A stretch of 64,000 nt of DNA from Torymus aiolomorphi (Eukaryota; Arthropoda; Insecta; Hymenoptera; Torymidae). Under the pieces are notes generated by a model that was not told where the DNA came from, did not search any database, and saw only the letters and a list, made by a program, of their open reading frames with translations. Location of the stretch: contig CM070874.1 of NCBI GenBank assembly GCA_036365515.1, positions 221,820,942-221,884,941 of the forward strand, in the 5' to 3' direction. Below are positions 1 through 64,000 of the stretch, in pieces (position 1 is the first letter of the stretch; each line of letters starts with the position of its first letter). Position numbers and translations under genes: made by a program.

Positions 1-168
1 GGGTCTCGCTCCCCGGACGTACGTCCGGCTACGCTAGCGCCTGGCCAGGACTTACCTCGTATCGAGAGTTACGGCGACGAGTATCGGCGCGGCAGCGCTG
101 GCTCGTTCGCCGGCGTCTCTCTCTCCTTCGGCGACGGACTGGCCGTAGCTGGCTATCGGCCGCACTGT

Positions 169-216
<48 letters not shown>

Positions 217-570
217 TCACTCTATCGGCCGCAGTCGAGCGCCGCTCACTCTCTCGCTCCCGTTCGCTGCACCGCACAATACCCGCTGCACTCTCGTGCG
301 CTCCTCCAACTCTCTCGCTTTTCTCGCGGGGAAAAACTCTCTGTCTGCACGGAGCAGGCACCGGGCACAGGCTGTAGCCTAAGCGATACTGATCGCCTGT
401 TCCCTTGTCGGCACGCGCAAGCATCTCTCGGCCTTGCCCTTTGCGCAAGGTTGAGAGACGTTTACCTCTTCGGTATTAGCGCGTGCCGTCGCGATGTGCC
501 GAGACTCGCCTCATATCTCCTTAGCGCACACCGATACACACATACGTGCGCACGCACGCGCGCCGGCCGT
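1..570. other. GC-rich stretch, no supported gene
   Basis: This part is GC-rich and carries a pure CT dinucleotide run at about 174-214, plus CT-rich and CG-rich flanks. The only open frame is on the minus strand and reads the CT run as an Arg/Glu repeat, which is what a GA microsatellite always gives, so I do not call it coding. It could be the promoter or 5' end of a gene lying outside the window. Confidence 0.4.
174..214. repeat. (CT)n microsatellite
   Basis: Uninterrupted CT dinucleotides directly visible. Confidence 0.95.
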
Positions 571-576
571 TACATT

Positions 577-3040
577 ATTTACTAAATATTGTATACTTAT
601 AGGTACAGTCTTTAGGCTGTAAGTATAGGCACATCTCCTTTGACATCCACAATTTAGTTGCTCGTTGATAGATTTAAGACTTGGGTGGCCTTAGCGTAGG
701 AAATATATTTGGACCCATGAACTAAATAATATTGTAGATAACTTATACGAAAGAACCAAAATCAACCTTGATTATGTGTAAATTATAGCTAAAGATACTA
801 AGTACCTATAAGCATACAAAATTTTCTAATTACATAGAATATTTTGTATACTCATAGGTAGTACCTTTAGTTACAACTTTTATTACTCGCTAAGTCACTT
901 ATGGGCTTGGCTGACTTTATCGCAGGAAACATTGGAACCGTATCGACAAAATGACTTGATTCATATTTGACTATAATAGTTATGGCTTGTATGTATTGCT
1001 TTTTTTAAATAAAATTTATATTTAACATGATATTTTTATCAAATCATACATTTTCTTTTAATGTAAAGCAATGTTTTCAAAAACATACTTAACCATTACG
1101 GTCACAAAGAATCATATCAAATATGATACCATTTGGTCCATTGAGTTCAAATATGTCCAGCGATAAAGTCACCCAGCCTATATAAATGTGAATTTTTTAT
1201 AATAAATTATGGTATTAATTTATTTATATTATGACCATTTCTATTTATAAATTAATAATGTGAAAGAGTTAAAATTATATGATTAATCATATTAAAGAGG
1301 ATTGACATGTGCGTAGCTGGCGCTGTAATTTTCTTAATGTTTTATTTATGCTTTGCAATTATTTTATATATAACACTATACAAGTTATTGTTAAAAAATT
1401 TACAATGAAAGAAGAAACCCTTCAGTATTGCTAAATGCTACTTGATCATTAAAATATAGCTTACAGCTTGTTTGCTAAATGCAGCAGTAAATTTAGAACA
1501 ATTATATTACATTTATAACATAAAAATGTAAACTATAGTTTAATGATTAAATAACATTTACCAATACTGTATATGTCAGGACAGAAACAAAAATACATAA
1601 AAGTGTACGGGCTTACACAGATATAAACCTGGGGAACATAACCTCAGCGATGACAGCATGAGCACGGGCAGCAGCAGGTCTTTCTAAACGTAGAAGCCAC
1701 AATGACCACTCCCTCACGTTCGAACTTTCGTCGTCGGTAGTCGTAACTCCTAATACATGAAGCGCGAAAGCGCAGGTTGCCACACGTTGTCCCTTGTTCG
1801 ATGACTACCACGCACACGTATAATTAGTCACTAGAGAGGGAGGAAGAGAGAGGGGCGTCTTCGGAAATGCAGGTGTGCAGCAGTCAGCGAGAACTCGAAC
1901 GTAAGTGAGTGGTCATTGTGGCTTCAAGGTTAAGAAAGACCTGCTGCTGTCCGTGCTCGTGCTGTCATCCCTGGGTTTATGTTCCCCAGGTTTATATCTA
2001 GGTAAGCCCATACACTTTTATGTATTTTTGCTTCTGTCCTGTCTCATACAGTATTGCTTACAATATCGCTTACAGTATGTTAAAGGTTATGTTATAAATA
2101 TAATATAATTGTTCTAAATTTACTGCTGCATTTAGCAAACAAGCTGTAAGCTATATTTTAATGATCAAGGAGCATTTAGCAATAATGAAGGGTTTCTTCT
2201 TTCAATGTAAATTTTTTAACAATAACTTGTATAGTGTTATATATAAAGTACTTGCAAAGCATAAATATAACATTAAGAAAATTACAGCCCCAGCTACGCA
2301 CATGTCAATCCTCTTTAATATGATTAATTATATAATTTTAACTCTTTCACATTATTAATTTATAAATAGAACTGGTCATAATATAAATAAATTAATACCA
2401 TAATTTATTATAAAAAATCCACATTTATATAGGCTGGGTGACTTTACCGCTGGACATATTTGAACTCAATGGACCAAATGGCATCATATTTAATATGATT
2501 CTTTGTGACCGTAATGGTTAAGTATGTTTTTGAAAATATTGCTTTACATTCAAAGAGAATGTATGATTTGGTAAAAACATCATGTTAAATATAAATTTTA
2601 TTTGAAAAAAGCAATACATGCAAGCCATAACTATTATAGTCAAATATGAATCAAGTCATTTTGTCGATACGGCCCAATATTTCCTGCGATAAAGTCACCC
2701 AGCCGATAAGTGACTTATAGAGTAATAAAAGTTGTAACCAAAGGTACTACCTATGAGTATACAAAATATTATTTGTAATTAGAAAATTTTGTATGCTTAT
2801 AGATACTTAGTATCTTTAGATACAATTTACACACAATCAAGGTTGATTTTGGTCCTCTCGTATAAGTTATCTACAATATTATTTAGTTCATTGGGTCAAA
2901 ATATTTTTTCTGCGCTAAGGCCACCCAAGTCTTGAATCTATCAACGAGCAACTGAATTGTGGATCTCAAAGGAGATGTACCTATAATTATTAATTACAGC
3001 CTAAAGACTGTACCTATAAGTATACAATATTTACTAAATA
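577..3040. mobile_element. 2.4-kb foldback element with about 10-bp target duplication
   Basis: The two halves are inverted copies of each other. The left arm begins at 588 with ATTGTATACTTATAGGTAC and the right arm ends at 3028 with its complement. The match runs inward with scattered differences to about 1,735 on the left and 1,885 on the right, leaving a loop of about 150 bp. The element is flanked by the direct repeat ATTTACTAAAT (577-587 and 3029-3039), which I read as a 9-11 bp target site duplication. No transposase frame exists inside; the 60-90 aa frames present are chance. A long-TIR element with a 9-11 bp duplication fits a Mutator-like or Foldback-type non-autonomous element, but the superfamily is inference. 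Confidence 0.85.
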
Positions 3041-3047
3041 ACAAAAT

Positions 3048-3473
3048 GGGGGGGGGTCCAAAGTTTAGACGTCTCACTTGAAAATTGAAGTCAACTATAG
3101 ACGTGCTCAGTTTCGATATAAGCTACTGCAGATTGTGCAAAATTTCGAAATTCTAAATTACGAAAATCATATTTTTTAATCTAACAATTTGCCTACTGTC
3201 CAAAACACCGAATTTCATCAATACGATTTCAAAGCAAATATAACATTTTTCTAACGATTTATTTCGAAATATGTTTATTGTATCCCTATTAAAATTCTAA
3301 TAATGAAATTCTATGTTTTGGACAGTAGCTGAATTGTTACATTCGAAAATATGATTTTCGTAATTTAGAATTTCGAAATTTTGCACAATCTGCAGGAGCT
3401 GATATCTAAACCGAGCACGTCTATAGTTGACTTCAATTTTCAAGTGAGTCGCCTAAACTTTGGACTGCCCCCC
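3048..3473. mobile_element. small foldback element with G/C-run ends
   Basis: A run of G (3048-3056) followed by TCCAAAGTTTAG is mirrored by CTAAACTTTGGACTG and a C run at 3452-3473. The arms (about 3048-3210 and 3300-3473) also share the mirrored segments around TTGAAGTCAACTATAGACGT and GCAAAATTTCGAAATTC. No coding capacity. It lies directly beside the 577-3040 foldback. I could not define a clean target duplication. Confidence 0.75.
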
Positions 3474-3484
3474 AAACAAAATTA

Positions 3485-4405
3485 AAAAATATATTTAAAT
3501 AAAAAATCCACATTTACATAGGCTAGTCGCCTCCCCGCGCTGTCGCCGTCGCTATCATAACTGTTCTTGATAGCTGCTAATATCGAGTACACGTGGGCGC
3601 GCTCGGCGCCGCACAGTGGTGCCGATCGATGCAAAAGTGATGAAAATTCGTTCTTTAGTACAATAAGGCTCAAAAAATTTTTATAAAATACGTTTTGGAT
3701 TCGTGAAGTAATTTCCTACGATAAATCGTTTCCCTCATGGCTGTAGCATTGCTCTTTTTTAGTAAGGAATACGTTAAATGCCGTTTTTTTGGAGTTTATT
3801 TATTTTTTTTTTGTTTTTAAGTAGGATTAATTTTTTTTTTGTTTTATAATAAGCGCCCATTTTTTATAAATATAATTTTTTTCAAACAACTGCATAAGTC
3901 CTAGAATTTTGAAAAAAATTATATTTATAAAAAATGGGCGCTTATTATAAAACAAAAAAAAAATTAATCCTACTTAAAAACAAAAAGAAAAAAATAAACT
4001 CCAAAAAACGGCATTTAACGTATTCATTACTAAAAAAATGAGCAATGCTACAGCCATGAGGGAAACGATTTATCGTAGGATATTACTTCGGGAGTCCCAA
4101 ACCTATTTTATAAAAATTTGTTGAGCCTTGTTGTGTTAAAGCACGAATTTTCATCACTTTTGAGTAGATAGGCATCAATGTGCGCCGGCCTCGTGTGATT
4201 TTGCTATCGCGGGTCGGCATCGAGTAGCGCGAGCACGAGACTCGTTGACCATCATTTCTCCTTTCTCTACATTGGCAGAGGTGTAAAGTTATGAAATGTC
4301 AGTGTTCCTTCATACTAGAGTACAAGTAAAAGTTATTGTTATATAACTTACAGTGAAGGAGGAAACTTAGCAGTAAATTTAAAACAATATAATATTTATT
4401 ACAGA
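3485..4405. mobile_element. foldback hairpin (core 3632-4162) with borrowed foldback sequence
   Basis: The core is a strong palindrome: GTGATGAAAATTCGT near 3638 is mirrored by GAATTTTCATCAC near 4147, and ATAAGCGCCCATTTTTTATA is mirrored across a loop at about 3885-3908. The flanks share short stretches with the 577-3040 element: AAAAATCCACATTTACATAG near 3501 resembles 2414-2435, and the AGCAGTAAATTTAAAACAAT segment near 4370 resembles 1485-1505. This suggests either a related family or one foldback assembled with pieces of another. No gene. Confidence 0.65.
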
Positions 4406-4407
4406 CA

Positions 4408-4670
4408 TGGAGAAAAATATATTATTTTTTATAATAGCGCTGAGACACACTCGACATATGAGATTTTTACTATTTGAAATAGTACTTTTTATGACTGCTG
4501 AAAAATAATAAAAATTACTATTTCAAATAGTAAAATTTGCTACAAAAATAATAAAAATTATTATTCAAAAAGAAAAATTTGCTACGAAAATCATAAAAAT
4601 TACTGTTTCAAACAGTAAAAATCCCACATGTGGAGTGTATCCCAACGCTATAAAATAATAAATTTTCTCA
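4408..4670. mobile_element. imperfect inverted repeat, MITE-like
   Basis: The left arm (about 4408-4500) and right arm (about 4580-4670) are inverted copies, including a mirrored ATTTTTACTATTTGAAATAGT block and an AGCGCTGAGACACACTC-type block. Internal short repeats with AAAATTTGCTAC lie between the arms. No reading frame. Confidence 0.55.
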
Positions 4671-5370
4671 TAAACACAGTGATGTTTACAAATAAATTTT
4701 TCTCTGTGTCGATTTTTTCCTAATTCAATGATATGTGATAATAACTAATTATCACTTGTTAATATCACTTGCAAACCATACATATCAAATCATGAAAAGG
4801 ACAGTTTGGATAATTTCAACTCAGGCGTCGTTCATGTCATCACGCTAGTGTACTTATAGTGTGTATGGGTGATCTGGGGTACGCCAATAGTATTTAAACC
4901 ATGTAAATAAGGGCTTAAATATAGGTATATTTGAATATATTTGAAGCAGAAAAGATCTTTTTAGTTTTAAATAGTAATATTATGTATATAAATATATCTT
5001 TTTCAATATACCTATGTTAAACAGATATGATCTGTAAATTTTGTTATTATTAGCATAAAATGAAATTAACAATCCAATCCATATTAATACATTGATTTAC
5101 AGCTAAAAAATATTGCCAAATCGAGAATAAAATACAGCTCTATTTGTAGCTAAAAAATATAGCTATATTTTCACCTTTCAATCTACCTATATTTCCATTT
5201 AATAATAAATTTATAGGTGTATTTAGAAGTGAAAAATTAACTAAATTTTTACCTATTAGTAGCTGGAAATTTCCATGCCACTAAATATATAACTGGATTT
5301 CCAGTTATTCATAGGTGGAATTTAATTAACAGGGCGTGCACGTTCTGATATAAGTGTACACATGCGCATA
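4671..5370. other. AT-rich spacer, no gene seen
   Basis: Low-complexity AT-rich DNA with several short degenerate repeats of an ATAGGT(A/G)TATTT type. I see no coding frame, RNA gene or clear element boundary. Confidence 0.5.
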
Positions 5371-5536
5371 TGTACACTTCTTGATAGACTGATTCCTGTA
5401 GAACGCGCCTGATAAATTTAAAAATTCTGCAATCGCATTTAAAGTTAATGGCTACACTTGAATTGTCCAATAGGATTGCAGGATTTTAAAATTCAGTAAG
5501 CACGTTCCACGAGAATCAATGTCTATCGAGTGTACA
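5371..5536. repeat. 166-bp inverted repeat
   Basis: TGTACACTTCTTGATAGACT at 5371 is mirrored, with mismatches, by GTCTATCGAGTGTACA ending at 5536. The mirror continues through GAACGCGCCTGA/TAAGCACGTTCC. The loop is about 40 bp. MITE-like; no target duplication was defined. Confidence 0.6.
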
Positions 5537-5766
5537 TACAGTCACATACTCACACGTACATTAACACTGCAGTTACGCACTGATACATTTACAATCATAA
5601 TGTTTGTCAAATATGCAAGCACGTACACAGTTGTGAAAATAAAACTTATTTTTTAACGTTGAATTTCGGCTAACTCGCGCGATTATCGCGCCAGAAAATG
5701 GTCGATAAACTGGCACCATCATCGCGCGATATTTTTCAATAAGGTAAGGTTTTAGAAAGCAAATTA

Positions 5767-5950
5767 CTTACCTTTCTTTATTTAGCCAATTTTGATTTGG
5801 TATGTTGATTCAGTCCCTCCACTCGTTAGGTAATTTTTTTAATCTCTTCAATTTCAATAGTGATCAACAAATAATAAATTTATTATGGACAACCCATTGA
5901 TGGTCCTTCACAGTTCTCATAAATCACATTCACAATTAGGTCATACGTAA
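5767..5950. repeat. direct repeat, copy 1 of 2
   Basis: A block of about 180 bp containing GGTAATTTTTTTAATCTCTT and AATAATAAATTTATTATGGA recurs in the same orientation at 6418-6598 with about one difference in ten bases. The 470 bp between them is AT-rich and without a gene. Confidence 0.8.
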
Positions 5951-6417
5951 CACATATCTTTTTACTATTACCCAAGGTCTTTTTCTTTCTATAGTTTTGT
6001 AATAATAATAGTAAAGAATTTCAGGATAAAATATGTTAACAATGTGACTTAAAATTCACTTACAAATTGTACAGAAAAGAAATTTTTATTGAGTAGCTGG
6101 ATCATCGCTGGACCAAAAGTGAATGTCCAAAACTCTTTCGAAAGCAGAATTTCTGGCTATTGCTTTTAACATAATATTATTTTTATTTTGACATTTGTGT
6201 TTTTGTGTAGAAAACTTATGATTAATTGGTAAATTGAATTTTTAATTTTTGTAATTAAAAATGTGATTAACTAATAGTTAAAGTACTATGGGCAACCCAT
6301 TACATACATTTACAATACTCATGTTTCAAGTTCAGTTTTCTATCAACCGTAATCTATCAAAGTCATTTTATCACCCAAGGCCTTGATAATACTTATCCAA
6401 GAGAAAAATAAACTGTA

Positions 6418-6598
6418 CTTCTCTTCATTTAGCCAATTCTGATTTGGTATGATGTGTCAGTCTCTCCACTCGCTAGGTAATTTTTTTAATCTCTTCAATT
6501 TCAATAGTGATCAGCAAATAATAAATTTATTATGGACAACTCATTGATTGTCCTTCAAAGTACTCATGATACAAATTCAGAATTAGATCATACGTAGC
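6418..6598. repeat. direct repeat, copy 2 of 2
   Basis: Same-orientation copy of 5767-5950. The two copies could be remnants of a local duplication or two fragments of one dispersed family. Confidence 0.8.
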
Positions 6599-6940
6599 CC
6601 ATTAACTCATTCTTTAAATGATACAATCACGCATGCGTTTTTCTATCTTGATATGAATTTTATAATACTTAATTGTAATATAGAAACTCAACGTAAACTA
6701 TAAACAATAGAGCATAAAGTCTACTTGACTATTATAGATATAATAAATGTTTAATTAGTTGACTATATCTATGAAGATACTTTGAAACATTATATCTAAT
6801 TAATGTTGTTTTAAAACTTTATTTTTTTCTTTGTGTTTTGGTGTAACAAATTTGTCTTTTAACTTGATGAAATATTCTTTAATGTTTTGAATTTCAAATA
6901 TGATTAATAAATGGTAAGGGTAAATTGAACAACCATTATT

Positions 6941-7059
6941 GCTTCCTCATAGAGAAAGCTTTGTAATAGTAAAATTTTAATTTTCTTTAAATTGCTCTAG
7001 AAACATGAATAAATGTGTTAGAAGTTTGTGCCACATGGTTTTAGAAAATGTCTGTATGG

Positions 7060-7134
<75 letters not shown>

Positions 7135-7141
7135 TGCGTGC

Positions 7142-7217
<76 letters not shown>

Positions 7218-8306
7218 CGCTTTATTTTCGGATCTACTCGGTCGATTTTAACCGGACGTATCTCATTTTTTTTGTTTTTTGATTCCGAATTCGGAAAAAA
7301 AATAATTTTGTACGACTAACTGATTCGTTTTTGTTTTATGTCGAATTTTTCATTTTCGAAAAATTTATTTTTGATTCTTTTTAATGATTGGATTTAAATT
7401 TTATAATCGGATGCGTAGCGTTCGAAAGAGCATAAAAAAACCTATATTTAAGAAAAAAAATTTCTTCAGCTATCACGGTTATTTTGTTATTAACAAAAAC
7501 GTATTTTTTTTTTTAGGTGCTTATTACTCCCAAACTAAATGGTCAATTTTTTTGAGAAAAATCATGATAATGGAGATTACGAATATCTATAATCTCTATA
7601 AAATTGAATCCATTCTGTTGGTTAGTTTTTGAGAAAAAAATTATAAAATGAAAAAACCGTGTTTTAGGTGGCGACAATTTACGGGAGTAAAATTGTGTTA
7701 ATCGCTTCAAAATTCCTTGTAGAGGTAGATTTTTGGTTGCCACCTGCACCTTTTTTTGGGATAGATGATTGGTTCATAAATTTAAGAGATTTTTGAGGTT
7801 AAAATTTTTGTAACCTCTTTTTCGAATCGTAATTTCTCGAGAACGGCTGTATGTATCAGAATGGGATAGGTAGCATTTAAAAGAGTATTAAAATACCTAT
7901 ATTTTCTAAAAAAAAAAAGTTTCTAGCTATCACAGTTCTTTGGTTTTTGTTTGGTTGTTGTCACGCGATAACTACATTAAGAAAATCAACCAATAGTCCT
8001 AAAATTTGGGAGAGATATATTTTTTATATCTTCAAACTGAATTCGTTGCCCAATAAAATCGAACTATTACGATGAAAGATATTTGAGGTTTAAAATAAAA
8101 CTAATTGAACATGTGATAATATTTTGAAAAAATTGATTTATAAAAATATCGGGTTGTCCCACGAGAAAAAGAGTAACAAGAATGAATTTTCGAAAAATAT
8201 ATATTAATTTATTACGAATATTCATAAAGAAAATTGGGTATGATACAATTAATTATTGTTATAAAAAATTACAAAAAAATGAATAAATACATTATTTTGA
8301 GGAAGC
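6941..8306 (+). mobile_element. 1.37-kb TIR element with internal TG tract, copy 1
   Basis: The ends carry a short inverted repeat, GCTTCCTCA at 6941 and TGAGGAAGC ending at 8306. Just inside the left end is a TG microsatellite (7061-7214) interrupted by CGCGTGCGTG. The rest is AT-rich with an internal degenerate duplication: the block with CCTATATTT and AGCTATCACGGTT near 7440-7480 recurs near 7895-7940. A second copy in inverse orientation, including the interrupted TG tract, is at 34081-35455. Frames inside the TG tract (Val-Cys repeats) are not genes. The family is unknown to me; structurally it is a non-autonomous DNA element. Confidence 0.75.
7061..7214. repeat. (TG)n microsatellite
   Basis: Over 70 TG units with a CGCGTGCGTGCGTGCGTG interruption at about 7131-7148. 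It belongs to the surrounding TIR element, since the same interrupted tract occurs in its second copy. Confidence 0.95.
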
Positions 8307-8552
8307 TAAGTACCAATGTATTTGCAGCGGTTTGTTATTTTTAGAATAAATAAGTATTTATTTTTGTTATCATAGTTATGAATATAAAAATAGGTATATA
8401 TGAAATAAATATAAAAGACGCATATTTAATAGTCAGATAGGTTCGTTAACGAATAATTATATATTAGTTATCTAAAATTACTATGATTTCTGAAGATTCA
8501 ATTTTTCTTCTTTTTATGTTGATGGTTTCTGTTTTAACAGTGGGAATAGTTT

Positions 8553-8690
8553 GTGACAATTCTGATGTTGACGAGATTTTTGTTGATGATGCCGATGTTC
8601 CTGATGTCGATGGAGATGGGTGCAGACGATGAGGTTAGATATTCGCTTAAGAACTTCGCTGATTGGCTAAAAAATTTAGTTATATACATA
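8553..8690 (+). other. weak Asp/Glu-rich coding-like segment
   Basis: After an acceptor-like TTTTAACAG (ending about 8540), one frame reads an acidic stretch (Asp-Val-Asp-Glu and Asp-Val-Asp-Gly-Asp-Gly). It stops near 8630, and another frame then reads on as GADDEVRYSLKNFADWLKN. The two would need a frameshift to be one exon. It may be a decayed exon of the gene at 9804-11068, or chance; I give it little weight. Confidence 0.15.
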
Positions 8691-8766
8691 TATGGAATGA
8701 CCTGTGTAATGTGTATGTGTTTCACATTTCGATTTCGTGTCGTAATCATATACCGGATGATGACTT

Positions 8767-9028
8767 ATCGTAATCATAGAGGTATTATAGATAGAGTAGG
8801 GAAGTCAGGCCTTCGGCCGTCGCAGAGTTAGAAAGAGAGAGAAGCGGGAAGTAGCTATCTCTCTCTACTCGCGCGTGCACAGTACGCGCAGAAAGGGAGC
8901 GTGAGCGCGCGTGAAGAGAGAGATAGCTACGTCCCGCAATCTTCTCTCTCTTTCTAACGTTCAGACATTTTCACTTACGGGCAGCCCTATGTCCCCTGCT
9001 CTATCTATAATACCCCTATGATCGTAAT
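8767..9028. mobile_element. foldback, 262 bp, GA/CT-rich arms
   Basis: ATCGTAATCATAGAGGTATT at 8767 is mirrored by ATACCCCTATGATCGTAAT ending at 9028. Inside, a GTTAGAAAGAGAGAGAAGCG block at about 8828 is mirrored by CTTCTCTCTCTTTCTAAC at about 8941-8958. GC-rich loop with alternating GCGC. No gene; MITE-like. Confidence 0.7.
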
Positions 9029-9217
9029 ATCGTGTCTTATCTTATATAATCATATCGTGTCTTTACACAAAGTATTTCACTGTCGCCATATCTGTTTTGC
9101 AGTAAGCACATATGTACGTACATACTTTCATTATTGGAAGAATATTGTCGGAAAGGATCAACAGACATCAAGTATTATTTACACAAGTACAGTAAAAGTA
9201 AATATCAATATCATTAT

Positions 9218-9383
9218 TTAAGTGGCATGGTATGGTTTGTGCACATAAGAATTATGCACATATTTATTGTGCACACTTTAGCATTGGAGTATACACATAG
9301 ATATAGATATACACCAATGCTAAAGTGTGCACAATAAATATGTGCATAATTCTTATGTGCACAAACCACACCATGCCATTTAA
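9218..9383. mobile_element. near-perfect hairpin MITE flanked by TTAA
   Basis: Arms of about 65 bp (9222-9287 and 9318-9379) are almost perfectly complementary and contain GTGCACATAAGAATTATGCA and its mirror. TTAA is present at both edges (9218-9221 and 9380-9383), as expected for a TTAA-specific (piggyBac or Kolobok type) non-autonomous element. A transcript would form a long dsRNA stem, so a small-RNA precursor is an alternative or additional role. Confidence 0.8.
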
Positions 9384-9399
9384 GTTATAATTTAATTAA

Positions 9400-9757
9400 C
9401 CTTTTGAGTAGTTTTTCTTATTTATAAAATGCAATTTGTAATCTTTAGTATGGAAATTTTTAAGGTTATATGTTTGTCACGTGTATGTTTGCACTGATCA
9501 ATTTAATCATTAATTATTCATTATTTAAATTATTATTTGAGTAACATTTAGAGTAGCTTTTCTTATTAGAATTTTTAAAATGCATTTTGTTAGCTTAAGT
9601 ACGGGAATTTTTAAGGTTATATTTGTCATGTGTATGCTTGCACTGAACAGTTTAATCATGAATTATTCATTATTTAAATTATTATTTGAGTAGCCGTTTG
9701 AGTAGTTTTTTGTTAGAATTTATAAAATGCAATTTGTAATTTTTAGTACAGAAAACA
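9400..9757. repeat. tandem repeat, about 147-bp unit, 2.4 copies
   Basis: GAGTAG(T/C)TTTTCTTA recurs at 9406, 9551 and 9700, with the shared downstream blocks AAAATGCA(A/T)TTTGT and GGTTATAT(G)TTTGTCA(C/T)GTGTATG. The third copy is truncated just before the predicted gene. Confidence 0.8.
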
Positions 9758-9803
9758 AAGCTATTAAGTATTTACTTATATATAAACAATGGAATTGCCA
9801 TAG

Positions 9804-11068
9804 TCTTCCCATGAAGATTTAGTAGAATTGACTGATAAAGATGAAACGACGTAAGTCAACGAATTTTTTTTTAAATGTATATTATATTTTTAATTATATA
9901 AATAAAATAGTAAATGTATGTAATTTTATGTTGCAGAGAACTAATTGGACATGTTGATGAAATATGCGCTGCTCAAGAAGTAGGTCAGAACTGAAAATAC
10001 AAATTATTTAAATTTTTTCTCAACAACAATTGTACAAAGAGAGTACAGTGCTTGATATGGGGCGACGAACTTATTCATCGGTATCAAGAAGAAATAATAA
10101 TTAATCGGGTAAGTATCTTGATTTCAGGGAAAGAAAAATTATTATATACAATACATACATATAGTTCAATGTACTTATATACAACATTTAAAGTTTTAAA
10201 ATTATATGTGGTTTTTGTTTTTTGTTGGGAAAAAGAAATTCATTAATATTATAATTTAATATTAATATTATTAATTTAATATTATAATGTATTATATTGT
10301 GTGTGTGTGTGTGTGTGTGGGTGTGTGCGTGTGTGTGTGCGCGTGCGTGCGTGTGCGTGCGTGTGCATGTGCGTGTGTGTATGCGTGCGTGTGTGTGTGT
10401 GTGTGTGTGTGTAAATGCAAATTTTACAATCCCGCAAAAACTATATCTAATTAGTTAAATTTTACTTTACATTTTAAACACAGTCTAATTTTGCTTTACA
10501 TTTTTGTTTAGAAAGTTCACATCGAAGGTGGATACACAAAAACCGTTCAAAACACATTCCTAAAGGAAAATCAGAACTTAGTGCCATATGAATTAATAAT
10601 TCAAAAAAGTACCGTCTTAGAGTTTCTGGGTTATCATTTACCTGCTACAGCTGCTGTTGCTGAGGAACCCACAGATGTCATATTTGAGTCGATCACTGAG
10701 GCTTCGGGATTAATTTGTGAGTATTTATTGTTTTATTTATTTTATTTCATTTTATATTTTATTTTCCAATTGTAAAAAGTAAGGCCAATTAATACAAGTT
10801 TTAGAAAGTTTTTTAGTTTACATTCAATTCAATTTTGTCGATTTTCTTATTTTGTATTCATTGATCCATTTATTTACAGCTATTGTAGGGTATATTAGGA
10901 CCAACTTCACTCAATCTTCAAGCCGACTGGAAAACATGAGCTACGGTCGTGGAGCCATAACTGATGGTGTAAGGAAAATAACAGTTCAAGTTTATAATTA
11001 TGTACCTATAAATCTCGATAAAGGTGTCAATGTGAAAGTCATTGGTGAAGTTAAAAATGTTGGAAGTG
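9804..11068 (+). CDS. five-exon gene fragment, protein of unknown function
   Basis: Five segments join in frame across four GT-AG introns: 9804-9850, 9937-9979, 10049-10108, 10512-10716 and 10880-11068. The donors are GTAAGT, GTAGGT, GTAAGT and GTGAGT, and phases 2, 0, 0 and 1 all agree. Such agreement is unlikely by chance. The product starts acidic (HEDLVELTDKDETTELIGHV) and includes YELIIQKSTVLEFLGYH in exon 4 and GRGAITDGVRKITVQVYNYV in exon 5. I recognise no domain. The first exon follows an in-frame TAG (9801-9803) that comes four codons after an ATG at 9789. Either CCATAG is an acceptor and the true start lies upstream, or this is a pseudogene with a premature stop. Exon 5 ends at a GTACGT donor (11069), but no continuing exon was found before the LINE, so the 3' part is probably lost or displaced. 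Confidence 0.55.
10299..10412. repeat. (TG)n/(CG) microsatellite in intron
   Basis: Imperfect TG tract with GCGTGC variants inside the third intron of the 9804-11068 gene model. Confidence 0.95.
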
Positions 11069-11107
11069 GTACGTATAATCTTTTATATATTCTTAATTAT
11101 ATATAAC

Positions 11108-11852
11108 TTGTAACGCGGCAAAATTATAACCCCCTTATTCACCACGTTTAAGCTCGCCCAAAGGGCTATATTTCGCGTCCAAATTTGATCCAACTCAAAT
11201 ATACCCCGAATCTCTGTGAATTTACTCGAGTGACCGAATTTAATTTAATATGGGCGCCAGGCCACGTGAATTGATTTTCACTTCCTGTCCGAGGCTGCTC
11301 TGGGACTCCTTCCTCAAGGGCGGTGGATCACGATTAATCGATCTGGGGCGGTCGCAACCCTCGGCGCAACTCAGCGACAACTCAGCGACAACAACGTGAT
11401 ACACGGCAGCGGATACTTCTCCCCGGTTACCCGTAACTTACTTAACTTTAACGTAATCCATGGTAATACAACACAAACACACAAAAGAAAATTAAATCAG
11501 AACAGGATTCAGCTGCAATTAAATCCTAGTTTATCGTATAATAAATCTTAGTAATACTCTCGACACAAGTCACTTCGCGACGCACAACATGGCCACGCCG
11601 GCCTCGCAGTAAGCCGCGCACACACGAGAGAGAGAAAACGCGCGCCTTTCGCACTAACTTTTGCACCCGTCGTGTCGCTCGCAGACATAAGATTTAGATA
11701 TTCAATTGAAGCTCGGGAGCGGAAAGTAATTGCCACCCGACGATAGCAATTTAACTCTTACCGTCACACGGGCGGTCGTCGTGAGAGAGAGTATCGGTTA
11801 GGTACGCGTCGTACACGCTTTCCTCTTCCGTTTCAACTCCTCCTTGCTTCCC

Positions 11853-11940
<88 letters not shown>

Positions 11941-12526
11941 TGCCGGTAAGTCTGGTCGCTGTCCGTCTCAGCTCCTGCTATTTTGGTTTCTTTATTAACC
12001 GTTTTCGTACTCCTCGGAGTAAAATTTTTTTAGGAAAAGGGACCCCAGACGGCACTCAAGCTCCCAGCCCAAAAACTGGAGGCATTGCGCTCCTTTTTTA
12101 TGTGCCGGGGACCTTATCCTAATACGCTGATGACCTAACCTCACTTCGCCTGTGACACGTACTGAGAGCCGTTAGTTACCATCGCCCACTTCCTGGCCTC
12201 GCCACTACTTCAATCATCGCCAGTGCACTGCACTTCTGCACTTCTGCGCCGCTTTTGCATCATTTGCAGTTGCAACTGCACTTCATTCTCTCGCTGCATC
12301 GACTGCTACCCAGCTCATCATCTCTCGCTGCATCGGCCCACCGCCTGTCCAGTATCTACTGTGAGAAGCAGACTAGCTGTGCATCGTCGTCTGCTAGTAC
12401 ATCTACGGGCTGCAACAGCTGTTTTTTGCCAATGAAAGAAGTGTTTTCGTGAGTCAGCGTTTTTCGTTCTTTGCTTTTGTCACGCGCAGCTCATCTCGTG
12501 CAGCTCAATTGAGAGCTGGCGGGAGC
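11108..12526. other. mixed region: possible LTR remnant, then LINE A 5' leader
   Basis: From TGTAACGCGG at 11108 the base composition changes abruptly. TGTAAC is a common LTR start, and a polyadenylation-like AATAAA lies at about 11540, so 11108 to roughly 11580 could be an LTR remnant; neither its end nor a target duplication was resolved. After the C/CT run (11850-11936), the GC-rich, stop-containing sequence to 12526 is most simply the 5' leader of LINE A. No supported gene. Confidence 0.3.
11850..11936. repeat. (C)n(TC)n microsatellite
   Basis: A run of 14 C followed by more than 30 TC units. Confidence 0.95.
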
Positions 12527-13007
12527 ATGGATAACAGGTGTGTGCTGTGCAAGGAGGTCGGCAAGCGTGCACTTGGAATATGCATAAAATGCATATGACG
12601 AGCCATGCCACTCCAAATGTGCCAATAAGAAGCGGGAGAGACTATGTAATCTCTGCTACAATGCAGAGCAGTCTCTTGCAAAGCAGAAGTTACCATCAAA
12701 AGTAGCCAAACAGACGAGCGCACAGGTGAGCGCCATTAACTCGTCGCAGCGTGGCACGCCAGCAAAGTCTAGCGGGACTCCCCACCGGCTGCCCCTCCCT
12801 GCGTCGACGCCGGCTACACTAACACACTCACGCGCGAGCGGAGCGCACACTACCACTCTTGTCACCAATCCCGCTGTAAAGCCGGTTGCCGTGACGTCGG
12901 CGCCTGCTACGAGGAGAGCGAGTGTCGGACGGCACAGTAGCGAACAGGCGCAGGTGACTAATCGACGATCAACGGCTGGGGATGTCGATGTCGCAGCCGT
13001 CTACCGA
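12527..13007 (+). pseudogene. LINE A ORF1, zinc-finger 5' part (CR1-like), broken
   Basis: The ATG at 12527 opens a Cys-rich N-terminus: C-x2-C at codons 5 and 8, then C-x2-C at codons 19 and 22. An in-frame TGA follows at codon 24 (12596-12598). After a small shift the frame resumes as CHSKC...LCNLC, completing a PHD-like cluster as found in ORF1 of many CR1-clade LINEs. From there it stays open through a Ser/Thr/Pro-rich stretch to about 13007, where the errantivirus begins. The C-terminal end of ORF1 (RQEAAQVSESAPAS then stop) reappears at about 21442-21489. Compared with LINE B (about 1.7 kb of ORF1), roughly 1.1 kb of ORF1 is missing. Confidence 0.7.
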
Positions 13008-15356
13008 ACCTGAATTCTAGACAATATATAAATTATAGCAAATCCAGCCAGACTGTAAACAACTTTATTTAAAATCGAATACCCTGTATTTAACCAATGA
13101 TTTTTTGTATGATTTTGAGAGATGATTTCAAGCTTTTGACTTAGATCGTCAAGACTATCAGATGCGGAAATTATTTCGTGAGGATCTATATGATAAGAAT
13201 TGAATTCTGGCAAAGTTATTTCAGGTATGGTAAGTGCATGTTTTTCTAAAGACGTAAAAGATACATTGATTTTAAATTCATAAATTTCAGATGAGTTTTT
13301 ATGACTTTTCGGTAGAAACACATGTTTTTTCGAACGTCCGCGACAATGTGGTGCAATTTTAAGAATAACTGCTCTTTTAATAGTAAAAGTAGTTTCAAAA
13401 TTAATTCCACACGACAGGGTAATCGTTTCACTATTTTGCGGTAATATATACCAGCTGTACCCATTTTCAAGGGCTAGAATAAAATTGTTATTTAGATCAA
13501 AATATTTTTTTGTGCAATCTGTATCTTGTTTTTCTCTGAGTAAATGAGAATAGCAACTGGATTCTGCCATAAGCGTATGTACTGGATTTACTATTTCACA
13601 TATTTTAACAAAATCTAAAGAAGTACATTTTCCAATATTGGTATTTGTATATTCAGTCGAATCTGAATTCATTGCAATAGGTTTTGGGGAAATATTGTCA
13701 TAGATATAATATTTCGTCCAACCCTTCATGGGTATTGGTGTAAACTTAAAAACATCATACACTGAACCCGTTGGAATTGGCGTATGTATAACGTATACCA
13801 ATCTTTCACCAGATAACATAATATTTATAACGCCAATTTTCATATATAAAATATAATATTTTAATTCTAATGGAAATGGTAGTTCTGTGAAATATAATTT
13901 CTTTTGAATGGTTACTAAACTTTCTATAAAGTTTTTTGGCGTCACTAATTGTGGAGAAATGACTCCTGTTTTCCCACTATTTATTGCTTCAAATACTAAG
14001 TCAGTTATTTCTAACAAATCATCCAAACAAATTTCTACTTCCGCAATAGACTTCATTAAATTTGAATTAAACGAATTTATATTTATTTGAGAACTGCCTT
14101 TTCTTACAATTAATGTTAAGTTTTTAATATCATCTATATGCGTCTTAAATAGCTAATCAAATTGTCTAATTGAGTCTTTTACAATACTTGTCTGATTTTT
14201 CATAAGTGTTGCTATATTAGCTGTGGTATTATAGACGTCGTTAATTTGTTTATTAAGGGGGCTAGACACTTTTTTTCTCTGAAATAAGAAGTCACATTTT
14301 AATACATAAATGTAAACTAATTATTTCATACTTTTTACATATAAAAGTGGATATATTTACCTTACCTTAAAACTTTCTCCGATGGGCCTTTTATATGGTC
14401 CAGAACCATAGTCATCGATGAAACAAGTTTTTTCACTAACCGTAAACTTTGAAATTTTCCTGTGGATGGATTGACTCCAGATTTGAACTAAATTACTCCT
14501 GAATAGTATAATTCTCATATGAGTGCAGGGATTTAGGATTAAATGTCGGAAAAAATTTTTACATCAGAAAAATTATGAAAAAATATAAAAAATTTAAAAA
14601 AATAGAAAAAAAAAACTCTTGAAAAACAGCACAATTTTTTTTTTCTCATTAGATAAAAAATTCCTACACTCATATGAGAATTATACTATTTAGGAGTAAT
14701 TTAGTTCAAATCTGGAGTCAATCCATCCACAGGGAAATTTCAAAGCTTACAGTTAGTGAAAAAACTTGTTACATCGATGACTATGGTTCTGGACTATATA
14801 AAAGGCCCATCGGAGAAAGTTTTAAGGTAAGGTAAATATACCCACTTTTATATGTAAAAAGTATGAAATAATTAGTTTACATTTATGTATTAATATGTGA
14901 CTTCTTATTTCAGAGAAAAAAGGTATCCCCCTTAATAGCCTCGGCGTCGTCGGCTGACATAGTCCCGAATAGAAATTTACTTACACTTCCAACCGCATTT
15001 ATCAATCCTCTTTTCCGCCTATCACTTTTTAATTCAAATAAGGCATTTATCTTTTCTTCTATTTTAACATATCTAATACTTAAGGCGTTTAAAGAAAATT
15101 AATGATTGCAACCAGAATGATTTTCACATAATTCTAACATCGAGTGTATATAATCTTTAATTTGGGTACTATCCTTTCTTAAATCGTGTAAATCTATGTG
15201 GTGTATGGTGGTCCAGACTTCATGGTACATACGAGCTTGAAATAGTTCTTCCCGAAGTATGGGTGTTGTTATATGTTTTATTACATAATGATCTCCATGG
15301 CTATGCCCTTGTACTACACAAACAAAAAGTATTATAGCTATCAGCATCTGAAACAA
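13001..15356 (-). pseudogene. env: errantivirus envelope gene, interrupted
   Basis: The start at 15356 gives a hydrophobic signal-peptide-like N-terminus. Breaks are a TAA at 15099-15101, a 675-bp MITE (14257-14931), a TAG at 14153-14155, and loss of the 3' end at the LINE junction. Between the first stop and the MITE lies a furin-type R-R-K-R (codons at 15009-15020) followed by a hydrophobic, Gly/Ala-rich stretch. This is the cleavage-site and fusion-peptide layout of the baculovirus F-like envelope proteins carried by errantiviruses. The longest open part (14056 to 13001, about 350 aa) is Cys-containing ectodomain and ends in a single hydrophobic membrane segment close to the junction. The assignment rests on position and layout; the copy cannot make an intact protein. 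Confidence 0.8.
14253..14935. mobile_element. 675-bp palindromic MITE in env, TTAA duplication, copy 1
   Basis: TTAA at 14253-14256 and 14932-14935 flanks an element starting GGGGGCTAGACAC and ending with a near complement, GGTATCCCCC. The two halves are inverted copies through the segments CTCCGATGGGCCTTTTATAT and GGATTGACTCCAGATTTGAA, with an AT-rich loop at about 14540-14665. The TTAA duplication points to piggyBac or Kolobok mobilisation. No coding frame. The near-identical copy 2 is at 16712-17395. Confidence 0.9.
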
Positions 15357-15399
15357 ACAATTAATTATTAAAGGGTTTTGTATCGTTTATATGTCTCCT

Positions 15400-16711
15400 G
15401 TGATTCTTGTTTTTAACTTTGTAAGTTATAGTGTATGTGTCAGTGTTTATGTTTGTAATTGTATAAGGTCCCAGCCACGTTTTTGAAAGAGGGGCCTGCT
15501 GTAAATTTTTGACCATTATTCTGTCTCCAATTTTATATAAAGGTGTTGGTTCTTTGCTTCTTGCTGTTACTTCTTGTTCATATTTTTCCTTAATTTTGTT
15601 AAGTTCTCTTTTACCTGTTTTAACAATTCTAAATGATTTTCTTGAAACTCAGTTATATATCTTGCAGCATCTTGAGATTTGAATTCCAGTGTTGGCATTT
15701 TAGTTTCCAAATGACTTTTCTTGAAATACATTGCTTCCGAAGGAGCGAACCCTGTTCCTTTATTTATCATGTTATTAAAAATAAATTGAACTTTCTTCAA
15801 ATGTTGCGACCAAGTTTCAGGTTTATCAGTAATTATTTTCAATTGGTCTTTTATGGTTGCATGTGCTCGTTCTAGAGACCCATTAGATTGAGGATGTCCT
15901 GCTGCTATGACAATTGGTTTAACTTTAAGATGTTTTAGTAAAATTTTCATTATTTCTGATTGAAATCCGGTAGCATTATCCATAATAATTTCAGCAGGGA
16001 TTCCATAAATATATATGTAAATTTCTAAAAGTGCTTCCGCAGTCTCAATAGCTTGTGTTGATTTAGCAGGTATAAGAGTTAACATTTTTGTCAATTGATC
16101 TTGAATAGTTAAGATGTATTTGAAACCTTCCGTTGATGCTGGCAATAGTCCCACGTGGTCTATAGCAATTCTTTCACCTAGTGTCCTAGGAGGATGTATT
16201 AATACTCCATCAGCTTGATTATTATGTTGTGCTCTCTTAGTAAGTTGACAATCTTTACAGCTTTTAATATAATCCTCTATATCTTTCTTCATTTTTTCCC
16301 AATAAAACTTCTGGCTTATTTTTTCATATGTTTTACTTATCCCAAAATGTCCATTTTCGGGTCCATGATAATCTCTTATTATTTTTGCGCGTTCATTTTT
16401 GTCTTTAACTTCCGTTACGGACATTACTATTATTTCAATATTTTTAGTCTCATCAAAATACTTTGTATTTAGATATTTTAACATTCTTACTAATTTTATT
16501 TTAATATTCTCATCTAATTTCCTTAAATCATAACAAACCTTCATAAAGTCTGATGTTAGATGTCCTTTTAATTTTGCAAAAGCTTCCTTGGGCTCAGTCT
16601 CTGCTGCAATAATAATGTCATCATCGTTTCCTTTTGGTCCTATGGTAATTATTGGTAATTTTGTTCTTAATACTTCTTTTAAAGGTTTTAACTGTGTATG
16701 TCTGTACTGCG
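15400..16711 (-). pseudogene. pol: errantivirus pol, integrase part
   Basis: An open frame from the MITE junction (16711) reads an integrase. It has an H-x-H and CKDC zinc-binding motif (HYHGPENGH-like region, then SCKDCQLTK), followed by the catalytic D,D,E core: AIDHVG, then IMDNATGF, then GSLERAHATIK. The long frame closes at 15567, and a neighbouring frame continues with a WLGPYTI motif (GPY/F-type C-terminal module) to about 15400. Integrase inserts the element cDNA. The core Asp, Asp and Glu are all present, but the gene is separated from RNase H by a 675-bp MITE and has a frame change near 15570, so pol as a whole is broken. It lies just upstream of env on the same strand. Confidence 0.85.
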
Positions 16712-17395
16712 TTAAGGGGGCTAGACACATTTTTTCTCTGAAATAAGAAGTCACATTTTAATACATAAATGTAAACTAATTATTTCATACTTTTTACATA
16801 TAAAAGTGGGTATATTTACCTTATCTTAAAACTTTCTCCGATGGGCCTTTTATATGGTCCAGAACCATAGTCATCGATGAAACAAGTTTTTTCACTAACC
16901 GTAAGCTTTGAAATTTTCCTGTGGATGGATTGACTTCAGATTTGAACTAAATTACTCCTGAATAGTATAATTCTCATATGAGTGTAGGGATTTTTTATCT
17001 AATGAGAAAAAAAAAATTGTGCTGTTTTTCAAGAGTTTTTTTTAATTTTTTAAAATTTTTTATATTTTTTCATAATTTTTCTGATGTAAAAATTTTTTCC
17101 GACATTTAATCCTAAATCCCTACACTCATATGAGAATTATACTATTCAGGAGTAATTTAGTTCAAATCCGAAGTCAATCCATCCACAGGAAAATTTCAAA
17201 GCTTACGGTTAGTGAAATAACTTGTTACATCGATGACTATGGTTCTGGACCATATAAAAGGCCCATCGGAGAATGTTTTAAGGTAAGGTAAATATACCCA
17301 CTTTTACATGTAAAAAGTATGAAATAATTAGTTTACATTTATGTATTAAAATGTGACTTCTTATTTTAGAGAAAAAAGGTGTCTAGCCCCCTTAA
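16712..17395. mobile_element. 675-bp palindromic MITE in pol, TTAA duplication, copy 2
   Basis: Flanked by TTAA (16712-16715 and 17392-17395), with ends GGGGGCTAGACAC and GTGTCTAGCCCCC, a perfect 13-bp terminal inverted repeat. Arms match copy 1 (14253-14935) almost base for base. The asymmetric AT-rich loop (about 16990-17120) is the reverse complement of the copy 1 loop, so the two copies sit in opposite orientations. It splits the errantivirus pol between RNase H and integrase. Confidence 0.92.
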
Positions 17396-19627
17396 GTATT
17401 CCTCAAATTCTTCTTCCGGTGTATGTAGGTGATAAACACGTCTTGACAAAGCATCAGCATTAGAATTTAAACTTCCTTTCTTATATTGTATTTCATAATC
17501 ATATTCCTCTAGCTTAAGGCGCCATCTCATAAGCCTTGATGAAGGATCTTTCACATTCATTAACCACTTAAGCGGTTTATGATCTGTAATGATTATAAAA
17601 TGTTTTCCATATAAAAAGTGTCTAAAATGTTTGGTCGCCCAAACAATTGCCAAAAGTTTTTTTCTGTTGTGCTATATCTTGATTCAGCATCATTAAGTGT
17701 ACGGGAAGCATATGCGACTGGCTTATCAAAATTATTTACCTTTTGCGATAAAACTGCTCCCAATGCATAATTACTTGCATCTGTTGTGAGTGTGAACTCC
17801 TTAGTATGATCTGGATAGATCAGGACGGGTTCTCTTATTAGGGCTAGCTTTAATTTTTCGAAGCTTTCTGTTTGCTTGTTAGTCCATTTGAATTCTTCAC
17901 CCCTTTTTTAACAGTTGAGTAAGAGGTTTCGCGATTTTACTAAAGTCTTTAATAAATCTCCTGTAATATCCTGCAAGAGCCAAAAATGATTTTATTTCCT
18001 TAGCATTTTTCGGAGCTGGAAAAGATCGAATTGTTTCAATTTTATTGTCATTTGGCTTAACACCGTCATTTGTAATAATATGACCCAAATATTCTAATTC
18101 TGGTAGAACATATTCACATTTGTCGGGCTGCAGCTTCATGCCAAGCTCCTTTAATCTCTGTAAAAGTAGACTTAAATTTTAATTATGTTCTTCTAGAGTC
18201 CTTCCATAAATAATTATGTCATTTAAATACACAAAACAAATTACTCCAACGAGTCCTCTTAAAACATAATTCATTGCTCGTTGAAAGGTAGCTGGTGCAT
18301 TTTTCAGTCCCATTGGCATCCTTTTGAATTGAAAATGTCCATCAGGAGTTGAGAAAGCAGTCTTTTCTTTTGAATCTTCTTCTAGCATTATTTGGTAAAA
18401 TCCTGAAGCCAAATCAAATGCAGAGAAGTAATATACTCCTCCGAGTCTTTCGAGAATTTCCTCGACATTTGGTATAGGATGATTATCTTGTGGCGTATGT
18501 TCATTTATTTTTCTAAATTCGATCACAACTCGCCATTTTTATCTTCCAGAAGCATCTTTCTTTTTGGAGACTACCCATAAAGGGCTGCCATAAGGGCTAC
18601 AAGATTCCTTAATTATATCCTTTTGCAACATTTCTTTTGTTTGTTTCTTAATCTCTTCTTGATGTTGAGGTGGATATCGATATTGTTTAGTAAAAATTGG
18701 TACAGCTGTATCTAAATTCATTTTATGTGTCAACCCCTTTAAGGTAGGTAATTGGTCACCTGGCAAATAAAAAACATCTGTCAATTTTTCTAAAATATTC
18801 ATTACTTTTTCAGCTTTATTCTGCGGTATATGACTTAGACGTGTATTTTCTTTTAGTAAATTTTTCCTTTCATATTCGTCATTTCTACCTCTGATATTAT
18901 TTATTTTCGGAATTACCTTGTTCTCTTGTAACTTTATTTCCGAAATTTCTATTTGACTCTTAAAAACATGTATATAATCGCCTGTTCCGTTGCAAGTCAC
19001 TAACGTTACCGTTGGTTTATTTTTCACAATTCCAGGTGTTATATTTTCCCCTGTAATAAGAAAATGTTTACCTTTACTAGGTAAATTTTTCATTTGATAG
19101 ATTTTGCTCTCATAAGGTGCCACTTCCATTGGCTTCCCATTTATGGGAATCTCTTTTCCACTGAGAGTCAAAATATTTTTTCTAACGTCGTTCACAGCGT
19201 TGTGTATCTTCATAACATTGATTCCTAATATTCCATCGAAGTCCCCAGGAAAATCATTTCTTGCGACTAAATATTCATCTTTTTTATTTAAAAGAGTTAA
19301 CTTTGCTGTTCCCAAGAAAGATATTTTGTCATTTCCCATAATAATATTTTTGGTGTAATCCTTGCATGGTTCACAATTTTTTAAATCTAGAGCATTATGC
19401 TTTATTATACTGACCTCTGTCCCGGAGTCCACTAATAATTTGATTGTTCGTTTTACTTCGATTGGTCTGACATATATGACTTGTTCATTTCCCCCTGTTG
19501 TTCGTATGAAAACGGGTCGTCTAATTCTTCTTGTGCCTCTTTGGATACATATGGATCGTATTCTTCTTCTGTCTTTTCCTCTAGTGTTATCACTGGAGGT
19601 GGACGATCCTTTTGCTGGTCCTGACAA
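17396..19627 (-). pseudogene. pol: errantivirus pol, protease-RT-RNase H part, inactivated
   Basis: The first long frame (from 19627) has an aspartic protease motif LLVDSGTEVSII, then the start of RT. A TAA at 18539-18541 precedes KWRVV, and RT continues with FSAFDLASGFYQI and FQFKRMPMGLKNAPATFQRAM. The catalytic box reads VYLNDIIIY (18218-18229), where Ty3/gypsy RTs have YxDD, so one metal-binding Asp is Asn. A further TAA lies at 18179-18181, and frameshifts occur near 17,897 (A run) and 17,660. RNase H follows with TDHKPLKWL and NSNADALSR and stops at the MITE. The frame overlaps the end of gag, consistent with frameshift expression. At least two stops and two frameshifts make it non-functional. 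Confidence 0.9.
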
Positions 19628-21060
19628 AAATCCTGTTTCCTTCGAACATCTTGTTGCTTAAAAAAACACCGTTCTTCTGTGTGCCCAGATCGTTTACAAT
19701 GATTGCAAAATAAATCCGACCTCCTTGATTCATGTTTGGCATTTTCAGATTTTTCAAGTTTTCTTTGGTTTCCATCAAAACGACGTTCCTGGATCTTTTT
19801 ACCTGCACGATTGTCTATATTTGCTTGTGACGTTTTTCTGCATAGTTGCCTTTCTTGTATGATAGTTTAAGCGTTAAGTGCTATCGATATAGCTTGCTTC
19901 AATGTCTTTGGGTTTTTATTTTCGACTCGTTCATTTAACTTGTCTGTAAACCGACGATGAATCTCCAAACCCCTTCTTCTTCTTCTCTTTCCTGAGAAAA
20001 TGTTGCTTTTGCTGGATCTGTTTTGTCCCCAGCAGCTTTCATTACATTTCTATGCACATCCAAAAATCTTCTTGCGTATGCAGATACTGTTTCTCCGTAG
20101 TTCTGTAAAATCTTTTTCCTTTGCCCTTTTAAATAAGTATAAGGCGTATCTTGAATATTGTAATAATGATGTAGTAACTCCTTTATATCTTACCAACTGT
20201 CAGCCTCCTGTGATGCTATAAGATCCTTAGCTTGTCCTATAATTTTACTGGCGATAATCATTCGTAAAACACATTTTTTATCTAACCAATTATTCATTTG
20301 GTTCAATGCGCCTTACACTTCTCTTAAAAATATTCTGACGTTCCCAGAACCATCAAAATTCGAAACCCAAGATATGACGTCTTTAGGTCTTAAAATTCTT
20401 TCTGTCTGCGCAAGCGGCGCGCTTGAAACAGGTACACTTGATGCTGACGCAGTCGGTGATATGACACTCGCTACAGTCGCCGGCAAAACTTTTGATGAGG
20501 CGGCGATTAATAAGCAGCCACATTCTTCCAACCGTTTTCTTGTTTCGTCCGCTAACATCCTTTTCCTATGTATTTCCTCTTCTAAGGCCAATAAATCTTC
20601 TTTTGGAAAATGATGTTCCGTTTGCTTTGGGAGAATTCCAAATTTCTTCTTATGTGCTTCTTTCTCTTCATGCGCCATTAGGCTGTAATCCTGAGTTTCA
20701 CTTGTGTTTTCACTTAAATTTTCTAGGCTACGTGCAAGGGCTCCTAGTTTTCTCAGCATTATCTTCGGTTTAATTTCTTCTGACTTGTTAATAAGAGCCG
20801 TATAAAATTCGTCAGAATTATAGGAGTATACACTTGATTCACTGCTATTTTCACTGTTATAATGCGAAGGTGTAGTGCGGTAAATATAATCGAAAGCACT
20901 AACCTTATTTTCTGCAGTGTAGTCATCCAGTATAGACCCCTTGAGTCCTTCTGTTCTGTGGTATTCCTTTTCCAAGGAAAAAAAAAACGATTCTCCGTGT
21001 CCAGAATTTCGTTTCCACAATCTTCGAAACCGCTCTCGATTTCTTGAGTGCCTACCCCAC
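19449..21060 (-). pseudogene. gag: errantivirus gag, degenerate
   Basis: A minus-strand frame of about 250 aa (21060-20313) is followed, after a TAA, by capsid-like sequence in the same frame (MNNWLDKKCVLRMIIASKI region). Another TAA occurs near 20190, and a frameshift near 19,975. The nucleocapsid end contains one CCHC zinc knuckle, CNHCKRSGHTEERC (19667-19707). The gag frame then runs past the start of pol to its own stop at about 19449, so gag and pol overlap. The upstream frame begins at a non-ATG codon right after a stop, so the true start is unclear. The product would form the virus-like particle and bind RNA; this copy is not translatable as one protein. Confidence 0.75.
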
Positions 21061-21079
21061 ACTTAGCACCAAAATATGT

Positions 21080-21434
21080 CGTAAATTCAACTTAAAATGT
21101 TGTAAAGATAACTTAAACAATGTATAGGCACAGACTCTAGGGCTGGAAGAAAAATACTTTATTAAGAGCAAAGCTTACACAGGCAGCGTGACGGCTTACT
21201 GAACTTACGGACCAGCGCAGTGGTCCTTCTTATACATGCAGAAAAAATAGAAAACGTGCTTACAACAATTAACAATGGCATATCGATCGGTCGTCGACCG
21301 CGCGATACTGCTCACAGGCCTGTAAAACGATACATTAGCATTCTCAGTTGCGAACGCGCTCGCAACTGCAACCGATCAATAAATCAATAAATTCTTAATT
21401 TCGATGTTCTTCTCATTTTGCCTGACAAACAATA
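21080..21434 (-). repeat. errantivirus 5' LTR and leader (approximate)
   Basis: Read on the minus strand this segment has a TATA-like TGTATAAGAAGG near 21230, and a polyadenylation signal AATAAAG near 21160 followed by a GT-rich stretch. It directly precedes gag and adjoins LINE DNA on the other side. The exact LTR edges cannot be confirmed because the partner LTR is missing. The sequence after it (TTTTGGTGCTAAGTGTGGGG) occupies the primer-binding position, but I cannot assign a tRNA. Confidence 0.5.
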
Positions 21435-21441
21435 CTACCGA

Positions 21442-24290
21442 TAGGCAAGAAGCAGCGCAGGTTAGTGAGTCGGCGCCGGCATCGTGACTAGGCTCGACTG
21501 CTGTGAGAGGGGCGGGGGATGGGAGTTACCTTAGAGCGGGTTTCCTTAACATCAACTCGATAAGATCGCGTCTTGAAAGACTTCGCTTGTACGTGACTAA
21601 GGATCCCTCCTACCATTTCTTTGGCATAGCGGAATCCTGGCTCGTCCCCGGCGTTGATGACGGTCTCGTTCAAATTTACGGTTACTCAGTGATTAGGCAA
21701 GACTGAAATATAAATGGAGGTGGAGTGGCCCTGTATGTACGTAGTGATTACAGAATCACTAAATTGGCATCCTCTGACACCGAGGGACTGAGAAGGCCAG
21801 AGATTCCCGAGTATCTTTTTTGTAAAGTGCAACAGGGTAACTCTGCCCCCATTTTAATCGGTGTCATAAAGAGACCCCCGCATATTGCCATGCAAAAGAA
21901 CACCGACCTGTTTGAGAAACCTAAAGAGTTTTGCAGTGACTATAACCATAAATTCATTATGAGGGATTTGAATGCAGACTTGTCATTGGCGACCGATGCG
22001 GATGCGCATACCATTCGAACCCTCGCCGGGAATCTGAATCTAAAAGTTGTGCAGCATGGTCCAACTCATCGACATACCTCGAACTCTTACACCTGGATTG
22101 ATCTAATCCTATTAGATGAAAATGATGAGATACTAGACTACAAGAATGAATGCCTGCCCAGTTTCGGCAAACACGCTATTATTGATGTCACCATCAATAC
22201 ATTTGTGCCAGTGCCTGTAAGGGGCTCGTTCTCTTACAGGAATTTTAAGAATATCTGCCTTAACACACTCAATGAATTGCTGCTACGTTGTGACTGGGTG
22301 GCCATGAATTCAATCGAATCCGATTTGGGGGGTGCTTTATATAATTTAAATTCCAATCTGAGTCTTACTATTGATCAGCTAGCACCATTAAAAACTATTA
22401 ATATTAGAAAGAAATCTGCTCCTTGGCTTCGTCCGGAGTTGAAGCAACTCATAAATGAGCGTGATGCTACCCACAGACGTTACAAGCGTACGGGGCGTGC
22501 AGCACTGCTTGGTGAGTTTCTTCGGCTCAGCAGTGAGGTTGACATATGCATTACTCAAGAGTGCAACTCCTTGCTACACAGGCATCTCACAGACGCTCTT
22601 GACGCTAATAAGGATATCTGGAAGGAAATGCGAAATGTTGGCCTCCTGCCAAAGCGAAAAGAGGAAGACCTGAATGGTCTCACGCCGGGAGAGTTAAACG
22701 CACACTTCGCTGGAATCACTGTATCCTCCGTTGAAAATATTGAAGAAGTAACGGATACCATCTTATCTGCAAACGAGGATGGTTTTTCTTTTAAACCGGT
22801 GAATTTAACTGAAGTAATCCTTGCGATCTCTCACTTCTCCTCGCAGGCGAAGGGGGTAGACGGAGTTCCTCAAAGTGTTGTGCTGAAATCTCTACCCATT
22901 ATTGGCAATTATATCACAAATGCCTTTAACTCCTCTTTCGCTCAGGGAATCTTTCCGAGCTCTTGGAAGCAGGCACAGATAATTGCACTTAAAAAGAAGG
23001 TAGCTCCATCAACAGCTTCGGACTTCCGTCCCATAGCGCTGCTCTATTTTCTCTCCAAGGTTCTTGAAAAGATTGCCCGTGACCAAATCACGGAGTATTT
23101 AAATAGCAATAATCTACTTGATCCCCTCCAGGCCGGATTCCGTATGTATCATAGTACCCAGACAGCGTTACTTAAATTGACTGATGATATACGCATGGCC
23201 ATCGACAAGAAGAAAGTCACGATATTACTATTATTTGATTTTAGCAAGGCCTTTGACGCAGTATTACCATCGAAGCTGCTGCGAAAGCTCCGTCAATTGG
23301 GGTTCTCCAGATCGGCTCTCCTGTGGATCAAATCATACTTACAGGGTCGTTCCCAAACGGTTATTACCAATAAAAATGGTAACTCTGACTGGCTAGAAAC
23401 CAATTTGGGCGTTCCACAGGGTTCCGTCCTGGGCCCCCTGCTATTCTCTAAATATGTAAACGATCTAAGAGACATACTTGACGGACGTACAATCAAACGT
23501 ATCTTTTACACAGATGACCTCCAAATTTATCTTCACACCACCAAAGATAAAATTTTGGAAGGTATTTCACTGTTATCTGATGCGGCGCAAATGGTGTCTG
23601 AATGGGCAGGGGACTCAGGCCAGCGTCTCAATGCTGGCAAAACTCACGCAATATTATTTGGTTCAAGGAAAAATGTTAATGATATAAAATCATTGGGATG
23701 CAGAATGGGGTGCTCATCCCATTCAGTAGCGAGGTTGTGAGTCTCGGTGTTACTCTGGATAGTAAGCTTACGTGGAAACCGCATGTTGATAAAGTTATTA
23801 AGAAAGTAAATAAAGCCCTCTACACTCTGCGGTTTATTAGGGCTTGTACCACCGAGACACTCCGCAAAAGATTAATCGAGAGCCTTGTATATCCTCACCT
23901 AGACTACTGCACGGTGGTTTACTTGGACGCAACGAACGAACAGCGGACCAGACTAGACTTCGGGGTTAGGAGGGATGCTCACATCACACCCTACTGGAAG
24001 CGCCTGGGTTGGCTCCGTTCGGACTCTCGCAGACTATACACTTTTACTATACAAGATCAGACGCATGCGAGAGCCATCTTATCTGGCTGATTTCTTCAAG
24101 GAACACAACCCTCGGCCTACCAGCAGGGGCATACAACCGGAACTCACACTTCCGGCTGTGTCCTACAAAACGGGTGAAAGATGTTTTCAAGTTCAGGGTG
24201 CGCGACTCTGGAACTCTCTTCCCCCCTCCCTACGCCACATTCCATCATATGACCCTTGGCCTCCTTAGGAGAGAGCGGAGATGTCTGACT
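21442..24290 (+). pseudogene. LINE A ORF2: AP endonuclease plus reverse transcriptase (CR1-like)
   Basis: The 3' end of ORF1 (21442-21489) is followed by ORF2 from about 21503. The EN domain begins AGFLNINSIRSRL, with a catalytic-type ESWL and DLNAD; a TGA at 21704-21706 interrupts it just before NINGGGVALYVR. The long open part (21725-23740, 671 aa) covers the rest of EN and RT: FRPIALLYFLSKVLEKI, LQAGFRMYHSTQTALL, LLLFDFSKAFDAV, LGVPQGSVLGPLLF and the catalytic YTDD (23507-23518, both Asp intact). A frameshift near 23,700 and another near 24,040 shift the C-terminal domain, which ends in GARLWNSLPPSLRHI. LINE B has Arg (CGC) at the stop codon, suggesting CGA to TGA. ORF2 would nick DNA and reverse-transcribe its own RNA. 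Confidence 0.9.
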
Positions 24291-24305
24291 TTCGGTCAAT
24301 GTTGA

Positions 24306-25080
24306 AGGCAACAAGGTGAAATGATTGTGATATTATATTAGATTATTATTTAAGACTGATATTAATTTTATTTTATCGAGGGACACGGGAGCGTTCCGAA
24401 GGCAAGTATAGAAGAGCCTTAGGACGACCGCGTGATGATATACATTGAAATGGATGTATACGAGAAATTCTATGAGCTTATACACCTATTGCGCTAGTTT
24501 TAACTATACAACATATCCCTCTTAACCGAAAGTCATTTCACTGCTCTACTCAAATCAAAAGATTTTATTTAAAAAGATTATCTCATTCAAAAGATATAAG
24601 GGACTGAATTTCTTTTGTCGGCTTTCCGATTTCTTAACTTTCTCCATGGTATTCAGCCTCGCATCCAGTTTTTCCCGACTTCCTGTGACGTCATATATGT
24701 CATGTATATATAGACACATACAATCACCAGGAATTAATGGCCATGAAGAGTTAAGCAGTTATAATGGCCGTATAATAATAAAGAAAGACAAGAGAAAGAG
24801 AAAGATAAAAATATACATAGAGAGGGAGAGAAGAAGAGACATAAACATATGTATATTTTTTATTATATACAGTATGGATGTTTATTAGTACATAACCTCT
24901 CTCTATGTATATACCTCTATATATGTATATACATATACATATAAACATGAACATAATGTCTGTGGCTTCCCGGAATAACGACCTAACCCACTTGTACGTG
25001 TTTTCGAGAAATCGACGTTTTAAAATTTCTGTCATGACACTTCATATGTAAGATCGAATTGCGCGAGATGAGTCATAACA
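24306..25080. other. LINE A 3' tail and simple-sequence DNA
   Basis: The first part (to about 24500) is probably LINE A 3' UTR. Later parts are purine-rich (AGAGAAAGAGAAAG near 24795) and mirrored pyrimidine/TATA-rich (CTCTCTCTATGTATATAC near 24897), giving an imperfect inverted repeat around 24810-24960. No gene seen. Confidence 0.45.
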
Positions 25081-25099
25081 ATATAGACTTTTACAAAGG

Positions 25100-25324
25100 T
25101 ATAGAGTACTCGGCTCGGACCTCGGCTTTACCTCGGCTAGGACCTCGGCTCGGACCTCGGCTTTACCTCGGGTCGGACCCCGGCTCCAGCCCCGCATTTG
25201 CCGCGGCTCGAGCCGAGGTACAGCGGAGGTGCTGCCGAGGCTAATCCGAGGCACACCCGCGGCTAGCTTCAGGTGAATTCGAAGCTCATCCGAACTGTAC
25301 CCGAGGAACTCGAGGTAAAGCCTT
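25100..25324. repeat. GC-rich short tandem repeats (CCTCGGCT-type)
   Basis: ACCTCGGCTCGG and ACCTCGGCTTTA alternate between about 25110 and 25190, and GCCGAGGT/CCGAGG mirror forms follow to 25310. This immediately precedes the 90-bp array. Confidence 0.7.
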
Positions 25325-28236
25325 CAGAGTAGCCGATGATGATGTCTAGGTCGCGCGCTCCGTAGCGTTTTACCTCTAGGTATTGGAACGCATCGAATGC
25401 GTGGTCTAGGTCTTTTGGGTGGCCGATGATGGAGTCTAGGTTGTGCGCTCCGTAGTTTTTGGCGATTAGATCTCAGGGTGCATCTAATACGTGGTCCAGG
25501 TGTTCGGAGTAGCCGATGATGATGTCTAGATGGTGCGCTCCGTAGTTTTTTGCATTTAGATGTCACGGCGCATCTAATAGGAGGTCCAGGTGTTCGGGGT
25601 AGCGGAGGATGATGTCTAGGTGGTGAGCACCGTAGCTTTTGCATTTATATGTCAGCGCGCATTTTACAGGAAGTGTAGGTGTTCGAGGTAGCCGATGACG
25701 ATGTCTAGATGGTGCGCTCCGTAGTTTTTTGCAGTTAGATGTCACGGCGCATCTAATAGGATGTCCAGGTGTTCGGGGTAGCGGAGGATGATGTCTAGGT
25801 GGTGAGCACCGTAGTTTTTTGCATTTATATGTCAGCGCGCATTTTACAGGAAGTGTAGGTGTTCGAGGTAGCCGATGACGATGTCTAGGTGGTGCGCTCC
25901 GTAGTTTTTTGCAGTTCGATGTCACGGCGCATCTAATAGGAGATCCAGGTGTTCGGGGTAGCGGAGGATGATGTCTAGGTGGTGAGCACCGTAGTTTTTT
26001 GCCTTTATATGTCAGCGCGCATTTTACAGGAAGTGTAGGTGTTCGAGGTAGCCGATGACGATGTCTAGGTGGTGCGCCTCGTAGTTTTTTACCTCTAAGT
26101 ATTGGAACGCATCAAATCCGTGGTTTAGGACTTTGGGGTGGCCGATGATGGAGTGTAGGTTGTGCGCTCTATAGGTTTTTGCGATTAGATCTCTGGGTGC
26201 AACTAATACGTGGTCCAGGTGTTCGGGGTAGCCGATGATGATGTCTAGGTGGTGCACACCGTAGCTTTTTGCATTTATATGTCAGGTCGCATTTTATAGG
26301 AAGTCCAAGTGTTCGAGGTAGCCGATGACGATGTCTAGGTGGTGCGTTCCGTAGTTTTTTGCATTTAGATGTCAGGGCGAATGTAATAGGATGTCCAGGT
26401 GTTCGATGTAGCCGATAACGATGTCTAGGTGGTGCGCTCCGTAGTTTTTTGCATTTAGATGTCACGGCGCATCTAATAGGAGGTCCAGGTGTTCGGGGTA
26501 GCGGAGGATGATGTCTAGGTGGTGAGCACCGTAGCTTTTGCATTTATATGTCAGCGCGCATTTTACAGGAAGTGTAGGTGTTCGAGGTAGCCGATGACGA
26601 TGTCTAGATGGTGCGCTCCGTAGTTTTTTGCAGTTAGATGTCACGGCGCATCTAATAGGAGGTCCAGGTGTTCGGGGTAGCGGAGGATGATGTCTAGGTG
26701 GTGAGCACCGTAGTTTTTTGCATTTATATGTCAGCGCGCATTTTACAGGAAGTGTAGGTGTTCGAGGTAGCCGATGACGATGTCTAGGTAGTGCGCTCTG
26801 TAGTTTTTTGCAGTTCGATGTCACGGCGCATCTAATAGGAGGTCTAGGTGTTTGGGGTAGCGGAGGATGATGTCTAGTTGGTGAGCACCGTAGTTTTTTG
26901 CATTTATATGTCAGCGCGCATTTTACAGGAAGTGTAGGTGTTCGAGGTAGCCGATGACGATGTCTAGGTGGTGCGCCTCGTAGTTTTTTACCTCTAAGTA
27001 TTGGAACGCATCAAATCCGTGGTTTAGGACTTTGGGGTGGCCGATGATGGAGTGTAGGTTGTGCGATCTATAGGTTTTTGCGATTAGATCTCTGGGTGCA
27101 TCTAATACGTGGTCCAGGTGTTCGGGGTAGCCGATGATGATGTCTAGGTGGTGCACACCGTAGCTTTTTGCATTTATATGTCAGGTCGCATTTTATAGGA
27201 AGTCCAAGTGTTCGAGGTAGCCGATGACGATGTCTAGGTGGTGCGTTCCGTAGTTTTTTGCATTTAGATGTCAGGGCGAATGTAATAGGATGTCCAGGTG
27301 TTCGATGTAGCCGATAACGATGTCTAGGTGGTACGCTCCGTAGTTTTTTGCATTTGGATGTCACGGCGCATCTAATAGGAGGTCCAGGTGTTCGGGGTAG
27401 CCGAGGATGATGTCTAGGTGGTGAGCACCGTAGTTTTTTGCATTTATATGTCAGCGAGCATTTTACAGGAAGTCTAGGTGTTCGAGGTAGCCGATGACGA
27501 TGTCTAGGTGGTGCGCTTCGTAGTTTTTTACCTCTAAGTATTGGAACGCATCGAATCCGTGGTCTAGGGCTTTGGGGTGGCCGATGATGGAGTCTAGGTT
27601 GTGCGGTCTATAGGTTTTTGCGATTAGATCTCAGGGTGCATCTAATACGTGATCCAGGTGTTCGGGGTAGCCGATGATGATGTCTAGGTAGTGCGCACCG
27701 TAGCTTTTTGCATTTATATGTCAGGTCGCATTTTACAGGAATTCTAGGTGTCGAGGTAGCCGATGACGATGTCTAGGTGGTGTGCTTCATCGTTTTTTAC
27801 CTCTATGTATTGGAACGCATCGAATGCATGGTCTAGGTCTTTGGGGTGGCCGATAATGGAGTCCAGGTTTTGCGCTCCGTAATTTTTTGGGATTAGATCT
27901 CAGGGTGCATCTAATACGTGGTCCAGGTGTTCGGGGTAGTCGATGAGGTGCGCACCGTAGCTTTCAGCATTTATATGTCAGCGCGCATTTTATAGGAAGT
28001 CCAGGTGTTCCAGGTAGCCGATGACGATGTCTAGGTGGTGAGCTCCGTAGTTTTTTGCATTTAGATGTCAGGGCGAATGTAATAGGAGGTCCAGGTATTC
28101 GAGGTAGCCGATGACGATGTCTAGGTGTTGCGCTCCGTAGTTTTTTGCATTTAGATGTCAGGGCGCATGTAATAGTAGGTCCAAGTGTTCGAGGTAGCCT
28201 TTGACGAGGTCTAGGTGGTGCGCTCCATAGTAGGTT
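25325..28236. repeat. 90-bp minisatellite array with 899-bp higher-order repeat
   Basis: About 32 units of a 90-bp monomer containing GATGTCTAGGTGGTGCGCTC and CCGTAGTTTTTTGCATTTA. Monomers alternate among diverged types, and a block of ten monomers repeats at an offset of 899 bp (for example 26024-26257 against 26923-27156, and 25563-25925 against 26462-26824). Because 90 is a multiple of three, two minus-strand frames stay open for 77-124 codons with a 30-residue period (for example KKLRSAPPRHRHRLPRTP, or HHLDIVIGYLEHLD). No start context, splice site or conserved end is visible, so I annotate it as a minisatellite rather than a gene. Confidence 0.9.
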
Positions 28237-28857
28237 CATTTTCTTCGACAGTGGTTATTACATGCAAGATCAGAAGTATATTTGTACTTTGAAATGAAAA
28301 TATAAATATTCAGATAAGTAGCAAACTTTTATATAGTAGAAAACTGTTATTAATATAATAATAAGTATTGTTACTTTGTGAAATTTTGTTTTTATTTTTA
28401 CAGAGTATCAGAACGTATGAATCATATGGATAAGATATTGATTGAACAGTTTATAAGTAGAACTGTTAACAAATACATAAATTACACGTCTGTCAAATTA
28501 AAATATGAAAACAGAGAGATGCAAGATTTTCACTATTATTAAAATAATATAAGAAAATTTATGTGAAGCCTTTCTGACAGTTATTATGACAATTAAAGTA
28601 AGAATATCTAACAATTATTATAAGATCCGGAAATAGTGAGATGATATTTTCATATTATGAGAAGTGCATCATAATGCAAAAAGTATTTAAATATTGCTTG
28701 ATGACATTACTTCTCTCAGACTCTGGCTTCACTCCATTATTTGCTTAAAATGCAAATGCAGCTTGAAGAAGATTATTATATACTTAATCTCAAAACAAAC
28801 ACACTAGAAATTGATCAAGAGAACTAGATCCGCAAATTTTTTAGATAACTATAACTT

Positions 28858-28978
28858 ATTGTTATAAAATTAGATTGTTATTATAAGATTGTTATAAAGT
28901 TAGATTGTTATTATAAGATTGTTATAAAGTTAGATTGTTATTATAAGATTGTTATAAAGTTAGATTGTTATTATAAGA
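28858..28978. repeat. 30-bp tandem repeat, 4 copies
   Basis: The unit TTGTTATAAAGTTAGATTG plus TTATTATAAGA repeats four times with almost no change. Confidence 0.9.
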
Positions 28979-29644
28979 GTTGAAAATTATAGAATTATAG
29001 ACAAAAAACATCAAGTAATTGTGAAATAGCTTGGACTAGTAACAATAATTTTGCTAAAAGTGTCATATAATACAGAACCTAAATAATTAAAACAAACTGA
29101 GTTGAATGATAAGTGAGTTTAAGTAATATATGGATCCAGAATTAATATGAGAAGAATCCCTAAACAAGTTTATAGTGGATGTGAGTATAAATGAAACATC
29201 GCATAATCTTGAAATCACTTAGTATTGTGACATAAAATCATGATGCTTACCAGTGAAATTAATCTGTGGGTTTTATATTAGTAAAATATATACAATTTTT
29301 TTGTATATTTTAGAAAATAAGTTATATAGCGAGAAGCATAAATGATTAAACACATCAACCTTGGAACATGAGTTTATTATGTGTGTGAAAAAAACTGTTT
29401 GGAAGAAACACCGGAAATTGGTACAGAGTAATTATTACATGATATTTGTGAAATAACTTGTTTTTGTTATATAAAAACATGATGCTCTCCAGTGAAGCAC
29501 ATCTCTATAAGTACATAATCTACACACGATTAAATTATCTATTATAAAAGAATGTCGAGAAAGCTTTTAAAGTTAAAGAATTGTTATACTTTGTGGAAAC
29601 TTTTTTACAGCGTACCAGATTTATGGTTATTTATAGAAAATGTG

Positions 29645-29930
29645 GAAGAATTATTTTTTATGTACGTCTGAATATGAAAAGCATTATAGACAAAAATTTT
29701 AGAAGTTTTTTGTCGTACAGCAATCTAAAGTATGGCATTAATTATCAAGGAGATTCTATCAATCTGTTGGATATAGAAAAAGAAGAATCTTATTTTTTAT
29801 GTACGTCTGATTATGAAAAGCATTATAGACAAAAGTTTTAGAAGTTTTTTGTCGTTCAGCAATCTAATTATGGCATTAATTATGAAGGTGGTTCTATCAA
29901 TCTGTCGCATATAGAAAAAGACAAATCTTA
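29645..29930. repeat. about 135-bp direct repeat, 2 copies
   Basis: The ATTTTTTATGTACGTCTGA(A/T)TATGAAAAGCATTATAGACAAAA-type block (begins about 29652 and 29791) and its downstream TTCTATCAATCTGT segment occur twice in tandem. Confidence 0.85.
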
Positions 29931-30199
29931 ATAAATAAATAATATAAAAGAATAAAAGTAATTTTAAAAAATTTAACTAATATGTATAATCATTTTATAG
30001 AGCTCCTTGAAGAAAAATTTCACTGTTTCATCAAATTTAAAACTTTTATGAATAACAATACAGTCATTTAATAATGATATTAAAAATATACTATAATAAA
30101 CTCTAATAACGTTATCACATTATGTAAATATTATTTTCTCTTAAAAAGTTGTGAAATCTATCTAAAAAAACATATTACAAAAGCTTAAACTAAGGCAAG

Positions 30200-33000
30200 T
30201 ACCTATTAGTCTCTCTCCCACCCTATCTCTCCCTCCCTCGCTTCCCGACCTCTCTCTCTCTGTCGCTCTCTCTCTGGCTCTCTCTCTATCTCTCCCTCTC
30301 TCTCAACATCCGGCAAGCTGAGTACCAAAAACTTTAACGAGTGCTTAAATATTTTTTTAGAAGAATCAACACGTTTTTTAAAAGCTAATTTTTTAATAAA
30401 ACTTTCTACGAAAGTATAAAATAAGGCAAGTATAGACATTTTTTCTGGATAATCTATAAAAAACAACACAATTTATCTAGTCCTTTTATGTCTTCGAGTC
30501 CCATCTATTTAATAAACACTCTACAAATGGTAATAATTTTTTTCATGACTGTACGAATAATCTATCACATAATAATATTTATGATTTTGTAAAAGAAATC
30601 AAATAAATACGAATGAAAAAGTCTTAATTCTTTGAGTCATTGTATGCTGAACAAATTATATGTAAGTAAGTACATTCATAAAATTGTTCACTTAAAATCA
30701 AACAAACGAAAGTTGTGAAATCAATTATCGATAATCAAGTAATGCAAAGAACTCTCGGAAACTACTGTATGACTGTTCTCAGAAATATATTCAAATTTGT
30801 TCGTCTTTCTGAGCTATAGAAATTAAACACAAGAAAGTACTGAAATCAACTTATTGTAGTCAAGTACCGGCCATAAGTTAAATTGATTGACATAATAGAA
30901 CTTTTCGTTTCTAGCGTGTAAAATTACATTTTACGCCCACGTTGTAACTTCAAAATTATTCAGCCAGCGGGCATAAAATACTACTTAGCGCCCAAGAGGC
31001 CCAATAGCTCACAAACTCTTACAAAACTTTATAGAACCTACGCACTTTACGCCAGTGTGGGCGAAAATTATTTTAATTATATAACTGTAATGCCTTCTCT
31101 TTATTTCTAAAATTCATAAGAATTTTTTTAGATATTTACGAAAAGCCAAAGCTTATATAAAAAAATTACATAGTTACCAACACATCACTATTTTTCATGA
31201 TTCTTTATCAATTTTGAACTTTCTATAATATTACGCACCTTGGGAGGAAAAGAGAAGTCTAGAGCTGCCCTAGCAGGGATGGTCCTCCGATCTCCCATAC
31301 ATACTTGGCGGGCCCGACGATTTGCAGTTTACCGGTGGGCTACTTAAATATAGAATAGAAAATTTTTGCATAAATTCATTAACAATATTTATACCTATAA
31401 GTCTACTATAAATAATTACATTGGCTTTAATTTTTAATTGGTTCCGTTAAGTACAACATCCCTATATGTGCAGAATCATGATTTACTTTTATTACCCACA
31501 ATATTTTTCTTTGTGTCCGTCCTTTTTAAACGAGAATAAAATAAAAAATTCATATAAATTTATAGTCTACTTAAAAGTGCTTTACATTTTACTAACCGTT
31601 TTATAAGCAACCTATTGTGTATCCTTTTCCCGCGTGTAAATATTATATAAGATCTCATATGAGAATTTCAGGCATCGCATATCTCGTATCAGATCTCATA
31701 TGCGATGTCATCTGCAATTTTATATATTATGGGATTACATATAAGATCTCATATGATACTTTCAGGCGGGTTTGCACTTTCAATTTAAAAACAGAGTGAT
31801 AGATACACGGATCAGTAGTTAATATCTAGAAGGAACCCATTTATACATTTTATCTGATCTTTAAACATATGAATAGTTATATGAAAATAACCATGTTTTA
31901 CACCTTGAACTGCAAATCGTCGGGCCCGCCAAGTATGTATGGGAGATCGGAGGACCACCCCTGCTAGAGTAGCTCTAGACTTCTCTTTTCCTCCCAATGT
32001 GCGTAATATTATAGAAAGTTCAAAATTGTGAAAGAATCATGAAAAATAGTGATGTGTTGGTAACTATGTAATTTTTTTATATAGGCTTTGACTTTTCGTA
32101 AATATCTAAAAAAATTCTTATGAATTTTAGAAATAAAGAGAAGGCATTATAGTAATATAATTAAAATAATTTTCGCCCACACAGGCGTAAAGTGCGTAGG
32201 TTCTAGAAAGTTTTGTAAGAGTATGTGAGCTATTGGGCCTCTTGGGCGCTAAGTAGTATTTTATGCCCGCTGGCTAAATAATTTTCAAGTTACAACGTGG
32301 GCGTAAAATGTAATTTTACACGCTAGATACGAAAAGTTCTATTATGTCAGTCAAGTTAACTTATGGCCGGTACTTGACTACAATAAATTGATTTCAGTAC
32401 TTTCTTGTGTTTAATTTCTATAGCTCGTAAAGATGAACAAATTTGAATATATTTCGGAGAACAGTCATACAGTAGTTTCCGAGAGTTGTTTGCATTACTT
32501 GGCTATCGATAATTGATTTCAAACTTTTGTTTGTTTGATTTGCAGTGAACAATTTTATGAACGTACTTACTTACATATAATTTGTTCAGCATACAATGAC
32601 TCAAAGAATTAAGACTTTTTCATTCGTATTTATTTGATTTCTTTTACAAAATCATAAATATTATTATTTTATAGATTATTTGTACAGTTATGAAAAAAAT
32701 TAGTACCATTTGTAGAGAGTATTTATTAAATAGATGGGATTCGAAGACATAAAAGGACTAGATAAATTGTGTTGTTTTTTATAGATTATCCAGAAAAAAC
32801 GTCCATACTTGCCTTATTTTATACTTTCGTAGAAAGGTTTATTAAAAAATTAGCTTTTAAAAAACGTGTTGATTCTTCAAAAAAAATATTTAAGCACGCA
32901 TTAAAGTTTTTGGTACTCAGTTTGCCGGATGTTGAGAGAGAGGAAGAGATAGAGAGAGAGAGAGTCGGAGAGAGAGCGAGAGAGAGAGAGAGAGAGGTTT
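30200..33000. mobile_element. 2.8-kb palindromic element with CT/GA-rich ends
   Basis: The left arm (about 30200-31335) and right arm (about 31900-33000) are inverted copies. Examples are CAACATCCGGCAAGCTGAGT at 30305 against ACTCAGTTTGCCGGATGTTG at 32916, and the GCCCAAGAGGCCCAATAGCT block near 30990 against 32230. The ends are a CT-rich run on the left and the matching GA-rich run on the right. The central 560 bp (31336-31899) is AT-rich and contains repeated AGATCTCATATG. No transposase frame. A non-autonomous foldback is the best reading; no target duplication was resolved because the ends are low-complexity. Confidence 0.85.
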
Positions 33001-33370
33001 ATTTTACTTTGTAACATATAATATCCGATTAGACCTAAAATTGACTGAAGACTGACTGTGTTATATCTGCGAATTCAGAATTTGACTATGATATTTCTAT
33101 ATCTGTGATAGCTGTAATTGAAATTGACTGTGATATTTTTTTTATATCTATTCTGTTTTTACATAATGTATTTTACTTTGACACGCACAATGGACTAGTC
33201 CTTGTTTGATAGAATTTTTAAGGCTGAACAGTAAATAGTCCTTAACGAAAGACTATATTATTTTTAATTATATTTTGTGTATCTTACCTTTGTATATTTT
33301 ATTATCTTGTATATTTTATTTTATTTTTATTCAAATTTGTAATTTTTGTCAATTGGTAAAATAAAGGACA
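33001..33370. other. AT-rich segment ending in AATAAAG, possible LINE 3' end
   Basis: The sequence TTTGTCAATTGGTAAAATAAAGGACAT followed by a CT microsatellite looks like a retroelement 3' end with a polyadenylation-like signal, but no coding part precedes it. Split evidence; low confidence. Confidence 0.3.
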
Positions 33371-33382
33371 TCTCTCTCTCTT

Positions 33383-33436
<54 letters not shown>

Positions 33437-33437
33437 T
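33371..33437. repeat. (CT)n microsatellite
   Basis: CT dinucleotides with few interruptions, directly upstream of the LINE B leader. Confidence 0.95.
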
Positions 33438-34080
33438 CGTGTGTGTGTGAGCGCGGAGCATACTGACGTGCTTGAGTGCGGCTCCTGATTTTTGGCGAAT
33501 ATCAGGTGGTTGTTCGAAGATTTTTATTGAGGTCTTAAATCGTGATGTATAAGGAGTAGTGCTGGATCGGTGTGTGTGGGTATGAACGTTGCCTGAAGCA
33601 GTGAAGGGTTAAAGAGACTCGTTGAAACTAATTGGAGCTGGCCTGGCACCGAATTTGTATCTCGGCCTCGCGAGCTGCCTAGTGCTGTTCTCTCGCTCCT
33701 TTCATCGTTCCATGCATCATCATTGGCATAATCGGTGAAACTCAGCATAAATATCCAGTATCGCACTGCAAACCAGCTCCCGCCACAGGCTGCAACGGCT
33801 ACTGCAACGGCCAAACGGGCAAGTTTTTGAATCCGGCTACCGTTAGCAGACTATCAATAACACAGACATCGACGGTTCGTTTACAATCTGCGAAGCATGG
33901 ATGTTAGATGTGCCGTCTGTGGGGAATCGTCAACACGGCCGCTAGGCTCATGCCCGAGAGGTCTCTGACCGTGCCATCGGAAGTGTTCAGACAAGAAAAG
34001 AGATGCCCTGTGCGACCTATGTCGTAAGGAAGATCAGCCTTCCACACGGAAGAAAACTGCTGCCAATTCATTGGCACGTA

Positions 34081-35198
34081 GTTTCCTCAAACTTAATTTA
34101 CTGATTCCTTTAATTAATTTTTAATACCAATATTTAAAATTTAATACTTCAGAAAGACAGAAATAACAAAACTCCAACATAATTTATTCAAATTTTTATA
34201 GATTATACATTTCTACAAAATTTTACATACATAAAATATATATCACAATTGCCTATAAATTTGCAACTGATATTTAGAGCTTAATGTCTAGAAAAATTTT
34301 AACCTCAAATATCTCTGAAATTTATGAACCAATCACTTCGCCAAAAGAACTCATCCGAGAACTATTAATAATATACCTCTACAATGAATTTTGAAGCGAA
34401 TAAGACACTTTTACTCTTGTTGAACATATAAAACTCATTTTTTTTCATTTTTCAATTTTTACGTTTTTGTTAATAACAAAAGAACTGTGATAGCTAGAGA
34501 ATTAATTTTTTAGAAAATATAGGTAATTTAATTCTCTTTCGAATACCACCCACCCCATTCAGATACATAGAGCCGTTCTCGAGAAATTACGATTTAAAAA
34601 AAAAATTGAAAAAATTTTAACCTCAAATATCTTCGAAATTTATGGATCAATCCTTTTGCCCAAAGAACTCACTCGATTGGTATACAAAATCTACCCCCAA
34701 CAAAGAATTTCAAAGTGATTGAGCCAATTTTACTATAGTTATTGAACGACAAAAAAAAAATCACTTTTTTTTATAAATTATTTTTTTTCTCAAAAAATAA
34801 TGAATAAAAAAACCTAAAAATTTAGTAAGTTATAGTACTTAATATCCTTTATAATCAAAAAATATTCATGTTAATATCTTTTTTTTAATTTCGAAATATA
34901 ACCTATTTACAAAAAATTACGTTTTCATCAATAACTTATGACGAAATATAGCTACCGACTTTTTTTTTTAAATTATAGATAATTTTATCCTACATACAGA
35001 GAATTCATGATATATAAACAATACTTGTTCTTAATATTAAAAAAATCGAAAAAAAAAATTTTGAAAATTAAAAAATGGCTATAAGAAAAAAAAATTAAAT
35101 TTTAGAAAAATAGAATATTGACCCCAATTGTGGAAGCAAAATCTAAAAAAATGATCACTCTCCCGTTAAAATCGGTAGAGTTGATCATGAGATATCAG

Positions 35199-35285
<87 letters not shown>

Positions 35286-35455
35286 GCACGCGCACGCACG
35301 CACGCACGCACGCACACACGCACGCACATACACACACACACGGACATTTTCTAAAAATAGTGTATTTCGATTCCAAATTTGATAAATAACATTTCTAACA
35401 CATTATCTCATAAACTTTTTTTTTTACTATCACAAAGCTTCCTCTATGAGGAAGC
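34081..35455 (-). mobile_element. TIR element with CA/TG tract, copy 2, inside LINE B ORF1
   Basis: Reverse-complement copy of 6941-8306. The ends are GTTTCCTCA (34081) and TGAGGAAGC (to 35455), with the long CA tract near the right end (about 35204-35340) carrying the same GCGCACGCACG interruption. It splits ORF1 of LINE B, which resumes near 35474; the extra bases at each edge may be element ends or target duplication. No transposase. Confidence 0.8.
35204..35340. repeat. (CA)n microsatellite
   Basis: CA tract with a CGCACGCACG interruption; part of the TIR element copy 2. Confidence 0.95.
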
Positions 35456-37055
35456 AAAATTTCCAATTCCACCAAGCAAAAGGGCACACAGGTGGGTGGT
35501 GAGCACATACGCGTAACACTTACGCATAGCCTGCGTCGCTCGCCCACAGCTACCAAACTCGCCGCTACTCACCACCGCACACCTCTCAGCTCGTCAACAC
35601 CAGCTGGCAAGCGACTTAGTACGATGGGCGGGTAGCCGGGTCTCGAGGCGCTGCAAAGCGAATAGCCGGAGCGCAGGGGCCGGACACAGTAGGGAAAGAC
35701 GACAATCTGCAATCGAAAGAACCAGTGGTGGGCGGAAGTGGGCTGCTCCCAACGCCGCTTGTGAACAGTACGAGCCACAACCATTCGCAGGTCAGAATAT
35801 CTGGCCTACCCAACTCCAGCTCAGACGACGCGCCCCTCAGATCATCGCAGCTGATTGGCGTAACGAATATTTTGATACCGGTGAGCACTCTGGAACTATT
35901 TTTCCAGCGCTTCGATATGCTTGAGAAGCAGATCGACGAGTTGAAGTCTCTCGAGAGAAGAAGCCCCTCAGAGCGTAATGCATCCACGGCCTCAGCGCTA
36001 GCTTTAGTAGATGGAGAAAATGTACTCGCTGAACGGGTTTTGGCTCTTGAGCGACAATTTCTAAGAAATAATAATAATCTTTTAGAAATTATAAATAATT
36101 GCGACCTGCTTCTCAAGAATACATCAGTGCTTATAACTAAATTCAATCAAATTCTGACAAATACTGAAAATATCAAGAGTACTCACAGTAAATTAGTTAT
36201 AAGTAAAAAATGTGACGTTAATTTAAATGTTAATGCGCCAAGAGTGGATCAAACGTACGATCCAGACAATACTGACAACGTTGTCACTTCCGTAAGTTTA
36301 GGTGATTTTAGGAGTTCTCCTCCTCGGTTGAGCACTGACAGCGGGGCTTAGTGCTGCGAAGTTATAATTAACGGTGTCTTAAAAGATGAATGCGATGTCT
36401 CGCCCGCGATTTTAAATGATATTACGTTGCAGCGCACAGCACTGTCCTTCCTTCATTGGAGAGGAAGTACATTCTTTGATCTCGTATCCCTCAACGTCGA
36501 TGCTCGCCCGAGGATCAGAACAGTATGCCAAAGGAGTGCTTGGCGCCGCGGGCGAGAGCACTTTCCTCTTGTGTGATGAGGCTTGATAGTGCTCGGCTAG
36601 TCGGTGATGTGATGAGGGCCAAGCGCGAGCTCGCTAATAATTACTTAACAACAAGTGACTTAAAACCCGATACGCTTCGTCCGGACTTTGCCGCTTATGT
36701 GCCAAAGCGTAAAATTTTTATTAATGAAATGCTGTCCCAAAATAAATTTCAAATGTTCAAGAGCTTGAAGCTCATTGCGCAGAGGCTGGGCTTCAAGTAC
36801 AATTGGCATAGCGGCCGTAGATTCCTGGTCAAGCGGAAAGGGAATGAGCGCGCGCATGTCTTTGCGTCCACTGCTGATCTGCAAGCCATTCTAACGGCGT
36901 GTCTAGCTACTTCTAAAATAGATCGACAGAGTGAACTTACGGCTAATAAGCCGTCTGTAGCGGTAAGCTCAGAAACATCACAGAGCCGCAAATCAGCGGC
37001 AGCATCATCCTGACTCGTACCGGCAACTGTCGGAAGGAGGAGGGCCGAAAGCTCC

Positions 37056-39945
37056 TTGAAAGCGGGCTTTCTAAACATCAACTCGGTAAGAGGTCACCTT
37101 CAGACCTTCCGCAACTTCATCGCGGACGATCCCCCCTACCACATATTCGGAATTGTTGAATCGTGGCTGGGCCCTGGTGTTGATTGCCATTTAATAAACC
37201 TTCAAGGTTTTTCTGTGGTGCGTCAGGATCGCAACATCAATGGTGGGCGAGTGGCTCTGTATGTACGCAATCACTTGAAAATCAAGAAGTTAGAAAGCTC
37301 TAATACGCTAGGCCTGGGCCGACAGGAAATTCCGGAATATTTATTCTGTAGCGTACAACAGGGCGACTCTCCTCCGATTCTTGTTGGTGTAATATATAGG
37401 CCCCCCCAAAATCTCGATGCAAAAAGACTCGAAATTTTTCGATGTTGTTCGCGATCTTTGCCCCGAGCATAGCCACAAAATTGTCATGGGGGACCTAAAT
37501 GCAAACCTGGCAGCAAAGCCAATTAAAGCTGATGCAATTACCATCAAACGCCCAATTATCTCTTCGAGTAATAAACCACGGCCCAAATCACCATAATCGA
37601 AATTCTCACACGCGGATTGACATGATCCTCACAGATAAAAGTGACAGGTACTAGATTACAACAATGAATGGCTACCCAGTTTCGGCAAACATGCAGAATG
37701 CAGATTGATATTTTTCAACCCCTATAGCACCCAATATTGTAGCAACATTGCTCCAATATTGCTTTGTCATATTCCCCATATTTGCCAATATTCCCTCAAC
37801 ACTTTTATATATGGATGCTATATTGGAGCAATGTTGCTGCAATCCGTGATTTCCATTTCACCATTGCTTTTTTAAAATGATGAGTCAGGCTCTCTGTCAC
37901 AGCAATATTGCAGCAATATTGAGCCAATATTTCTCAACACGAAGGGAATATTATTTTTAAAATTATATTTTTATGCTGGTTTTTCTAGTGACTTTGCAAT
38001 ATTGCAAGAATATTTGTACAATATATATGAACACTTGAAGAATGTTCCCGTTTGGCCACTGATTGTTGGAGCAATATTGCCTCAATGTTGCTTTGACATA
38101 TTCCCGACATTCCCCTTATGGGTAATGTATTCACTAACGTATTTTGGAAATTGAGGCAATATTACTCCAACAATCAGTGGCCAAACGGGAACATTTTTCC
38201 AGTGTTCATATATATTGTACAAATATTCTTGCAATATGGCAAAGTCATTAGAAAAACCAGCATAAAAATATAATTTTAAAAATAATATTCCTTTAGTGTT
38301 GAGAAATATTGGCTCAACATTGCTGCAGTATTGCTGTGACAGAGAGCCTGACTCATCATTTTAAAAAAGCAATGGTGAAACGGAAATCACGGATTGCAGC
38401 AACATTGCTCCAATATAGCATCCATATATAAAAGTGTTGAGGGAATATTCGCGAATATGGGGAATATGACAAAGCAGTATTGGAGCAATGTTTCTCCAAT
38501 ATTGGGTGCTATAGGGGAACCAGCTCCTGCAGGAGAAGCTTTCTCTTACAGAAACTTTCGTGAAATCTGTCCTGTTTCGCTCAATGACTTGCTCTCCTGC
38601 TGTGACTGGACGGCCATGGACACTATTGAAACCGACTTGGAAGGCGTCTTAAATAACTTATATAATGATTTACACCTAACTATTGAGGAACTTGCTCCAT
38701 TGAAAAAGATTATTCCGCGTAAAAATCGTGCTCCGTGGATTGGGCCTGAGTTGGGGCAACTTATTGATAAGCGCAATGCTATTCACAGGCGCTACAAATG
38801 CACTGGTAATGCAGTGCTTTTCGATGAGTTCCTTCGACTCAGTAGCGAGATTGATGAGCGCATAGAACAAGAGCGTAATTCCTTCCTCCATAGACATCTC
38901 ACACGCTCTTGATGAGGGGAAGAATATTTGGAAGGAATTGCGTAATCTCGGCCTCCTACCAAAGCACAAAGAGAAGAAGCTTCATGGTTTTTCACCCGGT
39001 GAGCTGAATGCCGACTTTGTGGGGGTTGCCATCTCTCCTCTCGAAAACATAGATGAAGCAATGGAGTTAATATCTACTGCAAGTGAGGAGGGTTCTACTT
39101 TCAAACCCACAAATATCAATGATGTGATTCTTGCCATCTCACACTTTTCCTCGCAGGCGAGAGGGGCAAACAATATTCCCCAAAAGGTGGTGTTGAAGTT
39201 TCTGCCGATTATTGGTGACTTTTTAGTGCGTATCTACTATCAGACTGCACTAATAAAAATAACGGACGACATACGCATGGCAAGAGATAAAAAGAGAGTT
39301 ACACTACTATTACTATTTGATTTTAGCAAAGTCTTCGACACTATTTCACCGACTAAGCTGTTGAGCAAGCTTCGGCAACTGGGCTTCTCAAGGATGGCGC
39401 TCCTGTGGATTAAATCATATCTACAGGATCGTACCCAGATTGTCATTTCCAAAAATAATGGAAATTCTGAATGGCTAGAGACAAATCTGGGAGTTCCACA
39501 GGGGTCTGTCCTGCGCCCATTGCTTTTCAGCTTATACGTGAATGACTTACAGAATGAACTTGACGGACAGACTATGAGACACATCTTCTATACTGATGAA
39601 CTTCAAATATACACTGACATCACTGTTGATAAAATACGTGAAGGCATCGCTAGACTGTCTAGAGCGGCGCGACAGGTGTCTGAATGGGCGGGGTGCTCTG
39701 GTCTCCGTCTCAATGCAGGGAAAACCAAAGCGATATTTTTTGGATCGAAAAGTAAGGTAAATACTTTGAACGCACTGGGTTTGCCACGCATTGAGATGCA
39801 GGATGGGGAGTTCTTCTCGTTCAGTAGCGAGGTCGTGAGTCTCGGTGTTACACCTGACAGTAAACTAACGTGGAGACCGCATGATAACAAAATAGCTAAT
39901 AAAGTCAACAAGGCCCTGTATAGTCTGCGGTTTATTAGGCCTCGT
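37056..39945 (+). pseudogene. LINE B ORF2: endonuclease-RT, deleted and interrupted
   Basis: EN starts GFLNINSVRGHL, with FGIVESWLGPG, GVIYRPP and MGDLNAN (after a frameshift near 37,430). An 800-bp foldback (37719-38517) is inserted at the end of EN. The protein resumes with FSYRNFREICPVSLNDLL, has a frameshift at about 38,912, then the RT. About 85 residues of the RT N-terminal part present in LINE A (the FRPIALL and LQAGFR blocks) are missing between GDFL and YYQTALIK. The catalytic box is YTDE (39589-39600) where LINE A has YTDD. The LINE sequence stops at about 39945, inside the C-terminal domain (LRFIRP). It is clearly CR1-like, related to LINE A but well diverged, and dead. Confidence 0.88.
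37717..38518. mobile_element. 800-bp foldback inserted in LINE B ORF2
   Basis: The ends are a perfect inverted repeat, CCCCTATAGCACCCAATATTG at the left and CAATATTGGGTGCTATAGGGG at the right, and almost the whole element is self-complementary around about 38115. It is dense in the motif GCAATATTG and variants. The LINE sequence is restored by removing the element plus a short AA/AACC duplication at the edges. No gene. Superfamily not assigned. Confidence 0.88.
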
Positions 39946-40866
39946 ATTCGCGCGCTCGCCCTGTCTCTCTGTCTTTCGTGTGCAGTGCGCAGACGGTTGT
40001 GCACTGCTAGTAATCGCCGCGCCGGTGTACAATTGTGTGCTGCCGACCTCGTGGTCGCCGGGCAGCACGGTGTCCCGCTTCTGGTACGCATTTTGTTCGG
40101 TGTAGTGTTGTGTGTGGGTATGTGAGCATCTCTCTGGGCTTGTGCGCACCCTCGTCGCCGGCGGCTGACAGCGGCATGGCGGCCCAGCACCCATGGGCAC
40201 GTTCACATTCGGCTCACAGTATAGTTAGCTTGTGCGTCATCTGCGAGAGCGCGAGCACGCGGCTCGGCTTTCTTCTGCCGTTCTTCTCTGTCGCAGCTCT
40301 GGTCACCGTCGCCGTCGTCTTCAACTCCATGGCAGTAGGTTAATCCGTGTGTGCGTGTGTTGTCTTGTTCGTTTCAGCCGGCTCCGTACCTCGGCAGAAA
40401 TAAAGTGTGTGGGTGTGCCACGTATACATGGGTGTAAGTGTACGCAGCTCAATGTCCGGGGAGTGTTTTCGCCAGCCATCGGTCGCTCGTGAGTGTCGTT
40501 TTCTGTCCCCCCCCATGGGATACCACAAACCGCGTCACAAACTATTTACATTTCATATTTTTAATAAAATTTTATTTTGTAGGCGGGCTCATAACTATTT
40601 CTTGCAGAGATAGTACTTACATAACAGTTAACAATAACAGACCGCAAATGTCTCCACGCAGCCTTCTTCGAGGCTTAAGATTACTCAAACGAAGAGCATC
40701 AGAGAACTAAGATTATTTTACACATTTCCATATAAAAAAATTTATTGTTTTAAAAAATGATGATGACCCTGTCACTTCGATATGTTCATTTTTAAGTACT
40801 AGACTAGAAAATGCTTTTCAAGTGACTTTCATTTTTCTTTTATGATGTTAATAGTATTATTTTATA
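39946..40866. other. GC-rich then AT-rich unassigned sequence
   Basis: After LINE B breaks off, 39946-40530 is GC-rich. It includes a frame with CVICESASTRLGF (about 40227-40266) that resembles the N-terminal Cys motif of the LINE B ORF1 (CAVCGESSTRPLG). It may be the 5' end of a third, rearranged CR1-like copy. An AATAAAG occurs at 40399. A short splice-bounded segment with NNNRPQMSPRSLLRGLRLLK (about 40630-40710) is too small to call. Confidence 0.25.
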
Positions 40867-41062
40867 CTATTTTTTACGTCCATTTCCTCCACCCCCCCCA
40901 AATCACTAATCCTAAAATAAGCAATTGGGTAATTTTGTACACTTTTTTTACAATTAATTACAACCACAATCGATTTTTTTACAAGTGTATAAACAACGTT
41001 ATAAACAAACAAAAGGGAGGGCGGGAGAAATATTTTGCCAGCCCCCACATAAAAAAACCACA

Positions 41063-41450
41063 ATTTCCAGAACGGTAACGTAATCTACGATTTATTTACA
41101 ATTATTGACAACCACAAAAACTGGTAAATGTCGATTATTTATAAGAATTTTGAGCAATAATTTCGCCAACCCCCATACGCCAAAATCAATTTTTCAAAGT
41201 GCTAACGTAATCTACGATTTATTTACAATTATTTACAACCACAAAAACTGGTAAAAGTCGATTATTTATAACAATTTTGAGAAATAATTTCGCCAGCCCC
41301 CCATATGCCAAAATCAATTTTTCAAAGCGTTAACGTAATCTACGATTTATTTACAATTATTTACAACCATGAAAAACGGTACAAGTCAATTATTTATAAC
41401 AATTTTGAGCAATAATTTTGCTAGCCACCTCATACGCCAATCTATTTCTC
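41063..41450. repeat. 129-bp array, left arm, about 3 copies
   Basis: Unit with TAACGTAATCTACGATTTAT and GTCGATTATTTATA(A)CAATTTTGAG; inverted relative to the right-arm array at 57310-59092. Confidence 0.9.
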
Positions 41451-42030
41451 AAAACGTAAATAGTCTATATTGTTTAATAGATTTTTACATCATAATTTTA
41501 TTATCCATTGTTGGACTTTCGTTTACCAAATAATACTGCCAGTCAGGTTAGGTGCGGTTGTGATTCTGTATGACTAAAGTTACTCGGGAAAAATGTATGA
41601 GGAAGTATCGTGGTTGATCGATGATAGAAAATGGAAATTTTTACCCTCGCCAATATTTAAATGACTAGTAGCGGCTTAGAGTTACAGATGACAAAATCAG
41701 ATAAATCAGAACTTGGAGCGAGTACGCCGATTTGCGAGTATGATACTCTATATAATATAACTGTTATTATAACTGTTAGAGGACTGCGTTTATTACAGGG
41801 ATGCAACTGTCTCCTCTATTTCCTATTTTTTTTAATCCTCTATTTTACCCTTTTTCCAAGTTACTCCTCTATTTACTCTATAATCAGCGATCTCTCCAAT
41901 TTACCGATGAATTGCAATGAAAAAGACGCGCGGACTACAATTTGGAAAGACTTCGTCGTCTCCTGTAGGTATGGTTGCCACCTTTTACATTTGAAGTTGC
42001 TGGCCGACTGATGACTGGCGGTGTGGAGGG
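41451..42030. other. unique spacer module of the giant foldback, left arm
   Basis: Mirror copy of about 56745-57310 with small differences. Pyrimidine-rich CTCCTCTATTT repeats near 41815-41880. A 116-codon frame (41661-42011) is not preserved as a conserved protein signal in the other arm, so it is not called. Confidence 0.6.
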
Positions 42031-42330
42031 GAGGCAAGTAGGCGGGGGATATGAGGTCCATGCATATTAGAGAATTACGTAGCCCTGCAACAATAAGCAA
42101 GACAATTATTTAAACAATTTTTAAACCAAAGTAGGGTGGGGATATGTGGCCCACGTATATTAAGGAATTACGTAGATATGCAACAATAAGCAAGAGAATT
42201 ATTTAAACCATTTTTATACCCAAGTAGGCGGGAGATATGAGATTCGCGCATATAAGGAAGTCATGTAGACATGAAGAAAATAAGCAAATCGTTTATTTAA
42301 ATAATTTTTAAACACAAGTAGTATGTGGGA
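42031..42330. repeat. 95-bp array, left arm, about 3 copies
   Basis: Unit with AAGTAGGCGGG(A/G)GATATGAG, CATATAAGGAAGTCATGTAG and AATAAGCAA..ATTATTTAAA; inverted relative to 54330-54850 and 56220-56745. Confidence 0.85.
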
Positions 42331-42481
42331 AAACGTCTATTAAGCTAGCAGATCACTTTTATGACCCGGGCTTATAAACAATGACATAATTTTCTGCTAA
42401 TTTTCTGCTAATTTTCTACGCCCACCCGGATTTTTCTGCTCCAGCCGTTTCCGAGAAACATGCGATCTGCTAACGTAATAT

Positions 42482-43010
42482 TAAGCTAGCAGACCATTTT
42501 CGGGTATCTTGGCGCGTTTTTTGCCTTAGCCAATTTAGAGAGGGGGCATATTTTGGTGCTAATTTTCTGCTGCCAGATGCTCGGAGCCAAAAGTCCCAAA
42601 ATTCTTCGTAGGCCCCAGAACTGGACATAGACCCAGAGCCAAAAGTCCCAAAATTCTTCGAAGGCCCCAGTACTGTACATAGGCCCAGATTAATATTAAG
42701 CTAGCAGACCATTTTAGGGTATGTTTGCGAGTATTTGCCTTAGCGAATTCGAAGAGGCGGCATATTTTGGTACTAATTTTCTGCTGTAAGATGGTCCGAG
42801 CCAAAAATCCCAAAATCCTTCGTAGATCCCAGAACTGTACGTAGGTCCAGACTAATACTAAGCTAGGAGACCAGTTTCGGTTATCTTGGCGAGTGTTTGC
42901 AATAGCGAATTCGGAGCACGCATATTTTGGTGATAATTTTCTGCTGTATTATAGTCGGGGTTAGAAATCCCAAAATCCTACGGAGGCCCAGAATTGGACA
43001 TAGGCATGAA
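42482..43010. repeat. about 170-bp array, left arm, 3 copies
   Basis: Units begin TTAATATTAAGCTAGCAGAC and contain GGCATATTTTGGTGCTAATT and AAAAGTCCCAAAATTCTTCG; mirror of 53545-54180. Confidence 0.85.
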
Positions 43011-43384
43011 GCTGAAGCTACCCGCTACACATTCTATCCGTCCGAAGATCCGCACTGAAATAGTGGGGCAAAGTGAGGCATGTAAAAATTTCGCATTAAA
43101 TATTGTTTACAAGCACGCGTGTCACATATAAGTGATGACAACCCATAGTAGCAATGGTAAAATATATAAATCAGCGTCAAAAAGTTTTTGGTGCTAATTA
43201 TTTAAATAAACAATTAAGCAGCTTACTTGCATAAAAGGCAAGGATATCCGCTTTGCGAATTTTGGAGCTGGAACTCCGGTTCAAATTATGACAGGATAAC
43301 GAAACTGCGGGAAAACGATCTGCTGATCTAGGCAAACACCTCCTTGTAGGAGAATTTGCGGCACCAAATATTTAAATAAACAAT

Positions 43385-44255
43385 AAAGGAGGTCAGACAC
43401 CTATACAATTTTCTTCATAAAATGACCTGAAAAAAATTAATTTTCATAATTAGAAATATTTAGAAGTAATATCCTAAAAATATATTCAATTTATGATAAA
43501 ATGAGATCCAATAAAAAAATTTTGATCGATTTTAACCAAATATGTGGCCATTTCAAAAGTTTTGCTCTGCCGTCTACTCCAGATTCAAGAACGGTATATA
43601 CTTTAATGGGAGAGGTTCTAAAATGTTGGTATTTTATATGACTATTGACTGATGCGTTGTATGTATCCAATTTATTTGATTAAATAATTTTTTACGGTCA
43701 AAAAGTGCTAAAAAATCTTAAATTTAAGTGAAATTCAGATTTTTTAGCAATCATTGACCGTAAAAACTTATTTAATTAAATAAATTGGATACACATACAA
43801 CTCTTCAGACAATAGACATATAAAATACCAAAATTTTAGGATCTCTCCCATTAAAATATATGCAGTCCCTGAATCTGGAGTCGACGGCAGAGCTCAAAAT
43901 TTTACATTATGTAGAAAACAGCTTTAAAGATAAAATTACTACAATACTTCTTTGAAAACTGATCTAAAATACATTTACGTATTATAATACACTAAATGTT
44001 TACTCCAAAATTCATTGGAGACAACGAAAATTAAGAACAACACTTTGTATAGAAAAGGTGCTGATACTGATATCACAGTTATATGAAATGACAGCTGTGC
44101 ATGTTTACATTGCTTGCGGACTTTTACGTAGGTTAAAATCAACTCTGTTAGAGTGAATCCACATTGCATGCCGTATGCGCTATGCCGTCAGAAAAAAAGT
44201 TGTTGTCTGAAATCTATAGGATTTATAACTCTATGATTATAAATTCTATAGGAAT
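43385..44255. mobile_element. foldback nested in the giant element's left arm
   Basis: It interrupts a 173-bp unit: unit sequence stops at about 43382 (AAATAAACAATA) and resumes at about 44262. The core is an inverted repeat of about 180-bp arms (43545-43730 and 43735-43905), with CCGTCTACTCCAGATTCAAG mirrored by CTGAATCTGGAGTCGACGG and TTTTTACGGTCA mirrored by TGACCGTAAAA. The outer parts are not palindromic. No gene; exact ends uncertain. Confidence 0.65.
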
Positions 44256-44660
44256 TGTTTAAATATACAATTAAGCAGCTTACTTGCATAAAAAGCAGGG
44301 ATATCCACGGCTTCTCGAATTTTGGAGCTGTAACTCCGTTTCAAATTATGACCGGATAACAAAACTGCGGAAGAATGTTCTTCTAATGTAGACGAACACA
44401 TCAGCGTAGGAGAATGAGCGGCATCAATTATTTAATTAAACAATTATTAAGCATCGTACTTGCATAAAAAGCAAGGATATCCGTGGCATTGTGAATTTTG
44501 GGGCTGTATCTCCGTTTCAAATTATGACAGGATAACGAAACTGCGGAAAAACGTTCTTCTGATCTAGACGAATACCCCGTGTTGAAGAATTTGCTACACC
44601 AATTTTTTAAATAAACAATTAAGCAGCTTGCATAAAATTTCGAAAAACTTCGAATATCTT
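44256..44660 (-). repeat. 173-bp units in left-arm orientation (2+ copies)
   Basis: Reverse-orientation copies of the main array unit (ACAATTAAGCAGCTTACTTG ... CAAATTATGACCGGATAAC). With the one at 43190-43382 they are the entire left-arm counterpart of about 50 right-arm units. The palindrome centre is about 44,660. Confidence 0.85.
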
Positions 44661-47600
44661 TGATTATTGTGAAAGCAGATTAATTGTTTATGTAAATAAT
44701 TGGTGCCGCAAATTCTCCTACATGGATGTGTTCGTCTACATCAGAAGGACATTTTCCTGCAGTTTTGTTATCCTGTTATAATTTGAAACGAAGGTACAGC
44801 CACCAAAATCGAAAAACTGCGAATATCCTTGCTTTTTATGCAAGCTGCTTAATTCTTTATTTAAAAAATTGGTGTAACAAATTCTTCAACATGGGGTGTT
44901 TGTCTAGATCAGAAGAACGTTTTTCGGCAGTTTCGTTATCCTGTCATAATTTGAAACGGAGATACAGCTCCAAAATTCACAATGCCATGGATATCCTTGC
45001 TTTTTATGCAAGTATGATGCTTAATAATCGTTTATTTAAATAATTGGTGCAGCAAATTCTCCTACGCGGATGTGTTCATCTACATTAGAAGAACATTCTT
45101 CCCCAGTTTTGTTAGCCGGCCATAATTTGAAACGTAGTTACAGCTCCAAAATTCGAAAAGCAGCGGATATCCCTGCTTTTTATGCAAGTAAACAGCTTAA
45201 TTGTTTATTTAAATAATTGGTGCCGCTAATTATCCTATACGGATGTGTTCTTTTACATCAGAAGAACTTTCTCCAGCAGTTTTGTTAGCCGGTCATAATT
45301 TGAATCGGAGTCGCACCTCCAAAATTCGCACAGACGAGGATATACTTGCCTTTTATGCAAGTAAGATGCTTAATTGTTTATTTAAATAATTGGTGCTTCA
45401 AATTTTGCTACTCGGATGTGTTCGTCTACATCAGAAGAATATTCTCCCGCAGTTTCGTTAGCCGGTCATAATTTGAAATGGAGTTACAGCTCCAAAATTC
45501 GAAATGCCGCGGATATCCATGATTTTTATGCAAGTAAGCTTCTCAATTGTTTATTTAAATAAGAGGTGCCGCTAATTCTTCTACGCGGAGGCGTTCGTCT
45601 ACATCAGATGAACATTTAGCCGCAGTTTGGTTACCCTGCCATAATTTCAAATGGAGTTCAGCTACCAAAACTCAAAAAACCACGAATATACTTGCTTTTT
45701 ATGCAAGTAAGCTGCTTAATTATTTATTTACATAATTGGTGCAGAAAATTCTCCTACACGGAATGTGTTCGTCTACATCAGAAGAACATTCTCCAGCAAT
45801 TTCTTTAGCCGGTCATAACTTGAAACGTAGTTACAGCTCCAAAATTCGAAAAACCGTGGATATCCTTGCTTTTTATGCATGTAAGATGCTTAATTGTTTA
45901 TTTAAATAATTGGTGCCGCCAATTTTCCAACGCGGATGTGTTCATCTACATCAGAAGAACATTCTCCCGCAGTTTCGTTAGCCGGTCATAATTTGAAATG
46001 GAGTTACAGTTCCAAAATTTGCAAAGCCGCGGATATCCTTGCCTTTTATGCAAGGTAGATGCTTAATTGTTTATTTAAATTATTGGTGCCGCTATTTCTC
46101 CTACCCGGAGGTGTTCGCCTACATCAGAAGGATATTTTCGCGCAGTTATTTTAGCCGGTCATAATTTGAAACAGAGCTACAGCTCCGAAATTCTAAATGC
46201 CGCGGATAACCCTGCTTTTTATGTAAGTAAGCTTCTTAATTGTTTATTTAAATAATTGGTGCCGCTAATTCTCCTCACGGTGGTGTTCGTCTAAATCAGA
46301 AGAACGTTTTCGCACATTTTCGTTATCCTGTCATTATTTGAAACGGAATTACAGCTCCAAAACTCGAAAAACCGCGGAAATCGTTGCGTTTTATGCAAGT
46401 AAGATGCTTAATTGTTTATTTAAATAATTGGTGCCGCCAATTTTTCTATGCCGATGTGTTCTTCTACATCAGAAGAACATTCTCCAGCAGTTTCGTTGGT
46501 CGCTCATAATTTGAAACGGAGTTACAGTTCCAAAATTTGCAGAGCCGCGGATATCCTTGACTTTTATGCAAGTAAGATGCTTAATTGTTTATTTAAATAA
46601 TTGGTGGATCGAATTTTGCTACGCGCATGTGTTCGTCTACATCAGAAGAACATTCTCCCGCAGTTTCGTTAGCCAGTCATAACTTGAAACCGAGTTACAG
46701 TTCCAAAATTCGACATGCCGCGGATATCCAAGCTTTTTATGCAAGTAAGCTTCATAATTGTTTATTTAAATAATTGGTGCCGCTAATTCTTCTACGCGGA
46801 GGCGTTCGCCTACAGCAGAAGAACATTTTGCCGTAGTTTGGTTATCCTGTCATAATTTCAAATGGAGATCAGCTACCAAAACTCGGAAAACCATGAATAT
46901 CCTTGCTTCTTATGTCATTAAGCTGCTTAATTGTTTATTTAAATAATCGGTGCCGCAAATTCTCCTACGCGGATGTGTTCGTCTGCATCAGAAGAACATT
47001 CTCCCGCAGTTTAGTTAGCCGGTCATAAATTCAAATGGAGTTCAGCCACCAAAACTCGAAAAATAACGAATATCCTTTTGATGCAAGCCTCTTAATTGTT
47101 TATTTGAATAATTTGTGTAGCAAATTCGTCTACGCCGATCTGTTCGTCTACATCAGGAGTACATTCACCCGCAGTTTCGTTGGCCGCTCATAATTTGAAA
47201 CGGAGTTACAGTTCCAAAATTTGCAGAGCCGCGGATATCCTTGCTTTTTATGCAAGTATGATGCTTAATAATTGTTTATTTAAATAATTGGTGCCGCAAA
47301 TTCTCCTACGCGGATGTGTTCATCTACATTAGAAGAACATTCTTCCCCAGTTTTGTTAGCCGGCCATAATTTGAATCGGAGTCGCACCTCCAAAATTCGC
47401 ACAGACGAGGATATACTTGCCTTTTATGCAAGTAAGATGCTTAATTGTTTATTTAAATAATTGGTGCTTCAAATTTTGCTACTCGGATGTGTTCGTCTAC
47501 ATCAGAAGAATATTCTCCCGCAGTTTCCTTAGCCGGTCATAATTTGAAACGGAGTTACAGCTCCAAAATTCGAAATGCCGCGGATATCCATGATTTTTAT

Positions 47601-50600
47601 GCAAGTAAGCTTCTCAATTGTTTATTTAAATAAGAGGTGCCGCTAATTCTTCTACGCGGAGGCGTTCGTCTACATCAGATGAACATTTAGCCGCAGTTTG
47701 GTTACCCTGCCATAATTTCAAATGGAGTTCAGCTACCAAAACTCAAAAAACCACGAATATCCTTGCTTTTTATGCAAGTAAGCTGCTTAATTATTTATTT
47801 ACATAATTGGTGCAGAAAATTCTCCTACACGGAATGTGTTCGTCTACATCAGAAGAACATTCTCCAGCAATTTCTTTAGCCGGTCATAACTTGAAACGTA
47901 GTTACAGCTCCAAAATTCGAAAAACCGTGGATATCCTTGCTTTTTATGCATGTAAGATGCTTAATTGTTTATTTAAATAATTGGTGCCGCCAATTTTGCA
48001 ACGCGGATGTGTTCATCTACACCAGAAGAACATTCTCCCGCAGTTTCGTTAGCCGGTCATAATTTGAAATGGAGTTACAGTTCCAAAGTTGCAAAGCCGC
48101 GGATATCCTTGCCTTTTATGCAAGGTAGATGCTTAATTGTTTATTTAAATTATTGGTGCCGCTATTTCTCCTACCCGGAGGGGTTCGCCTACATCAGAAG
48201 GATATTTTCGCGCAGTTTTTTTAGCCGGTCATAATTTGAAACAGAGCTACAGCTCCGAAATTCTAAATGCCGCGGATAACCCTGCTTTTTATGTAAGTAA
48301 GCTTCTTAATTGTTTATTTAAATAATGGGTGCCCCTAATTCTCCTCACGGTGGTGTTCGTCTAAATCAGAAGAACGTTTTCGCACATTTTCGTTATCCTG
48401 TCATTATTTGAAACGGAATTACAGCTCCAAAACTCGAAAAACCGCGGAAATCGTTGCGTTTTATGCAAGTAAGATGCTTAATTGTTTATTTAAATAATTG
48501 GTGCCGCCAATTTTTCTATGCCGATGTGTTCTTCTACATCAGAAGAACATTCTCCAGCAGTTTCGTTGGTCGCTCATAATTTGAAACGGAGTTACAGTTC
48601 CAAAATTTGCAGAGCCGCGGATATCCTTTGCTTTTATGCAAGTAAGATGCTTAATTGTTTATTTAAATAATTGGTGGATCGAATTTTGCTACGCGCATGT
48701 GTTCGTCTACATCAGAAGAACATTCTCCCGCAGTTTCGTTAGCCAGTCATAACTTGAAACCGAGTTACAGTTCCAAAATTCGACATGCCGCGGATATCCA
48801 AGCTTTTTATGCAAGTAAGCTTCATAATTGTTTATTTAAATAATTGGTGCCGCTAATTCTTCTACGCGGAGGCGTTCGCCTACAGCAGAAGAACATTTTG
48901 CCGTAGTTTGGTTATCCTGTCATAATTTCAAATGGAGATCAGCTACCAAAACTCGGAAAACCATGAATATCCTTGCTTCTTATGCAATTAAGCTGCTTAA
49001 TTGTTTATTTAAATAATCGGTGCCGCAAATTCTCCTACGCGGATGTGATCGTCTGCATCAGAAGAACATTCTCCCGCAGTTTAGTTAGCCGGTCATAAAT
49101 TCAAATGGAGTTCAGCCACCAAAACTCGAAAAATAACGAATATCCTTTTGATGCAAGCCTCTTAATTGTTTATTTGAATAATTTGTGTAGCAAATTCGTC
49201 TACGCCGATCTGTTCGTCTACATCAGGAGTACATTCACCCGCAGTTTCGTTAGCCGCTCATAATTTGAAACGGAGCTACAGTTCCAAAATTTGCAGAGCC
49301 GCGGATATCCTTGACTTTTATGCAAGTAAGATGCTTAATTGTTTATTTATATAATTGGTGCCAATAATTTTCCTACGCGAATGTGTTCATCTACTTCAGA
49401 AGAACTTTCTCTAGCAGTTTTGTTAGCCAATCATAATTTGAAACGAAGTTACAGCTCCAAAATTCGACATGCCGCGGATATCCAAGCTCCTTATGCAAGT
49501 AAGCTTCTTAATTGTTTATTTAAATAATTGGTACCGCAAATTCTCCTACGCGGATGTGTTCGTCTGCATCAGAAGAACATTCTCCCGCAGTTTAGTTAGC
49601 CGGTCATAATTTCAAATGGAGTTCAGCGACCAAAACTCGAAAAATCACGAATATCCTTTTGATGCAAGCCTCTTAATTGTTCATTTGAATAATTGGTGCA
49701 GCAAATTCGTCTACACCGATGCGTTCGTCTACATCAGGAGAACATTCACCCGCAGTTTCGTTAGCCGGTCATAATTTGAAACGGAGTTACAGCTCCAAAA
49801 CTCGAAAAACCGTGGATATCCTTGCTTTTTATGCAAGTAAGAAGCTTAATTGTTTATTTAAATAATTGGTGCCGCTAATTCTCCAAAGCGGATCTATTCT
49901 TCTACATCAGAAGAATATTCTCCAGCAGTTTCGTTAACCGGTTATAATTTGAAACGGAGTTACAGCTCCAAAATTCGAAAAAACGCGGATATCCTTGCTT
50001 TTTACGCAAGTAAGATTCTTAATTGTTTATTTAAATAATTGGTGCCGTAAATTTTGCTACGCTGATGTGTTCTTCTACATCAGAAGTATATTCTCCAGCA
50101 GTTTCGTTAGCTGGACATAATTGGCAACGGAGTTACAGTTCCAAAATTCGCAAAGCCGCGGATATCGTTGCCTTTTATGCAAAAAAAATGCTTAATTGTT
50201 TATTTAAATAATTGGTGCCGCCCATTTTGCAACGCGTATGTGTTCGTCTACATCAGAAGAACATTCTCCCGTAGTTTCGTTAGCCGGTCATAATTTCAAA
50301 AGGAGTTCAGCCACCAAAACTCGAAAACCCACGAATATCCTTGCTTTTTATGGAAGTAAGCTGCTTAATTGTTTATTTAAATAATTGGTGCCGCAAATTC
50401 TCCTACACGGAGGTGTTTCTTTAGATCATAAGAACGTTTTCCCTCAGTTTCGTTATCCTGTCATAACTTGAACAGGAGTTATAGCTGCAAATTTCGCAAA
50501 GCTGCGGATATCATTGCTTTTTATGCAAGTACGCTGCTTAATTGTTTAGTTAAATTATTGGTGCCGCAAATTTTGCTACGGGGATGTGTTCTTCTACATC

Positions 50601-53345
50601 AGAAGAAAATTCGGCAGCAGTTTCATTAGCCGGTCATAATTAGAAACGGAGTTACAGTTCCGAAATTCGAAAAGCCGCGGATATTCCTGCTTTTTATGTA
50701 AGTAAGCGGCTTAATTGTTTATTTAAATAATTGGTGAGGCTGATTCTCCTACATGGAGGTGCTTGTGTAGATCAGAAGAACGTTTTTTCTCAGTTTCGTT
50801 ATCCTGTCATAATTTGAAATGGAGTTACAGTTTCAAAATTCGCAAAGCCGCCGATATCCTTGCCTTTTATGCAAGTAAGATGCTTAATTGTTTATTTAAA
50901 TTATTGGTGCCGCAAATTTTGCTACGGGGATGTGTTCTTCTACATCAGAAGAACGTTTTTCCTCAGTTTCGTTAGCCAGTCATAATTTGTAATGGAGTTA
51001 CAGTTCCGAAATTCGAAAAGCCGCGGATATTCCTGCTTTTTATGGAAGTAAGCGGCTTAATTGTTTATTTAAATAATTGGTGAGGCTAAATCTCCAACGG
51101 GGATGTCTTCTTCTACATCTGAAGAATATTCTCCAGCAGTTTCGTTAACCGGTTATAATTTGAAACGGAGTTACAGATCCAAAATTCGAAAAAACGCGGA
51201 TATCCTTGTTTTTTATGCAAGTACGATGCTTAATAGTTTATTTAAATAATTGGTGCCGTAAATTCTGCTACGCCGATGTGTTCTTCTACATCAGAAGAAT
51301 ATTCTCCAGCAGTTTCGTTAGCTGGTCATAATCGGAAACGGAGTTACAGTTCCAAAATTCGCAAAGCCGCGGATATCCTTGCCTTTTATGCAAGTAAGAT
51401 TCTTAATTGTTTATTTAAATAATTGATGCCGCCAATTTTGCAACGCGTATGTGTTCTTCTACATCAGAAGAAAATTCTGCAGCAGTTTTGTTAGCCGGTT
51501 ATAATTAGCACGGAGTTACAGCTCCGAAATTCGAAAAGCCGCGGATATTCCTGCTTTTTATGTAAGTAAGCGGCTTAATTGTTTATTTAAATAATTGGTG
51601 AGGCTGATTCTCCTACACGGAGGTGTTTGCGTAGATCAGAAGACCGTTTTGTCTCAGTTTCGTTATCCTGTCATAATTTGAAATGGAGTTACAGTTCCAA
51701 AATTCGCAAAGCCGCCGATATCCTTGCCTTTTATGCAAGTATGATGCTTAATTGTTCATTTAAATAATTGGTGCCACAAATTTTGCTACGCCGATGAGTT
51801 CTTCTACATCAGAAGAACATTCTCCAGCAGTTTCGTTAGACGCTCATAAATTGAAACGGAGTTGCGGTTCCAAAATTTGCAAAGCCGCGGATATCCTTAC
51901 CTTTTATGCAAGTAATAAGCTTAATTGTTTATTTGAATAATTGGTGCCGCCAATTGTGCTACGCAGATGTGTTTGTCTACATCAGAAGAACATTCTCCCG
52001 CAGTTTCGTTAGCCGGTCATAATTTGAAACGGGGTTACAGTTAGCCATAATTTGAAACGGGGTTACAGTTAGCCGTTAGCCGGTCATAATTTGAAACGGG
52101 GTTACCGCGGATATCCTTACCTTTTATGCAAGTAAGAAACTTAATTGTTTATTTGAATAATTGGTGCCGCCAATTGTGCTACGCAGATGTGTTTGTCTAC
52201 ATCAGAAGAACATTCTCCCGCAGTTTCGTTAGCCGGTCATAATTTGAAACGGGGTTACAGGTCCGAAATTCGAAAAGCCGCGGGTATCCCTGCGTTTTAT
52301 TTAAGTAAGCTGCTTAATTGTTTATTTAAATAATTCGTGCCGCTAATTCTCCTCACGGAGGTGTTTGTGTAGATCAGAAGAACGTTTTTCCTCAGTTTCG
52401 GTGTCCTGTCATAATTTGAAATGGAGTTACAGTTCCAAAATTCGCAAAGCCGCCGATATCCTTGCCTTTTATGCAAGTAAGATGCTTAATTGTTTATTTA
52501 AATAATTGGTGCCGCCAATTATTCTACGCGGATATGTTCGTCTACATCTGAAGAACATCCTCCCGCAGTTCGGTTAGCCGTTCATAATTTGAAACGGAAT
52601 TACAGCTCCAAAACTCGAAAAACCGCGGAAATCCTTGCTTTTTATGCAAGTAAGATGCTTAATTGTTTATTTATATAATTGGTGCCGATAATTTTCCTAC
52701 GCGAATGTGTTCGTCTACATCAGAAGAACATTTTTCCGCAGTTTTGCTATCCTGTCACAATTTCAAATGGAGTTCAGTCACCAAAACTCGAACAACCGCG
52801 AATATCCTTCCTTTTTATACAAGTAAGATGTTTCATTGTTTATTTAAATAATTGGTGCCACTAATTAACGCGGATGTGTTCTTCTACATCAGAAGAACAT
52901 TCTCTAGCAGTTTTGTTAGCCGGTCATAATTTGAAACGGGTTGACAGCTCTAAAATTCGAAAAACCGCGTAAATCCTTGCTTTTTATGCAAGTAAGATGC
53001 TTAATTGTTTATTTAAATAATTGCTGTCGCAAATTTTGCTACGCCGATGTGTTCTTCTACATCAGAAGAACATTCTCCCGCAGTTTCGTTAGACGGTCAT
53101 ACTTTGAAACGCAGGTACAGCTCCAAAATTCGCAAAGCCTCAAATATCATTGCCGTTAATGCAAGGAAGCTGCTTAATTGTTTATTTAAATAATTGGTTC
53201 CTTAAATTCTGCTACACGGAGGTGTTGGCCTAAATCAGAAGAACGTTTTCCCACAGTTTCGTTATCCTGTCATAATTTGAACCGGAGTTACAGCTCCGAA
53301 ATTCGCAAAGCTTCGAATATCCTTGCTTTTTAAGCAAGTAAGCTG
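44661..53345 (+). repeat. 173-bp satellite array, about 50 units, with 2.07-kb higher-order repeat
   Basis: The monomer is about 173 bp with TTAATTGTTTATTTAAATAA, CTACATCAGAAGAACATTCT and GCCGCGGATATCC. Neighbouring units differ by about 10-20 percent, but 45,300-47,265 and 47,371-49,335 match almost perfectly at an offset of 2,070 bp (12 units), a tandem higher-order duplication. Near 52,010-52,110 a local triplication of GGTCATAATTTGAAACGGGG breaks the unit length. Short open frames (60-105 codons) are by-products. Unequal exchange is the likely source. Confidence 0.93.
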
Positions 53346-53544
53346 CTTAATTGTTTATTTAAATAATTAGCACCAAAAATTTTTGACGCTGATTTATATA
53401 TTTTATCATTGCTACTATGGGTTGTCATCAGTTATATGTGACCCGCATGCTTGTAAACAATATTTTATGCGAAATTTTTACATGTCTCATTTTGTCCCAC
53501 TATTACAGTACGGGTCTTCCGGCGATAGAATGTGTGACGGGTAA

Positions 53545-54180
53545 CTTCAGCTTCATCAACTCTGGGCCCCCGAAGGATTTTGCGACTTTTGACTCCGACC
53601 ATCTTACAGCAGAAAATTAACACCAAAATATGTCGTCTCCCCGAATTCGCTATTGGAAACACTCGCGAGATACCCGAAAATGGTCTGCTAGCTTAATATC
53701 AATCCGCATCTATGTCCAGCTTTGGGACCTACGAAAGATTCTGGGACTTTTGACTCGGAGCGTCTTGCAGCAGAAAATTAGCAGCAAAATATGCGCCCTT
53801 CCCAAATTGGCTAAGGCAAAAACTCGTCAAGATACACGGAAATGGTCTGCTAGCTTAATATCAATCTGGATCTATGTCCAGTTCTGGGACCTATGAAGGA
53901 TTTTGGAACTTTTGGCTCCAAGCATCTTGCAGCAGAAAATTAGCACGAAAACATACCTCCTCTCCAAATTGGCTGAGGCCAAAACTCGCCAAGATACCCG
54001 AAAATGGTCTGCTAGCTAAATATCAAATTGGGTCTATGTCCAGTTCTGGGACGTACGAAGGATTTTGGGTCTTTTGGCTTCCAGCATCTTGCAGCAGAAA
54101 ATTAGCACCAAAATATGCCCCCTCTCCAAATTGACTAAGGTAAAAAGTCGCCAAGATACCCGAAAATGGTCTGTTAGCTT
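53545..54180. repeat. about 170-bp array, right arm, about 4 copies
   Basis: Mirror of 42482-43010, with one more copy; units separated by GGTCTGCTAGCTTAATATCA. Confidence 0.85.
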
Positions 54181-54914
54181 AATATTAAGCTAGCAGATCG
54201 CATGTTTCTCGGAAACGGCTGGAGCAGAAAAATCCGCGTGGACGTAGAAAATTAGCAGAAAATTAGCAGAAAATTATGGTATTGTTTATAAGCCCGGGAT
54301 ATAAAAGTGATCTGCTAGCTTAATAGACGTTGTGGGAAATAAGGTCCACGCATATAAGGGAGTCATGTAAATATGAAAAAATAAGTAAAAAGATTACTTA
54401 AATATGGTTAGATGTAGCCAATGGTAGGTTTTGGTATAGTTATAGAATTTGTAGCTAATGTCCGTACTACAAAGGTTTGTTAATAAATAAAACAAATAAT
54501 TACAACGTTTCAGACATTTTAATAAGTCCCTCTTCACGTTATTTTAAACGTATTGTCAATTAATCTATTACGGAACGTGGTCCATTCGCCGTCGCTGATT
54601 ACTTAAATAATTTTTAAACCCAAGTAGGCGGGGATGTGAGGTCCACGCATATAAGGGAGTCATGTAGACATGAAAAAATAAGCAAAAAGATTATTTAAAG
54701 AATTTTTAAACCGAAGTAGGCGGGGAATATGAGTTCCACGCATATAAGGGAGTCACGTAGACATGCAACAATAAGCATGACTATTATTTAAAGAATTATT
54801 ATATTCATGTAGCCCGGCCGCGAGGTCCGCGCATAGAAGGGAGTCGAGTTATAGAGATTAAGAATTTTTGAAATAAAAGTCTTGCTTACGTCGCACGTCT
54901 AAGTAACTCCGTTA

Positions 54915-56216
54915 TACGTGGTGTGTTCAAAAAGTAAGGTGACTTTATTTTTTTATCAAAAAATATTTATTTGTTCATCAATATTCATGTTCTCCCCTTG
55001 AAAGTAATCCCCTTCAGATATAATACACTTGTGCCAACGCTTTTTCCAAGCCTCGAAGCACTTCTGATAAGCATTTTCTGGTATAGCCTTGAGCTCAGCG
55101 ATTCAGTCTTTATCTCCTCAATCGTTGAAAATCTTCGTCCTTGCATGGGTCTCTTCAGTTTTGGGAACAGGAAAAAGACGCAGGGGGCCAAATCTGATGA
55201 ATATGGTGGCTGAGGCATGATTTTGGTTTTGGTTTTGGCCAAAAAATCACGCACAAGCAACGATGAGTGAGCAGGTGCATTATCGTGATGCAAAAACCAT
55301 GAATTATTTTTCCACAACGCCGGACGTTTTTCTCGTATTGCTTCTCGCAAACGGTGTATAACTTCAAGGTAATACTCCTTATTAACCGTACGACCTTGTG
55401 GGAAAAACTCCTGATGCACTACGCCGCGGTAATCGAAGAAAACAGTTAGCAAAACTTTGACATTGGAATGAACTAGGCGTGCTTTTTTCGGTCTTGTCTC
55501 TTCTAGGCTCTTCCAATTGGACGATTGGGCTTTGGTTTCGACGTCATAACCATATACCCATGATTCGTCACCAGTTATAACCCTTTTAAGCCAATCAGGA
55601 TCATCATTGACGTTATCCAACAGCTCCTGGATGATGCTCATGCGACGGTTCTTCTGATCAAAATTAAGCAGTTTCGGAACAAACTTCGCTAACACACGTC
55701 TCATGCCCAAAACATCCGAAAAAATTGCATGGCATGAGCCAATCAAGATGCCGATATCATCAGCAACTTGTCTAATGGTGATTCGACGATTCTCCAACAC
55801 CATTTTTTTCACTTCGTCAACGTTTTCATCAGTTATTGATCTGCTGGGGTGTCCAGAACGAGGTTCGTCATTGGTATCTTCTCGTCCTTCTTGGAAGAGC
55901 TTGTACCACTTATAAACATTTGTTTTGCTCAGAGTAGACTCACCGTATGCCACTGTCAACATTTCAAGTACTTTGGAGCACTTAATTCCATTTTTTACAC
56001 AAAATTTGATGCAAACTCTTTGATCCATTTTTTCGACAGCAGAAAATCGCCGAGAACACAAAAACACTTCTAACCTTTATGCTTCTCACAAACAAAGAAA
56101 GAATGCTATAAACTTGAAACTGTAAACACATGTTCGGGACGTGTGTACCAATATAAGAAAAAAAAAATGAAAATCGACTGCAAGTAAGTCACCTTACTTT
56201 TTGAACACACCACGTA
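54915..56216 (-). mobile_element. mariner transposon in the giant foldback's right arm
   Basis: Flanked by TA (54915-54916 and 56215-56216) with about 29-bp terminal inverted repeats, CGTGGTGTGTTCAAAAAGTA... and its complement, total 1,298 bp, the size of a complete mariner. It contains one transposase gene on the minus strand. The near-perfect TIRs indicate a moderately young insertion, younger than the array it interrupts. Confidence 0.95.
54985..56028 (-). pseudogene. mariner transposase, catalytic Asp lost
   Basis: Starting at the ATG at 56028 gives 347 residues, normal for the family. In order: N-terminal helix-turn-helix region (IKFCVKNGIKCSKVLEML), the linker AKFVPKLLNFDQKNRRM, then catalytic motifs ITGDESWVYGYD, LHHDNAPAHSS and YSSDLAPCVFFLFPKLK. 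In DD34D mariners the last motif carries the third metal-binding Asp at the position here occupied by Val (PCV), so the enzyme should be inactive. A frameshift near 55,098 also moves the last 45 or so residues out of frame; the neighbouring frame still reads AWKKRWHKC. The transposase would cut and paste at TA sites. An upstream ATG (56067) adds 13 residues but is less likely. Confidence 0.93.
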
Positions 56217-56744
56217 TGCGTGAAACTCGCGTCAACCGGTTACTTGGGTTTAAAAATTATTTGAATAATCATTTTGCTTATTTTTTCATGTCTACATGAC
56301 TCCCTTATATGCGAGGACCTCATACTCCCTGCTTACTTGGCATTAAAAATTATTTAAGTAACCTTTTTACTAATTTTTTCATATCTACATGACTTCCTTA
56401 TATGCGTGCACCATATTTCCTACATCCTACTTGGGTTTAAAAATTATTTAAATAAATAAGTAAACGTTTTGCTTATTTTGTTCATGTCTACATGACTTCC
56501 TTACATGCGTGAATCTCATATCCCCCGCCTACTTGGGTATAAAAATGGTTTAAATAATTCTCTTGCTTATTGTTGCATATCTACGTAATTCCTTAATATA
56601 CGTGGGCCACATATCCCCACCCTACTTTGGTTTAAAAATTGTTTAAATAATTGTCTTGCTCATTGTTGCAGGGCTACGTAATTCCCTAATATGTATGGAC
56701 CCCATATCCCCCGCCTACTTGCCTCCCCCCCACCGCCAGTCATC

Positions 56745-57310
56745 AGCCGGCCAGCCACTTCAAATGTAAAAGGTGGCAACCCTACCTACAGGAGACGACC
56801 AAGTCTTTTCAAATTGTAGTCCGCGCGTCTTTTTCATTGCAATTCATCGATAAATTGGAGAGATCGCTGATTATAGAGCAAATAGAGGAGTAACTTGGAA
56901 AAAGGATAAAATAGAGGATTGAAAAAAAAGAGGAAATAAAGGAGACAGTTGCATCCCTGTAATAAACGCAGGCCTCTAACAGTTATGATAACAGTCATAA
57001 TAGAGTATCATACTCGCAAATCAGCGTACTCGCTCCAAGTTCCAATTCATCTGAATTTGTCATCTGTAATCCTAAGCCGCTACTAGTCATTTAAATATTT
57101 GCGAGGGTTAAATTTTCCATTTTCTATCATCGATCAACAGCGATACTTCCTCATACATTTTTTCCGAGTAACAATAGTCATACAGAATCACAACCGCACC
57201 TAGCCTGACGGGCAATATTATTTGGTAAACGAAAGCCTAACAATAGATAATAAAATTATGATTTAAAAATATATTAAACAATATAGACTATTTACGTATT
57301 GAGAAATAGA
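56745..57310. other. unique spacer module of the giant foldback, right arm
   Basis: Reverse complement of 41451-42030, including the CGCGCGTCTTTTTCATTGCA stretch. No gene. Confidence 0.7.
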
Positions 57311-59092
57311 TTTTGGCGGATGAGGTAGCTAGCGAAATTATTGCTTAAAATTGTTATAAATAATCGACTTGTACCATTTTTCATGGTTGTAAATAATTGT
57401 AAATAAATCGTAGATTACGTTAGCGCTTTGAAAAATTGATTTTGGCGTATGGGGGGGCTGGCGAAATTATTGCTCTAAATTTTTATAAATAATCGACTTT
57501 TACCAGTTTTTGTGGTTGTAAATAATTGTAAATAAATCGTAGATTACGTTAACACTTTGAAAAATTGATTTTGGCGTATGGGGGTCCTGGCGAAATTATT
57601 GCTCAAAATTGTTATAAATAATCGACTTTTACCAGTTTTTGTGGTTGTAAATAATTGTAAATAAATCGTAGATTACGTTAGCACTTTGAAAAATTGATTT
57701 TGGCGTATGCGGAGGCTGGCGAAATTATTGCTCAAAATTGTTATAAATAATCGACTTTTACCAGTTTTTATGGTTGTAAATAATTGTAAATAAATCGTAG
57801 ATTACGTTAGCACATTGAAAAATTGATTTTGGCGTATGGGGGGGCTGGCGAAATTAGTGCTCAAAATTGTTATAAATAATCGACTTTTACTAGTTTTTGT
57901 GGTTGTAAATAATTGTAAATAAATCGTAGGTTACGTTAGCACTTTGAAAAATTGATTTTGGCGTATGGGGGGCTGACGAAATTATTGCTCAAAATTGTTA
58001 TAAATAATCGACTTTTACCAGTTTTTGTGGTTGTAAATAATTGTAAATAAATCGTAGATTACGTTAGCACTTTGAAAAATTGATTTTTGCGTATGGGAGG
58101 TTGGCGAAATTATTGCTCAAAATTGTTATAAATAATCGACTTTTACCAGTTTTTGTCGTTGTAAATAATTGTAAATAAATCGTAGATTATGTTAGCACTT
58201 TGAAAAATTGATTTTGGCGTATGGGGGTGCTGGAGAAATTATTGCTCAAAATTGTTATAAATAATCGACTTTTACCAGTTTTTGTGGTTGTAAATAATTG
58301 TAAATAAATCTTAGATTACGTTAGCACTTTGAAAAATTGATTTTGGCGTATAGGGGTGCTGGCGAAATTATTGCTCAAAATTGTTATAAATAATCGACTT
58401 TTACCAGTTTTTATGGTTGTAAATAATTGTAAATAAATCGTAGATTATGTTAACACTTTGAAAAATTGATTTTGGCGTATGATGGGGCTGGCGAAATTAT
58501 TGCTCAAAATTGTTATAAATAATCGACTTTTACCAGTTTTTGTGGTTGTAAATAATTGTAAATAAATCGTAGATTACGTTAGCACTTTGAATAATTGATT
58601 TTTGCGTATGGGGGGTTGGCGAAATTATTGCTCAAAATTGTTATAAATAATCGACTTTTACCAGTTTTTGTCGTTGTAAATAATTGTAAATAAATCGTAG
58701 ATTACGTTAGCACTTTGAAAAATTGATTTTGGCGTATGGGGGTGCTGGAGAAATTATTGCTCAAAATTGTTATAAATAATCGACTTTTACCAGTTTTTGT
58801 GGTTGTAAATAATTGTAAATAAATCTTTGATTACGTTAGCACTTTGAAAAATTGATTTTGGCGTATAGGGGTGCTGGCGAAATTATTGCTCAAAATTGTT
58901 ATAAATAATCGACTTTTACCAGTTTTTATGGTTGTAAATAATTGTAAATAAATCGTAGATTATGTTAACACTTTGAAAAATTGATTTTGGCGTATGATGG
59001 GGCTGGCGAAATTATTGCTCAAAATTGTTATAAATAATCAACTTTTACCAGTTTTTGTGGTTGTAAATAATTGTAAATAAATAGTAGATTAC
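57310..59092. repeat. 129-bp array, right arm, about 14 copies
   Basis: GGCGTAT recurs at 57444, 57573, 57702 and 57831, an exact 129-bp spacing, and so on to 59092. A four-unit block is duplicated at 516 bp offset: the variant TTTTTGCGTATGG occurs at 58083 and 58599, each followed by the same order of variant units. The left arm has only about three units. Confidence 0.93.
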
Positions 59093-59305
59093 GTTACCGT
59101 TCTGGAAATTGTGGTTTTTTTATGTGGGGGCTGGCGAAATATTTCTCCCGCCCCCCCCTTTTGTTTGTTTATAACTTTGTTTATACACTTGTAAAAAAAT
59201 CGATTGTGGTTGTAATTAATTGTAAAAAAAGTGTACAAAATTATCCCATTGCTTATTTTAGGATTAGTGATTTGGGGGGGCGGGGGAAATAGACGTCTAT
59301 TTTTT

Positions 59306-62267
59306 TGTCATACCATATTTGAGTAGATTCATTATTTTTTGGTAATATATTTTAATGTTGAATAAGAAATTTACTTTCAACGTGTTCATGTGTTAAAAAG
59401 TCATAGCTAAATCTTATAGAAAACTTTTGAAGGTTTTATTATTTATTATTAAATATATAACTATGCTAATGTTTAATAATATAAAAATTTTCAGTGTCTT
59501 TACGTGTTCAAAAAATTATGGCTGTAGTTTACTTAGAATACCGTTGAACAATTTATTATTAAATATTAAAACATTTAAATAATTTTGAATCAAGAATATT
59601 GATTAATGCATACGTTATGTCACACTTTTAGTAGTGGTAAATAATTTCAGTATATTTAAGACTGAAAAATTGTTAAGGTGAGATTCTAAAACTACAAGCT
59701 ATAAAAGTCTGACTAGATTTTAACGTATAATAACTGAGATGAGTTTATCGTAACTTAAAATTTTTTATTTCTGTATTTAACTTTAGTGATTTCCAATTTT
59801 AAACTTAAAACTTAATTTTGTAACCTTATATTTTTATTATATTGGATATTTGATGATTGATGAAAATACTAATTTTCTAAGTGAAAAGTGTTGCGTTTTT
59901 GTTTTTTATCATTACTGAACCCTACCAATTTTTTAAACATTAATTTTTATGTAAATTTTTTAAATATTCAAAGTTACTTAGATTATATAATACTGATATT
60001 AAATAATAAAATACTAAATATTCTATATTTTGGTAACATAATTAATTAGATTAAATGATAAGATAATTAGATACATTTCTTAAGCAATGAATCAAATGCT
60101 TTTATTCTACTTTAATTATTTAGTAGTTCTATAAATACTTGAGTTTCAAAATTCAAAACTAGGACATTTTCAATCTAAAAATTCATATATTCACGTTTTT
60201 TTCTAATTAACTAATCACATCGAGTCTTTAAATGAGCCACTATATTTTGGCTATCATTTTTTAAAGAGAGGAGGAATTATATATATGATCCATCATCCAT
60301 GTATTCCTACAATAAATAACCTACATTTTTTGCAACGCCATCTACATGTAATGGATCACGGGTATGCTTGATACTTGATTTTGGACGATTGTTTTTGCTT
60401 GGCGCACGAGTCGTCCAGTCCTTAGCTGAAATCACATGGTGCGGCATAGAGCTGCGGCATAGAGATTGCATCATGGGTACAGCCAATCAGAGATATTTTT
60501 GCATTTGAAGAATAGCTTTCATTGGCTGTCTCCATGCCGCAACTTCTATGCCGCAGCTCTATGCCGTACCACGTGATTTCAGCCTTACTCCTTATGAAGA
60601 CGGTCTCTAACCTATAACCTATAAGGTATATATTGTTCATCAAAGCTAATGTGAAAGTATTATCTCTGAAGACGTTGGCTGGAGCTGATACCTCATAAGG
60701 AAGAAAAAAAAAGTATTATCTGGCTGGTAGCGTGCTGCTTAATTTAATTGCATTTTTTAGTTTGCTAAAAATGTGTAGACTTAAAGATATAAATATTTAA
60801 GATTGTTATTCGTTTGGTAAGTATAAATCATATTTGCATTGCTATCATGTTTTTTTATAACACCTTCTTTTACGTATGGCCTTATAAAGCTGCCCTTATT
60901 TTTCATAATATTGAATGATCTTTATGTTTATTTACAGGATATTTATTTTTATAGTTAGTATAATGAAACTAAATTGTTTTCTTAAATATACATAAGCGTA
61001 GATGTGCATTGTAATACCTGTACCTGTTTATAAAGTTTAAATATTAGATATCAAATTCATCTTTTTTGTCATAATAATTTTCTACAATTTTAAAATTTAT
61101 ATCTTATATCTATCTGAGTAATCTATTTACACCGTTCAAATTATTGCTTTTTGTATTTATTTTAACAATACTAAAACAATTATTTTTATTTTAGAGTGAC
61201 AAGTATTGAAGAGAGAATAGTATTTGCTGACGAGTCTAATTACAACTAATTTTGAAAAAAATTTTATAAGAAGATAAATTCATAACATACAAAAGAATTG
61301 TAACGATTCTGCCATTTCACTATTCATATTCACTCGACTAATATAGGAAACTAATAAATTTGACTAAATAGATACCAGTTCTAACCAAATAAACATTCAT
61401 AGGTAAAAATATGTTTTAATTATATAATTATTTTAATTAAAAGAAAATTTTAAGTTGTACACATTTGAAATTATTTTTCCTTAAAAATTTTGTTCATGCT
61501 TCTATAATATTTTAAAAGATTTTAAAATACTTTATACAGACTTTGTTAATTTTCATTTTATTTAAGAAACTTACAAGTAATCACTCAATGAAACTTTAGA
61601 TAATTTTTCTTTTTTGTTTTGCAGAAAAATGATTTCCATGAATACGGTTACATATATGAAATATGCATGATACATTTAGATAACTAATCCATAGTTTAGA
61701 TTTTTATTATTTTGAGTACTTAAATGTTCATGTCATTCAAAGTTATATTAAAGTTAATTGATGAAATGTACTATATTATTTTCATATATTAAAATTTTCT
61801 TTAACATTTCAGAGATTTTTTTTAAATGTAACGTACAGCATGTAAAAAAATGTTTGAAGTTTTAATTTAAGTGGTTTTATAAATTAGTATTGCAAAATAA
61901 CAAATTTTTTCCTACACATAAGAGAACTTGATTCTTTTCACAATCTTTAAATTTCATATTTTTCAATATATTAATAAAAATGTTATCTTTGTCTGTTTCA
62001 GGTTTTTCAGCAAATACTGTATTGCACTGGATAAGAGAAATGATAGTATATACATAATAGTTTATTCATTATTTATTCATTGATTATTTAAATACAAGTA
62101 TTGTATAGTTGTAAAATAAGGATTGATTTGTATAAATAAAAATTATATGATAAACCCTATCATATATAGTATTATTGAACGTACAACCTAACCGAAATCA
62201 TAACCATAACTAATTTTCTAAATCGCAACCATTACTCAATCATTACCGTAACTATTACTTAAGGCCA
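59306..62267. other. AT-rich region without supported genes
   Basis: AT-rich DNA with one hairpin element (60424-60584). Acceptor-like sites with pyrimidine tracts occur at about 61,192 (TTTTATTTTAG), 61,624 (TTTTGTTTTGCAG) and 61,999 (TCTGTTTCAG), each followed by only short frames. They might belong to a non-coding transcript or UTR exons. No reading frame worth calling. Confidence 0.5.
60420..60588. mobile_element. hairpin MITE, about 161 bp
   Basis: GCTGAAATCACATGGTGCGGCATAGAG at the left is mirrored by CTCTATGCCGTACCACGTGATTTCAGC at the right, with short internal repeats of CGGCATAGAG. CTTA flanks both sides (60420-60423 and 60585-60588), a possible 4-bp duplication. No gene. Confidence 0.75.
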
Positions 62268-62668
62268 TGTGAGCACGAAAAATCTAGTAATAAGTCTCAC
62301 ATGGTAAAGCAGATATTGGCAAATTATGTATAATCCCCGATAGATGGCGAGAGCGCTCTCTACCGTATACATATTTAAGTGCGGAAATTGCTCACAGATG
62401 GCGCCGCATATAGTTTTTTTGTAGGGACTGCGATCTTCCCTCTCGCTCTCTCTGCAAGAGTGGGGGAAGCGGCCATATTGCGTGTGGCGAGAAGCCGCCT
62501 GCGAGCGGCAGTCGTTGCTCGAGTCTACGAGCGTGCGGACGTCCATCCGCTGTATCCTACTTTGACTAATAAACCTCCTTGTTACTGTTGACTCCTCGAC
62601 TCATTATTCTATCTCCTCTCCCCTTCCTTTCCTGGAACTAGGAGAGCCGTGGGGCTAGGATCCCCACA
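62268..62668 (+). repeat. 5' LTR of a Ty3/gypsy element (CsRn1-like)
   Basis: Begins TGTGAGCACG and ends CCCCACA, one base before a primer-binding site. It has a TATA-like CATATTTAAG near 62369, an AATAAA near 62568 and a T-rich tail. About 401 bp. The right-hand LTR is outside the window. Confidence 0.85.
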
Positions 62669-62669
62669 T

Positions 62670-62682
62670 TGGTGACCCCGAC
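62670..62682 (+). promoter_or_regulatory. tRNA-Trp-type primer binding site
   Basis: TGGTGACCCCGAC, one base after the LTR end, is complementary to the 3' end typical of tRNA-Trp, the primer used by CsRn1-group Ty3/gypsy elements. Confidence 0.75.
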
Positions 62683-63802
62683 TATCAGCCGAGGAGAAGG
62701 CAAGTCGGCGCCTGCCGCGGCGTGTTCTCGCCGCCACTGCTTTCGCCCGTGGCACGTGCATCCAGTGCCGCACCACAAGCCTCGGCGAGTCTTGCGGCAC
62801 TTCGCCGCACAGGAGAATTTTTCTCTCGCCCCTATGCGTGCTGGCACGCCGGCGCATACGGGAAACCTCGACGTGTGCGTGCTGGCACGCCGGCGCACAC
62901 GTGAAAAATCAACGGCCTAGAGCCTTTAGCGCAACTGCGCAATCATCGTCTCGTCGAGTTCTCTCCGAGGCATCTCAGCTTTCAACGGCAGATCTCCAGG
63001 TGCGTACTTGCGTGAAGCCACCGTCACCGGCGCCTTCAAACGCACCTGTTGAGCAACGTAAAGCAGATCTCCGGGTGCGGCTTTGCGTGAAGCCACCGTC
63101 ACCGGCGCCTTTTTACCGCACCTGTCGAGCACCGGGAAGTCAACTATTGCAGCATCTCGTCGAGTCTTCTCCGAGGCGGCCAACCTTCAGACTTCAATAA
63201 TTGCGTCGAGGTATGCGTGCGGTGAATTAGGGTGCGTGACCTACGAAATTAAGAAACTCGCGCGTGCGTGTGTTTTCGTATTCCGCGAACTGTTGTCGCG
63301 CGCCGCGCGCTTGCTCGCAAGCTTTGAATTCGCGGAATTCGTGCGCAACGGTCGCGCGTTCTGAGAACTGAGCAGCTGTCTTGATATTTTTTTTGCGTGC
63401 TATTGCATTCTCAAGCTCGCTCTTTTGCAAGGTGACACGAAAAACCCTTTAGTATCTTTGAGTCACGCAAATTACATTTTTTCAATTTTATTAAAATTCA
63501 TGCGTTGTCTAGTCACGTGCTTTAATAAAATTCTTTAAATTTTTTTCAAGCGGAAAAGTGACCTTTTAGCTTTTTTACGCGGTTTCTGATAATTTTAACA
63601 CCTAGTTTTAAGTGTTAGCATAGGCTTAGATTTTCGAAATTATTGTCGGTGCCTGCGAGCACCAACTAGGGAGCTTGTGATACGCATTGCGGCGTAAGGC
63701 AATTTAGGCATTCTCTCTATTTTCCACGTGCACTCTCGAGTCGCGTGGGGATAGCTCTCTACGTGCCAGGCTTTAGGCTTTCGTGCACTCCTATTCGTCA
63801 GG
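62683..63802 (+). other. leader of the Ty3/gypsy element with tandem repeats
   Basis: Long, GC-rich leader. It has a twofold repeat of GTGCTGGCACGCCGGCGCA (about 62839 and 62879) and a tandem pair of about 75 bp with GTGAAGCCACCGTCACCGGC (about 63011 and 63087). Frames across it are not gag-like. Confidence 0.7.
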
Positions 63803-64000
63803 ATGTCTACTACAGAAGAGACCGTTGCGGCTCTGCAGCAACAGGTGCAACAGCTCTTAACTGCTAATGCCAATGTGCCTGCGTAGGTGGCCAATCGCAT
63901 TGAAGGCGCACGTATGCCAAAAATCCCGCCATTCATTCAAACCGATCCCGATCTGTGGTTTTTGCAAGTAGAAGCAACGTTTCGTAACTCGAATATTACG
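63803..64000 (+). pseudogene. gag: gag 5' end of the Ty3/gypsy element (partial, with stop)
   Basis: The ATG at 63803 reads a Gln-rich helix (TVAALQQQVQQLLTANANVP), then a TAG at 63884-63886. It continues in the same frame with RMPKIPPFIQTDPDLWFLQVE, the N-terminal gag signature of CsRn1/Kabuki-type elements (P-P-F, then D-x-x-x-W-F near the start). The window ends inside the gene. The stop suggests a decayed copy unless sequencing error explains it. Confidence 0.8.

Follow-up and report, generated by a model that had tools for sequence, protein, structure and literature searches.

The window analysed here is a stretch of 64,000 nucleotides from the hymenopteran Torymus aiolomorphi, in which a unit at 40876–59296 is bracketed by inverted ends and an exact 9-bp target duplication, CTATTTTTT (40867–40875 and 59297–59305, forward strand). 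At the left end CTATTTTTT begins at 40867 and is followed by ACGTCCATTTCC from 40876, and at the right end GGAAATAGACGT is followed by CTATTTTTT, with the boundary at 59296/59297. The 9-mer occurs five times in the window on both strands, and two of these occurrences fall exactly at the two ends of the unit. A first-pass annotation, made from the letters alone, had described a mirrored 18-kb stretch with inverted ends and a 9-bp direct repeat at 40867 and 59297. Both are real. The ends of the outer arms (40876–41453 versus 58714–59296) are 92.3% identical over 584 bp, and further in (41025–42332 versus 56416–57733) the arms are again 92.3% identical over 1325 bp.

Each outer arm has the order terminus T, 129-bp array, module B and 93-bp array. 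On the left (forward strand) these are terminus T (40876–41024), which begins with ACGTCCATTTCC and recurs across the genome, the 129-bp array (41025–41453, with about 3.3 units at 41025–41440), module B (41454–42034) and a 93-bp array (42035–42332, repeats at 42035–42321) that is broken by an inner element. What remains of the 93-bp region after the inner insertion lies at 54340–54914 on the forward strand, with repeats at 54597–54801. The right arm, on the reverse strand, contains the 93-bp array (56241–56721), module B (56722–57298), 14.0 units of the 129-bp array (57299–59096) and terminus T (59152–59296; ACGTCTATTTCC reading inwards). The long inverted arms carry internal tandem repeats, whose number is unequal between arms (3.3 versus 14 units of 129 bp in the window) and between copies. 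The structure is a foldback-type transposon, as first annotated.

A second foldback element of 11,998 bp (42333–54330, forward strand) occupies the 93-bp array of the first. Its own terminus, ACGTCTATTAAGC, reads inwards at both ends, and it is bracketed by its own exact 9-bp duplication, TGTGGGAAA (42324–42332 and 54331–54339, forward strand), inside a 93-bp unit. The left inner arm (forward strand) consists of terminus D (42333–42583), a 162-bp array (42584–43005, repeats at 42636–43005) and module F (43006–43195). Next come three 173-bp units in the orientation opposite to that of the main array (43196–44637, reverse strand; units at 43196–43391 and 44253–44637), which are split by spacer H (43392–44252); no frame longer than 115 aa was found in this spacer in the copies looked at. 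The main 173-bp array (44673–53368, forward strand) has 50 units and a 12-unit higher-order period. The right inner arm, on the reverse strand, is formed by X, a mirror copy of module F (53369–53570), the 162-bp array (53571–54185) and terminus D (54186–54330).

The interrupted 93-bp region also holds an insert of about 192 bp (54405–54596), flanked by two copies of GATTACTTAAATA. A mariner element (54917–56214, reverse strand), flanked by TA at either end and with CGTGGTGTGTTCAAAAAGTAAGG as its inverted ends, contains a transposase frame at 54985–56076 and forms a third layer; the mariner and the division into two elements had been overlooked at first. Rather than a single palindrome, the stretch comprises one foldback element nested within another, together with a mariner. 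The several satellites per arm once assigned to one palindrome are divided between the two elements, the 129- and 93-bp arrays belonging to the outer and the 162- and 173-bp arrays to the inner, each element with its own 9-bp duplication. The early unit lengths of 129 and 173 bp were correct, whereas '95' is 93 and 'about 170' is 162.

The outer family is repeated throughout the 1.08-Gb host genome. A genome search with terminus T, in which 40 places were scored as the best of 211 candidates, found the other termini that had been looked for, and these relatives carry other duplications. At loci L009–L028, all 25 termini read begin with ACGTCCAT. Nine outer end pairs were compared and eight had a target duplication matching at 8/9 or 9/9 positions, five exactly and three with a single mismatch (window, L009, L015, L020, L021, L027, C1:214314535–214336355 and C2:175357503–175383287). 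Among random pairs of flank 9-mers, 62 of 200,000 matched at 8/9 or better. The ninth pair, C1:209650122–209657195, matched at only 3/9 positions and counts against this pattern; so do the differing 9-mers that flank C2:43513717–43529998, the one solo inner copy for which both ends were obtained. A recombinant origin is a candidate account that would explain both mismatched pairs. Arm-to-arm conversion in the outer element was considered and rejected from within-copy and between-copy identities, which were 96.2, 93.5, 95.8 and 92.9% versus a mean of 95.5% (206 pairs) for module B, and 93.8–98.0% (6 pairs) versus a mean of 97.2% (345 pairs) for terminus T.

Four copies, L009, L020, L021 and L027, are complete and contain the outer element only. 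When the flanks of L027 were joined and used as a query, 296–300 of 300 bases aligned at 39 of the 40 places listed (242 candidates), the fortieth being L027's own half flank. All three of the unoccupied sites read carry GTTGTGTCG once, so the empty sites with a single 9-mer proposed at first pass were found for this relative. Long tandem arrays are difficult to assemble, but it is extremely improbable that unrelated arrays were joined artificially, since module order and junctions are alike at many places on contigs C1–C5. Neighbouring 173-bp units of the window, moreover, are only about 82% alike, so that reads can be placed among them.

The window, L016 and L060 each carry the inner duplication TGTGGGAAA at either end of the inner element, and in L015 it matches at 8/9 positions. 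Twenty inner termini were fetched from 40 listed at full length, picked mostly for the absence of a listed outer terminus nearby; 15 have a common junction with the 93-bp unit and five lie in other DNA. Among 20 loci compared, 11 hold the 93-bp unit of the inner insertion in unoccupied form (92.9–96.4% identity). The data thus show both insertions, along with empty sites for the inner element and for one outer copy, and the recurrence of the nested junction at many places. It is very improbable that one giant foldback has always held all seven modules in its arms. The mirror order of the modules is real, and L015 has the same order as the window within 7.3 kb; against this stand the exact duplication of the inner part within a 93-bp unit, the unoccupied units in other copies, the inner termini in other DNA and the complete outer-only copies.

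Composite copies with both outer ends were found in the window, at L015 and at C1:214.3 Mb (ends only for the latter), with three different exact duplications. Because 15 of the 20 inner termini fetched show the nested junction and these three composites have three different outer duplications, the nested pair appears to have been transposed together around the genome. It might instead be supposed that the composite never moved whole and that the inner element entered resident outer copies separately or through gene conversion. There are indeed copies with the outer element only, as well as inner termini that lie away from the 93-bp array, and conversion is possible between inverted repeats, yet the insertion point is identical at the 15 termini, and in the module F tree the sequences of left arms cluster apart from those of right arms across copies, solo copies included. 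Separate entry is accordingly improbable. In the tree of D, which is without support values, one left-arm sequence, L019, stands alone.

No MULE transposase was found in 20 frames scanned from the copies. A 'Mutator-like' frame (PF20700) in L011 was rejected as the missing transposase, as it belongs to a separate, Kolobok-like insert of about 4.5 kb whose ends read GGTGGCTCATCACTGA and which is flanked by a TTAA duplication. Frames without a Pfam match in L019 were likewise rejected as a source, being within a 2.9-kb insert with inverted ends of about 600 bp and, as its edges were read, an ATAG duplication. Other parts of the genome contain MULE domains: 150 matches were scored from 338 candidates, and frames of 500–817 aa are among those that hold them. 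No such place was found within 150 kb of 80 listed termini (0 of 80 compared, of the 150). The 9-bp duplications, with at most one mismatch in eight of nine outer pairs, fall within the 8–11 bp of the Mutator superfamily, and a Mutator-type transposase encoded elsewhere likely acts in trans on the ends. A transposase of another superfamily, giving 9-bp duplications by coincidence, is a less probable candidate, in the manner of foldback-like Galileo of the P superfamily. The cognate enzyme was not among the frames scanned, and the foldback form is described as having arisen in other superfamilies too (PMC3573991, PMC4079207); against it, 9 bp is consistent with MULEs and with Rehavkus (9 bp), as the available account gives them (PMC6446971), and MULE domains are plentiful in the host.

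As had been proposed, the satellite arrays are part of the mobile unit and travel with it. Three long 173-bp arrays have their own higher-order periods of 12, 20 and 22 units, in each case the highest-scoring of 25 lags. The nearest relative of a unit lies in the same array for 35/50, 47/50 and 36/37 units, versus 15–21% by chance. From these two observations it seems that long arrays grew block-wise and independently in the different copies. All-pairs identity counts against growth in situ for the window, at 0.943 within the array versus 0.942 between copies for 129-bp units and 0.833 versus 0.842 for 173-bp units; in other copies, such as L016 and L022, within-array identity is at most about 0.02 higher. 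The case for growth in situ therefore rests on the higher-order periods and nearest neighbours, and the same-array excess of nearest neighbours is absent in several short 129-bp arrays (L016, both arms of L020, L024 and the right arm of L027). The motif of the element's own terminus recurs in the arrays, at 28/32 in the 129-bp unit and 20/22 in the 162-bp unit. The early idea that satellite birth is tied to transposition is thus borne out in part: arrays travel and the long ones seem copy-grown, but among the few examined no array was free of an element, the two 173-bp arrays fetched away from listed termini (L059, L060) both lying inside inner-element modules.

Taken together, the data make it very probable that the locus consists of nested non-autonomous foldbacks and a mariner, and that the composite is mobile, with a Mutator-type transposase probably acting in trans and the arrays probably resized separately in each copy. 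A non-autonomous outer foldback was invaded in one of its 93-bp arrays by a second non-autonomous foldback that starts identically at its termini (ACGTCYATT) and has duplications of equal length, and the mariner lies in the outer foldback as well. Part of each element's terminus is repeated in its outermost array, an arrangement expected of additional binding sites for the enzyme, and unequal exchange of multi-unit blocks may have made arrays longer or shorter, copy by copy, as the periods and nearest-neighbour tests suggest.

Precedents are found in Tetris, Tm1, Galileo and Rehavkus. Tetris, the Drosophila virilis foldback with its TIR-220 satellite, is described as non-autonomous with 8–10-bp duplications and arm arrays whose units have a 37-bp stretch in common with the terminus and have grown to up to 66 copies within the element (PMC4079207). 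Likened by structure, it resembles the window elements in being non-autonomous, in having a tandem array within long inverted arms and in the sequence shared between array and terminus. In contrast, it has one array type of about 220 bp per arm and arms of up to 1,735 bp, and the part of the account available describes no nested, co-moving second foldback (PMC4079207). Tm1, a Mutator/Foldback element of root-knot nematodes, is reported with 8–10-bp duplications, mostly 9, in 45 of 53 elements, arms that are 93% identical on average and, in some copies, a Phantom-like Mutator transposase (PMC3169594). It shares composite inverted repeats, variable tandem repeats and nested insertions with the window, but its repeats are about 14 bp, and in the available text the nested inserts are uncharacterised and co-movement is not described (PMC3169594). 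Galileo of Drosophila likewise has long, internally repeated arms, tandem repeats that vary independently per arm and chimeric copies with unmatched duplications (PMC3573991). As excerpted, however, that account places it in the P superfamily, with at most three internal repeats of about 210 bp, arms of up to about 1.26 kb and a 7-bp duplication, unlike the 9 bp of the window family (PMC3573991). Rehavkus elements of arthropod and annelid hosts are described with 9-bp duplications and a minisatellite by one terminus, and Rehavkus-1_TC contains a 164-bp Tribolium satellite within inverted termini (PMC6446971, PMC10218199, PMC13359780). Likened by description, they share the 9-bp duplication and terminus-adjacent minisatellite with the window. 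Their arrays are given as on the 3' side, whereas those of the window are in both arms, and their transposase is reported to have a PHD finger, for which no match was found among the 20 frames scanned.

The data indicate that a foldback holding another foldback can still be copied whole, at sizes from 7 to about 22 kb. The chances seem roughly even for a fuller reading, in which a two-storey foldback with an own-terminus array per storey jumped whole and seeded the same satellites at many places, each copy after landing regrowing its arrays by kilobase-block duplications of its own. If true, this would amount to a natural experiment, with replicates, on how satellites grow when they start from one seed. 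One mobile element has brought the 173-bp array to many sites, where it can be compared copy by copy, so that array growth may be studied in replicates with a shared start.

The inverted ends, 9-bp direct repeat and mirrored arrays that the first-pass annotation had assigned to one giant 18.4-kb foldback transposon were all found in the window, where the outer unit spans 40876-59296 (18,421 bp). Each of its arms consists of a terminus (T), a 129-bp array, module B and a 93-bp array. The flanking repeat, CTATTTTTT, provides moderate evidence of target duplication by itself because it is T-rich; agreement at 8 or more of nine positions between random flank 9-mers arose by chance in 62 of 200,000 draws. 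The question of a 9-bp duplication was settled by relatives elsewhere in the genome (1.08 Gb, 21 contigs). The genome-wide search for other termini proposed in the same annotation was successful: the best 40 of 211 candidates were scored with the left terminus as query and, its own place apart, displayed 94–97% identity. Twenty stretches of about 10 kb each, which take in 21 of these 40 places, were fetched (handles beginning with L denote fetched stretches; C1 and C2 are contigs, the window being C2:221820942-221884941). They contain 25 termini, all starting with ACGTCCAT and 23 with ACGTCCATTTCC. Nine outer end pairs were comparable. The duplication is exact (9/9) in the window (CTATTTTTT), L015 (AAGAAAAAT), L020 (CAAAAATAG), L021 (TCTCAATGG) and C1:214314535-214336355 (GGGAGATTT), and agrees at 8/9 in L009, L027 and C2:175357503-175383287. 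The pair at C1:209650122-209657195 agrees at 3/9 and could represent either a recombinant or two ends that do not belong together. Among the eight matched copies, L021 is the shortest at 4.3 kb and the longest measures 25.8 kb.

Unoccupied outer sites were also detected. The host site of L027 is a repeated sequence; when both flanks were joined with one duplication into a 300-base query, 296–300 bases aligned at 39 of the best 40 places (of 242 candidates) with 83–94% identity, the remaining place being L027's own half flank. GTTGTGTCG was single in all three unoccupied places read. The host site of L009 is a minisatellite, the adjoining units of which each contain one AAAAAGGTG.

The satellites do not, as had been proposed, belong to a single palindrome; the block of 162- and 173-bp arrays is a second foldback inserted in the 93-bp array of the outer element. 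Module maps of the 20 loci revealed outer-only copies, complete at both ends in L009, L020, L021 and L027, with T-129-B-93 arms and a mariner and without the 162/173-bp modules. Other copies contain these modules as well. In such copies the block has ACGTCTATTAAGC at both ends, read inwards, and the 93-bp repeats on either side share one orientation, as expected of an insertion. The inner block of the window (terminus D, 162-bp array, module F and 173-bp array) lies at 42333-54330 with TGTGGGAAA immediately outside both ends. This duplication is found at 9/9 in L016 and L060 and 8/9 in L015, and the four presumably represent one inherited event. An empty-site query, the two sides joined with a single TGTGGGAAA, spanned the junction at 92.9–96.4% in one or other arm of 11 of the 20 loci; seven loci gave weaker matches only (75–89%, to other or diverged units), and L017 and L023 gave none. 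Ten of the 11 have no inner element within the part seen, and the eleventh, L022, is a composite of outer and inner elements with the opposite arm unoccupied. A separate insert of about 192 bp, flanked by two copies of GATTACTTAAATA, interrupts the 93-bp array at 54405-54596.

A search with the inner terminus yielded 974 candidates, of which the best 40 full-length places were considered. The 300 bp outside 20 of these termini were fetched, mostly chosen for having no listed outer terminus nearby; composites are therefore, if anything, under-represented. Fifteen of the 20 lie at the same 93-bp-array junction, some with point changes, and five lie in other DNA (L029, L038, L040, L044 and L045). 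Both ends were available for only one solo inner copy, and its flanks, CTTCCTGTA and CGCACTATT, differ; thus, no matched pair supports independent transposition of the inner element outside the composite. In trees without support values, left-arm module F sequences from 11 places, including two solo copies, group apart from right-arm copies, and seven composite left-arm terminus D sequences cluster, with that of L019 apart. These groupings indicate that the inner arms already differed before dispersal and that the composite most likely had a single origin. Composites with both outer ends (the window, L015 and the copy at 214.3 Mb of C1, its middle unread) have exact duplications that differ among the three, which indicates that the composite moved as a unit; spread of the inner element into existing outer copies by gene conversion is less likely.

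Inner and outer elements share the start ACGTCYATT and the duplication length, which suggests one enzyme type for both, and membership of the Mutator superfamily is likely from the duplication length. A Pfam scan of 20 frames, half of them from the window and half from other loci, detected no Mutator-like (MULE) transposase, save a PF20700 frame in a separate insert of about 4.5 kb with a TTAA duplication, inside an outer foldback copy (L011:2523-6991). MULE domains (PF10551) were found elsewhere in the genome (best 150 of 338 candidates scored), several in frames of 500–817 aa; none was near the element when 80 of the 150 places were compared with 80 listed termini, the closest being 153 kb away.

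The mariner (54917-56214) is bordered by TA on each side, and its 363-aa frame has a match to Transposase_1. In 11 of the 20 loci one junction or both are shared; the mariner was carried along with the element. Among other inserts, L019:4534-7408 is a 2.9-kb element in module B with inverted ends of about 600 bp (95.5%), an apparent ATAG duplication and frames with no Pfam match. Inside a foldback copy, L017:2328-7856 has long inverted and direct repeats (99%) around a reverse-transcriptase frame and appears to be an insertion of recent date. Frames in the window matched mariner, LINE-type and Gypsy-type proteins, one beside a Baculo_F match (13001-14152, minus strand), a repertoire that would fit an animal host, probably an insect. 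That match is near an inverted pair at 14253-17395 (about 685 bp, 95.5%, ends TTAAGGGGGCTAGACAC), which adjoins Gypsy-type frames. Two further inverted pairs were observed, at 575-1723/1895-3041 (92% over 1158 bp, ends TTATTTA, no flanking duplication evident by eye) and 30250-32992 (94.9%, 1086 bp, with CT-rich runs at the borders). Also outside the element, 25329-28231 is a minisatellite with a 90-bp unit repeated about 32 times.

The main 173-bp array has 50 units both in the window and in L056+L049; L012 has at least 37, and the other eight copies counted have 5–19. All-pairs identity was 0.833 within the window array versus 0.842 between copies, and the within-array excess in other copies was at most about 0.02; identity within arrays is thus not or barely above that between copies, which speaks against recent homogenisation. 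The three long arrays each have a different higher-order period, the best among 25 lags tried: the window peaks at lag 12 (0.870, with 0.81–0.84 at other lags), L056+L049 at lag 20 (0.883) and L012 at lag 22 (0.888). The nearest relative lies within the same array for 35/50, 47/50 and 36/37 units respectively (chance 15–21%). Identity between the first five units of the window and those of L015 is 0.905, compared with an average of 0.836 when every offset is included. Long 129-bp arrays displayed a same-array excess (35.7/40 vs 6.6 in L023; 7.0/14 vs 0.8 in the right arm of the window), which was absent in several short ones (L016, both arms of L020, L024 and the right arm of L027). These patterns are read as a common seed at the array edge, with block duplications of about 2–4 kb arising independently in each copy.

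In both elements, part of the terminus recurs in the outermost array of the same element; the 129-bp unit agrees with T positions 63-94 at 28/32, and the 162-bp unit agrees with D positions 6-27 at 20/22. No comparable match was found between the termini and the 93- or 173-bp units. By analogy, the terminus-like repeats may be binding sites; a 37-bp stretch reported for Tetris (PMC4079207) and extra binding sites discussed for Galileo (PMC3573991) parallel the terminus pieces in these arrays. Repeat number can differ greatly between the arms of one copy (3.3 vs 14 in the window).

Related systems in the literature include Tetris, Tm1, Galileo and Rehavkus, and the open-access text available yielded no description of a foldback pair that carries separate satellites and moves as one. 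To judge from that text, the single ingredients are known, and the combination, the size and the growth of arrays copy by copy may be new.
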